A model generated the notes under the pieces. The model was not told the origin of the DNA. It saw only the letters and a program-made list of their open reading frames with translations, and did not search any database. From Candidatus Omnitrophota bacterium (lineage in GTDB: Bacteria > Omnitrophota > Gorgyraeia > Tantalellales > Tantalellaceae), in NCBI GenBank assembly GCA_024277375.1, contig JAJRVD010000074.1:1-40895 (forward strand): a stretch of DNA of 40,895 bases. Reading direction: 5' to 3'. Shown one piece after another: positions 1 through 40,895 of the stretch. Numbering within the stretch: the first letter of the stretch is position 1; every line of letters begins with the position of its first letter. The translations under genes were made by a program, and so were the position numbers.

Positions 1-238
1 AAACCCATTTGCTGAAATTTTAGCTGCTCCTCCTTAAAAATAATCCGATGGTACAGCAGATTCTTCGACTCGGTCACTTCGTTCCCTCGCTCAGAATGAC
101 ATATGTTGGGATAATTCTCTGCGGAGAACTGAACTATTACTTTATTTTTTAGATTCCGGACGCCGCCTTCCGGGCAGGCCTCCATCCGGGGACATCTTGT
201 GAATAAAGGTAGGAGTTCACCAACCCTTATTGGCTGGA
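1..238. other. Gene-free stretch downstream of truA
   Basis: No convincing gene is visible. Positions 55-100 hold a half copy of the dispersed tcattctgag/gaatgac hairpin family. Positions 202-231 can form an imperfect 9-bp stem (AATAAAGGT against ACCCTTATT) just after the truA stop and might end transcription. On the minus strand a purine-rich AAGGAGGAG at 28-36 resembles a Shine-Dalgarno site. The nearest ATG (6-8) is about 19 nt away, so a further gene may start at or beyond the window edge, but this cannot be decided here. Confidence 0.4.
55..100. repeat. Partial dispersed hairpin, family F
   Basis: Reads gcagattcttcgactcggtc and continues to cctcgctcagaatgac. It matches one half of the elements at 29329-29384 and 32228-32304, which share the same gattcttcg/ctcaggatgac ends. 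The opposite arm is missing, so this is a truncated copy. Confidence 0.55.
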
Positions 239-973
239 TCAGTATTTTACTTCTATAAGGACGAGGCCTTTTGCGGGGGCGGTCGGTCCGGCTAAGGTAC
301 GATCTTTGCCTTCGAGGATCTTTTCCATGCTTCCTTCGGGCAAATATCCCCTGCCCAAGTCTATGAGTGTACCGACAATATTACGGACCATGTTATACAA
401 AAACCCATTGCCGTTTATTTCTATTGTTATCATTTCTTTCTTCTTTTTAATACTAATGTAATTTACGTGGCGAACCGAAGATCGTTTCTTTTTATCACTT
501 GCCTGGAACGATTTAAAATCGTGCTTCCCCTCAAGAACTTTGGCCTCACGGCGCATAAGCTAGATGTTGAGATCATATGCGACACGCCATGCGTATCTTC
601 TCCGGAAAGGATCACTCTGACGTGAATTGATCAGGTTATATCTGTACGTTTTGGATCTGGCATCGAACTGGGAATGAAAATCTTCCGGAACCTCATGAGC
701 ACATGTTACTACTATATCTTCCGGCAAAGAACTATTCAATGCTAAAACTATTTTTTCTGAGGGAATTTTTGAAGATGTTTTAAAATGGGCTACTTGCGCT
801 TTGGCATGCACCCCCGCGTCTGTCCTACCTGCCCCATAAACGCGGTGGTGTTTTCCAAAAACTGCTTCTATGGATTTTTCCAGTTTTTCCTGGATGGTAG
901 GGCCATTGGATTGCAATTGCCATCCCTGATATTCAGTTCCATCGTAGGCAATTATCAGTTGAATGGTTCGCAT
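239..973 (-). pseudogene. truA: tRNA pseudouridine(38-40) synthase TruA, interrupted by an in-frame TAG
   Basis: TruA isomerises uridines 38-40 of the tRNA anticodon arm. The 5' part (560-973) has the family opening IIAYDGTEYQGWQ and the catalytic-Asp motif GAGRTDAGVHA. The 3' part (239-556) continues with EGKHDFKSF and FLYNMVRNIVGTLIDLGRG. Both parts are in the same frame, separated only by TAG at 560-562 and one Leu codon, and the joined protein of about 244 residues has normal length. The TAG falls in the stretch DLNI-stop-LMRREAK, where homologues usually have a charged residue. The ATG overlaps the asd stop (TAATG), so translation is probably coupled. An amber mutation, strand damage or an assembly error would all explain it. 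The identity is secure; whether the gene works is not. Confidence 0.9.
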
Positions 974-2019
974 TAGCCGGCAATCAGGTGTTCCGCTATC
1001 TGTACAGCGTTAAGAGCGGCGCCCTTTCTAAGATTATCCGCGACAACCCACATATTCATTCCATTATCGATAGATTCATCTTCTCTTATACGGCCCACAA
1101 AAACGTCGTCCTTACCTTCTACCTCTATTGGCATGGGATAATCAGATGTTTCGGGATCGTCAAGAAGAGTGATACCGGGGAACTCTCCACAAAGTTTTTT
1201 TGCCTCACTTACATTGACCTTCCCTTCGGTCTGAATATTTATACTTTCAGAGTGCGCGTAATACACGGGGACCCGCACACACGTTGCCGTGATGGCTATT
1301 TCCTGATCTTCCATTATCTTTTTGGTTTCCAGCACCATCTTCATTTCTTCTTTCGTATAAAGATTGTCACAAAAAACGTCTATCTGCGGGATAAGGTTAT
1401 AGGCGATCTGGTGCGAGAATTTATTTATCATACCGTCTGATACCGTATGCTCGCCAATACCGTGATGTGAGTCTTTTTTACTTAAATACATGGTTTGACT
1501 TTCCATCTCAAGTATGTTTCCCTGACCGGCGCCGGATACAGACTGAAACGTACTGACAACAACCCTTCTTATTCGACTTTTGTTGTTTATGGCGCATAAT
1601 GGCAATACCATCTGTATCGTGGAACAGTTTGGGTTCGCGATAATGCCTTTGTGCCTCAGTATAGCCTGCGGATTAACTTCAGGGACTACAAGCGGCACTT
1701 CGTCTACCATTCGGAACGCACTTGAATTATCGACACAAACCGCTCCGGCCTCTACCGCGGATGGCAGAAATTCCTTGCTTCTTGACGCCCCGGCCGAAGC
1801 TAAAACAATATCGATCCCGCCAAAAGAATCTTTTGTAAGAACCTCGACCGCGATCTCTTTGCCCCGGAATACCAGCTTTTTATCTCTAGATCTTTCCGAC
1901 GCCAAAAGATGAAGTTCATCTATAGGGAAATTTCTTTCCTCGAGCAATAATAAGAATTGAGCACCAACAGCCCCAGTCGCTCCCATAACCGCTACATTGT
2001 ATTTTTCTTTTCTCTTCAT
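973..2019 (-). CDS. asd: Aspartate-semialdehyde dehydrogenase
   Basis: Catalyses NADPH-dependent reduction of aspartyl phosphate to aspartate semialdehyde, the branch point to Lys, Thr, Met and diaminopimelate. The 348-residue protein has the nucleotide loop GATGAVG (13-19), NSSAFR (98-103) and the active-site motif PNCSTIQ with Cys132. The SVSGAG loop follows, and the substrate-binding/dimer domain fills the C-terminal half. Length is normal. The ATG at 2019 follows an AGGA-type ribosome site. It lies between leuB and truA in the leu operon and overlaps truA by one base. A repeat-filled gap of about 190 nt separates it from leuB, so an internal promoter or processing site is possible but not visible. 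Confidence 0.96.
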   Translation of the reverse strand: MKRKEKYNVAVMGATGAVGAQFLLLLEERNFPIDELHLLASERSRDKKLVFRGKEIAVEVLTKDSFGGIDIVLASAGASRSKEFLPSAVEAGAVCVDNSSAFRMVDEVPLVVPEVNPQAILRHKGIIANPNCSTIQMVLPLCAINNKSRIRRVVVSTFQSVSGAGQGNILEMESQTMYLSKKDSHHGIGEHTVSDGMINKFSHQIAYNLIPQIDVFCDNLYTKEEMKMVLETKKIMEDQEIAITATCVRVPVYYAHSESINIQTEGKVNVSEAKKLCGEFPGITLLDDPETSDYPMPIEVEGKDDVFVGRIREDESIDNGMNMWVVADNLRKGAALNAVQIAEHLIAG

Positions 2020-2080
2020 TGCAATTCCTATCTACTTTTTGTGAGCCCCCCGGACATACCCGGGGAGCTCTGGTAATCGT

Positions 2081-2153
2081 GTAGGGGTTCGATTTATCGA
2101 ACCCGATATAACGGGCTTGATAAATCAAGCCCCTACATTATGACACGGTCTGA
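2081..2153. repeat. Family C double-hairpin element, copy 1 (left-truncated)
   Basis: Starts gtaggggttcgatttatcga and ends cccctac followed by attatgacacggtctga. Two 9-bp hairpins (gggttcgat type and gggcttgat type) are joined by gatataac and closed by gtag/ctac ends. The right outer arm attatgacacgg is present, but the left partner ctgtgtcgtaat is missing. Confidence 0.85.
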
Positions 2154-2181
2154 TTTAAAAAACAGCGTTTTGCATGAGTCA

Positions 2182-2209
2182 ACTTATAGCCTACAGCTTA
2201 TAACTATCG
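2182..2209. repeat. Degenerate 7-bp-period tract at the leuB 3' end
   Basis: Four heptads in register, acttata, gcctaca, gcttata and actatcg, end one base before the leuB stop codon on the minus strand. It belongs to the set of heptad tracts listed for other gene ends in this window. Confidence 0.5.
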
Positions 2210-2210
2210 A

Positions 2211-3263
2211 CTATTTAAGCGCCTTTACGACCAAGTCACCTACTTCAGTCGTAGAGTATCCCATCTTCCCCGCAGAGAGACTCTTCAGTTTATTAGCAGT
2301 AACATCCATGACTGCTTTTTCTATCATATTAGCGGCTTCTGTTTCTCCCAGAGTATCCAACATCATACCACCCGCGCATATTGCGGCAAGCGGATTAATG
2401 ACATTCTGATTTGTGTATTTTGGAGCGGATCCTCCGATCGGCTCAAACATTGAAACCCCTTCCGGATTAATATTCCCACCGGCGGCAATTCCCATCCCGC
2501 CCTGTATCATGGCGGCAAGATCAGTAATAATGTCACCAAACATGTTATCCGTCACAAGAACATCGAACCATTCCGGGTTCTTTATCATCCACATACACGT
2601 AGCATCAACATGCGCGTAATCCCTCTTAACGTCGGGATAATCTTTGCCCATTTCATGGAAAGCTCTTTCCCATAGGTCAAAAGCATACGTTAATACGTTC
2701 GTTTTGCCGACTAAAGTCAATGTTTTGTCTCTATTACGTCTTTGGGTGTACTCAAACGCATACTTAAGACACCTGTCCACCCCCGCACGGCTATTACGTG
2801 ATACCTGGATCGCAACTTCATTAGGCGTATCCTTGTCTATAAATTCACCTTCCCCGACGTAAAGACCTTCGTTATTCTCACGAATAACAACAAAATCAAT
2901 GTCCTCCGGCTTCTTGTCCTTTATGGGAGTCCATACCCCCGGATACAATTTAACCGGACGCAAGTTTATGTATTGTTCCAGAGAAAACCTCAGTTTCAGA
3001 AGAAGTCCTTTCTCGAGAATACCGGGCTTCACATCAGGATGCCCTATTGCTCCAAGAAAAATAGAATCAACTGTTCTAAGCTCATCAAGCACGCTCTGGG
3101 GAAGTATCTCTTTTGTCTTTTTATAGCGCTCACCGCCAAGGTCGTAATCGACCTTTTCATATTTAATACCTTGCTTCTCACAAACCGCGTCTAAAACCTT
3201 CAAACCCTCGCGCACAACTTCCGGGCCTGTTCCATCTCCCGGTAAAACAGCTATTTTGTACAT
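2211..3263 (-). CDS. leuB: 3-isopropylmalate dehydrogenase family protein (LeuB-like)
   Basis: Predicted to oxidise and decarboxylate 3-isopropylmalate in leucine biosynthesis. Family motifs include the N-terminal [11 protein letters not shown], substrate-loop [28 protein letters not shown] with the catalytic Lys, and the metal-binding region [13 protein letters not shown] place the start at the ATG at 3263 (350 residues), because it begins the conserved strand and follows GGAGAGGAAAA. An upstream ATG at 3305 would add 14 unlikely residues lying in repeat DNA. The nucleotide-binding loop reads [14 protein letters not shown]. LeuB usually has Asp-Ile after GSAP; Lys-Tyr is what NADP-dependent isocitrate dehydrogenase has. 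Homoisocitrate, threo-isocitrate or tartrate dehydrogenase are alternatives, but leuC and leuD next door favour LeuB. No leuA is in the window. Confidence 0.88.
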
Positions 3264-3281
3264 TTTTCCTCTCCTTTTGTC

Positions 3282-3309
3282 AGCACAAAGCATGGCGCAT
3301 GGCACATGG
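3282..3309. repeat. Degenerate 7-bp-period tract (catgg type)
   Basis: Units agcacaa, agcatgg, cgcatgg and cacatgg in register between leuD and leuB. It would encode the doubtful N-terminal extension of LeuB, supporting the downstream start at 3263. Confidence 0.5.
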
Positions 3310-3330
3310 GAGTAAAAGTTGTATTCTAAA

Positions 3331-3358
3331 ACTCTCCATTCTCCCTGCTCTATTCTCC
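3331..3358. repeat. Degenerate 7-bp-period tract (ctcc type)
   Basis: Units actctcc, attctcc, ctgctct and attctcc in register, just downstream of the leuD stop. It is a second heptad tract in the leuD-leuB gap with a different unit from its neighbour at 3282-3309. Confidence 0.5.
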
Positions 3359-3373
3359 ATGCAAACGTTTAGT

Positions 3374-3862
3374 TTATTTCTGCTTCTCAGCGTAAGCCAT
3401 AAGACCGCCGCTTCGTATTATTTCTTTGATAAATTTCGGAAATGTTTCCGCTCTATATGTCTTTTCTCTTTTCGCTTTCTTAATCTCTCCACGGGTAGCA
3501 TCAACCTCAGCAATATCTCCCGCTTCCAAATTGTCAGCCGCTTCAGGGCTTGTGAATATAGGAAGTCCTATGTTGATGGCATTTCTGAAGAATATACGCG
3601 CAAAACTCTTTGCGATAACACAGGAAATCCCTGCCGCTTTTATGGATATCGGAGCATGTTCCCGACTGGAACCGCAGCCAAAATTCTCCCCACCGACTAT
3701 AATGTCGCCCAATTTGATCTTCTCCACAAACTCAGGATCGGCATCTTCCATGCAATACTTAGCCAATTCTTTCGGATCCGACGTGTTTAGATAACGGGCC
3801 GGAATGATCTCATCAGTATTTACATCATCTCCGAATTTATATACTGTACCTTTGAACTTCAT
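3374..3862 (-). CDS. leuD: 3-isopropylmalate dehydratase small subunit
   Basis: Small (swivel) subunit of isopropylmalate isomerase, which pairs with LeuC to convert 2- to 3-isopropylmalate. The 162-residue protein shows the archaeal/type-2 LeuD layout: [19 protein letters not shown] near residues 12-30, the conserved [15 protein letters not shown] loop, then [17 protein letters not shown]. Length fits the short LeuD2 class rather than the roughly 200-residue enterobacterial form, matching the type of LeuC beside it. The ATG at 3862 follows AAGAGGAAT and lies 10 nt after the leuC stop, so the two subunits are probably made from one message. A homoaconitase small subunit cannot be excluded by sequence alone. 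Confidence 0.94.
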
Positions 3863-3872
3863 ATTCCTCCTC

Positions 3873-5153
3873 TTATAGGTCCGCCGGATGCGCGATCATA
3901 CCTTTGATCGCGCTTGCTGCCGCTATAGCCGGATTGGACAAATACACAGAACTTTGGGGATGACCCATACGACCTACAAAATTCCTATTGGTAGTCGCGA
4001 CGGCAACTTCACCTTTAGCCAGGATCCCCATATGCCCTCCCAGGCAGGGACCACAACTCGGTGTGCAGAAAACACCACCGGCACGAACAAATGTCTCCGC
4101 ATACCCTTCTTTAATCGCCTCAAGATAGATCGCCTGTGTAGCCGGTATCACAACAAGACGCGTCCTGGAATGTACTTTCTTATTCTTTATAACTGCCGCG
4201 GCCTGCTTAAGATCGGATATTCTTCCATTTGTGCACGAGCCTATGACAACCTGATCTACCTCTATATCTTTCAGCTGGCTTACAGATTTTCCGTTAGACG
4301 GTAAGTGCGGCGCGGCAACAACGGGTTCAAGTTTTGAAACATTATATTCCCGCACATCGGAATATACCGCGTCTTCGTCACTGGAGATCACTTTATACGC
4401 TTTACGCGCTGGTTTGTATTTCCTGACAGCGGCCTTGACATATTTTTCAGTTTCTTTATCAGGCGCTATTATGCCGTTCTTTGCTCCGGCTTCAACAGCC
4501 ATATTGCACATAGAAAATCTGTCGTCCATCGAAAGCATCTCAATGGTATTTCCGGTGAATTCCAGAGTCTTGTACAATGCCCCCGCGACCCCGATATCGG
4601 CTATAACATGAAGGATCAGATCCTTTCCTCCTACCCATTTCCTGGGTTTCCCGGTAAATCGGATCTGGATGGTCTCCGGAACTTTCAGCCAGCATTCACC
4701 AAAAGCCATAGCATATGCCAGATCGGTACTGCCCACTCCTGTAGCGAACGCGCCTAACGCGCCATGCGTACAAGTATGAGAATCAGCCCCTATCATGAGG
4801 TCTCCCGGCAGAACCAAACCCCTTTCAGGAAGAAGTGCGTGTTCCACCCCCATCTGACCCAACTCAAAATAATTTGTTATGCCGAATTCCGCGGCAAACT
4901 CTTTAAGGAGCTTAGCCTGGTTAGCGCTTTGTATATCTTTCGCCGGAAGGAAGTAATCCGGGACCAAACAAACTCTTTTTTGGTTAAAGACCTTTTTCTT
5001 GCCAAGCTGACGAAATTCCCTTATGGCAATAGGACTTGTGATGTCATTACCAAGACATATGTCAACATTAGCCCTGATAAAATCACCCGGAGCTATCTCT
5101 GAGATGCCCTTTGCGTGCGAAAGCAATATTTTTTCCGTTATTGTATATCCCAT
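3873..5153 (-). CDS. leuC: 3-isopropylmalate dehydratase large subunit
   Basis: Aconitase-family large subunit carrying the 4Fe-4S cluster. In the 426-residue protein the three cluster ligands are visible as GSCTNGR (Cys307) and PSCGPCLGG (Cys367 and Cys370). [20 protein letters not shown] is the conserved active-site segment and [12 protein letters not shown] lies near the end. The length is that of the LeuC2/HacA type. The ATG at 5153 follows AAGGAGTACT, an excellent ribosome site. It is the first gene of the leuC-leuD-leuB-asd-truA series, behind a promoter at 5222-5250. The family includes homoaconitase; leucine synthesis is favoured by context, but leuA is not in view. Confidence 0.95.
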
Positions 5154-5173
5154 AGTACTCCTTGTAAGGTTTG

Positions 5174-5200
5174 CAGGGGCACGACGCGCCGTTCCCCTAC
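5174..5200. repeat. Family D GC-rich hairpin (degenerate) in the leuC leader
   Basis: caggggcacgacgcgccgtt followed by cccctac is a worn copy of the perfect palindrome at 10588-10615. It lies between the predicted transcription start and the leuC ribosome site, so it would be in the 5' leader RNA. Confidence 0.5.
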
Positions 5201-5221
5201 CTCATGTGCATACGAACATGC

Positions 5222-5250
5222 AGTTTACCAAATTTTGAGATTTAAATCAA
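5222..5250 (-). promoter_or_regulatory. Predicted sigma70-type promoter for leuC operon
   Basis: On the minus strand -35 TTGATT (5245-5250) and -10 TAAACT (5222-5227) are separated by exactly 17 nt. Transcription would start near 5215, about 60 nt before the leuC ATG. Found by eye; no experimental support. Confidence 0.6.
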
Positions 5251-5271
5251 TAGGGCATTTTATTGCTGATC

Positions 5272-5299
5272 GGTGAATAGTGAATGGTGAACGGTTACA
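5272..5299. repeat. Degenerate 7-bp-period tract over the end of the oppF-like gene
   Basis: Units ggtgaat, agtgaat, ggtgaac and ggttaca in register. It overlaps the stop codon (5295-5297) of the ABC ATPase gene, so the last codon is part of the tract. Confidence 0.5.
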
Positions 5300-6023
5300 A
5301 TTTTGGGATAGAATCCAGAAGTTGACGGGTATATCCATCTTTTGGTGATGAATATATCTCTCTCGGAGAGGCAACCTCTACCAAGGTGCCCTCTTTCATC
5401 ACACCCATAGCATCAGACATGAACTCCGCTACTCTAAGATCATGTGTTATGAAAACATACGTAAGATACATCTCTTCCTGAATATCTTTCAACAAATTCA
5501 GGATACCAGCCTGAATAGAAACATCCAAACTGGATACGGGTTCATCTAAAACCAGTATATGCGGTTTTCTTACTAAAGATCGAGCGATCGCTATCCTCTG
5601 GCGTTCCCCTCCTGAAAACTGATGCGGATATTTATCGATACATTCGGCACTCCTGAGTTTAACCACCGAAAGCATTCTCTTTACTCCAGCTTTTATCTCA
5701 TTTCTCTTTTGCCCGGAAATAAACAACGGTTCGCCTACTATGTCTCCTATGGTCATTCGGGGGTTTAATGAGCTGAATGGATCCTGAAACACAATATCCG
5801 TATTACCCTGGCATTTTATCTCACCGGAGTCCGGCTCAAGTATACCAACAATAAGTTTCGCGATAGTCGACTTGCCGCACCCGGACTCTCCCACAAGACC
5901 AAAAGTCTTCCCCCTGGGGACGGTAAAGCTCACCCCGTCTACAGCTTTAACCGAGTCTCCATCCGAGGAGAAAATCCCACGACGCGGATGAAAATATTTT
6001 TTTACATTTTTTAATTCGATCAT
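5295..6023 (-). CDS. Oligopeptide/dipeptide ABC transporter ATPase, OppF/DppF-like
   Basis: Second ATPase of the peptide importer. Walker A GESGCGKST lies near residues 44-52, the Q-loop is in VFQDPFSSLNPRMTIG, the signature is FSGGERQRIAIARSL, Walker B is ILVLDEPVSSLD and the switch His is in FITHDLRV. The DPFSSLNP and SSLDVSIQ variants are typical of the Opp/Dpp ATPases. At 242 residues it lacks most of the roughly 70-residue C-terminal extension usual in OppF, ending soon after DGYTRQLLDSIP. It begins 65 nt after the OppD-like gene, with a perfect palindrome (6046-6078) in the gap. The substrate (peptide, nickel or other) cannot be told from sequence. Confidence 0.92.
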   Translation of the reverse strand: MIELKNVKKYFHPRRGIFSSDGDSVKAVDGVSFTVPRGKTFGLVGESGCGKSTIAKLIVGILEPDSGEIKCQGNTDIVFQDPFSSLNPRMTIGDIVGEPLFISGQKRNEIKAGVKRMLSVVKLRSAECIDKYPHQFSGGERQRIAIARSLVRKPHILVLDEPVSSLDVSIQAGILNLLKDIQEEMYLTYVFITHDLRVAEFMSDAMGVMKEGTLVEVASPREIYSSPKDGYTRQLLDSIPKL

Positions 6024-6045
6024 TGTGTTTTTCTACCCTGTACAG

Positions 6046-6078
6046 AACCGTTACATGACCCCGGGTCATGTAACGGTT
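6046..6078. repeat. Perfect 33-bp palindrome, family G copy 1
   Basis: Two 16-bp perfectly complementary arms around one central C. The core acatgacccc/gggtcatgt is shared with 20898-20932, but the outer arm (aaccgtt/aacggtt) is not. It lies between the two importer ATPase genes and could pair in the mRNA. There is no U-run, so it is a weak terminator candidate. Confidence 0.85.
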
Positions 6079-6088
6079 CCCCTCCACG

Positions 6089-6883
6089 CTATCCCGGAAG
6101 CCTCCCGCGTTTATCTCCAAGCCGTGGTATACAGCTTATAAGATGTTTTGTATATTGTACTTTTGGGGTTTTTAAGACCTCATCCTTTGGGCCTTTTTCA
6201 ACAACAAAACCTTCTTTCATCACACACACGTCATCCGCTATCATGTTTACAACTGAAAAATCGTGTGTAATAAATAACATCGCGAACTGTTCAGTTTCTT
6301 GTATTTGTTTGATAAGATCGAGTACATGCTTTTGTATTGAGACATCAAGAGCCGTTGTCGGCTCATCCAGTATTAAAATATCAGGCGAGCAAGAAAGCGC
6401 CATGGCCAACATAATACGTTGGCGCATTCCGCCTGACAATTCATGTGGATAGCTCATAGCGATCGCCCGGGGAAGCTTCACCCTCTCCATCAGTTCATTC
6501 AATCGCCCCTCTTTCTCATCGTGGGAGCGTCTCTGGTGCGCGTCTATAGCTTCCGTTATCTGTTTGCCTACACGCATAACCGGATTTAAAGCCGTAAAAG
6601 GCTCCTGAAACATCATCGCTATTTTGTTTCCTCTTATTTTTCTCATACATTCCGGATCCAAATCAAAAATATTCTGTTCATTAAACCATATTTCACCTTT
6701 TTTATGATCAGCACTTCGAGGAAGAAGATCAAGCATCGCCAAAGCGGTCATAGTCTTTCCGCTTCCCGACTCACCCACAAGAGCTAAAACCTTTCCAGGC
6801 TCCAGATCAAAACTTACGTTATCTACAACATAAGTCTCCCCGAACATAACCGTAAGATTTTTAACCTCCAGAATTTTGTTCAT
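6089..6883 (-). CDS. Oligopeptide/dipeptide ABC transporter ATPase, OppD/DppD-like
   Basis: First ATPase of the importer. The 264-residue protein shows Walker A GESGSGKTMTALA near residue 36, the Q-loop MMFQEPFTALNPVMRVG, signature LSGGMRQRIMLAMAL, Walker B LILDEPTTALD and the His switch FITHDFSVV. The TTALDVSIQ motif places it in the Opp/Dpp group. Like its partner it is shorter than typical OppD (about 330 residues) and lacks the C-terminal region containing conserved cysteines seen in some members. Its ATG shares one base with the permease stop (TAATG), so translation is coupled with the upstream permease. Confidence 0.93.
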   Translation of the reverse strand: MNKILEVKNLTVMFGETYVVDNVSFDLEPGKVLALVGESGSGKTMTALAMLDLLPRSADHKKGEIWFNEQNIFDLDPECMRKIRGNKIAMMFQEPFTALNPVMRVGKQITEAIDAHQRRSHDEKEGRLNELMERVKLPRAIAMSYPHELSGGMRQRIMLAMALSCSPDILILDEPTTALDVSIQKHVLDLIKQIQETEQFAMLFITHDFSVVNMIADDVCVMKEGFVVEKGPKDEVLKTPKVQYTKHLISCIPRLGDKRGRLPG

Positions 6884-7698
6884 TATCTACTCTCGCTTAA
6901 TTTTGGATCCAGCTTCTCCCTCAGACCTTCGCCTATCAAATTAAAACTGAGTACCGTTATAAGTATCGCCACTCCCGGGAAAAACGTAAGCCACCAAGCG
7001 TAATCAATATAATTTTTACCCGCTGTTAGTATATTTCCCCAACTTGGTGTCGGGACCTGAACTCCAAGGCCGAGAAAACTTAAAGCGCTTTCCACGAGTA
7101 TGGCGCCACCGACACTAAGCGTCGCACTTACATATACCGGAGCCATCGCGTTCGGCAAAATATGTCTGAAAATTATACGCATATCACTGACACCCTGAAC
7201 CTTGGCGGAATGAACAAAATCCCTTTCTCTCAAAGTTAGGAATTCCGCCCTGACGAGACGGCATAGCCCCGCCCAACTTGTCAGTCCTATCACGACCATC
7301 ACATTGACTATATTCGCCCCCAGAAAAGTTATAACCATCATTATCAGAAAGAATGTAGGAAAACAATACATAACTTCCACTATGCGCATTATCAAGCTGT
7401 CTACCCAACCACCAAAATAACCACTCACTCCTCCCAGGAATAAACCGATCACCATAGATATAAAAACAGCTATAAACCCGACACTCAATGAAATTCGGGT
7501 ACCATACACCATTCGGCTGAACACATCCCTCCCTAAATTATCCGTTCCGAAGAAATGCTCCGGAGAAGGGCCTTGCAACCTGCCTTCCAAAGACAGATCC
7601 AACTCCAAAGGATCATGTGTAGCTACAAACGACGCGAAGATAGCGACCAACGCCAGTATAATGATTATTGTTATTCCGAATGTTATCCGTCTATTCAT
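6883..7698 (-). CDS. Peptide ABC transporter permease, OppC/DppC-like
   Basis: Inner-membrane permease of the binding-protein-dependent family. The 271-residue protein starts with a transmembrane segment near residues 5-26. It then has the family motif HFFGTDNLGRDVFSRMVYG and five further hydrophobic segments. The EAA loop faces the ATPase: REFDFVHSAKVQG-type wording (here RERDFVHSAKVQGVSD) followed by HILPNAMAPV. Length is normal. Its start overlaps the OppB-like stop by four bases (ATGA) and its stop overlaps the next ATG, giving a tightly coupled permease-permease-ATPase run. Confidence 0.94.
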   Translation of the reverse strand: MNRRITFGITIIIILALVAIFASFVATHDPLELDLSLEGRLQGPSPEHFFGTDNLGRDVFSRMVYGTRISLSVGFIAVFISMVIGLFLGGVSGYFGGWVDSLIMRIVEVMYCFPTFFLIMMVITFLGANIVNVMVVIGLTSWAGLCRLVRAEFLTLRERDFVHSAKVQGVSDMRIIFRHILPNAMAPVYVSATLSVGGAILVESALSFLGLGVQVPTPSWGNILTAGKNYIDYAWWLTFFPGVAILITVLSFNLIGEGLREKLDPKLSESR

Positions 7699-8669
7699 TT
7701 ATTGAACCTGATCCTCGGATCCACAAGAGCATAAGTTATGTCTGACAGGAATATGCCTAAAAGGGTAAGAACGGTAGCAATAACACCCACACCCATCACC
7801 ACCGGGTAATCATAGTTCATGATCGCTTCATACCCGAGACGCCCCATTCCGGGCCACGCGAAAATAGTCTCGAGAATAAAACTTCCTGAGATCAAAACCG
7901 GAAGTGTAAGTCCAAGAACTGTCACTATCGGCAAAAGCGCGTTCCTGAGGACATGATTTAGAATAACACGCTTTTCAGGCAACCCTTTGGCCCGGGCCGT
8001 GAGTACGTAATTTTCGCCCATGACCTCGATCATACTTGAACGAGAATACCGTGATAACGACGCGAGAGAGCCTATTGCCGTAACGGTAACAGGTAAAACA
8101 AGATGCCAGAGAAGATCTTTTATTTTAGCTCCTTCATCGAGATATGCCGTATACCACGGGGTCATACCGGAGACGGGGAATAATTGCATTTTAAATCCAA
8201 ACAAAAAGATCAAAACAAGCGCGAGCCAAAAAGCCGGAGCCGCGTATCCGATAAACACCACTATCGTCATAACGCGGTCAAAAAGTGAATTTCTTTTTAC
8301 GGCACTGATCACTCCAATAGGTATAGCTATACAAAAAACAACCAGAAGTGACACTGCTTGCAGAAGTATGGTAGCGGGTAGCCGGGTCATTATCTTTTCA
8401 ATAACCGGGCGATCATCTATCATAGATTTACCAAAATCCATCGTGAAAAATCGTTTTATCCATCGCCAATACTGCACGGGAATGGGCTTATCCAAGTCGT
8501 ACATCCTGTTAAAATTAGCTCGGGCGCTTTCAGAAACCTCAGGGTTGAGACCATACCGCATACTTGTAGGATCTCCCGGCGCTAAATGCATAACAACAAA
8601 GAGGATACACGATATACCCACCAGCATCGGGATAATAAATAATAGTCGTTTTATAATGTAATTTTTCAT
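7695..8669 (-). CDS. Peptide ABC transporter permease, OppB/DppB-like
   Basis: First permease of the importer, 324 residues. It has the OppB N-terminal segment IKRLLFIIPMLVGISCILF, then MHLAPGDPTSMRYG, YDLDKPIPVQYWRW, and the EAA loop VLTARAKGLPEKRVILNHVLRNALLP. Six transmembrane segments can be counted. It is separated from the binding-protein gene by about 270 nt filled with two repeat elements. The permease-ATPase part might therefore be expressed separately, or by read-through. The start ATG at 8669 has no strong ribosome site nearby. Confidence 0.94.
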   Translation of the reverse strand: MKNYIIKRLLFIIPMLVGISCILFVVMHLAPGDPTSMRYGLNPEVSESARANFNRMYDLDKPIPVQYWRWIKRFFTMDFGKSMIDDRPVIEKIMTRLPATILLQAVSLLVVFCIAIPIGVISAVKRNSLFDRVMTIVVFIGYAAPAFWLALVLIFLFGFKMQLFPVSGMTPWYTAYLDEGAKIKDLLWHLVLPVTVTAIGSLASLSRYSRSSMIEVMGENYVLTARAKGLPEKRVILNHVLRNALLPIVTVLGLTLPVLISGSFILETIFAWPGMGRLGYEAIMNYDYPVVMGVGVIATVLTLLGIFLSDITYALVDPRIRFNK

Positions 8670-8690
8670 AATAGCCGTAAGCTTGTCATT

Positions 8691-8809
8691 CAGACTGTGT
8701 CGTAATTCATTTTGCGGATGGTCGCATACAACATAATGTAGGGGTTTGATTCATCAAACCCGATATAAAGGGCTTGATAAATCAAGCCCCTACATTATGA
8801 CACAGTCTG
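8691..8809. repeat. Family C double-hairpin element, copy 2 (complete)
   Basis: Full-length copy of 119 bp. The 16-nt outer arms cagactgtgtcgtaat and attatgacacagtctg enclose a spacer (ttcattttgcgg region) and the gtagggg...cccctac double hairpin. Its first hairpin reads gggtttgat/atcaaaccc where other copies have gggcttgat/atcaagccc. Both sides of the stem have changed, so pairing is kept. Confidence 0.9.
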
Positions 8810-8810
8810 A

Positions 8811-8904
8811 TTGAGAGGAGCCGCAGGCGATGAAGCAATCTCATTAAATGTAATGTATCGTATAGATTGCTTCGTCAGTCGCTTCGCTCCTTTCTCAAAA
8901 TGAC
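8811..8904. repeat. Family F inverted-repeat element (gaagcaatct type)
   Basis: Arms ttgagaggagccgcaggcga and the complementary gtcgcttcgctcctttctca flank inner gaagcaatct/agattgcttc, ending in the family tail aaatgacag. It abuts family C copy 2 with no spacer. A similar element is at 25225-25316. Confidence 0.75.
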
Positions 8905-8922
8905 AGAAAAAAGTCCTTCTCC

Positions 8923-8943
8923 CTAAAACATAACACCTAAAAC
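8923..8943. repeat. Degenerate 7-bp-period tract at the binding-protein gene end
   Basis: Units ctaaaac, ataacac and ctaaaac in register, overlapping the stop codon at 8937-8939. Short, so less certain than the longer tracts. Confidence 0.4.
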
Positions 8944-10568
8944 TGGTATTTCACCTCGTCTTCCGGGACATACCAATCAATAAAATTATACGCTATTCCC
9001 GCCGGAGCGGTTTTTATACCTTTGAACCGTTTATTCACCGCGGGTGTCGCGTATGAAAAAAATAAAAATGTATATGGCGCGTCTTTGGCAATTTGTTTGT
9101 GTATCGTACGATAAATTTCAGATCTTTTGGATGGATCAAATTCTCGCCTACCCTGCTCTATAAGCACATCAACCTTATGATCAGAATATGAAATAAAATT
9201 TAATCCACCTTTTTCCATGGATTCAGAATGCCACACAGAGTAAGAATCCGGATCGATCGGTATGTTCCACCCCAGTATCACCGCCTGAAACTTCTTTTTA
9301 TCTATAAACTGATCCAGAAACGCCGACCAGGCCACAACCGATATATCCACCTTTACTCCCAGCTTAGCCCACTGCGATTGTATTATCGTGGCGATGTCTT
9401 CTCTTACCTGATTACCCTGGTTGGTAGCTACCGTGAACCGAAATTCAACTCCGTCTTTCTCAAGTATCCCGTCACCATCCACATCAACCCACCCGGCTTG
9501 TTTCAACAATTTAGCGGCTTTAGCGGGGTTATGATCATAGGCTGCCGCGGATTCATTATAGTTTGGTGTTCCTCTCAGAAAAGGTCCCGTACAGCTTTCT
9601 CCCAACCCCAGAAGCACGGCATCAATGATCTCTTTTTTGTCTACCGCGTAACTTAAAGCTCTCCTTACTCTGCCATCAGAGAACATAGGATCCTTAAGAT
9701 TATACCCTATATATGTGTACGAGTGCGCTAAATAACTATACTTCTCCAGACGTGAAGTGAAGTCATGAGTTTCACTGCGATAACGAAACTGATATGGAGT
9801 AAGGCTCATCGAATCTATCCCCCCGGAGACAAGTTCGAGGAACTCAACCGCCTGGTCCGGGATCACCCTGTAAACATATCTTTTAATTCCGGGGGCGTGT
9901 TCAAAATAATCAAGGTTAGCCTCCAAAATAATATACTGCCCGCTTTCCCATCTTACAAACTTATAAGATCCGGTGCCGATGGGAGCTCTCGCGAAAGAAG
10001 AGGTTCGAATATCCCTATCACGGAACAAATGTTCAGGAATTATACCCATTCCAAACTTAAGCAAGGCCGGCGTATACGGTTTAGAATACCGAAAACGTAT
10101 CGTAAACTCATCCACCAGTATTATCTCTTCAATATCGGCATAGTTGGATATGTAGGGACATCCCGACCGAGGATCCAATATTGTTTCGAAAGTAAACTTC
10201 ACATCACCGGAGGTAAACGGTGTGCCGTCATGCCACTTCACATCTTTTTGAAGATAAAAAGTTATTAATCGTCCTTCCTCAGCGACATCCCATCGTTCGG
10301 CCAAGTCGCCCACAATATTCAGATCTTTATCAACTTTTGTAAGACCATTGTAAACAAGTTTACATATCGAACTCGAAGAAGCGTCATCCGCCAAAAATGG
10401 GATCAATATTCTCGCGTCACCTATGCCGGCAGCGACGTACGCGTCGCGAGGAGATGAATTTGTCAGGGAAAACCCGAGAAAAGACGGGGCTAGCAAAAAA
10501 AAGATCACTGCCTTAATAAAAAGCAGTGATCTTTTAGAACGATATATGTTTTTCTTTGTTTTAACCAC
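8937..10568 (-). CDS. Extracellular solute-binding protein, family 5 (peptide-binding)
   Basis: Periplasmic receptor of the peptide ABC importer, 543 residues as read. A basic start and hydrophobic segment (about residues 17-32, FIKAVIFFLLAPSFLGF) look like a Sec signal, with no clear lipobox Cys. Family-5 signs follow: LAERWDVAEEGRLITFYLQK, VKWHDGTPFTSGDVKFTFE, and RRALSYAVDKKEIIDAVLLG. VDVDGDGILEKDG also occurs, a common calcium-loop-like turn in this family. The start codon is GTG (10566-10568) with no obvious ribosome site, and no better in-frame start precedes the signal. It lies just after secG and a perfect GC-rich hairpin, with its permease genes after a 268-nt repeat-filled gap. Confidence 0.94.
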   Translation of the reverse strand: MVKTKKNIYRSKRSLLFIKAVIFFLLAPSFLGFSLTNSSPRDAYVAAGIGDARILIPFLADDASSSSICKLVYNGLTKVDKDLNIVGDLAERWDVAEEGRLITFYLQKDVKWHDGTPFTSGDVKFTFETILDPRSGCPYISNYADIEEIILVDEFTIRFRYSKPYTPALLKFGMGIIPEHLFRDRDIRTSSFARAPIGTGSYKFVRWESGQYIILEANLDYFEHAPGIKRYVYRVIPDQAVEFLELVSGGIDSMSLTPYQFRYRSETHDFTSRLEKYSYLAHSYTYIGYNLKDPMFSDGRVRRALSYAVDKKEIIDAVLLGLGESCTGPFLRGTPNYNESAAAYDHNPAKAAKLLKQAGWVDVDGDGILEKDGVEFRFTVATNQGNQVREDIATIIQSQWAKLGVKVDISVVAWSAFLDQFIDKKKFQAVILGWNIPIDPDSYSVWHSESMEKGGLNFISYSDHKVDVLIEQGRREFDPSKRSEIYRTIHKQIAKDAPYTFLFFSYATPAVNKRFKGIKTAPAGIAYNFIDWYVPEDEVKYQF

Positions 10569-10587
10569 AGTTTTCAGCTAAAAACAT

Positions 10588-10615
10588 GTAGGGGCACGGC
10601 ATGCCGTGCCCCTAC
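10588..10615 (-). terminator. Perfect 28-bp GC-rich palindrome after secG (family D), possible terminator
   Basis: GTAGGGGCACGGCA is followed immediately by its exact complement, giving 14-bp arms. On the minus strand the stem is followed by ATGTTTTTAGC. A GC-rich stem plus a U5 run soon after fits a modest intrinsic terminator or attenuator between the glycolytic operon and the importer. Related copies at 5174-5200 and 34471-34498 show it is also a dispersed repeat. Confidence 0.55.
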
Positions 10616-10621
10616 CGTTAA

Positions 10622-11005
10622 TTATGAGGTCACCGCTTCAGCCTCCGGCGCAGCTGCGGCAGGCTGAACTGCTTCTCCCGCGGGTTTTTCAACAGGAGCG
10701 ACCGGAACAACAGGAGCGCTTTCAGTAACAGGCGCGGTCGGAAGCACGGGTATCCGCCCTTGAGTAAAAAGAGATCTGCCCCGTCTCGCGGTTATGGCTC
10801 CCAAAAGAAGCGATGTCACAAGAAACGCTATAGCGCTTATTGTAGTAGCTTTCTTTAAAACAACAGGAGCTTGTGTTCCCAGGACGGATTGCGCGTCTCC
10901 GCTAAAAGCTTCAGTAAGACCGCCTCCTCTTCCCGCCTGAAGCAATATAACGGCTATCAATACCAAACATACAACTACGTGTATTACCAAGAGTGCTATA
11001 TACAT
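10622..11005 (-). CDS. secG: Protein-export membrane protein SecG
   Basis: Small subunit of the SecYEG translocon. The 127-residue protein has a first transmembrane segment (about residues 2-22) and the family motif LLQAGRGGGLTEAF. A Gly/Ser turn and a second segment (KATTISAIAFLVTSLLLGAI) follow. The C-terminal tail of about 50 residues is rich in Ala, Pro, Val and Glu, a low-complexity extension common in SecG homologues. The ATG at 11005 follows AAAGGATTAAAAA. It sits three bases after the tpiA stop in the common gap-pgk-tpiA-secG arrangement. Confidence 0.95.
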   Translation of the reverse strand: MYIALLVIHVVVCLVLIAVILLQAGRGGGLTEAFSGDAQSVLGTQAPVVLKKATTISAIAFLVTSLLLGAITARRGRSLFTQGRIPVLPTAPVTESAPVVPVAPVEKPAGEAVQPAAAAPEAEAVTS

Positions 11006-11008
11006 TTT

Positions 11009-11788
11009 TTAATCCTTTGTTCCTTCATATAATTTTGACGTTTTCTTTATCATGTCAATGAAACTTTCCGGTTTCAAGCTGGCTCCACCGATAAGTCCAC
11101 CATCAATATCTTCTTCTCTCATAAGTTCTTCTATGTTTTCAGGCTTCGCGCTCCCCCCATAAATTATCCGCATACTGCTTGCCAACACGTCAGAATACAA
11201 TTCAGCGATCAGCTTCCTGATAGCGGCATGTATTTCCTGCGCCTGGTCGGGAGTTGCTGTCAGGCCGGTACCTATGGCCCATACCGGTTCATAGGCGATC
11301 ACTAAAGAAACGATATCTTTCTCACTAAACCCCTTAAGAGCGCCTTTGATCTGAGTCTCTACTATTTCTATGGTCTTCGAGGCTTCTCTTTCCTCTAAAG
11401 TCTCTCCAACACATAAAATAGGAACTATTTCCGATTCAATAGCCGCTTTAATACGCATGTTGACTGTTTCGTCTGTTTCTCCAAAATATTTCCTGCGTTC
11501 GGAATGCCCTATTATAACATACTTACACCCCACGCTCTTAAGCATGTCGACAGAAACTTCTCCGGTAAAAGCACCTTCTTTTTCCCAGTAACAGTTCTGC
11601 GCGCCTAAAGCCACATTGTTTTCAACCAGCATCTGCCCAACATCACTGAGATTAGTAAAAGTCGGACAAACAACGATCCCTACATTGGCGACATCATATA
11701 CTTCACGCTTAATATTATTCACAAGTTCGATCGCCTCGTTTACGTTCTTATACATCTTCCAATTGCCCGCTATTATAGGCTGTCTCAT
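11009..11788 (-). CDS. tpiA: Triosephosphate isomerase
   Basis: Interconverts dihydroxyacetone phosphate and glyceraldehyde 3-phosphate in the cytosol. The 259-residue protein has the substrate Lys in GNWKMYKN (about residues 8-15), catalytic His in GHSERRKYFGE, and catalytic Glu in IAYEPVWAIGTG. The phosphate loop is YGGSAKPEN plus GGLIGGASL. Length is normal. Its ATG overlaps the pgk stop by four bases (ATGA) with GAAGGAGAGGGT upstream, so the three glycolytic genes are translated in tight sequence. Confidence 0.98.
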   Translation of the reverse strand: MRQPIIAGNWKMYKNVNEAIELVNNIKREVYDVANVGIVVCPTFTNLSDVGQMLVENNVALGAQNCYWEKEGAFTGEVSVDMLKSVGCKYVIIGHSERRKYFGETDETVNMRIKAAIESEIVPILCVGETLEEREASKTIEIVETQIKGALKGFSEKDIVSLVIAYEPVWAIGTGLTATPDQAQEIHAAIRKLIAELYSDVLASSMRIIYGGSAKPENIEELMREEDIDGGLIGGASLKPESFIDMIKKTSKLYEGTKD

Positions 11789-12972
11789 ACCCTCTCCTTC
11801 TCGTCTAACGCCGCTATACCCGGCAGTTCTTTCCCTTCCAAATATTCCAAAGAAGCGCCGCCACCCGTAGACATATGCGACATCTTCTTCCCCAATCCTA
11901 TCTGATTAACCGCCGCGGCGGTATCGCCCCCACCTATAACGGTAGTCGCGTCCAGTTTGGCCATAAACTCAGCCAGCTTCTTCGTGCCGGTCGAATATGC
12001 CTTCATCTCGAAAAGGCCCATAGGTCCGTTCCACACTATTGTTTTTGACTCTTTAATAACCGATCTATACCGTTTGATCGTCGCGGGCCCTATATCAAGA
12101 CCGATCCAGCCGTCAGGGATATCTTCGGCAACAACTTTATTTTTAGCCTTTTCCGCTATTTCTTTTGAGACAACATGATCTTTCGGCAGAAAAATACTTA
12201 CGTTCTTCTTGCCAGCTTCGTCAAAGATCTTCCTTACCGTATCAAGCATCTCATTTTCCACTCTGGACGAACCTATCCCCTTATGCCTGGACTTAAGGAA
12301 AGTATACGCCATCGCGCCACCTATGATCAAGTAATCTATTTTGTCCAGCATGTTCTCAATTAGCGGTATTTTATCTGCTACCTTAGCGCCGCCCAATATG
12401 AGACAGAACGGTTTATCCGGCGACTTCGTAACCTTCTCAAAATACTCTATCTCTTTCTGAACAAGAAATCCCGCTACGCTTGGAAGAAACTCGGTAATAC
12501 CTACAGTCGAAGCATGCGCGCGATGACAAGTACCAAAAGCGTCTTCGGCGAAGACTTCACCCAAAGAAGCAAGCTGTTTAGCGAAAACCACGTCGTTCTT
12601 TGTCTCTTCTTTGTAGAACCTCAGGTTTTCAAGAAGAATAACATCGCCGTCAACCATAGAGCCGGCAGCTTCTTCTACATCCTCGCCAATACAATCATCC
12701 ATCTTTTTTACATTTTTGCCAAGCAAAGCTGAAAGCCTCTCGGCAACAGGATCAAGACAAAACTCTTCTTTCTTCTCGCCCTTGGGACGCCCCATATGAC
12801 TCATAAGAATAAGCCTGCCTCCCTCGGCGATAATATATTTGATCGATGGTAATGCCGCGACTATCCTCGCATCATCTGTAATATTGCGGTGCTCATCAAG
12901 GGGGACATTAAAATCCGCCCTCATGAGCACTCTTTTACCCTTTAATTGGATATCCGCAATAGTCTTTTTCAT
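11785..12972 (-). CDS. pgk: Phosphoglycerate kinase
   Basis: Transfers phosphate from 1,3-bisphosphoglycerate to ADP. The 395-residue monomer shows RADFNVPLD near residue 18 and the substrate site SHMGRPKG. The hinge region is FCLILGGAKVADKIPLIE, and the nucleotide-binding C-terminal domain has IVWNGPMGLFE and VIGGGDTAAAVNQ. Length is normal and no disruption is seen. The ATG follows the gap stop without a single base between them (TAAATG). The gene ends with TGA, which shows TGA is used as a normal stop in this genome. Confidence 0.98.
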   Translation of the reverse strand: MKKTIADIQLKGKRVLMRADFNVPLDEHRNITDDARIVAALPSIKYIIAEGGRLILMSHMGRPKGEKKEEFCLDPVAERLSALLGKNVKKMDDCIGEDVEEAAGSMVDGDVILLENLRFYKEETKNDVVFAKQLASLGEVFAEDAFGTCHRAHASTVGITEFLPSVAGFLVQKEIEYFEKVTKSPDKPFCLILGGAKVADKIPLIENMLDKIDYLIIGGAMAYTFLKSRHKGIGSSRVENEMLDTVRKIFDEAGKKNVSIFLPKDHVVSKEIAEKAKNKVVAEDIPDGWIGLDIGPATIKRYRSVIKESKTIVWNGPMGLFEMKAYSTGTKKLAEFMAKLDATTVIGGGDTAAAVNQIGLGKKMSHMSTGGGASLEYLEGKELPGIAALDEKERV

Positions 12973-14031
<1,059 letters not shown>

Positions 14032-14047
14032 TCACTACCTCATCACA

Positions 14048-14085
14048 CGTAGGAGCGGTATTACCTTCGGCGATGAGCCTCGAAC
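14048..14085. repeat. Family E hairpin in the gap leader
   Basis: cgtaggagcggtattacctt continuing cggcgatgagcctcgaac matches the element at 38320-38356 (gtaagagcggtatcaccttc...). It lies between the predicted gap transcription start and the gap ribosome site, so it would be transcribed into the leader. Confidence 0.6.
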
Positions 14086-14103
14086 CCCTATAATTGAGTA
14101 CGT

Positions 14104-14132
14104 ATTATATACTCTAAGGCCAAATCCATCAA
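14104..14132 (-). promoter_or_regulatory. Predicted strong sigma70-type promoter for gap-pgk-tpiA-secG
   Basis: On the minus strand -35 TTGATG (14127-14132) and a perfect -10 TATAAT (14104-14109) are 17 nt apart. Transcription would start near 14097, giving a leader of about 105 nt that contains a family E hairpin. Confidence 0.7.
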
Positions 14133-14205
14133 CCCTTTTTTTGGATTTTTTTTGTAATGAGGCATTCGATATGTGGGATGTACCACGCGAGTTCAGTTTT
14201 AATCA

Positions 14206-14246
14206 GGAGACTGTCCCAAGCGGCGAAGCCGCGAGTGGACTATCCC
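14206..14246. repeat. Family B palindromic element, copy 1
   Basis: ggagactgtcccaagcggcg ... gtggactatccc. Core shared with copies at 14413, 22049, 33333 and 36812: ctgtcccaagc, a small inner hairpin ggcgaagcc, then gtggactgtcc. Confidence 0.8.
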
Positions 14247-14412
14247 ATCAGTAATCAAAGTTTTGCACATCTTGGGACAGGTTCACCGAAGGGAACCCTG
14301 TCCGCAAACTGAACTATACCCCGGGGACACCTTTAATATTGCGAATGGGGACACTTTCAATACTAACTTCGCACCCGGTACAAATTCACAGGCAAATTCA
14401 GGTAAATTCAGG

Positions 14413-14462
14413 CTTAGGGGACTGTCCCAAGCGGCGAAGCCGCGAGTGGACTGTCCCCTAAG
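14413..14462. repeat. Family B palindromic element, copy 2
   Basis: cttaggggactgtcccaagc ... gtggactgtcccctaag. The outermost cttag/ctaag pair is complementary but absent from other copies, an example of copy-specific arms. Confidence 0.85.
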
Positions 14463-14496
14463 TAATCCGCGTGTTTGTTCCAGCCATTGACACCAA

Positions 14497-14602
14497 AGTT
14501 TTGAAATGGTGGGTATGTCCCGGCGCGAGTTCGGAAAAACCGGAAAATGTTTCGGTTTTTACGCATGTTTAAGCACCGGGACATACCCACCATTTCAAAA
14601 CT
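14497..14602. repeat. Family A palindrome with 27-bp perfect arms
   Basis: Arms at 14497-14523 and 14576-14602 are exact reverse complements. Inside are gcgagttcgg and cgcatgtttaagc, also found in the element at 22016-22139, and an inner stem gaaaaaccg/cggtttttac. It begins 13 nt after the stop at 14615 and could end transcription of the giant frame, though no U-run is evident. Confidence 0.9.
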
Positions 14603-14614
14603 GCACAAAAGGCA

Positions 14615-15817
14615 TTATAACGAGAATGCCAGATCGAGCTTGCGGTAGTATTTTTCCTTGAGCAACTGATACTCCATCGGATCCATCTTAGGCAGAAACT
14701 TCACTATCCTCTTGACCGCGTCATAATACGTGACCATAGAAGGCAAGCTTTCAAATGGAATACCTTTACCCACCGCCAACTCAAGAGATATAGACAACAT
14801 CTCGAGTATCGGGATAAAACACTCTTCATCGCTTTTTAGCTTTTCGGCCTTGTTAAGCTCACTCATATCCATGGAACCGAAAAACGCTCCCTTGTTCTTC
14901 TTTGTGCTCCTCAGAGCCTCGAACTTTTCATTGCCGAGTATCGCGTCTATGGCGGCTTCCGAGTCCAAAATAATGATATTGGAATAATCGGTATCGCTCT
15001 CATCTGCCATCTTCATAAGTTTCTGCGCTAAGATATTACTATCTTCAAATACAAAGTCGACATTATCCAGGCCCAGATCTTTGATCTCTTTCTCGAAAAA
15101 GTCTTTTATCCTTTTCATCCGCGGATTCAAAATGCTATGCTGGTCTTCTCCTCTCTTATATCTGGGAAGACCACTTTTCCCGAGACCTATTATGATCCTC
15201 TGCCCCTTTTCACTTCGGCTCTTATCTCTCTTGGCGCGCCGGGCAAGCGTAACACTGGCTGAACACAGACCATCTATTTCAAGGTCATTTATCCCTTTAT
15301 CTTTTATACCCTCTATTCCACCCTCTCTTATTGTTCTAACGTCATCAGCAATCTCGCGAGGCACAACCCCTATGTTATCAACTTCTCTCAATAACATCTC
15401 AAGACGCTTCTTGATCTCAAACGCCGTACTGTCCCTGTTTATGCGCCATTTACTAAGACTATTAAAAATTATCTTTTCGCTGCCAAGGTATTTGACTATA
15501 TTATTGCTCGCTGCTACCACCACACTCATTCTATTGTTTATTTTTTCAACCGATTTATATGCTTTTGCTACCTCTTCAGCTTCCGCGTCTAATTGTTCCT
15601 TATCCTTAACGGTTTTTCCCACCGCACCCTGCAACCCATCATTTCCTGAGTCTTCGGTGACATCTTCCTTCGATTTACTCCTGAAACCTTCGTGGCTCTC
15701 CTTATAGCTCTCCTTATAGCTCGCCTCGTATGCATCAATAACCTCGTCATCTTCCCCATTATTAACTTTCTTCACCGTTGCGAAAATCGCGAAACCCATA
15801 ATAAATGTTATGAACAT
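14615..15817 (-). CDS. C-terminal segment of the giant protein (400 residues), or a separate membrane-anchored protein
   Basis: I recognise no named domain. It begins with a hydrophobic segment (MFITFIMGFAIFATVKKV), followed by an acidic and Lys-rich linker (about residues 20-90). A globular alpha/beta-looking region follows, with FVFEDSN, YSNIIILDSEAAIDAILG and GAFFGSMDMSELNKAEKL. Its end, KSDEECFIPILEMLSISLEL and DAVKRIVKFLPKMDP, is helical. It is in frame with the segment before it, separated by TAA and three codons. A TAAGG sequence seven bases before its ATG means independent initiation is possible. Function unknown. Confidence 0.75.
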   Translation of the reverse strand: MFITFIMGFAIFATVKKVNNGEDDEVIDAYEASYKESYKESHEGFRSKSKEDVTEDSGNDGLQGAVGKTVKDKEQLDAEAEEVAKAYKSVEKINNRMSVVVAASNNIVKYLGSEKIIFNSLSKWRINRDSTAFEIKKRLEMLLREVDNIGVVPREIADDVRTIREGGIEGIKDKGINDLEIDGLCSASVTLARRAKRDKSRSEKGQRIIIGLGKSGLPRYKRGEDQHSILNPRMKRIKDFFEKEIKDLGLDNVDFVFEDSNILAQKLMKMADESDTDYSNIIILDSEAAIDAILGNEKFEALRSTKKNKGAFFGSMDMSELNKAEKLKSDEECFIPILEMLSISLELAVGKGIPFESLPSMVTYYDAVKRIVKFLPKMDPMEYQLLKEKYYRKLDLAFSL

Positions 15818-15826
15818 TTTCAGACC

Positions 15827-16090
15827 TTACGCTGCAACTATTCCTTTTTTTGCACCCACCAATACCGGGCCAGCCGCGAATGCCGACGTAGCTGATAGCG
15901 GGATCCCAGGCAATGCAGACAGAAGCAATCCTGTGCCCACCAAAGCGAATAACATCAGAATAACCTTACCCGCGGACGTAACGCTCTTCTTCTTATCATC
16001 CTCAAGACCGGCTAGATACTCTCTCTCTTTATGAAACTCTTCTTCAGTATCTGGTTTTGTCAGATCAATTATCTTTCTCTGAATTTGCAT
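15827..16090 (-). CDS. Short segment of the giant frame (87 residues from first ATG)
   Basis: From the ATG at 16090 this reads an amphipathic start (QIQRKIIDLTKPDTEEEFHK), then KSVTSAGKVILMLFALVGTG, a likely transmembrane segment, and an Ala/Gly-rich end. The same frame is open upstream to the TAA at 16244 and encodes 51 more plausible residues, including KLRGYYVRGIVKYRDTEG. The ATG is therefore probably internal and not a start. No ribosome site precedes it. Best regarded as part of the giant protein linking the repeat region to the last segment. Confidence 0.55.
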   Translation of the reverse strand: MQIQRKIIDLTKPDTEEEFHKEREYLAGLEDDKKKSVTSAGKVILMLFALVGTGLLLSALPGIPLSATSAFAAGPVLVGAKKGIVAA

Positions 16091-16243
16091 CGCTGCCTGA
16101 TAAGCTTTTTCACCTTCCGCGCCTTCTGTATCCCTATACTTGACAATTCCGCGAACATAATATCCTCGTAGTTTTTTGTTCGCTTCTTCAGCTTCTTTAG
16201 CCGTTCCACCATCTTTGCCTCTATTAATCTTTTTCTCTTCATC

Positions 16244-19200
16244 TTAAGTTAGACTGTCTTTTCTGAATTTCTCAACAACATCAGGGTAGTTATATATATC
16301 CGGATGCATCGCCATACTCATCCTGACTTCTTCTTTGGAGTCGTCCGCCAGCTTAATAATACTGGATATTGGGATCTCATGATTCCAGGCTACGGCTTCA
16401 CGCACCAGCTCATCGCTGTCTTGCATCGCTTTTTTTATCAGCGCTGGTTTCTTTATGATGTCCGGACGCATTGCTATAGTCACCCTGACCGGCACCCTGG
16501 TCTTTGGGTCGTCAAGCAATTCGCCTAGGGATTCTATCGATATTTTTAAGTTCCCGACTATCGGCACCTGTACTTCCGGATGAGGATCATGCGTTAATTT
16601 ATTAACCGCTTTGTCATATTCAGAAATATCCGGACGAGCCGCCATTAACTTTCTGACATCCTTTTCCGGGTAATCAACAAACTCTATAATATGTTCTGTC
16701 GGAATTTTCAAGTTTCCCGCTATAGCCATTTTTACCGATATATCCACCTCATCCTTTAGCTCTCCAAGCGTTAAAAGATAATCATCAGACTCGGGATTTA
16801 ATTCTTTGGCATCATTTACCTTTGTCGCGATATCTCCCGATTCGTCAAACCCATCACCGAAAAGATCCGATAATTCCGGGTCCAAGCCCAGATCTATTGT
16901 CGTATATTCTTCTTGTTTTTCCGGCTGCTCCTCTTGCTGCGGTTCCTCATTTATGACCTGCGCTTCTTCATTTCCCTGTACTTCCTTTTCCTCTGGGAGT
17001 TTCGCTTGAGCTGGCAGCCCATCCTCTTCCTTGTCTAGAGAACCGGATTCAACCAGATTAATATATAGATTGGTGAAATAGTTCATTATAGGAATACCTA
17101 GAGAGAAGATACTCGGCCCTTTCATGTCTCTTATTGCCAATACAACCTTCACAAAATACGATCTCGTCATTAGATCTCCGATAGCCCTGGCAGACTCCCT
17201 TAAGTGCCCTAATACCGCGCCTGCTTTCTTTCCGGACTTCTTAACGACTAAGATCAGTAATCTCGGATTAAGGAATAAAGGGCTGCTATTCCCCTCCAGT
17301 AAATCGTATGCAAGCATCGACAATTCATAATACGCGTCACCTTTTTTGCCTCCCGAATTAACGCGTATAGCTTTGAATAGATCCGCTATGTACCAGATAT
17401 CGTCTTCACGCGCCACTCCGGCATCAAAAAGAAATTTAAGCGCTTCTCGACTTCGCCTCATAGAACCCTCAACGTTAAGTGTACGAAAAAGACTTGCTAT
17501 GTAATTTTTGTTCTTCTCATTTTTCATGCGAAGAAGCTTAATAGTTATCTCCAGCGCGATCATCACATCGTCATCCGCGCCTAAAGATTCAACATGCCGA
17601 AGCTCTCTCTCATATACCTCCTCCAACATATATATGTTGTGCAATCCAAGATCTTTGAATATGACCGGTACCATACATGTCTCGTCCGAGAAAGCTATTA
17701 TACTTTTTATTATGTCCCTGCGCTTAGCTCCTCTGTCTATTACCGTATCTTTTCTTCCTGTCTGTGCCGCTTTAAACCTATACTCTTCCAGGTATCCTTT
17801 AAATCTCTCCCGGACAATTTGTTTGGCCTGCAATCCGGCTCTTTTCGTCATATGCAGTTCACTCTCAACTTTAGACAGATCAATATCATAGAATATCAAA
17901 GACCTTTCTTTAAGGTCGCTAAACTTATGTCTCTTGATAACTCTTAAGAGAAGAAAAATCCCCGCAAGGACGGCAACCATCGATAACGCGATCGTCACAG
18001 GCAGCGAATACTTCCCTAATTCAACAACTTGCGGTAATATTTTGTCTTCTATCCCGCTTTGCGCCAAAGCCGGAATCGTTTTTGTCGCGAGAGCACCCAA
18101 AAACACCATGCTCACCAACATCTCAAGAAATGAAAAACCTCCTTGGTTTCTCTTTTTTCTTTTCCTATTACCCTCGCGGTAACCCTTTTTATATCCCTTC
18201 GAATAGTCCCTCTTATTGGACACAATATCTGGATTATATCCGGAAAGATATTTTTTGAGATTGGACCCCTCTCCATCTAACGCGTCTTCTTCACCATCAG
18301 CATACCCCACATAATAAGAGGTCGATTTTTCTTTACCCCCATTATTCCCGGAAGAGTATATATACAGCGCGGCAATTATCGCGGCTACAATGGTAACTCC
18401 ATCGTCAAAACCTAAAGATGCCGCGGATATCGGTTGTTCGGAATATATTGAAGAGGCGACTGCCTCAACAGAAGCGCGCACTACGCTCGCAAAGAAAACT
18501 ATCGCGCTGACAACAAAAGCACCTATGAGCGTTATTATAAAGATTCCCGGCCAATCCCATTTCAGGTTTTCTGAATATGGCTTCGCGTCAGGGAAAAAGG
18601 CCTTCAAAGCTTTCGACGCGATCTTGAAATCTCCGGGTACAACACTTTTCTTAAGGCTCAAAAGCGATGACATAACATATTCATCATGTTTTTCATCGAA
18701 TATTCTTAGTTGCTCACGATATACTCTGTTAAATTTTAGATCCTGTGCCTTTTTGCGTATAATTTTGAAATTTTCGCGAGCAGGTGATTTTATGTATCCG
18801 GAAACGCTTTTAAGGCTGCTTTCGAATATTTTTTTATCTTTTTCATAGGCCCACTCATATTCTTCAAGTGCGTCGAATATTTTATCTTTATCTCTTTTGA
18901 ATTTGATCTCACTCTCAACAAATTTATCTATGAAAGTTCTCACACTCTCGCGGGTTATTTCATTTTCGCCACTATCCTTGATCATATTTTCCGCTACACT
19001 ATACATTTGTTCAGGAATGGCTTCCCTGCTCTCAGGACCAGCAAGCATTTCATGAGATAGCCTCTCAAATAGCTCAAGTTCTGTATCTGATAAATTGTCG
19101 AGATAAGCGGATAAATCCCCCGAATTTAGCCTTTGAAAGAATTCGGCAAATTCCAGACGTCTCTTTGCTTTTGTTCTTTTATCCTTTAGCGCGCTAAATC

Positions 19201-19798
19201 CCTTTATACGTTTGATGACATCGGCATAGCCCTCAAGCTTCTCGCCTTTTAATCCTACCGACGAGACCGCCACCAGGATCTTTTGTTCCAATAGATCCCC
19301 CAGCTTCTCAATTTCCTTATCTGTGATGTTTTTGGCAGTTAAAACTGAGAGATGTGACATCATAGCGGTATCTAATATATCCAAAACCGTTAGGATTAAA
19401 AATTGCGGCTTCAAGGGTATCGCGTTATCGTGGAGTAACTTTGCCTTGTACAATAATTCGCTTTGCTTCATCTTGAACAAAGTGGTTGAAAAAAGATTTT
19501 CATTCTTAAAAGATTTCAACAATTCGCCCGGGACTCCGATCTGGTAAAGAAGTAATACCCTATTCAAAATGCTGTTATATTTTACATAAGGCTCCTCATC
19601 TCGACTAGCAACGTATATCAATTCATCCAACCACTCATCATCCAGCCACTCCTCCCGTATCTCCCGTTTCAATACTTCTCTTAGAAATCTTACCTTGCTT
19701 ATAGCTATACGCTCTTTTACTCGATCCCCGACCCACCCCAGATAATCAAAATGCATTATCTCTGACAAACTTGGCCAGGGCGGCAAAAAACGTAACAT
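16244..19798 (-). CDS. Central segment of the giant protein: membrane region plus LRV/HEAT-like repeats (1,184 residues)
   Basis: The first 400 residues are charged and helical. Hydrophobic segments lie near 412-440 (GIFIITLIGAFVVSAIVFFA), 466-482, 553-575 and 597-620. A Tyr/Gly-rich stretch (YYVGYADGEEDALDG, KGYKKGYREG) precedes KKRNQGGFSFLEMLVSMVFL, which resembles a type IV pilin cleavage site with Glu at +5. Residues about 920-985 are acidic. The last 165 residues hold 30-40-residue units resembling leucine-rich-variant or HEAT repeats (KMAIAGNLKIP, RVTIAMRPDI, REAVAWNHEIP, RMSMAMHPDI). The ATG at 19798 has no ribosome site and the same frame continues upstream. No enzyme motif was found; a structural or envelope role is a guess. 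Confidence 0.8.
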   Translation of the reverse strand: MLRFLPPWPSLSEIMHFDYLGWVGDRVKERIAISKVRFLREVLKREIREEWLDDEWLDELIYVASRDEEPYVKYNSILNRVLLLYQIGVPGELLKSFKNENLFSTTLFKMKQSELLYKAKLLHDNAIPLKPQFLILTVLDILDTAMMSHLSVLTAKNITDKEIEKLGDLLEQKILVAVSSVGLKGEKLEGYADVIKRIKGFSALKDKRTKAKRRLEFAEFFQRLNSGDLSAYLDNLSDTELELFERLSHEMLAGPESREAIPEQMYSVAENMIKDSGENEITRESVRTFIDKFVESEIKFKRDKDKIFDALEEYEWAYEKDKKIFESSLKSVSGYIKSPARENFKIIRKKAQDLKFNRVYREQLRIFDEKHDEYVMSSLLSLKKSVVPGDFKIASKALKAFFPDAKPYSENLKWDWPGIFIITLIGAFVVSAIVFFASVVRASVEAVASSIYSEQPISAASLGFDDGVTIVAAIIAALYIYSSGNNGGKEKSTSYYVGYADGEEDALDGEGSNLKKYLSGYNPDIVSNKRDYSKGYKKGYREGNRKRKKRNQGGFSFLEMLVSMVFLGALATKTIPALAQSGIEDKILPQVVELGKYSLPVTIALSMVAVLAGIFLLLRVIKRHKFSDLKERSLIFYDIDLSKVESELHMTKRAGLQAKQIVRERFKGYLEEYRFKAAQTGRKDTVIDRGAKRRDIIKSIIAFSDETCMVPVIFKDLGLHNIYMLEEVYERELRHVESLGADDDVMIALEITIKLLRMKNEKNKNYIASLFRTLNVEGSMRRSREALKFLFDAGVAREDDIWYIADLFKAIRVNSGGKKGDAYYELSMLAYDLLEGNSSPLFLNPRLLILVVKKSGKKAGAVLGHLRESARAIGDLMTRSYFVKVVLAIRDMKGPSIFSLGIPIMNYFTNLYINLVESGSLDKEEDGLPAQAKLPEEKEVQGNEEAQVINEEPQQEEQPEKQEEYTTIDLGLDPELSDLFGDGFDESGDIATKVNDAKELNPESDDYLLTLGELKDEVDISVKMAIAGNLKIPTEHIIEFVDYPEKDVRKLMAARPDISEYDKAVNKLTHDPHPEVQVPIVGNLKISIESLGELLDDPKTRVPVRVTIAMRPDIIKKPALIKKAMQDSDELVREAVAWNHEIPISSIIKLADDSKEEVRMSMAMHPDIYNYPDVVEKFRKDSLT

Positions 19799-19840
19799 CC
19801 AATCAGGAACATCATCGATAAAAACTACCGTCCCTCTCGG

Positions 19841-20794
19841 TTATTGAGGCACTTCATAAAGCGCTTCATACAAACGCGATGAGGCCTTTCTATCTTTTCT
19901 CGATCTATACCACTTCCGCCCTCTTACGATCAGAACCCAGATCACAACTACCGGGAAGATCAACAATAATGGAAATATTGTTTTAAGACTATTCGGATCC
20001 GTTACCTGCGACAATATTCCGGAACTCTTCTTCTTTCTTTTCTTCTTTTTCCTATCCCTCTCTACCGGGACCTTTATATCCTCTTCTCCGTAGCCTTTAT
20101 CGACTTTTAATGCGTCTTCTGTCTTAAGATCCCTTTCTCCTAACTCACCCGGCAATATCCTGACTACATATCCCTCCACATTAAACTCTTCCCATTGGTC
20201 ACAAAACTCAATAAGTTTTATCCCCCGCGCCGCGGAAGAACCTTCAGGAGGAACATAAGCAAAATACCTCTTCCCGTCTTTCGCGAAAGGAATAACTAAC
20301 ACACCTTTTCGGATTATATGAGGATTGATCCTTCCCAAACAGATACCGTTATCGGGGCCTTCATAGGCTCCATCAGCTTCAGTTTCCCATTCTTCGACAT
20401 TAATAACAACATCGTCTCCATAGTTTTCATGAAAATCTGCACGCATCCAGATGATATTGAACCTAATACTGGACTCCATGCCTTCGCTACGTCGGCTGAA
20501 TTTATTCAGATCCTTAACGACATCCGCGAATACAAAACTCGCGATATCACTAAAAACAACCGACCATATCCAGTTGGTGTCAAAAGTCTTTTTCTGTTCA
20601 AACGAGACCCCCAAAGAAACAATATCGTGATCGCTATTTATTGGAGTAGCGGCCTTATTTATGATTTGAAGGTTGTGCACTGGCTTGGGCGCGGACCCCG
20701 GTGGATACGCCCATGAGATATCGAGCGCTACAAAAGCCATAATTAATGTAATGCTTACAGCCTTAAAAAGAAAGTGTCTTTTTATCTTATTCAT
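19841..20794 (-). CDS. N-terminal secreted segment of the giant protein (317 residues)
   Basis: A clear Sec signal (KAVSITLIMAFVALDISWA, cleavage likely after residue 29 or 30) starts the protein. A region of mixed strands follows, with PVHNLQIINKAATPINSDHD and DDVVINVEEWETEADGAYEG. After a basic run (DRKKKKRKKKS, near 250-260) comes a transmembrane segment (about 268-290, IFPLLLIFPVVVIWVLIV) and a short basic tail. The ATG at 20794 has a fine ribosome site (GAGGAGAATATA) and a strong promoter. The segment ends at TAA 19841-19843, beyond which the frame stays open into the 1,184-residue segment. No family recognised. Confidence 0.85.
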   Translation of the reverse strand: MNKIKRHFLFKAVSITLIMAFVALDISWAYPPGSAPKPVHNLQIINKAATPINSDHDIVSLGVSFEQKKTFDTNWIWSVVFSDIASFVFADVVKDLNKFSRRSEGMESSIRFNIIWMRADFHENYGDDVVINVEEWETEADGAYEGPDNGICLGRINPHIIRKGVLVIPFAKDGKRYFAYVPPEGSSAARGIKLIEFCDQWEEFNVEGYVVRILPGELGERDLKTEDALKVDKGYGEEDIKVPVERDRKKKKRKKKSSGILSQVTDPNSLKTIFPLLLIFPVVVIWVLIVRGRKWYRSRKDRKASSRLYEALYEVPQ

Positions 20795-20853
20795 TATATT
20801 CTCCTCGTATAAGGGCTTACTTCGTTCTAACTTTTCGTTATTTTAATCTCAAC

Positions 20854-20882
20854 ATTTTAACATATGCAATTAAGTAAGTCAA
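20854..20882 (-). promoter_or_regulatory. Predicted strong promoter for the giant frame
   Basis: Minus strand -35 TTGACT (20877-20882), 17-nt spacer, -10 TAAAAT (20854-20859). The start would be near 20847, about 50 nt before the ATG at 20794. It is followed by an AT-rich leader. Confidence 0.7.
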
Positions 20883-20897
20883 CAAAAAGGTTGGATA

Positions 20898-20932
20898 AAC
20901 CCAAAACATGACCCAGGGTCATGTTTTGGGTT
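20898..20932. repeat. Perfect 35-bp palindrome, family G copy 2, after fmt
   Basis: Arms of 17 bp around one central A. The inner acatgaccc/gggtcatgt equals that of 6046-6078, while the outer aacccaaa/tttgggtt arm is different yet perfectly paired. It sits directly between the fmt stop and the next promoter, a natural place for a terminator, though no strong U-run follows. Confidence 0.85.
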
Positions 20933-20935
20933 ATA

Positions 20936-21861
20936 TTATCCTAGGATTGTGTCTGGTTTTATGGAATAACCGCGGAGAAATTCCGCGGGAAGCATGGATT
21001 TTTTGCCTTCAAGCTGAAGCCTATCTATGCGAAGGCTTGCGTCAGAAGCGCTTACAGTAAGCGTTTTGTCGTCGAATGTTATGATGCCCGGTTTAGAAAC
21101 ACCGGTTGTTTTTGTAGCTTTAAGAATTTTAAATACTTTGCCGTCAAGATACGTATAGGTCCCGGGCCAGGGCTGAAAAGCTCTGATTTGCCTCAAAATA
21201 TCATCGGCTGGGGAATTCCAGTCTATCCTGCCCTCTTCTTTTTAAGCTTATCGGCATACGTTGCTTCTTTCTCGTTCTGTTCGGTAAAGTTTTCCTGATT
21301 GTTTTCGATCTCGCTGAGGGTATTTATTATAAGTTCGCCGCCCGTCAGAGAAAGCCTTTCAATTAAATCCAACGCGTCTTCGGCATCACCAATAGACGTT
21401 TTATCCTGCGCGATAATACTTCCGGCATCCATGCGTTCTGACATTTTTATTACGGTGTTCCCTGTTTCAATTTCACCGTTTTGTATTGTTCTGTTAACGG
21501 GAGACGCACCGCGATATTTTGGCAAAAGAGAAGGATGCAGGTTTATGCAATATTTGTCAGGAATGGTCAGAACCTCTTGAGTAAGGATCTGACCATAGTC
21601 GACAACTACGAAAACCTCGGCGTTCTTTTCCTGTAAGGAATTAATAAATCTCTTATCAGAGGCTTTCTCCGGCTGTAATATAGTTATCTCCGGCACCTTT
21701 TCAGTCGCGGCAGTTTTGATGGAAGTGGGCAAAACTTTATGCCCGCGGCCCTTTCCTCTGTCGGGTTGGGTCACAACAGCAAGCACCTGGTGGTCACTCG
21801 CCAACAACTTTTCCAATGTTGGTATGCCAAACTTTCCTGTTCCAAAAAAAATTATTCTCAT
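20936..21861 (-). pseudogene. fmt: Methionyl-tRNA formyltransferase, broken by a one-base deletion
   Basis: Formylates initiator Met-tRNA. The N-terminal part (21223-21861) has IIFFGTGKFGIPTLEKLL and the catalytic Asn/His in INLHPSLLPKYRGASPVN, with the catalytic Asp in SERMDAGSIIAQ. It ends out of frame after YADKLKKKRAG. The C-terminal domain continues in another frame (20936 to about 21235) as IDWNSPADDILRQIRAFQPW. Adding one A to the A5 run at 21239-21243 (T on the plus strand) restores KLKKEEGRIDWNSPADDI, exactly the family pattern. This is therefore a single-base loss in a homopolymer, either a sequencing error or a real frameshift. It lies downstream of priA, a common pairing. Confidence 0.9.
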
Positions 21862-21900
21862 AGTTTAATGCCTTTTTCAGTATGTGTTGCATATAGTGAC

Positions 21901-22011
21901 CTGTGTCGTAATGTAGGGGCTTGATTCATCAAGCCCGTTATATCGGGTTCGATGAATCGAACCCCTACAATGTATTGTATGCGGCCATCCGCAAAACAAA
22001 TTATGACACAG
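21901..22011. repeat. Family C double-hairpin element, copy 3 (complete, inverted)
   Basis: ctgtgtcgtaat and attatgacacag arms enclose the gtagggg...cccctac double hairpin and a spacer (tgtattgtatgcggccatcc region). Here the spacer lies to the right, so orientation is opposite to copies 1, 2 and 4. Confidence 0.9.
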
Positions 22012-22015
22012 CCTG

Positions 22016-22139
22016 ATTGCGGTATGGTGTGTGTCCCAGCGAGTTCGATTTTAAAGTGGGGACTGTCCCAAGCAAAGCGCGTGGACTGTCCCCACTTTAA
22101 AACCGCATGTTTGAGCGGGGACACACAACATACCGCAAT
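22016..22139. repeat. Nested palindrome: family A element containing a family B element
   Basis: Outer arms 22016-22037 and 22118-22139 pair over 22 bp with one mismatch. Inside lie gcgagttcg and gcatgtttgagc, the family A signature also seen at 14497-14602. At the centre is a family B copy (22049-22102) with its own perfectly paired ttttaaagtg/cactttaaaa arms. It directly follows the priA stop (22148) and may act as its terminator. Confidence 0.85.
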
Positions 22140-22147
22140 GTGGCATT

Positions 22148-24139
22148 TCACATCGACATAGGATCCACATCTACCGCCATAAGCACACCCGAACCTTTTC
22201 TAAACCCCTTAAGCGCTACCCTCAATTCCTTAACAATACCGGCACGATCATCCGCTTTTACAAGGATATTCCACCGGTAATAACCTCTCAGCTTCGACAT
22301 CGGCGATGGCGCCGGACCCAGCATACTTACGCCAGGCAACTTTAGTTCCAGTTTTACCGCAAGACGCTCCGCGGCTTTTATTACATTCTCTTCTATTCTA
22401 GATCTTAAAGTTATCTTGACCAGGTTCACGAACGGCGGGAACATAAGTTCCCGCCGGGACTGTATTTCCCTCAAATAGAATCCATTATAATCATGCTTGG
22501 CGGCAAGGTTGATGGCATAGTGCTCCGGCGTGAAAGTCTGCACTATAACTTCCCCGCCCAGGTCTCCGCGTCCGGCACGGCCCGCGACCTGTGTGATCAA
22601 GTTAAATGTGCGTTCTCCTGATCTAAAATCCGGTAAATTCAAGTTAGCGTCCGCCGATATTACACCCACCTGCGTAACTTTGGGAAAATCCAAACCTTTC
22701 GCTATCATCTGCGTACCAACGATAATATCCAGCTCATGCTTCTTAAAAGCGTTCAGGACTTTTTCATGCGCGCCCCTCTTCGACATTGTGTCTGAATCCA
22801 TCCGGGCAATACGTGCCGTTGGCAATATTTTAACAAGCTCCTTTTCGACTTTTTCCGTACCGGCCCCCCTATACATCAGGTTATCACCGTTGCAATCCGG
22901 ACATACCTTTGGCGGTGCTTCACGTCTATTGCAATAGTGACAGATAAGTTCTTGATTGTCTTTATGAAAAACCATAGGAGAATCACATTTATGGCACTTG
23001 ATAGTACATCCGCATTCGCGACAGTTAACAAATGTAGAAAACCCTCTCCGGTTAAGAAATATCAGGGCCTGCTGTTTTTTTGAGATATCCTTTCTAAGCG
23101 CCTCGGCCAGCACTTCCGATATAACGGTCTTACCTACCTTTGTCTCGAATTCCATCCTCATATCCACCAGTTTAACTTTAGGTAGCAGCTTTTCCTCTAT
23201 CCTCTGCGTTAACTCAACAAGACTATACTGTCCTTGTTTTGCTTTGTAATATGACTCAAGCGATGGCGTAGCGCTACCTAATATAACGGGTGCGTTAGCG
23301 TTACGTGCCCTTTCAATGGCAACGTCACGCGCGTGATATCTGGGTGAGTCCTCCTGCTTGTAACTCGGTTCATGTTCCTCATCCACTATGAATATTCCGG
23401 GATCTTTTATCGGGCTAAAAATAGCCGAACGCGGACCGACAACTATCCGGGCCTCGCCATCCTTGATCCTTTTCCATTCGATAAATCTCGCGCTCTGCAA
23501 CATGCGTGAATGAAAAACAGCCACTTTGTCGCCGAACCTGGACTCAAACCTTTCTACCGTTTGCGGAGTAAGAGATATCTCCGGGACCAGAATAATGCCT
23601 GTCTTCCCCATGGCCATTACTTTTTCCATGGTCTGAAGATATATCTCGGTCTTACCACTACCGGTTATTCCATGCAGAAGAAAAACCTCATGACGTTTTT
23701 CGGCTATACATTTGGTGATATCCTCAATAACTTTTTTTTGTTCTTTATTCGGGATGTGCGGATCCGTCGGGACGATCTCTCTTGACTCTTCCTTTATGCG
23801 GGTGGTCATTGAGGTTTTGCCCCTTTTCAAAGCACTTGGTATCATCGCTTCAAGGGCCTCGCCCCATGAACAATAATAATTGTCCTTGATCCACTCGGCC
23901 AACCGGATCATCTCTTCGGTAAAAATAGGAGACTCATCGATAATATCAATAAGAGCTCTCGGGAATTCAACAACCGGCTTATCTTCGATCTTTACTATAT
24001 AGCCGATACGTTTACCGGTACGAAAAGGAATGTGAACACGCTTACCTATCTCGGCGGGATAGGCTTCGGTCCCCTTTACTTTATACTGAAAAGTTCGGTT
24101 AATCGGCAAGTTTGTAATTACTTCTACGTATTGTGTCAT
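22148..24139 (-). CDS. priA: Primosomal replication restart helicase PriA
   Basis: Helicase that reloads the replisome at stalled forks. From the preferred ATG at 24139 (663 residues) it begins with the DNA-binding domain (QYVEVITNLPINRTFQYKV). It then shows Walker A GITGSGKTEIYL, DEEH in IFIVDEEHEPSYKQED, and ILGSATPSLESY. Four zinc-binding Cys pairs follow (CREC, CHKC, CHYC, CPDC), then motif VI QVAGRAGRGDLGGEV. The protein is somewhat short, as in many non-enteric bacteria. The ATG six codons upstream (24157) lies inside a heptad repeat tract and is less likely. No disruption is visible. fmt follows. Confidence 0.95.
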   Translation of the reverse strand: MTQYVEVITNLPINRTFQYKVKGTEAYPAEIGKRVHIPFRTGKRIGYIVKIEDKPVVEFPRALIDIIDESPIFTEEMIRLAEWIKDNYYCSWGEALEAMIPSALKRGKTSMTTRIKEESREIVPTDPHIPNKEQKKVIEDITKCIAEKRHEVFLLHGITGSGKTEIYLQTMEKVMAMGKTGIILVPEISLTPQTVERFESRFGDKVAVFHSRMLQSARFIEWKRIKDGEARIVVGPRSAIFSPIKDPGIFIVDEEHEPSYKQEDSPRYHARDVAIERARNANAPVILGSATPSLESYYKAKQGQYSLVELTQRIEEKLLPKVKLVDMRMEFETKVGKTVISEVLAEALRKDISKKQQALIFLNRRGFSTFVNCRECGCTIKCHKCDSPMVFHKDNQELICHYCNRREAPPKVCPDCNGDNLMYRGAGTEKVEKELVKILPTARIARMDSDTMSKRGAHEKVLNAFKKHELDIIVGTQMIAKGLDFPKVTQVGVISADANLNLPDFRSGERTFNLITQVAGRAGRGDLGGEVIVQTFTPEHYAINLAAKHDYNGFYLREIQSRRELMFPPFVNLVKITLRSRIEENVIKAAERLAVKLELKLPGVSMLGPAPSPMSKLRGYYRWNILVKADDRAGIVKELRVALKGFRKGSGVLMAVDVDPMSM

Positions 24140-24143
24140 ATTT

Positions 24144-24192
24144 AGTGAATAGTTCATAGTTCATGGTTGATAGCAAATAGTTGATGGTGCAT
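24144..24192. repeat. Degenerate 7-bp-period tract at the priA start
   Basis: Seven heptads in register: agtgaat, agttcat, agttcat, ggttgat, agcaaat, agttgat and ggtgcat. This is the longest and clearest tract of this kind in the window. It runs into the alternative priA ATG at 24157. Confidence 0.65.
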
Positions 24193-24270
24193 GATAATAA
24201 GGTTATGCAGCACTGTTTCCTTTTATGCTTTTATCGGGAATCCGCTTTTACCGGAGCCCCACTTTCAAGA

Positions 24271-24381
24271 CTGTGTCGTAATTCGTTTTACGGATAACAA
24301 CATACAACGAATTGTAGGGGTTCGATTCATCGAACCCGATATAACGGGCTTGATGAATCAAGCCCCTACATTATAACACAG
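24271..24381. repeat. Family C double-hairpin element, copy 4 (complete)
   Basis: ctgtgtcgtaat arm, spacer closed by its own aattcgtt/aacgaatt stem, then gtaggggttcgattcatcga ... cccctac and the arm attataacacag. Same orientation as copies 1 and 2. With the heptad tracts at 24144 and 24460 it fills the priA-udg gap. Confidence 0.9.
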
Positions 24382-24459
24382 CCTGTTCGCGGGGATGACA
24401 CAACTTCTAACGTAGCGCCAAGTAACTATATACCACATACAAAATTGTCGCCTCAAGCC

Positions 24460-24487
24460 ACGCTATACGCTGTACACTCTACGCCCT
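24460..24487. repeat. Degenerate 7-bp-period tract over the udg stop
   Basis: Units acgctat, acgctgt, acactct and acgccct in register, covering the stop codon at 24479-24481. Confidence 0.5.
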
Positions 24488-25188
24488 ACTTCTCCCCTGT
24501 GGAACCTTCAAGCCCAATTCTTTGGCGATAGCCTGCATATCTTCCCATACGTCCTTTTTTCCTATGGAATTCCTCAGCAAATAAGCAGGATGATACGTTG
24601 GCATTAATTTAACGCCATGATAATCATAAAAATTACCGCGCAACTTGCTAATGGGGGTCTCGGTCTCTAAAAGTCTCTGGGCGGCGAATTTACCGAGAGC
24701 GCATATAACTTTAGGCTTGATCAAACTGATCTGTTTTATAAGATACGGCGAACATAACGCGATCTCTTTTGTTTCAGGATTTCTGTTGGCGGGAGGACGG
24801 CATTTTAGGATGTTCGCGATAAAAACATCTTCTCTCTTTAAACCGATAGACTCGATGATCTTTGTTAGGAGCTGTCCGGCTCGGCCGACGAAAGGACGCC
24901 CTTGAGCGTCTTCATCCTTGCCGGGAGCTTCTCCGACAAACATAAGATCCGCGTCCGGATCACCCTCGCCAAAACAATATTGGTTCTGGTCTCCTCCAGT
25001 GAACATTTCCGGCAAACTGCCACTATTTTCTTGAGGTCGTCCAAATTTTGACCCTCATCCTTCGTCCCACGTCCTTCGTCCCTCGTCACTCGTTCAGGTG
25101 TGATGATCACTTCTTCTACTCCAGCCAACATTTCGCACTCGATCCTTTGTTTCAGCTCCTCAATAGCTCGCGCTTTTTTGTTTACCAT
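24479..25188 (-). pseudogene. Family-4 uracil-DNA glycosylase, broken by a one-base deletion
   Basis: Removes uracil from DNA; family 4 carries a 4Fe-4S cluster. The N-terminal part (25188 to about 24975) has KKIVAVCRKCSLEETRTNIV with two cluster Cys. The rest (to 24479) has FGEGDPDADLMFVGEAPGKD and the motif QGRPFVGRAGQLL. It also shows CRPPANRNPETKEIALC with the other two Cys, and TYHPAYLLR. The two parts are in different frames. One extra base in the T4 run (plus-strand A4 at 24971-24974) restores TNIVFGEGDPDADL, as in homologues. A 42-bp heptad tract (25053-25094) codes a charged linker before the domain. Length when repaired is about 236 residues. Confidence 0.9.
25053..25094. repeat. 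Degenerate 7-bp-period tract inside the udg reading frame
   Basis: Six heptads: cctcatc, cttcgtc, ccacgtc, cttcgtc, cctcgtc and actcgtt. Total length of 42 bp is 14 codons, so the frame is kept. It encodes a linker like TRDEGRGTKDEG, not part of the conserved fold. Confidence 0.65.
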
Positions 25189-25224
25189 AGTTTTTCCTTA
25201 TTGTTTATTGCGTTCTTGCTCCCT

Positions 25225-25316
25225 GTCATTGCGAGGAAGCGAGTGGTCCGACCGAAGCAATCTTAATATTTATGTTAGAGATTGCTTCGTCGTCGTTACA
25301 CTCCTCCTCGCAATCA
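25225..25316. repeat. Family F inverted-repeat element (gaagcaatct type)
   Basis: gtcattgcgaggaagcgagt and the mirrored cctcctcgcaatc, with inner accgaagcaatct/agattgcttcgtcg. It resembles 8811-8904 and is likewise immediately next to a family C element. Confidence 0.75.
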
Positions 25317-25318
25317 GG

Positions 25319-25429
25319 CTGTGTCATAATGTAGGGGCTTGATTCATCAAGCCCGTTATATCGGGTTCGATAAATCGAACCCCTACAATATGTTGTATGC
25401 GGACATTCGCGAAACAAATTATGACACAG
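25319..25429. repeat. Family C double-hairpin element, copy 5 (complete, inverted)
   Basis: ctgtgtcataat and attatgacacag arms; spacer with gttgtatgcggacattcgcg on the right, as in copy 3. The double hairpin has gttatatc at its centre. Confidence 0.9.
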
Positions 25430-25460
25430 TCTGAACGACAGGAGTGTGAACCAACGCGCT

Positions 25461-25488
25461 ACATACCATATACCACATACTACATACC
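25461..25488. repeat. Degenerate 7-bp-period tract after the GT28-type gene
   Basis: Units acatacc, atatacc, acatact and acatacc, ending two bases from the stop codon at 25491. Confidence 0.55.
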
Positions 25489-25490
25489 GC

Positions 25491-26627
25491 TTATTTTCCC
25501 ATATCCTTCAGCACTATTTCTACAATATCTTTCGCGGCATTCGGTTTTCTTATCTTATCGATACCTGCCATGAAGGAGTCGTACTCTTCATCCGAGATAA
25601 GGATACGGTTCGCGATAAGAGGAATATCTTCTATCCTCTTCGCTTTTTCCGCCGCGCCATTTGATATCAAAAATTCTTCGTTCCATGTCTCCTGCCCCGG
25701 GATAGATCCAAAAAGTATCATCGGCAAACGCGCGTTGAGTGCCTCGGTCACACTTATACCGCCGGCTTTTGTTATCATAAGGTCGGATATTGCCATTAAT
25801 TCAGCTACTTTATCGGTAAGACCGAAAAGCACCAGGGGATACTTCAATTTTTCCTGCAAATGCTCCATATCTTCGTAAACTGTTTTATTGTGGCCGCATA
25901 CGGCTATAACCTGAATATCCGCACTACATGAATTTAAAGAAAGCAGCATTTTCTCTATTGGCCCCACACCAAAACCACCGCTCATCAAAAATACGGTTTT
26001 CTTATCCCTATCCACCCCGTGAACTTTTCGCAAAGCGTCCTTATCAAATTCCCGCGTAAAGTCGGCGCTTGTTGAAATACCTGTAGCGGTTATTTTATTG
26101 GCCGGAACACCTCTTTTCTCCAGATTACGTGCCGCCGGCTCTGATCCCACAAAAAATTCGTCAACATAGTCCGACAACCAGTAACTATGCGGTCCGTAAT
26201 CGGTGATAAGCGTATACATTTTGGCGTTAAGATCATCATACTTTTTAAGTATCGCGGCGACACTAGGCAGAAAAAAATGTGTCGCTATAATTGCCGCCGG
26301 TTTCTTCTCGGCCAGCATAGGCCCGACCGCCGACATACCCCGAAAATCCAAAACCCCTCGGACTTTGCGCGTCATAATATCAACAAGAGGGATATCAGAA
26401 AAATGATACAGAAAAGCCCATAGCCATTTAGCGCGCGACATCATAAAGACATAAAAATTCAGGTACAGATGCTTATATGTGTTGCTCGCGTATTCTAAAA
26501 TATCGATCACCTCGACACTTACTTCCGCGTTTCTTTTTTGAAACGCGTCATAAATAGCCAGAGCCGCCTTTTTGTGACCCATACCGGCAGTAGAATACAA
26601 TATGATTATCTTTTTCTTTTTAGGCAT
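25491..26627 (-). CDS. MGDG-synthase/UgtP-like glycosyltransferase (GT28 fold)
   Basis: Probably transfers a sugar to a lipid acceptor at the inner membrane face. The preferred ATG at 26627 gives 378 residues beginning PKKKKIIILYSTAGMGHKKA, with the Gly-rich N-terminal loop of MGDG synthases and MurG. The donor-binding C-terminal half shows FLMSGGFGVGPIEKMLLSL and MITKAGGISVTEALNARLP, then FGSIPGQETWNEEFL. An in-frame ATG 11 codons upstream (26660) adds only charged residues and is less likely. The gene begins the envelope polysaccharide region and shares its strand. Acceptor could be diacylglycerol or another lipid; sequence alone does not decide. Confidence 0.85.
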   Translation of the reverse strand: MPKKKKIIILYSTAGMGHKKAALAIYDAFQKRNAEVSVEVIDILEYASNTYKHLYLNFYVFMMSRAKWLWAFLYHFSDIPLVDIMTRKVRGVLDFRGMSAVGPMLAEKKPAAIIATHFFLPSVAAILKKYDDLNAKMYTLITDYGPHSYWLSDYVDEFFVGSEPAARNLEKRGVPANKITATGISTSADFTREFDKDALRKVHGVDRDKKTVFLMSGGFGVGPIEKMLLSLNSCSADIQVIAVCGHNKTVYEDMEHLQEKLKYPLVLFGLTDKVAELMAISDLMITKAGGISVTEALNARLPMILFGSIPGQETWNEEFLISNGAAEKAKRIEDIPLIANRILISDEEYDSFMAGIDKIRKPNAAKDIVEIVLKDMGK

Positions 26628-26677
26628 ATTTTCCCGTTTGTTGCGTTCTCTCTTTATCATTCAGGCTATATCAAAAT

Positions 26678-26732
26678 GTAGGGGCTGATTCATCAAGCCC
26701 GTTATATCGGGTTCGATAAATCGAACCCCTAC
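26678..26732. repeat. Family C core, copy 6 (outer arms degraded)
   Basis: gtaggggctgattcatcaag ... cccctac. One T is missing from the first hairpin (ggggctgat instead of ggggcttgat). The left flank ggctatatcaaaat is a worn form of ggctgtgtcataat, and the right outer arm is absent. Confidence 0.8.
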
Positions 26733-26770
26733 AATATGAGCAACTGCTTTCTTCCACCACGTCGTACGAT

Positions 26771-27334
26771 CTATGATTCATCTATTACTAGATCCACCGC
26801 TGCTAAAAGATCCTCACAGATATGATCGGGCCTATGTTCCCACGCCTCGGCATCTTCACGAGAATTTTTGCCGGTAAGGACCAAAATAGTTCTAAGATCC
26901 GCTTCCTGCCCGGCCTGTATATCCCTTTCCGTATCTCCTATATAATACCTGCCGCTAATATCAGAAACACCAAGATCTTCTTGCGCCTTATAAAAAAGTC
27001 CGGGCTTTGGCTTACGACAATTACAATTATCATCGGCAAGATGCACACAATAATAAACCTTCTCTATGTGACCTCCGGCGGCATCTACCCGACGGATTAT
27101 CTCCGAAGTTACTTTATTCAAGTCCTCTTCGGTGAAATATCCTTTACCTATCCCCTGCTGATTGGATATAATTACCACCTTAAACCCGGCATCGGTAAGT
27201 TTTTTTATAGCCTCCGGAGAACCCGGCAAGATCTTAAGCTCGTCCAGAGAAGTCACATAGCTATATTCTGTCCATCCACCCGGATCTTTATTTATAACAC
27301 CGTCTCTGTCCAGAAAAACGTATTTATCATTCAT
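26771..27334 (-). CDS. gmhB: D-glycero-D-manno-heptose-1,7-bisphosphate 7-phosphatase family (GmhB-like HAD)
   Basis: HAD-family phosphatase of heptose activation for LPS core. The 187-residue protein has the nucleophile/acid pair in FLDRDGVINKD (8-18), motif II in VVIISNQQGIGKG, Lys in CRKPKPGLF and the acidic motif YIGDTERDIQAG. The zinc-binding pattern C-x-H ... C-x-C (CVHLADDNCNC) matches GmhB. Histidinol-phosphatase-type relatives share much of this. The two GT9 heptosyltransferase-like genes nearby support the heptose role. Other ADP-heptose steps (gmhA, hldE, hldD) are not in the window. Confidence 0.9.
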   Translation of the reverse strand: MNDKYVFLDRDGVINKDPGGWTEYSYVTSLDELKILPGSPEAIKKLTDAGFKVVIISNQQGIGKGYFTEEDLNKVTSEIIRRVDAAGGHIEKVYYCVHLADDNCNCRKPKPGLFYKAQEDLGVSDISGRYYIGDTERDIQAGQEADLRTILVLTGKNSREDAEAWEHRPDHICEDLLAAVDLVIDES

Positions 27335-27388
27335 TGTCTCTCCCCATCACTCCTTCTTATCATTTCCATTAACAAACTCTGCCGTAAT

Positions 27389-27444
27389 GTAGGGGCTTGA
27401 TTCATCAAGCCCGATATAACGGGTTCGATAAATCGAACCCCTAC
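27389..27444. repeat. Family C core, copy 7 (centre inverted)
   Basis: gtaggggcttgattcatcaa gccc, then gatataac where copies 3, 5 and 6 in this orientation have gttatatc, then gggttcgat ... cccctac. The middle ccc-loop-ggg hairpin appears to have flipped. Left flank gccgtaat resembles the outer arm; the right arm is missing. Confidence 0.8.
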
Positions 27445-27474
27445 GATATATCATGTACGGTCATTTCTGTGCCT

Positions 27475-28887
27475 TTATGCTTCATGTCTCCTCGTTCCGT
27501 AAAGCATGGTCTCATTAACGTCATAATAGACCAGATATGCCAGAATAAAAAGTGAAATCCCGGAAAAATGCAGCATAAATCTTGATATGGTCGTATTCAC
27601 GTAAAAGAACAAATTATTCCCCGTGGTTGTCATATAGCCCGCGAAATACCCCAAACCTGCGAGGATCAAAAACATCATCAAGTAAAATCCTTCGCGCTTC
27701 CAAAGCATATTACGCTTCCATATCATGCCGGCAAATACTATTATCCAGAAAATATTCCATTTCTTAGGGCCGAACACTTCCTGCTGAAAAAGATAGATAA
27801 GAACGGGGATGTCTTTTATGTTTTGCCACAATCTCCCAAAAGTCAATTGCGCTATATTTATATCGCTGTTAGATGCCGCGCTCGCAAGTTTTACAGCGAA
27901 CCATGAAGATGATAAAACCGCTACAACTATTATCGAGATCATAACATCAGTAAATATTCTTTTTTTCCACGCGGATCCGGATCTGGAAGCGAAAACCACA
28001 CCGGACACTATAAAAGCCGCCACAAAAACTATTGCTTCGTTCTTTACCCACAGAGATAAACCGAATAGAACAGAAGACAGTATGAGATTGATCCTGTTCC
28101 TCGTACGGAGATACAACGTAAAATAAATAAGCGCGCATGTAATAAAGACCGTAAGGATAAGATCCGCGTGTATTATGGTCGCATAATCCGCGAGCTGCGG
28201 GATAGTCCCCAACAAAAACGTTAAAAGCAACGCGTAAACGCGATTAAAGAATTTTCTGGTTAAAGAATAAAAAAGACCCATGAACGCCAGATAGAACACG
28301 GGCATTATCATTTTCACTAAAAAGTCATTGAATCCGATGAACGTATGAACCCATGTCATCACAAAAGACAATAACGGTGGATAATCGGGATGCGCCACCG
28401 TACTTTCGCTCCAGGAGAAAAATCCCGCAGGCACACCTTTAAAAAAATAAAATATCTTAGCTTTCAGCGCGTAATTCGCGACCGCGTCATGTGAAATTAC
28501 CGGAAGCGGAACGGTCAGAAATAATATCCATAAGAGCTGAATCAGTAAACCCGCTCCCAAAAACCATGCCAGTCCTCTTTGTCTGCGATGAGATTCTTTC
28601 TCGGATCGGAGTAAAATACCGCTTAACCTTTCAGGTTTAGGCACATACCGCGCTAACAAAAGAACAAAGAGAACAGCAGGCACAACAACCAGGCTCGAGG
28701 GACTAAACGGCACGCCGACCATATAATAGAAAAAAAGCTGACAGGTAACAACTCCCGTACCCACTAAGAAACCAAGCGACAAAAACTCTAGAAGCGAATG
28801 GCTATGTTTATTGTGCCTGATCACGAGCAAGACAAAAAACACACCTGCTACTTCGATCGCTAATAACGAGAAAATTAATCTTAACAT
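27475..28887 (-). CDS. GT39/ArnT-like polytopic membrane glycosyltransferase
   Basis: A 470-residue protein with about 11-12 hydrophobic segments. The first luminal loop has SHDAVANYALKAKIFYFF, and SESTVAHPDYPPLLSF follows. An acidic residue in the first loop and HPDYPP are typical of polyprenol-phosphate-sugar-dependent transferases of the GT39/GT83 group. It probably adds a sugar to a lipid or protein on the outer face of the inner membrane. The ATG at 28887 follows AAGGTGTGAATT and lies only three bases after the stop of the 132-residue gene. The acceptor is unknown. Confidence 0.82.
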   Translation of the reverse strand: MLRLIFSLLAIEVAGVFFVLLVIRHNKHSHSLLEFLSLGFLVGTGVVTCQLFFYYMVGVPFSPSSLVVVPAVLFVLLLARYVPKPERLSGILLRSEKESHRRQRGLAWFLGAGLLIQLLWILFLTVPLPVISHDAVANYALKAKIFYFFKGVPAGFFSWSESTVAHPDYPPLLSFVMTWVHTFIGFNDFLVKMIMPVFYLAFMGLFYSLTRKFFNRVYALLLTFLLGTIPQLADYATIIHADLILTVFITCALIYFTLYLRTRNRINLILSSVLFGLSLWVKNEAIVFVAAFIVSGVVFASRSGSAWKKRIFTDVMISIIVVAVLSSSWFAVKLASAASNSDINIAQLTFGRLWQNIKDIPVLIYLFQQEVFGPKKWNIFWIIVFAGMIWKRNMLWKREGFYLMMFLILAGLGYFAGYMTTTGNNLFFYVNTTISRFMLHFSGISLFILAYLVYYDVNETMLYGTRRHEA

Positions 28888-28890
28888 AAT

Positions 28891-29289
28891 TCACACCTTT
28901 TTAAGTATCCGGCCTATTGTCCCGAACCTTTTAAATTCTTTGTACCCGGGCGGTTTTAAGGTCACATCGCCATATACGATCTTATAATCCGGATCTTCAT
29001 CCGAGCCCTTTAGGGGCCATAAAAAATATCTGGATCGCACTTCGTGTATAGAAAACTTTTTAAACCCCAGAAGCTGATAAGTAGCTCCTTCGGGTATATT
29101 TTGTCCGCAAAACACCAGATAATCACATAATTCTTCGCCATAAGCAAACCGGACCTTCTCCGCGCTGTCATGGGTATAAAGATATCTGAGCGCGCTATAC
29201 TGTTCGTCTTTGTCCTGGCGAATAAGGAACAACAGCCATAAAACTATCCAGACGGCAAAAATGATCTTAAATATGTTTCGTTTATTCAT
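28891..29289 (-). CDS. Small membrane-anchored protein of unknown function (132 residues)
   Basis: Not recognised. A single N-terminal hydrophobic segment (FKIIFAVWIVLWLLFLI, about 7-23) is followed by a soluble domain with EQYSALRYLYTHDSAEKVRF, CDYLVFCGQNIPEGATYQL and SRYFLWPLKG. Two Cys (CDYLVFC) are close together. It lies directly before the GT39-like gene with three bases between, so the two are likely co-translated and may form one membrane complex. Conserved-looking aromatic residues suggest a real gene. Upstream lies a family F repeat. Confidence 0.75.
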   Translation of the reverse strand: MNKRNIFKIIFAVWIVLWLLFLIRQDKDEQYSALRYLYTHDSAEKVRFAYGEELCDYLVFCGQNIPEGATYQLLGFKKFSIHEVRSRYFLWPLKGSDEDPDYKIVYGDVTLKPPGYKEFKRFGTIGRILKKV

Positions 29290-29328
29290 GATTTATCGTT
29301 TTTTGTGTCTAGCCCCCTGTCATTCTGA

Positions 29329-29384
29329 GGCTCCGAAGGAGCCGAAGAATCTCATTCCAGATCCTTCGTTTCGCTCAGGATGAC
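29329..29384. repeat. Family F hairpin element
   Basis: gtcattctgaggctccgaag ... tcgctcaggatgac, with arms gtcattctgag/ctcaggatgac and inner gaagaatct/agatccttc. It occupies the gap between the 132-residue gene and the GT2 gene. Confidence 0.8.
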
Positions 29385-29404
29385 ACAAGGAGAATCGACC
29401 ACAC

Positions 29405-29439
29405 ACCTTTCACCTATCACCTAAAACCTATCACCTGCT
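29405..29439. repeat. Degenerate 7-bp-period tract at the GT2 gene end
   Basis: Units acctttc, acctatc, acctaaa, acctatc and acctgct in register, covering the stop codon at 29431. Confidence 0.6.
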
Positions 29440-30579
29440 CCTCAGCCACTCAGCAAAAACCCCGGCATCCGCAAGATCAAATACCGCGCCTTTGGACGTA
29501 CTAAGTTGTCCTTTTTCTTTGATCGAGAGTACCTCGGCGGTATGTATCGGTTTTAAAAATCTTAAAACCCGCAAAAGAAAACAATCAGGAAGCATAACGG
29601 CATTAAACCTTTTTTTCTTGGTCAATACCTTCCATAGAATAGCCAAGTCCATAAATTTACCGGAGAAGAACGTTAAATTCACATCGGCATGTTTTACGCT
29701 ATGAATATCCTTCGAGATGTTGCCTCCCGCCGTTCCAAAGCGTCCGGGCCTCACCCACATATCGATTATCGTTCGTTGCCGGGCCATATTCCTCAGTACT
29801 CCGTATCTTTCGGGAACTTTTTCAATGTCGTCATAAGAGTCGTCCATATAAAGCACCCTTAATAAAGGTCCCCACTTTTCCTCAAAGATCTCTTTATTTC
29901 GGCGATAAATTTCTTTTTTACCTTTTAAAGTTCTTCTTGAGGCCTGTTCCAGATGAAATACATATGCCGCTTCCGCCATAACAGAAATAAACCCCGCCTT
30001 CTGTGCCCGTATCGAAAAATCCGTATCCTCATAGCATACACCCTCGTACACTTCATCAAGATACCCTATCTCTTCAATAACCTCTCTTTTGATAAGACAG
30101 GCGAACCCTATCGCGTGCCCAAGCTCCACAAAAGAACCTTTCTTGTCAGCCAAGAGCGCGGCATGCTCATTGACAGAAGCTCCCCCATCGAAACTGGATC
30201 CAAATGTATTACTTTGAGGATTCACCAGACCTATTTCATCGGCACTTTCAGCTACGGCTATCATCTCTTCCAGCCATCCGTCAGCTACAACACAATCGTT
30301 ATTTAGAATACACAAAAACGGCGCGTCCGAAAGCTTCATACCCTTGTTCATTCCGGCGGCAAACCCGGCGTTCTCTTCAGAGAATATTTTTTCAACGGTT
30401 ATAGTGTCATTACCTCGAAGGCCCCCGAGAAAAGCTTTGACCCCGGGGTGACGACTGGCATTATCCACAACAATGAGCCTTGAGGAGATACGCGTATGCT
30501 CCATAACGCTTTTAACACACTTCTCTAAAAGCTCCGGACTCTCATAACTAAGTAATATGATATCACATTTGTATTTCAT
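29431..30579 (-). CDS. GT2 family glycosyltransferase (rhamnosyltransferase-like)
   Basis: GT-A-fold glycosyltransferase, 382 residues from the ATG at 30579. N-terminal CDIILLSYESPELLEKCV is followed by LIVVDNASRHPGV and NAGFAAGMNKGM. The donor/metal site is FLCILNNDCVVADGWLEEM, then DEVYEGVCYEDTDFSIRAQK containing the ED catalytic region. The C-terminal 150 residues are less conserved and may bind the acceptor. A GTG at 30603 would add eight residues lying in a heptad tract, so I prefer the ATG. The start overlaps the end of the tandem GT2 gene. Likely an LPS or O-chain enzyme; the sugar is unknown. Confidence 0.88.
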   Translation of the reverse strand: MKYKCDIILLSYESPELLEKCVKSVMEHTRISSRLIVVDNASRHPGVKAFLGGLRGNDTITVEKIFSEENAGFAAGMNKGMKLSDAPFLCILNNDCVVADGWLEEMIAVAESADEIGLVNPQSNTFGSSFDGGASVNEHAALLADKKGSFVELGHAIGFACLIKREVIEEIGYLDEVYEGVCYEDTDFSIRAQKAGFISVMAEAAYVFHLEQASRRTLKGKKEIYRRNKEIFEEKWGPLLRVLYMDDSYDDIEKVPERYGVLRNMARQRTIIDMWVRPGRFGTAGGNISKDIHSVKHADVNLTFFSGKFMDLAILWKVLTKKKRFNAVMLPDCFLLRVLRFLKPIHTAEVLSIKEKGQLSTSKGAVFDLADAGVFAEWLRSR

Positions 30580-32197
30580 TGTTTCGCATCTCGTGTTTTG
30601 CACCTTGAATCTCTTTCACCTTTTTCTCGTCCTGAAGGATCTCCCAGTATTTCGCCCACTTTAAAAAATGAACCCACGCGAAAAAAGCGGAAAATATAAA
30701 ACCGCGCACTCCCTCTCGAAACCCCATCTTCTTGAAATAGAACTTCCGGAAAAGCTTAAACGGTTTTACTCTTATGTTGTACTCTACTTCCTTGGGATCT
30801 ATTTTCCCGCTCACCTCAACTATCTCTCTCGCCTCAAGCGTTGTGTACCGGTTCTGCCTGTCAACAAGCTGCGTAAAACTCTGAAAAGGAAAGTGTTCAA
30901 CATCCGCCTTCAACATACCTATCTCCCCGTCAACGATAAGCTGATGATGCACCCTGCCATCGTACCTGGCCGACCCTCTTTTGAACAGGTGGTGTGAATA
31001 ATGGTACCATCCTCCACGCCGCATAAAATGGCCGAAGAAATAATTCTTACGCAGGAACTTGTAGGCCGCGAACTCCGTTCCTTCTCTAAGGATCTTTAAC
31101 ATCTTGTCTTTAAACCCCTGTGTCACTACTTCATCAGCGTCAAGCTGCAGGATCCAATCTCCGGATGAATTATCAATGCCGATGTTCCGCTCTTGTCCAA
31201 AATCGCCTTCAAATTTATGAGGTATGACCTTCGCTCCATATTCCTCACATATCTCGACTGTCTTATCTGTCTAGATGCCATCAACGATCACAATTTCATC
31301 CACCCACCTGATGCTTCGGAGACAATTCCTTATCTTATCTTCCTCATTCTTAGCTATCATAACGACCGTAAGCTTTTTACGGCCTTGGGTATCCGGCTTA
31401 TCGGGCGATGCCGGATGACCTGTACTCTTCCGGTATGACGCGTCCAAAGCCCGTTCCCAGTAATGAGCGTAACTCAGGACCTGGTACATCCCCCCCATCA
31501 CCGCCATTATGAACCCGTACATACCGTCTTTTTTACCGTTCTTTTTGTGATAAGCTCTTAAAAAACGGTCTATCGTACGCCTTACCGCCCTGGAAAACGG
31601 CATCCCCTTGGGAGATTCTGCCCATTTTTCAGCTTCACGGCTGGTCTGATTGTTAAGTTTGGCGGTAAAATCAGTTATGTCCCTGTAGCTATAATGCAAT
31701 AATGGATTTTTCAACTCGCCTCTTGGATCTTTCATGAACGCACGCGGGTGTACATCCACTTCCTCATACTTGAATTCGTCTCTTTTAAAAAGCCTTAACT
31801 GCGCGCTGGGATACCATCCTCCATGTTCAAGCCAGAAATCTCCTATAAAATTTTTCCGGGGAATACCAAAACCGTTACAATCCGTACCCTTCGCCAAAGT
31901 CGTTATAATCTCTTCTTTCAACTCAGGAGTAATGCGTTCATCCGCGTCAAGGCTCAGAACCCACTCATTCGAAGCCAACGAATAAGCGTAATTTCTATGT
32001 GCCCCCTCATTGGTCATTTCTTTCTGGTATATTTTGTCTGTAAATTCTTTTACAACCTCACGAGTACGGTCAGAACTATTGTCATCAAGAACAACGATCT
32101 CATCCGCCCATTTAACACTCTCCAGGCATTCTCTAATTCTTCCTTCTTCATTCTTCGTTATCACTACTACCGATACCGGCACTTTATTATCGTTCAT
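30563..32197 (-). pseudogene. Tandem two-domain GT2 glycosyltransferase (WaaE/KdtX-like), interrupted by an in-frame TAG
   Basis: A frame of 545 codons holds two related GT-A domains. The first (about 1-265) has VSVVVITKNEEGRIRECLES, VLDDNSSDRT and WVLSLDADERI. The second starts VVMIAKNEEDKIRNCLRSIR and has its own LQLDADEVVTQGF. Both halves share the unusual HGGWY/GGWYHYSHHLFKRG-type middle motif and HPR/VHH acceptor motif of LPS core glucosyltransferases. TAG at 31271-31273 (codon 309) falls in IVDGI-stop-TDKTVEI, where the family reads Ser or another small polar residue before TD. The translation continues cleanly in the same frame. An amber codon or error has split it; otherwise no decay is visible. 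The end overlaps the next GT2 gene. Confidence 0.85.
30581..30622. repeat. Degenerate 7/14-bp-period tract over overlapping gene ends
   Basis: gtttcgcatctcgt is followed by gttttgcaccttga and atctctttcacctt, a 14-bp (two heptad) period. It codes the last residues of the tandem GT2 protein and the doubtful extension of the next one. Confidence 0.45.
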
Positions 32198-32227
32198 TTT
32201 CAGTCATTCCTTTCCTGCTTCATAGTT

Positions 32228-32304
32228 GTCATCCCGAGCGAACGAAGTGAGTCGAGGGATCTAATAGATCCTTCGACTCGGGCTTCGCCCTCACTCAGGA
32301 TGAC
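32228..32304. repeat. Family F hairpin element
   Basis: gtcatcccgagcgaacgaag ... cctcactcaggatgac with inner gggatctaatagatcc and cgagg/cttcgactcg arms. It fills most of the gap between the tandem GT2 gene and the radical SAM gene. Confidence 0.8.
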
Positions 32305-32330
32305 AATTCTTATTTTACTCTTATCGTCAT

Positions 32331-33317
32331 CTAAAAAAATTGGTACCCGTTCTCCTTGCACGTACCGCAAATAACATTACTTTTCGCGGCATCCGCGCCT
32401 CGTATCACACGTCTTGCCGCGATGAACTTCTCACCGTTCCACACCTCACGAAAACTCTGTTTTAAAAGATTCCCGAAACTGTACTTTCCACAATCATAAA
32501 TAGCACCACACGGCACGACATCTCCGTTCCAATTTACAGTCAGGGTTTTCCAGGGTTTCCCGCAAGTTTTCTTGCCGATATCAAGATCGGTATAATTGTT
32601 GTACTCTTCTCCGTCCGGGATCCACTCGGAATCTCTAGCCACAGAATCTTCCACTTTTTCGAATATCTCTTTACCGCAATCTACTCTCATCCCGTTCGCC
32701 TCAAAGGCGATCCCAAGTTCCCGTGCTTTCTGACGTGCCGCTTCAACTTCAGACTGGTTGTGCTTGAAAACGAGGTATTTCCATATAAGATGAGGCTTTT
32801 CACTGTTCAATCTCTTTTTAGCGGCGAGGATCTTATTTAAGTTACACATTACCGCCTCTACCTTCCCACCTTTTCTATACTTGTGGTAAACTTCCTGGCT
32901 AACACCATCACAGGAAACTTTAAGAACGTCAAGACAGTTCCCTACAATAGTTTCTACCTGCTCATCGGTAATAACGTTTAAGTTGCTGTCTATAAAGATC
33001 CTGAGACCTGGTTTTTTCTCTTTAGCGTACTTGATCATGTCTCCAATATCCTTATTGAGAAAAGGCTCGCCCCAACTAAACAGATCAATTGTCTTTACGA
33101 ACGGTTTTATCTCATCAAAGATGCCCCTAAAGTTTTTGAATGACAAAAGCCCCTTCTCTATGCTTTTTTGTGCTTCGTCATTTGTCGGACACAATGGACA
33201 GGCCAAATTGCATATATTGCCCGTCTCGATCGATATCTTCGAAGGACAATAGAGAAGCTTATCAGAATTCGTCTTCTGAATAGATCTAAAAATACTGTTC
33301 AACACTTTACTATACAT
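32331..33317 (-). CDS. Radical SAM protein with SPASM domain
   Basis: The 328-residue protein has the radical SAM cluster motif ICNLACPLCP (Cys36, Cys40, Cys43). SWGEPFLNKDIGDMIKYAK follows, as do barrel strands ending in HLIWKYLVFKHNQ. A C-terminal SPASM-type Cys set is seen in CGKPWKTLTVNWNGDVVPCG, AIYDCGKYSFGNL and ICGTCKENG, which would bind an extra Fe-S cluster. Such proteins modify peptides or sugars. Its place among LPS glycosyltransferases suggests a sugar or lipid-head-group modification, but the substrate is unknown. The ATG at 33317 is the first Met of the conserved stretch. A family B element lies just upstream. Confidence 0.92.
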   Translation of the reverse strand: MYSKVLNSIFRSIQKTNSDKLLYCPSKISIETGNICNLACPLCPTNDEAQKSIEKGLLSFKNFRGIFDEIKPFVKTIDLFSWGEPFLNKDIGDMIKYAKEKKPGLRIFIDSNLNVITDEQVETIVGNCLDVLKVSCDGVSQEVYHKYRKGGKVEAVMCNLNKILAAKKRLNSEKPHLIWKYLVFKHNQSEVEAARQKARELGIAFEANGMRVDCGKEIFEKVEDSVARDSEWIPDGEEYNNYTDLDIGKKTCGKPWKTLTVNWNGDVVPCGAIYDCGKYSFGNLLKQSFREVWNGEKFIAARRVIRGADAAKSNVICGTCKENGYQFF

Positions 33318-33332
33318 AATTCAGATTTCACA

Positions 33333-33376
33333 GGGAACTGTCCCAAGCAAGCAACGCGAGCTCGTGGACTGTCCCC
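33333..33376. repeat. Family B palindromic element, copy 4
   Basis: gggaactgtcccaagcaagc ... gtggactgtcccc. Its inner hairpin is replaced by aagcaacgcgagct. It lies between the GT9 and radical SAM genes. Confidence 0.75.
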
Positions 33377-33378
33377 GA

Positions 33379-33406
33379 ACCGTTCTACGTTTCACTGTTC
33401 ACCAGC
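33379..33406. repeat. Possible 7-bp-period tract at a GT9 gene end
   Basis: accgttc, tacgttt, cactgtt and caccagc in register across the stop codon at 33385. More worn than the other tracts. Confidence 0.3.
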
Positions 33407-34461
33407 TTAAGGCATGCCATTGTAACCGCTTCCTGTTTTATCCCGACTAGACACTTATTATCATGCTCACACTCCGGAACCTTGAAGCGACTGTAGCAGG
33501 GTTGGCATTCCGCGTCGGGATTAGTTATCGCTATATGACGATCGCTGGTTGGATACGGCCCGTAAACTTTATCGTCTACCGGCCCGAATATGGAAACCGT
33601 CTTAACGCCTAACGCTACGGCAACGTGCAATGGCCCGCCATCATTACACAAGACCAGGTCACATTTTGACAATAACTCCACATATTTTTTAAGCGAAAAA
33701 TCATTCCCTACAACTACCGGAGGGATCTTCATTTTGTCCGCGATATCCCGGCACAACTTTTCCTCTGATCCGTCTCCAAGAATTATTATATCCATCCCAC
33801 ATCCTGTAAGATCATCCGCTACCTGACAAAACTTGTCAGCCTGCCACCTTTTACGGGATGCCTGTTTACCCCAGCTCGCCCCGCCGCCGGGGATCAAAGC
33901 AACTACCGGTTTTTCTCCGAGTCCTTTTGTTTCAAAAAAACGAGGGGCCCACTCGGAAGATTTCCTGGATATCTCCATATGCGTCGCGTTGTCCCGAACA
34001 GGTACGTTTATACATTTCAGAAGATCTAAATAATGTTCGACAACGTGACGCCCTTCGAATCCCACAAAAGATATTTTATCCGTCAGAAATATCCCCCTCT
34101 TTTTATAATCCAGACCTATCCTGCGAGGAATACCGGTAAGCATAAAAAAAAGACCGAACTCCCGTGACAAAGTAAAATCAAAAACAGCGTCATATTGTTT
34201 CTCTCGAACACGGGCAAGTAATTTATACAGACCTTTAACTCCCTGCACTTTGGATTTTCGCCATAGTTTTACAAAATCGTCTTTTTCGTAAACATGTATA
34301 TCGTCTATGTCTATATTGTCCTCCAAAATATCCTTAGTTCTGGCATTACACATGTAATCTATGGTTACCCGGGGAAAGGCCATTTTCAGGTTCGTAATAA
34401 GAGGTGTAGTAAAAAGAACATCCCCTATGCCAAATATGTTAGCTATTAAGATTCGTTCCAT
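33385..34461 (-). CDS. GT9 heptosyltransferase-family protein (first)
   Basis: Probable ADP-heptose:LPS heptosyltransferase of the GT-B fold, 358 residues. N-terminal RILIANIFGIGDVLFTTPLI has the family GDxL motif. The mid-protein ALIPGGGASWGKQASRKRW and the donor site LVLCNDGGPLHVAVALGVK, with SIFGPVDDKVYGP, are typical. The C-terminal CQPCYSRFKVPECEHDNKC has four Cys, common in this subgroup. The ATG at 34461 is the obvious start. A second GT9 gene is immediately upstream, as in LPS inner-core clusters. Sugar specificity (heptose or another) is inferred from the family and GmhB. Confidence 0.9.
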   Translation of the reverse strand: MERILIANIFGIGDVLFTTPLITNLKMAFPRVTIDYMCNARTKDILEDNIDIDDIHVYEKDDFVKLWRKSKVQGVKGLYKLLARVREKQYDAVFDFTLSREFGLFFMLTGIPRRIGLDYKKRGIFLTDKISFVGFEGRHVVEHYLDLLKCINVPVRDNATHMEISRKSSEWAPRFFETKGLGEKPVVALIPGGGASWGKQASRKRWQADKFCQVADDLTGCGMDIIILGDGSEEKLCRDIADKMKIPPVVVGNDFSLKKYVELLSKCDLVLCNDGGPLHVAVALGVKTVSIFGPVDDKVYGPYPTSDRHIAITNPDAECQPCYSRFKVPECEHDNKCLVGIKQEAVTMACLKLVNSET

Positions 34462-34470
34462 GATTTATCC

Positions 34471-34498
34471 GTAGGGGCACGGCGCGCCGCGCGCCTAC
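34471..34498. repeat. Family D GC-rich hairpin between the GT9 genes
   Basis: gtaggggcacggcg faces cgccgcgcgcctac with two mismatches in 14 bp. Related to the perfect copy at 10588-10615. No U-run follows on the minus strand, so terminator function is doubtful here. Confidence 0.65.
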
Positions 34499-34501
34499 CA
34501 C

Positions 34502-35551
34502 TCAACTTTCACCCAATATCTTCTTTGCCGCTTCAAGCACAGCATCTACTGTTATTGCTTTCAAACATTTATATTCATATTCACATCTTACATCCAAACA
34601 AGGCGCACACCCCGGGAGTTCATACAGCACCACATGCCTCTTCCCCCATGGACGCCATCTTGTGGGACTTACGCCGGGTATATTCCTGCCAAAAATAGCT
34701 ATAACGGGAATATTTACGGCCGCCGCCATGTGCATGGGCCCCGCGTCATTCCCAATAAATAACGCCGACCTCTCAAGCATAGCTGCCAGTTCTTTCAGGT
34801 CCAAGTCACCCGCAAAATCCAATGCCCTGGTTTTGGAAGCATTTCTTATCCCTTCTGAAAGAGAAATTTCATTTTTCCCTCCCAGGATAGCCACTTCACA
34901 ATCCAATTCCGTCTTTAATCTGTCTATGAGTTCCGCATAGTAACTGGACGGCCATATCTTGGCGGGATTACTGCTTCCGGGATGTATCGCGACAATGGTT
35001 TTCTCCGGAGACACACCCATCTTTCGCAATATACGCTCTACCCTATCAGAATCATCTTTTTTTATAGAAAGGTTCGGGGCTGACTTGGAGTCCTTGATAT
35101 CCAGCAATTTTAACAGATCCAGTGTGTATTCTACTTCGTGCTTTTCGCCTTTGTCTCTTTGATCCTGTATTTTCCTATTAAGAAAAAAACCCCACTTTCT
35201 ATCGTACCCTATACGCAACGGTATCCCTGCAAAAAAAACAGCCAAATGCGAAATAATATTAGGATTCAGGACGATCGCGGCGTCAAACTTCTTTTTTCGG
35301 AGCACAAATGCCAGTTGCATCCCTTTTTTTATCCATCCTGTCTTATCCCCGGTATCGGTGATAAGGATTTCATCTACCGCGTCGACCATTTCAACTATGG
35401 GGCGGGAATATTCTGACGTAATGAACGAAACACTCGCTTCAGGATAACATTCCTTAATGGCCCCGGCAGCGACAGTGGAGAGAAGAACCTCCCCTATTCG
35501 ATCGGTCCGTAGAATAACCACATTATCAACATTAATCCGTTTTTTCAACAT
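34502..35551 (-). CDS. GT9 heptosyltransferase-family protein (second)
   Basis: Second GT-B heptosyltransferase-like enzyme, 349 residues. N-terminal NVVILRTDRIGEVLLSTV is the GT9 opening. TIVAIHPGSSNPAKIWPSSY and LFIGNDAGPMHMAAAVNIPV, with IAIFGRNIPGVSPTRW, are the donor-site motifs. It ends in a Cys-containing stretch (APCLDVRCEYEYKC), as its neighbour does. The start overlaps the O-antigen-ligase-like gene by 20 nt. The two GT9 enzymes would add successive inner-core residues, an inference from family knowledge. Confidence 0.9.
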   Translation of the reverse strand: MLKKRINVDNVVILRTDRIGEVLLSTVAAGAIKECYPEASVSFITSEYSRPIVEMVDAVDEILITDTGDKTGWIKKGMQLAFVLRKKKFDAAIVLNPNIISHLAVFFAGIPLRIGYDRKWGFFLNRKIQDQRDKGEKHEVEYTLDLLKLLDIKDSKSAPNLSIKKDDSDRVERILRKMGVSPEKTIVAIHPGSSNPAKIWPSSYYAELIDRLKTELDCEVAILGGKNEISLSEGIRNASKTRALDFAGDLDLKELAAMLERSALFIGNDAGPMHMAAAVNIPVIAIFGRNIPGVSPTRWRPWGKRHVVLYELPGCAPCLDVRCEYEYKCLKAITVDAVLEAAKKILGES

Positions 35552-36746
35552 GATAAGTTAACGCAAAACAAAAACCCAGAAGCAAATAAAAAAGAACCGC
35601 GAGATTAACCGAGTATAGATGTGTATCCACCATACAATTCAAAGCAAACCCCACAAGACCGGAGAATAACCCCACAGCAAGATCTTTACGCCTGCTCGGC
35701 CGTAACCTGAAAATACCCTTAAGCGAATAGATCAAAACCGTTACAAGAAAAATAAGGAATATCAACGCGCCTACAATGCCGATCTCCGAGGCCATATGAA
35801 GATAACAGTTATGAGAATACCTCACATCAGGATACTCCGCAGGTTTATACTTTGGGAAATTTCTGCTATAGGTATTCACACCAAACCCCAAAAAAGGATG
35901 CACCTTTATCATCTCAATAGTGCCCTTCCATAGCATCACACGCTCCCAGGAAGTACCGCTTTTCAGATCAGTCAGGTCAAAAATACGCTCCTGCACACTG
36001 TACGGAAGTATCATAAATACAACCATTAACAACACCAGCAACAGTGCCAACACTTTTTTAGATTTCAAAGAACCGAGCGTAAGTAAAGATGCCGCAAACG
36101 AGATCCATGATCCTCTGGATCTCGTAAGAAACAGGCTTATCGCGGAAAACATAAGCGCCCCGGAAAACATCAGTTTCCCCTTAGATCCATAGCTTTTTGA
36201 AAAAAGAAACGAAATGAGTATTATAGTGACGACAAGAAGGTACACCCCGAAATCATTTGGATGTATAAACGATGACGATATCCTGCGCAGATAATCCAGT
36301 GGGATAAGCGTCCTGTGCCGAATAAGACCTTCTCCTGAAAAATACTGAATAAAGCCGTTAACGCAGATAAGGATCATGCCACCGACAGTAACACACAAAA
36401 ACCTTTTTATTTTATCTTCCCCGCGCAGGCTGGATGCCGCCGCGCAAAAAACAAGCGCGTATTGTAGTATTTTCAATATACCCCTAAAACTCTCTTTAGC
36501 GTAGGCACTGTTAAAACACGACAATATCGTCCACAATAGCAATAACCCCAGTAACTTTACCGGCATAGGATTGATAGACTGCCAATCTCTAGAGATAACA
36601 GTTTTAGCGATCCAGGCAATTATCATTAACGTGGAGGCGATCTCCACCAGTGAAGTGGAAAACGCGGTGGCCACAAGAAGCACATAAAAACATCCTTCGA
36701 TCATCCTGTCGCAAACTCTTATCGTCTTTTCTTTCATACCTTTCAT
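35532..36746 (-). CDS. O-antigen ligase-like membrane protein (WaaL/Wzy_C family)
   Basis: A polytopic inner-membrane protein of 404 residues with about 11-12 hydrophobic segments. The Wzy_C-type signs are an Arg-rich loop (FLTRSRGSWISFAASLLTLG) and the long periplasmic loop. The latter contains GTSWERVMLWKGTIEMIKV, HPFLGFGVNTYSRNFPKYK and YSHNCYLHMASEIGIVG. These are the usual Arg and His positions of O-antigen ligases and related polymerases. It would attach or join polysaccharide units on lipid A-core. M1 or M4 could be the start. It lies between the GT9 pair and the sugar-phosphate transferase. Ligase versus polymerase cannot be separated by eye. Confidence 0.88.
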   Translation of the reverse strand: MKGMKEKTIRVCDRMIEGCFYVLLVATAFSTSLVEIASTLMIIAWIAKTVISRDWQSINPMPVKLLGLLLLWTILSCFNSAYAKESFRGILKILQYALVFCAAASSLRGEDKIKRFLCVTVGGMILICVNGFIQYFSGEGLIRHRTLIPLDYLRRISSSFIHPNDFGVYLLVVTIILISFLFSKSYGSKGKLMFSGALMFSAISLFLTRSRGSWISFAASLLTLGSLKSKKVLALLLVLLMVVFMILPYSVQERIFDLTDLKSGTSWERVMLWKGTIEMIKVHPFLGFGVNTYSRNFPKYKPAEYPDVRYSHNCYLHMASEIGIVGALIFLIFLVTVLIYSLKGIFRLRPSRRKDLAVGLFSGLVGFALNCMVDTHLYSVNLAVLFYLLLGFCFALTYHVEKTD

Positions 36747-36753
36747 AATTTTA

Positions 36754-36780
36754 GTTCGCGGGCAGAGCCCACTCCTACGT
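36754..36780. repeat. Family E half element
   Basis: gttcgcgggcagagcccact cctacgt, with inner gggc/gccc stem and the cctacg end typical of family E. It pairs with a similar copy at 36865-36890 on the other side of a family B element. Confidence 0.5.
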
Positions 36781-36783
36781 TAT

Positions 36784-36811
36784 TCATCCATCGTCTCTCG
36801 TCACATCGGCA
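36784..36811. repeat. Degenerate 7-bp-period tract between repeats
   Basis: tcatcca, tcgtctc, tcgtcac and atcggca in register, between a family E half and family B copy. Confidence 0.4.
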
Positions 36812-36855
36812 GAGGGGACTGTCCCAAGCGGTGAAGCCGCGCGTGGACTGTCCTC
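36812..36855. repeat. Family B palindromic element, copy 5
   Basis: gaggggactgtcccaagcgg ... gcgtggactgtcctc, with inner hairpin ggtgaagcc. The outer gagg/cctc pair remains complementary. Confidence 0.8.
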
Positions 36856-36864
36856 GGTATTTCT

Positions 36865-36890
36865 GTTCAAGGGCAGAGGCCCCTCCACGT
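36865..36890. repeat. Family E half element, second
   Basis: gttcaagggcagaggcccct ccacgt, same layout as 36754-36780. Together with that copy it encloses the family B element. Confidence 0.45.
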
Positions 36891-36897
36891 TATGCGG

Positions 36898-38292
36898 TCA
36901 ATACGCGTTATTAAGCGCGAATATCGACATGGATAATATCTTTAAGTCCAGCATAAGCGACCAGTTTTCGATATAATAAATATCGTATTTGGTCCGCTCT
37001 TTGATCGAGGTGTTACCACGCAGGCCGTTAACCTGGGCCCAACCCGTAACACCTGATTTGATCTTATGACGGGACATATACCGCGGAATATCTTCCTTGA
37101 ACTTCCCCACAAAATGCGGACGTTCCGGACGCGGCCCTACTAGACTCATCTCACCCTTAAGCACGTTAAAAAGCTGCGGCAGCTCATCGATATTAGTGCT
37201 TCTTAAGAAAGTCCCGATCTTCGTTCTTCTCGGGTCATCTTTTTGAGCCCAAACCGGACCGGTACCCTTTTCCGCGTTAATTATCATTGTGCGAAATTTA
37301 ATGATCGCGAACCGTCGGCCATCTTCCCCTATCCTTTTTTGAAAATAAAAAACCGGACCGGGAGCGGTCAGTTTTATAAGAACCCCTATCAACGCGAGAA
37401 AAGGCGCAAGGATGATAAGACCAACAATGGACAGGACGATATCCATTATTCTCTTCACAAAACGATTATACCCCTCTGAAAGCGGAGATTCTTTAAGCCC
37501 CAAAAGCGGGACACCGTCAATAGTCCTCATATCCACTTGAGAAGTAACCATACCCAATAGATCCGCCACCACTCTGAACTCGACCATATTCTTTTCGCAC
37601 TCAAGTATCGCGTCCATTACCTTGGAACGCGGAATTTCGACTTCCGTCAAAATAGCTTCATCTATTTTTTCCGATTTTATTATCGCGTTCAGACTGTCCA
37701 GGCCTCCAAGGACAGGTACACCTTCCACATGATTCCCTGTTTTGTCGTTTATCCTGACGACACCTTTTATGTTGTAATCCCAGTGCGAATCGTCAGCGAT
37801 ATGCCTTATCAATCGTCCCACCATGTCATTATCGCCGATAATAAGAAGATTCCGTGTCTTTTCCCTGCGTGATCTGAAAAATAGCCTGATCCTGTTGATC
37901 GAAAAACGCCAAAAGCCTATGAATACAACAAGCACCATCCAGGCAGAAAACAGCATTCCCCTCGAAAAAGAATATTCGCGATAGAAAAACGTACCTGCCA
38001 TAAAAATAAGGACCCCGACCGTCACCGTTCTCACTATAGAGAAAAATTCGTCCACTATAGAAAGTCTGGAACGCATCGAATACAATTTTTCGGAACGCAT
38101 GAGGAATATCATAACTACCGTCAATACCGGGAATACTTTGGTGTATTCGTTTATATGCGGAATACCATAGACCGTTTCAACCAACCCGGAATTAAATCGC
38201 AACCAATATGAAAAAAGAAATGCCAAGTTGATCGCCAGGACATCACCTACCATCAAAACAAAGCTCATTCTTATGTCATTTTTTACTCTCAT
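36898..38292 (-). CDS. Undecaprenyl-phosphate sugar-phosphate transferase (WcaJ/PssY-type)
   Basis: Starts assembly of an exopolysaccharide or O-unit by moving a sugar-1-phosphate to undecaprenyl phosphate. The 464-residue protein has four N-terminal transmembrane segments and a CoA-binding-like domain (NLLIIGDNDMVGRLIRHIAD, about 146-165). A fifth hydrophobic segment (VLSIVGLIILAPFLALIGVL) precedes the catalytic domain: IKFRTMIINAEKG, NIDELPQLFNVLKGEMSLVG, PRPERPHFV and SGVTGWAQVNGLRGN. Length is normal. Upstream, a family E element separates it from the GT4 genes, so it may or may not share their transcript. Confidence 0.95.
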   Translation of the reverse strand: MRVKNDIRMSFVLMVGDVLAINLAFLFSYWLRFNSGLVETVYGIPHINEYTKVFPVLTVVMIFLMRSEKLYSMRSRLSIVDEFFSIVRTVTVGVLIFMAGTFFYREYSFSRGMLFSAWMVLVVFIGFWRFSINRIRLFFRSRREKTRNLLIIGDNDMVGRLIRHIADDSHWDYNIKGVVRINDKTGNHVEGVPVLGGLDSLNAIIKSEKIDEAILTEVEIPRSKVMDAILECEKNMVEFRVVADLLGMVTSQVDMRTIDGVPLLGLKESPLSEGYNRFVKRIMDIVLSIVGLIILAPFLALIGVLIKLTAPGPVFYFQKRIGEDGRRFAIIKFRTMIINAEKGTGPVWAQKDDPRRTKIGTFLRSTNIDELPQLFNVLKGEMSLVGPRPERPHFVGKFKEDIPRYMSRHKIKSGVTGWAQVNGLRGNTSIKERTKYDIYYIENWSLMLDLKILSMSIFALNNAY

Positions 38293-38319
38293 AATAATTT
38301 CACCAAGAGCTATTTGTAC

Positions 38320-38393
38320 CGTAAGAGCGGTATCACCTTCGGTGATAAGCCGCGAACGTAATTTATAGTTCGCCGCCGAAGGCGGCTCCTACG
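38320..38393. repeat. Family E element with outer and inner hairpins
   Basis: cgtaagagcggtatcacctt cggtgataagccgcgaacg (to 38357) with an inner ggtatcacc/ggtgata stem, then gttcgccgccgaaggcggct cctacg. Outer cgtaagagc/gctcctacg arms pair imperfectly. Shares sequence with 14048-14085. Confidence 0.7.
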
Positions 38394-38407
38394 TAATGAA
38401 TTATTCT

Positions 38408-39604
38408 TCACCCGCCATGTTGTTCCCACTTTTCTTTGACATATTCTTCTATTTCTTTTTTAAACCTGTCTCTCCCAAATCGTACAGCATTTGCCTTGAT
38501 CTTGTCAGGATAAAAAGATCCCCGATTTTTTTCAAGCACACTTACAGCTTCGTTGAGACTCGCGGTAGTTTGTTCCTCAAAAAAAACACCCGTCGCGTCC
38601 GATCCTTCCTGTTTTCCCTCAAAAGGAACTATCGTCTCAAGCGCTCCGCCGGCACCATATGCTATTACGGGTTTGCCGTATGCCTGTGCTTCAAGAGGCA
38701 CGATACCGAAATCCTCTTCCCCGGGAAATATAAGCGCCTTACACGCCGAATAATAGCCCTTGAGGTCCTCATCACCTACCCAGCCAACAAACTCAACATT
38801 ATCACCCGCTATTTTTTTGAGTGCATTTAACTCTCCGCCGTCCCCTACAACAAGCAGCCTTTTTTTACTCTCACTAAAAGCCTTTACCGCGAGGTCAACC
38901 CTTTTGTATGGCACAAGAGCCGAGACCATAAGGTAAAACTCCTCTTCAAAGTGAGGGGGGCAGTGGGGGGGACAGCCTCTTTTGGGCCAAAAAGAGGCTG
39001 TCCCCCCCACTGCCCCCCTCACTGTCGTCCTCACGCGTACGTCAACCGGAGGATATATTACATCAGCCTTACGGTCGTAGTATTTACTAATACGATTTTT
39101 AACATTATCCGATATGGCGATAAAATAATCAATCCTTTTGTTGGTTTTAAGATCCCACTTTTTAAAACGCTTCATAATTTGGGATATGACCCACCTTTTC
39201 GGAGACGATTCATTTGAAAAGTATTCATCAAAGAATTTCCAGGCATACCTTACGGGAGTGTAGCAGTAACATATGTGTAAAGCGCCCTGAGGGATCTTTA
39301 CTCCCTTAGCGGCACAATGGCTGGAACTTAGTACCAGGTCATATCCCGTAAGATCAAAGCTTTCTATAGCCTTCGGAAAAAACGGCAAAAAGGAACGATA
39401 ACTCTTTGATATCCCCGGGACCTTCTGGAGAAACGAGGTCCTGATATCCATCTCCTCGATCGTACGAGAAACACTCCCCTTGTCGTGTATCAATGTAAAC
39501 ACGGTAGCTTCGGGAAAGAGCTCGCAAAATACTTCCAGACACTTTTCCCCACCTCTCATTCCGGTGAGCCAGTCATGCACTATCGCGATCTTAGGGTGTG
39601 TCAT
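38408..39604 (-). CDS. GT4 glycosyltransferase with an in-frame 72-bp hairpin insert
   Basis: GT-B glycosyltransferase, 398 residues. IAIVHDWLTGMRGGEKCLEV is the N-terminal Gly-rich loop, LVLSSSHCAAKGVKIPQGAL and HICYCYTPVRYAWKFFDEYF follow. The donor domain has LMVSALVPYKRVDLAVKAF and EDFGIVPLEAQAYGKPVIAY with the catalytic E-x7-E pattern. Between the domains, at 38951-39022, a 72-bp near-perfect palindrome adds 24 residues (GGTASFWPKRGCPPH region) without breaking the frame. Removing it gives the usual PPVDVR...EEEFYLMVSALVPYKR spacing. The ATG lies one base after the previous stop (TGATATG), so the two GT4 genes are coupled. Confidence 0.92.
   Translation of the reverse strand: MTHPKIAIVHDWLTGMRGGEKCLEVFCELFPEATVFTLIHDKGSVSRTIEEMDIRTSFLQKVPGISKSYRSFLPFFPKAIESFDLTGYDLVLSSSHCAAKGVKIPQGALHICYCYTPVRYAWKFFDEYFSNESSPKRWVISQIMKRFKKWDLKTNKRIDYFIAISDNVKNRISKYYDRKADVIYPPVDVRVRTTVRGAVGGTASFWPKRGCPPHCPPHFEEEFYLMVSALVPYKRVDLAVKAFSESKKRLLVVGDGGELNALKKIAGDNVEFVGWVGDEDLKGYYSACKALIFPGEEDFGIVPLEAQAYGKPVIAYGAGGALETIVPFEGKQEGSDATGVFFEEQTTASLNEAVSVLEKNRGSFYPDKIKANAVRFGRDRFKKEIEEYVKEKWEQHGG
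38951..39022. repeat. 72-bp near-perfect palindrome inside a GT4 gene
   Basis: gtgaggggggcagtgggggg begins a 36-nt arm that pairs with the following 36 nt, with one G-A mismatch next to the centre. The inner acagcctcttt/aaagaggctgt resembles the small gac-type palindromes of family B but with different arms. Length is exactly 24 codons. Confidence 0.9.
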
Positions 39605-39605
39605 A

Positions 39606-40682
39606 TCATATACTTCGGTACGCTTCGAGAGTCTTTTTAGCTGCCCTCTCCCATGAAAAACGTTTTACATTCTCCAGCCCGGCTTCAACCATACCTTCAG
39701 AGAGCTCGTGATTAACCAGTACATTATATACCGTATCGGCTATCTGTCCAACGTTATGTGGAGATACGACAAAAGCGGACTCTCCGACCACCTCAGGAAG
39801 AGATGATGAGTCAGACACAACGACAGGTGTCGCGCAATGCATGGCCTCAAGCACAGTGAGTCCAAACCCTTCATAAAGAGACAAATGGACCAGAACATCA
39901 GCCATACTGTAAAGCACTACCAGGTCTTTTGGAGAAACCTCACCGAGATACTTTATGTCCTTATCCAGCATTTTTTCTCTAAGATGGTCTTCTTTTTTAT
40001 CCCATTTGCCGCATATTACCAGTTGATGAGGAAGACCCCACTGTTTAAGCAACTTAAATACTTCAATTAATGTGCTTACGTTTTTGTGAGGTTTCACACT
40101 GCCTACATACAAGATGATATGTTCCGACAAACGATGCCGGGTCTGGACATCCGCCAGCTGTGTTTTATCTTTTATCTCATAAAAATCATCTCCGGAAGCT
40201 TCGTGAATAACGTCTATCTTATCGGAATACTTCTCCCCGAAGATCTTCAGCAGATCATTTTTTGTATGTCCTGAAACCGATATTATCCGCCCTGCTTTTT
40301 TCAAAGCTGAGGATATCATGAAAGACGCGTAATGTTTGGCAAGCGGTAACGCTACTGATTCGGAGAACAGTAAATAAATAAGATCATGGATGGTAACAAC
40401 CATCTTTTTGTTCGAGAAAAGCGGTATATTAAAATGCGGTACATGCAATACATCGACATCGTTATGCGGAGTAAGTACCTGCTCGGTGATAGAATATATT
40501 GGCGCCATCCATTTAACCGTTTTGACATTCCGCGGTGACGCGACATCCATAAGCTTTTCAGGATCGCCGAAAAGCACAAACTCATCGTCCGGAGCCTGCC
40601 GGATAAGCTCCGGCAGAAGGCATTCTATGTACCTGCCTATCCCGGTATGCTGTATCATTCTCACGTCAAAACCGATTCTCAT
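39606..40682 (-). CDS. GT4 glycosyltransferase (second)
   Basis: GT-B glycosyltransferase of about 358 residues from the ATG at 40682, chosen for its GAGGTGAC ribosome site and for starting right at MRIGFDVRMIQHTGIGRYIE. Further motifs are VVTIHDLIYLLF, IISVSGHTKNDLLKIFG, IILYVGSVKPHKNVSTLIE and ADVLVHLSLYEGFGLTVLEA (the E-x7-E motif is in EGFGLTVLE). It resembles mannosyl-/rhamnosyl-type transferases. An ATG 22 codons upstream (40748) would add a Cys/Arg-rich stretch not seen in the family. Confidence 0.93.
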   Translation of the reverse strand: MRIGFDVRMIQHTGIGRYIECLLPELIRQAPDDEFVLFGDPEKLMDVASPRNVKTVKWMAPIYSITEQVLTPHNDVDVLHVPHFNIPLFSNKKMVVTIHDLIYLLFSESVALPLAKHYASFMISSALKKAGRIISVSGHTKNDLLKIFGEKYSDKIDVIHEASGDDFYEIKDKTQLADVQTRHRLSEHIILYVGSVKPHKNVSTLIEVFKLLKQWGLPHQLVICGKWDKKEDHLREKMLDKDIKYLGEVSPKDLVVLYSMADVLVHLSLYEGFGLTVLEAMHCATPVVVSDSSSLPEVVGESAFVVSPHNVGQIADTVYNVLVNHELSEGMVEAGLENVKRFSWERAAKKTLEAYRSI

Positions 40683-40774
40683 GTCACCTCGCATAGCGCA
40701 TGTCACACTACTACAGCGTTTAATAGGAACAAACCCTCTCCGTGTCATTCCCGAATGCTCTTATCTGGAATCCA

Positions 40775-40895
40775 TTAATTTTCTTTCGGTAATTCCCTTA
40801 ATTTCTTAAACCATTTATCAAAAACAGGTTTGTATTTAACATTATATCTTGCTTGCTCTACAAGTAGTGAAGAAAACCCTTTATTCCAATAATAG
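40775..40895 (-). CDS. C-terminal end of a gene running off the window
   Basis: The frame is open from the window edge to TAA at 40775-40777 and encodes about 39 residues. It includes YYWNKGFSSLLVEQARYNVK and ends FKKLRELPKEN. It is Lys- and aromatic-rich, and noticeably more AT-rich than its neighbours. Too short to recognise. It precedes the GT4 gene on the same strand with about 90 nt between, so it could be another envelope polysaccharide gene, but that is a guess. Confidence 0.55.
   Translation of the reverse strand, partial: YYWNKGFSSLLVEQARYNVKYKPVFDKWFKKLRELPKEN

Follow-up and report, generated by a model that had tools for sequence, protein, structure and literature searches.

An interrupted 6.2-kb frame in an Omnitrophota genome as a probable gene for one giant envelope protein

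A reading frame that keeps one register for 2,060 codons and is interrupted by three TAA codons raises the question of whether it encodes a single giant protein, and if so where its stops come from, or several shorter ones. Such a frame lies on contig C62 of a Candidatus Omnitrophota genome, and the 40,895 nucleotides of this contig constitute the window analysed here. The genome comprises 2.07 Mb in 108 contigs and is scored as 95.7% complete and 0.07% contaminated. Misbinning was considered and rejected, as the contig and the remainder of the genome correlate at 0.99 in tetranucleotide use. Among named proteins, the best relatives of the window's LeuB-like protein come from Omnitrophota MAGs (77-87% identity), Candidatus Aadella gelida among them.

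Anatomy of the interrupted frame

Conceptual translation of the minus strand from 20794 to 14615 gives 2059 codons and a final TAA in one frame, with internal in-frame TAA codons at residues 318, 1517 and 1656 (19843-19841, 16246-16244 and 15829-15827), just as an earlier note on this DNA had described four open segments in a common frame. The ATG-started open reading frames of this composite gene (14615..20794) measure 317, 1184, 87 and 400 amino acids. The first segment (19841..20794, 317 residues) carries a signal peptide, an N-terminal domain and a transmembrane helix at residues 272-290 before it stops at the first TAA. Its signal-peptide-like start (residues 1-29, 20708..20794, ending ...DISWA/Y) is common to relatives and to a paralogue in the same genome, and in an alignment of seven N-termini the giant protein shows the ...LDISWAYPP-type end of this peptide. 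The strong ribosome site and the signal peptide that had been attributed to this segment are thus both visible, the former as AGGAG ahead of the ATG. The promoter that had been attributed to it as well is a consensus match alone (TTGACT, a spacer of 17 and TAAAAT, 10/12, at 20854..20882); it is the sole 10/12 match on the minus strand, in a region where promoter-like matches are fewer than in shuffled sequence (7 versus 13.7).

The first TAA is followed by 14 open codons (bridge 1, 19799..19840) and by a segment of 1184 amino acids (16244..19798) that ends at the second TAA; from there, 51 open codons lacking a start codon (bridge 2, 16091..16243) lead into an 87-residue segment (15827..16090) with a transmembrane helix at residues 1611-1629, which stops at the third TAA. 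The last segment (14615..15817) has 400 amino acids from its ATG, or 403 codons counted from the preceding stop. All these features share the minus strand, and a 25-bp inverted repeat with arms at 14600-14576 and 14523-14499 (14499..14600) lies directly downstream of the giant gene. The claim that the bridges read as protein could be examined with a codon-usage score, for which in-frame blocks of verified window genes gave 0.24 (sd 0.17, 0.09) and off-frame blocks -0.07 (sd 0.20, 0.11) bits per codon. It stands for bridges 1 and 2, which use codons in a coding-like manner (0.35 and 0.28 bits per codon in the shared frame), whereas bridge 3, of 3 codons, is too short to inform. Bridge 1 is short and two reverse frames of bridge 2 also score well (0.22 and 0.27), so that these scores back the one-frame reading as support, not as proof. 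Across its 6.2 kb the giant gene contains no frameshift, and codon bias is retained in all segments.

Hydropathy predicts seven or eight hydrophobic segments in the giant protein, signal peptide included; beyond the helix at residues 272-290, such stretches lie near residues 751-812, 885-953 and 1611-1670. Residues 333-760 (18515..19798) are mainly helical in a fold model of low confidence (pLDDT 62), and weak HEAT-like repeats N-terminal to the second TAA remain below the Pfam cut-off (17.6 versus 23.5 bits). Searches of the segments against Pfam and NCBIfam retrieved no family above cut-off, the Pfam matches being sub-threshold throughout. The impression that no family could be recognised holds for named libraries; unnamed relatives are numerous. 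A candidate internal duplication across the third TAA was rejected, since 30 of 500 shuffles scored as high.

The two ends of the protein in relatives and in a paralogue

The case for one protein is carried by homologues, more than by the shared frame or the bridges. Sixteen of the 19 genomes of the family match the read-through protein. In G004:C40, a single frame of 2169 amino acids combines the signal-peptide start (55% identity over 42 residues) with the C-terminal domain (38% over 319 residues); it resembles the window gene in both ends and in total length, and differs in that its middle consists of strong HEAT repeats, where the window has the helical region, and in its freedom from internal stops. 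In G007:C66 (1788 aa) and G010:C43 (2768 aa), too, the N-terminal signal domain shares a single uninterrupted frame with the C-terminal one. The genome itself holds, on contig C11, a paralogue of similar length (2030 aa) with the same two ends in one frame and no stops, unlike the window gene also in the radical SAM domain of its middle and in a C-terminal domain of 26% identity. In segment 2, residues 333-813 match the interiors of frames of 2284 to 10443 amino acids in relatives. Relatives and paralogue therefore hold signal and C-terminal domain in one uninterrupted frame, and the window gene does not, its three TAA codons being judged probable errors.

The notion that homologues might consistently be separate proteins was pursued, and this is not the pattern found: because the ends are fused, or the parts lie inside long frames, separate proteins are not the rule in relatives. 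The search for single uninterrupted homologues, which the earlier note had proposed, succeeded for the two ends. It did not succeed for the whole, as no homologue was found that spans all four segments or aligns through the residues at any of the three TAA codons, because the middle of the protein is not conserved. Peptide patterns retrieved no close orthologue from the named genome collection, a scan for which the alignment of the C-terminal domain showed too little conservation; the closest named relatives searched whole gave the same partial matches and no full-length orthologue, and the only genus member among the genomes searched was this genome itself. The proposal of a single giant secreted or membrane protein gains from the fusion of N- and C-terminal parts in relatives and paralogue, and the interpretation of the giant frame as one predicted protein is well supported.

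Broken neighbours and the origin of the stops

The TAA codons had been regarded as a feature of the giant gene. Its neighbours on the same strand, however, include single-copy genes that are also broken, so that the stops are most likely a property of the contig sequence. The GAPDH gene (12973..13992) has an in-frame TGA at 13344-13342 and truA (239..973) an in-frame TAG at 562-560, each being the only copy found in the genome; a glycosyltransferase gene (30563..32197) has a TAG at 31273-31271, in a column occupied by Ser in distant homologues. Frameshifts affect fmt (20936..21861, near 21240) and the uracil-DNA glycosylase gene (24479..25188, near 24970), whose counterparts in the syntenic genome G012 are intact at 310 and 226 amino acids, respectively. 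The window and contig C10 of G012 are colinear over a stretch that starts at truA and reaches the glycosyltransferase cluster or beyond. The truA and GAPDH genes of G012 are intact as well, the glycosyltransferase being the exception. Between fmt and GAPDH, G012 has a gap of 159 bp versus 6.9 kb in the window, filled here by the giant gene and the inverted repeat, so that the gene was either gained in this lineage or lost from G012.

A survey of orthologue-covered sequence counted 4 breaks in 23.5 kb of the window versus 1 candidate (on contig C35) in about 83 kb sampled from other contigs of the genome, a concentration with a binomial P of about 0.01. These counts derive from stricter surveys, a looser one having flagged tandem paralogues, and are imperfect in that the uracil-DNA glycosylase frameshift was missed and seen by inspection, so that other breaks may escape too. 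In G012, surveyed over 266 kb, what was flagged resembles wrong-strand alignments; in G005, two possible frameshifts are left over 128 kb.

We consider it probable that the frame represents one gene for a giant exported multi-pass envelope protein, whose three TAA codons are most likely errors in the contig consensus, because single-copy housekeeping genes on the same contig also carry false-looking stops and frameshifts. Errors of this kind would account at once for the giant-gene TAA codons and for the stops and frameshifts of the neighbours. The best reading is that the stops are false or very recent, and that no special biology is needed.

Two observations point the other way. Three of the six nonsense codons of the contig fall in the giant gene, where about 19% of the possible nonsense targets lie; this mild excess (P = 0.08) could reflect relaxed constraint. 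The C-terminal domain, for its part, has lost a Trp that is almost invariant in its best-conserved motif. Both would fit a giant gene lately inactivated in this lineage, with real and recent stops, as would its absence from the G012 locus, which suggests that it may be dispensable, and the presence of the paralogue on C11. Such a pseudogene is nonetheless unlikely: 6.2 kb free of frameshifts and with codon bias kept would require the decay to be very young, and the breaks of the single-copy GAPDH, truA and fmt genes would be left unexplained.

The segments could also be four separate genes of an operon that share their frame by chance, with segments 2-4 translated by reinitiation or coupling after the TAA codons. 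The chance of such frame sharing is 1 in 27, a figure that the earlier note had right and that is weak as evidence. Only 9 bases separate the third TAA from the ATG at 15817, which has a weak ribosome site (TAAGG), and the G017 homology to segment 2 opens exactly at its first ATG. That position, however, corresponds to residue 1798 in a frame of 2815 amino acids, and in relatives and in the paralogue the counterparts of these segments are joined to one another or embedded in long frames. Moreover, bridge 2 remains open for 51 codons ahead of any start codon, and no ribosome site precedes the ATG at 19798 or that at 16090, in keeping with the statement that two of the three internal ATGs lack one. 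On this evidence four genes are a distinctly improbable solution.

Least credible is nonsense suppression, by which the stops would be read through or recoded to yield the full giant protein and intact GAPDH and TruA: in-frame TAA, TAG and TGA codons interrupt several genes of the contig, and both TAGs (truA and glycosyltransferase) occur at Ser positions of relatives in the shared context CATCTAG, but TAA, TAG and TGA each terminate intact genes on the window, which argues against an alternative genetic code, the fmt and uracil-DNA glycosylase frameshifts are beyond the reach of recoding, comparable breaks concentrate on a single contig, and no suppressor was found among the 6 tRNA genes read, on sampled contigs, of the genome's 37. 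Suppression of TAA, TAG and TGA together in vivo, in housekeeping and giant genes of this bacterium alike, is hence extremely doubtful.

The C-terminal domain and the giant proteins of Omnitrophota

Read as one gene with false stops, the frame would encode a protein of about 2,060 residues that starts with a signal peptide and a short N-terminal domain, continues through a long, poorly conserved middle with a helical region, weak HEAT-like repeats and several predicted transmembrane helices, and ends in a conserved alpha/beta domain. This C-terminal domain (residues 1731-2059, 14618..15604) is conserved within this Omnitrophota family and in related ones, and belongs to no named family. About 290 amino acids in size and placed at the end of the frame, it is matched in the window by its profile with E = 5.9e-94; as the window row is itself part of that profile, the single-sequence match at 38% over 319 residues counts beside it. 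A profile search found more than 80 copies in 17 of the 19 genomes of the family; some sister families have it too, and in a phylum-wide sample it occurred in 12 of 145 genomes, mostly of this family and of one sister family. Nearly all of the about 80 copies with room on their contig sit in frames of at least 500 amino acids, most of them of 600 to 6677; copies cut by contig ends aside, frames below 500 are rare, and the 403-codon frame of the window is among the few. The middles of the proteins that end in this domain differ widely (HEAT repeats, radical SAM, deaminase-like).

Its fold model is of good confidence (mean pLDDT 84.5, pTM 0.83) and places an alpha/beta part after an alpha-helical stretch. 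The domain has no match in Pfam or the PDB by sequence, and none by fold at E < 0.001 against the PDB and viral models. A Rossmann-type naming was rejected, as weak E-values were accompanied by TM-scores near 0.2, and no name is given. This domain is the sole part of the protein with some novelty, and it is mildly new; no mention of it was found in the sections used here of the account of Omnitrophota giant ORFs discussed below.

Those sections describe giant ORFs of more than 20 kb from across the Omnitrophota, which encode transmembrane helices but few domains and include a 39,678-aa ORF of Velamenicoccus archaeovorus; an exported or surface role has been proposed for them (Seymour et al. 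2023, PMC10066038). The window gene resembles the ORFs described there (PMC10066038) in its phylum, its long frame, its multiple predicted transmembrane helices and its few recognised domains. It differs in that it measures 6.2 kb even when read through, below the >20 kb criterion of that account, and in that its frame is interrupted, where those are uninterrupted (PMC10066038). The giant protein would be exported and, by analogy with these proposals, may act at the cell surface, in adhesion or as a scaffold.

The concentration of breaks in core genes of one contig, despite completeness and contamination scores of 95.7% and 0.07%, indicates that such scores are no guard against local base errors, which can mimic split genes; the interrupted frame should be filed neither as four genes nor as a case of recoding. 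It is best explained as the gene for one of a widespread but unnamed set of giant proteins in the Omnitrophota and, in the best reading, as a lineage-specific gene of an ordinary kind for a giant envelope protein, whose stops are probably false. Since its C-terminal domain forms the end of giant as well as mid-sized proteins that differ strongly in their middles, this domain is a candidate for sorting or anchoring, and may serve the sorting, anchoring or assembly of exported proteins.

Interrupted genes on the window contig

Besides the giant gene, five genes on the window contig are interrupted by in-frame stops or frameshifts: truA (239-973), GAPDH (12973-13992), fmt (20936-21861), uracil-DNA glycosylase (24479-25188) and a glycosyltransferase (30563-32197), the first four of these (4/5) being uninterrupted in the syntenic relative G012. 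The in-frame TAG codons of truA (562-560) and the glycosyltransferase (31273-31271) both lie within the sequence CATCTAG, and relatives carry Ser at both sites; a sequencing artefact that depends on this context may have produced them. Outside this contig, a candidate in-frame TAA lies inside a conserved gene on contig C35 of the same genome (L057 13229), where the alignment to G012 is good on the flanks.

Repeats downstream of the giant gene

A perfect 25-bp inverted repeat (14600-14499) lies just downstream of the giant gene. Beyond it, near 14460-14415, comes a GGGGACAGTC motif, a REP-like element of which the genome has further copies on many of its other contigs.

Giant proteins in the same genome and in relatives

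Contig C11 of the same genome carries a giant protein pair (L174 4757-19998). One member, 2030 aa long, combines the C-terminal domain with a radical SAM domain; the adjoining frame spans 3011 aa or more and, judged by eye, seems to contain HD-like and PEP-utilising-enzyme-like stretches. Two tRNA-Ser genes adjoin the pair. Among the relatives, G005 has the C-terminal domain four times in adjacent proteins of 920-1294 aa (contig C24, 29203-40464), which is a tandem array of C-terminal-domain proteins. A 2276-aa frame of G017 (L047 3-6830) matches part of phosphoglycerate kinase at about 28%, and this giant frame encloses a metabolic-enzyme-like domain.
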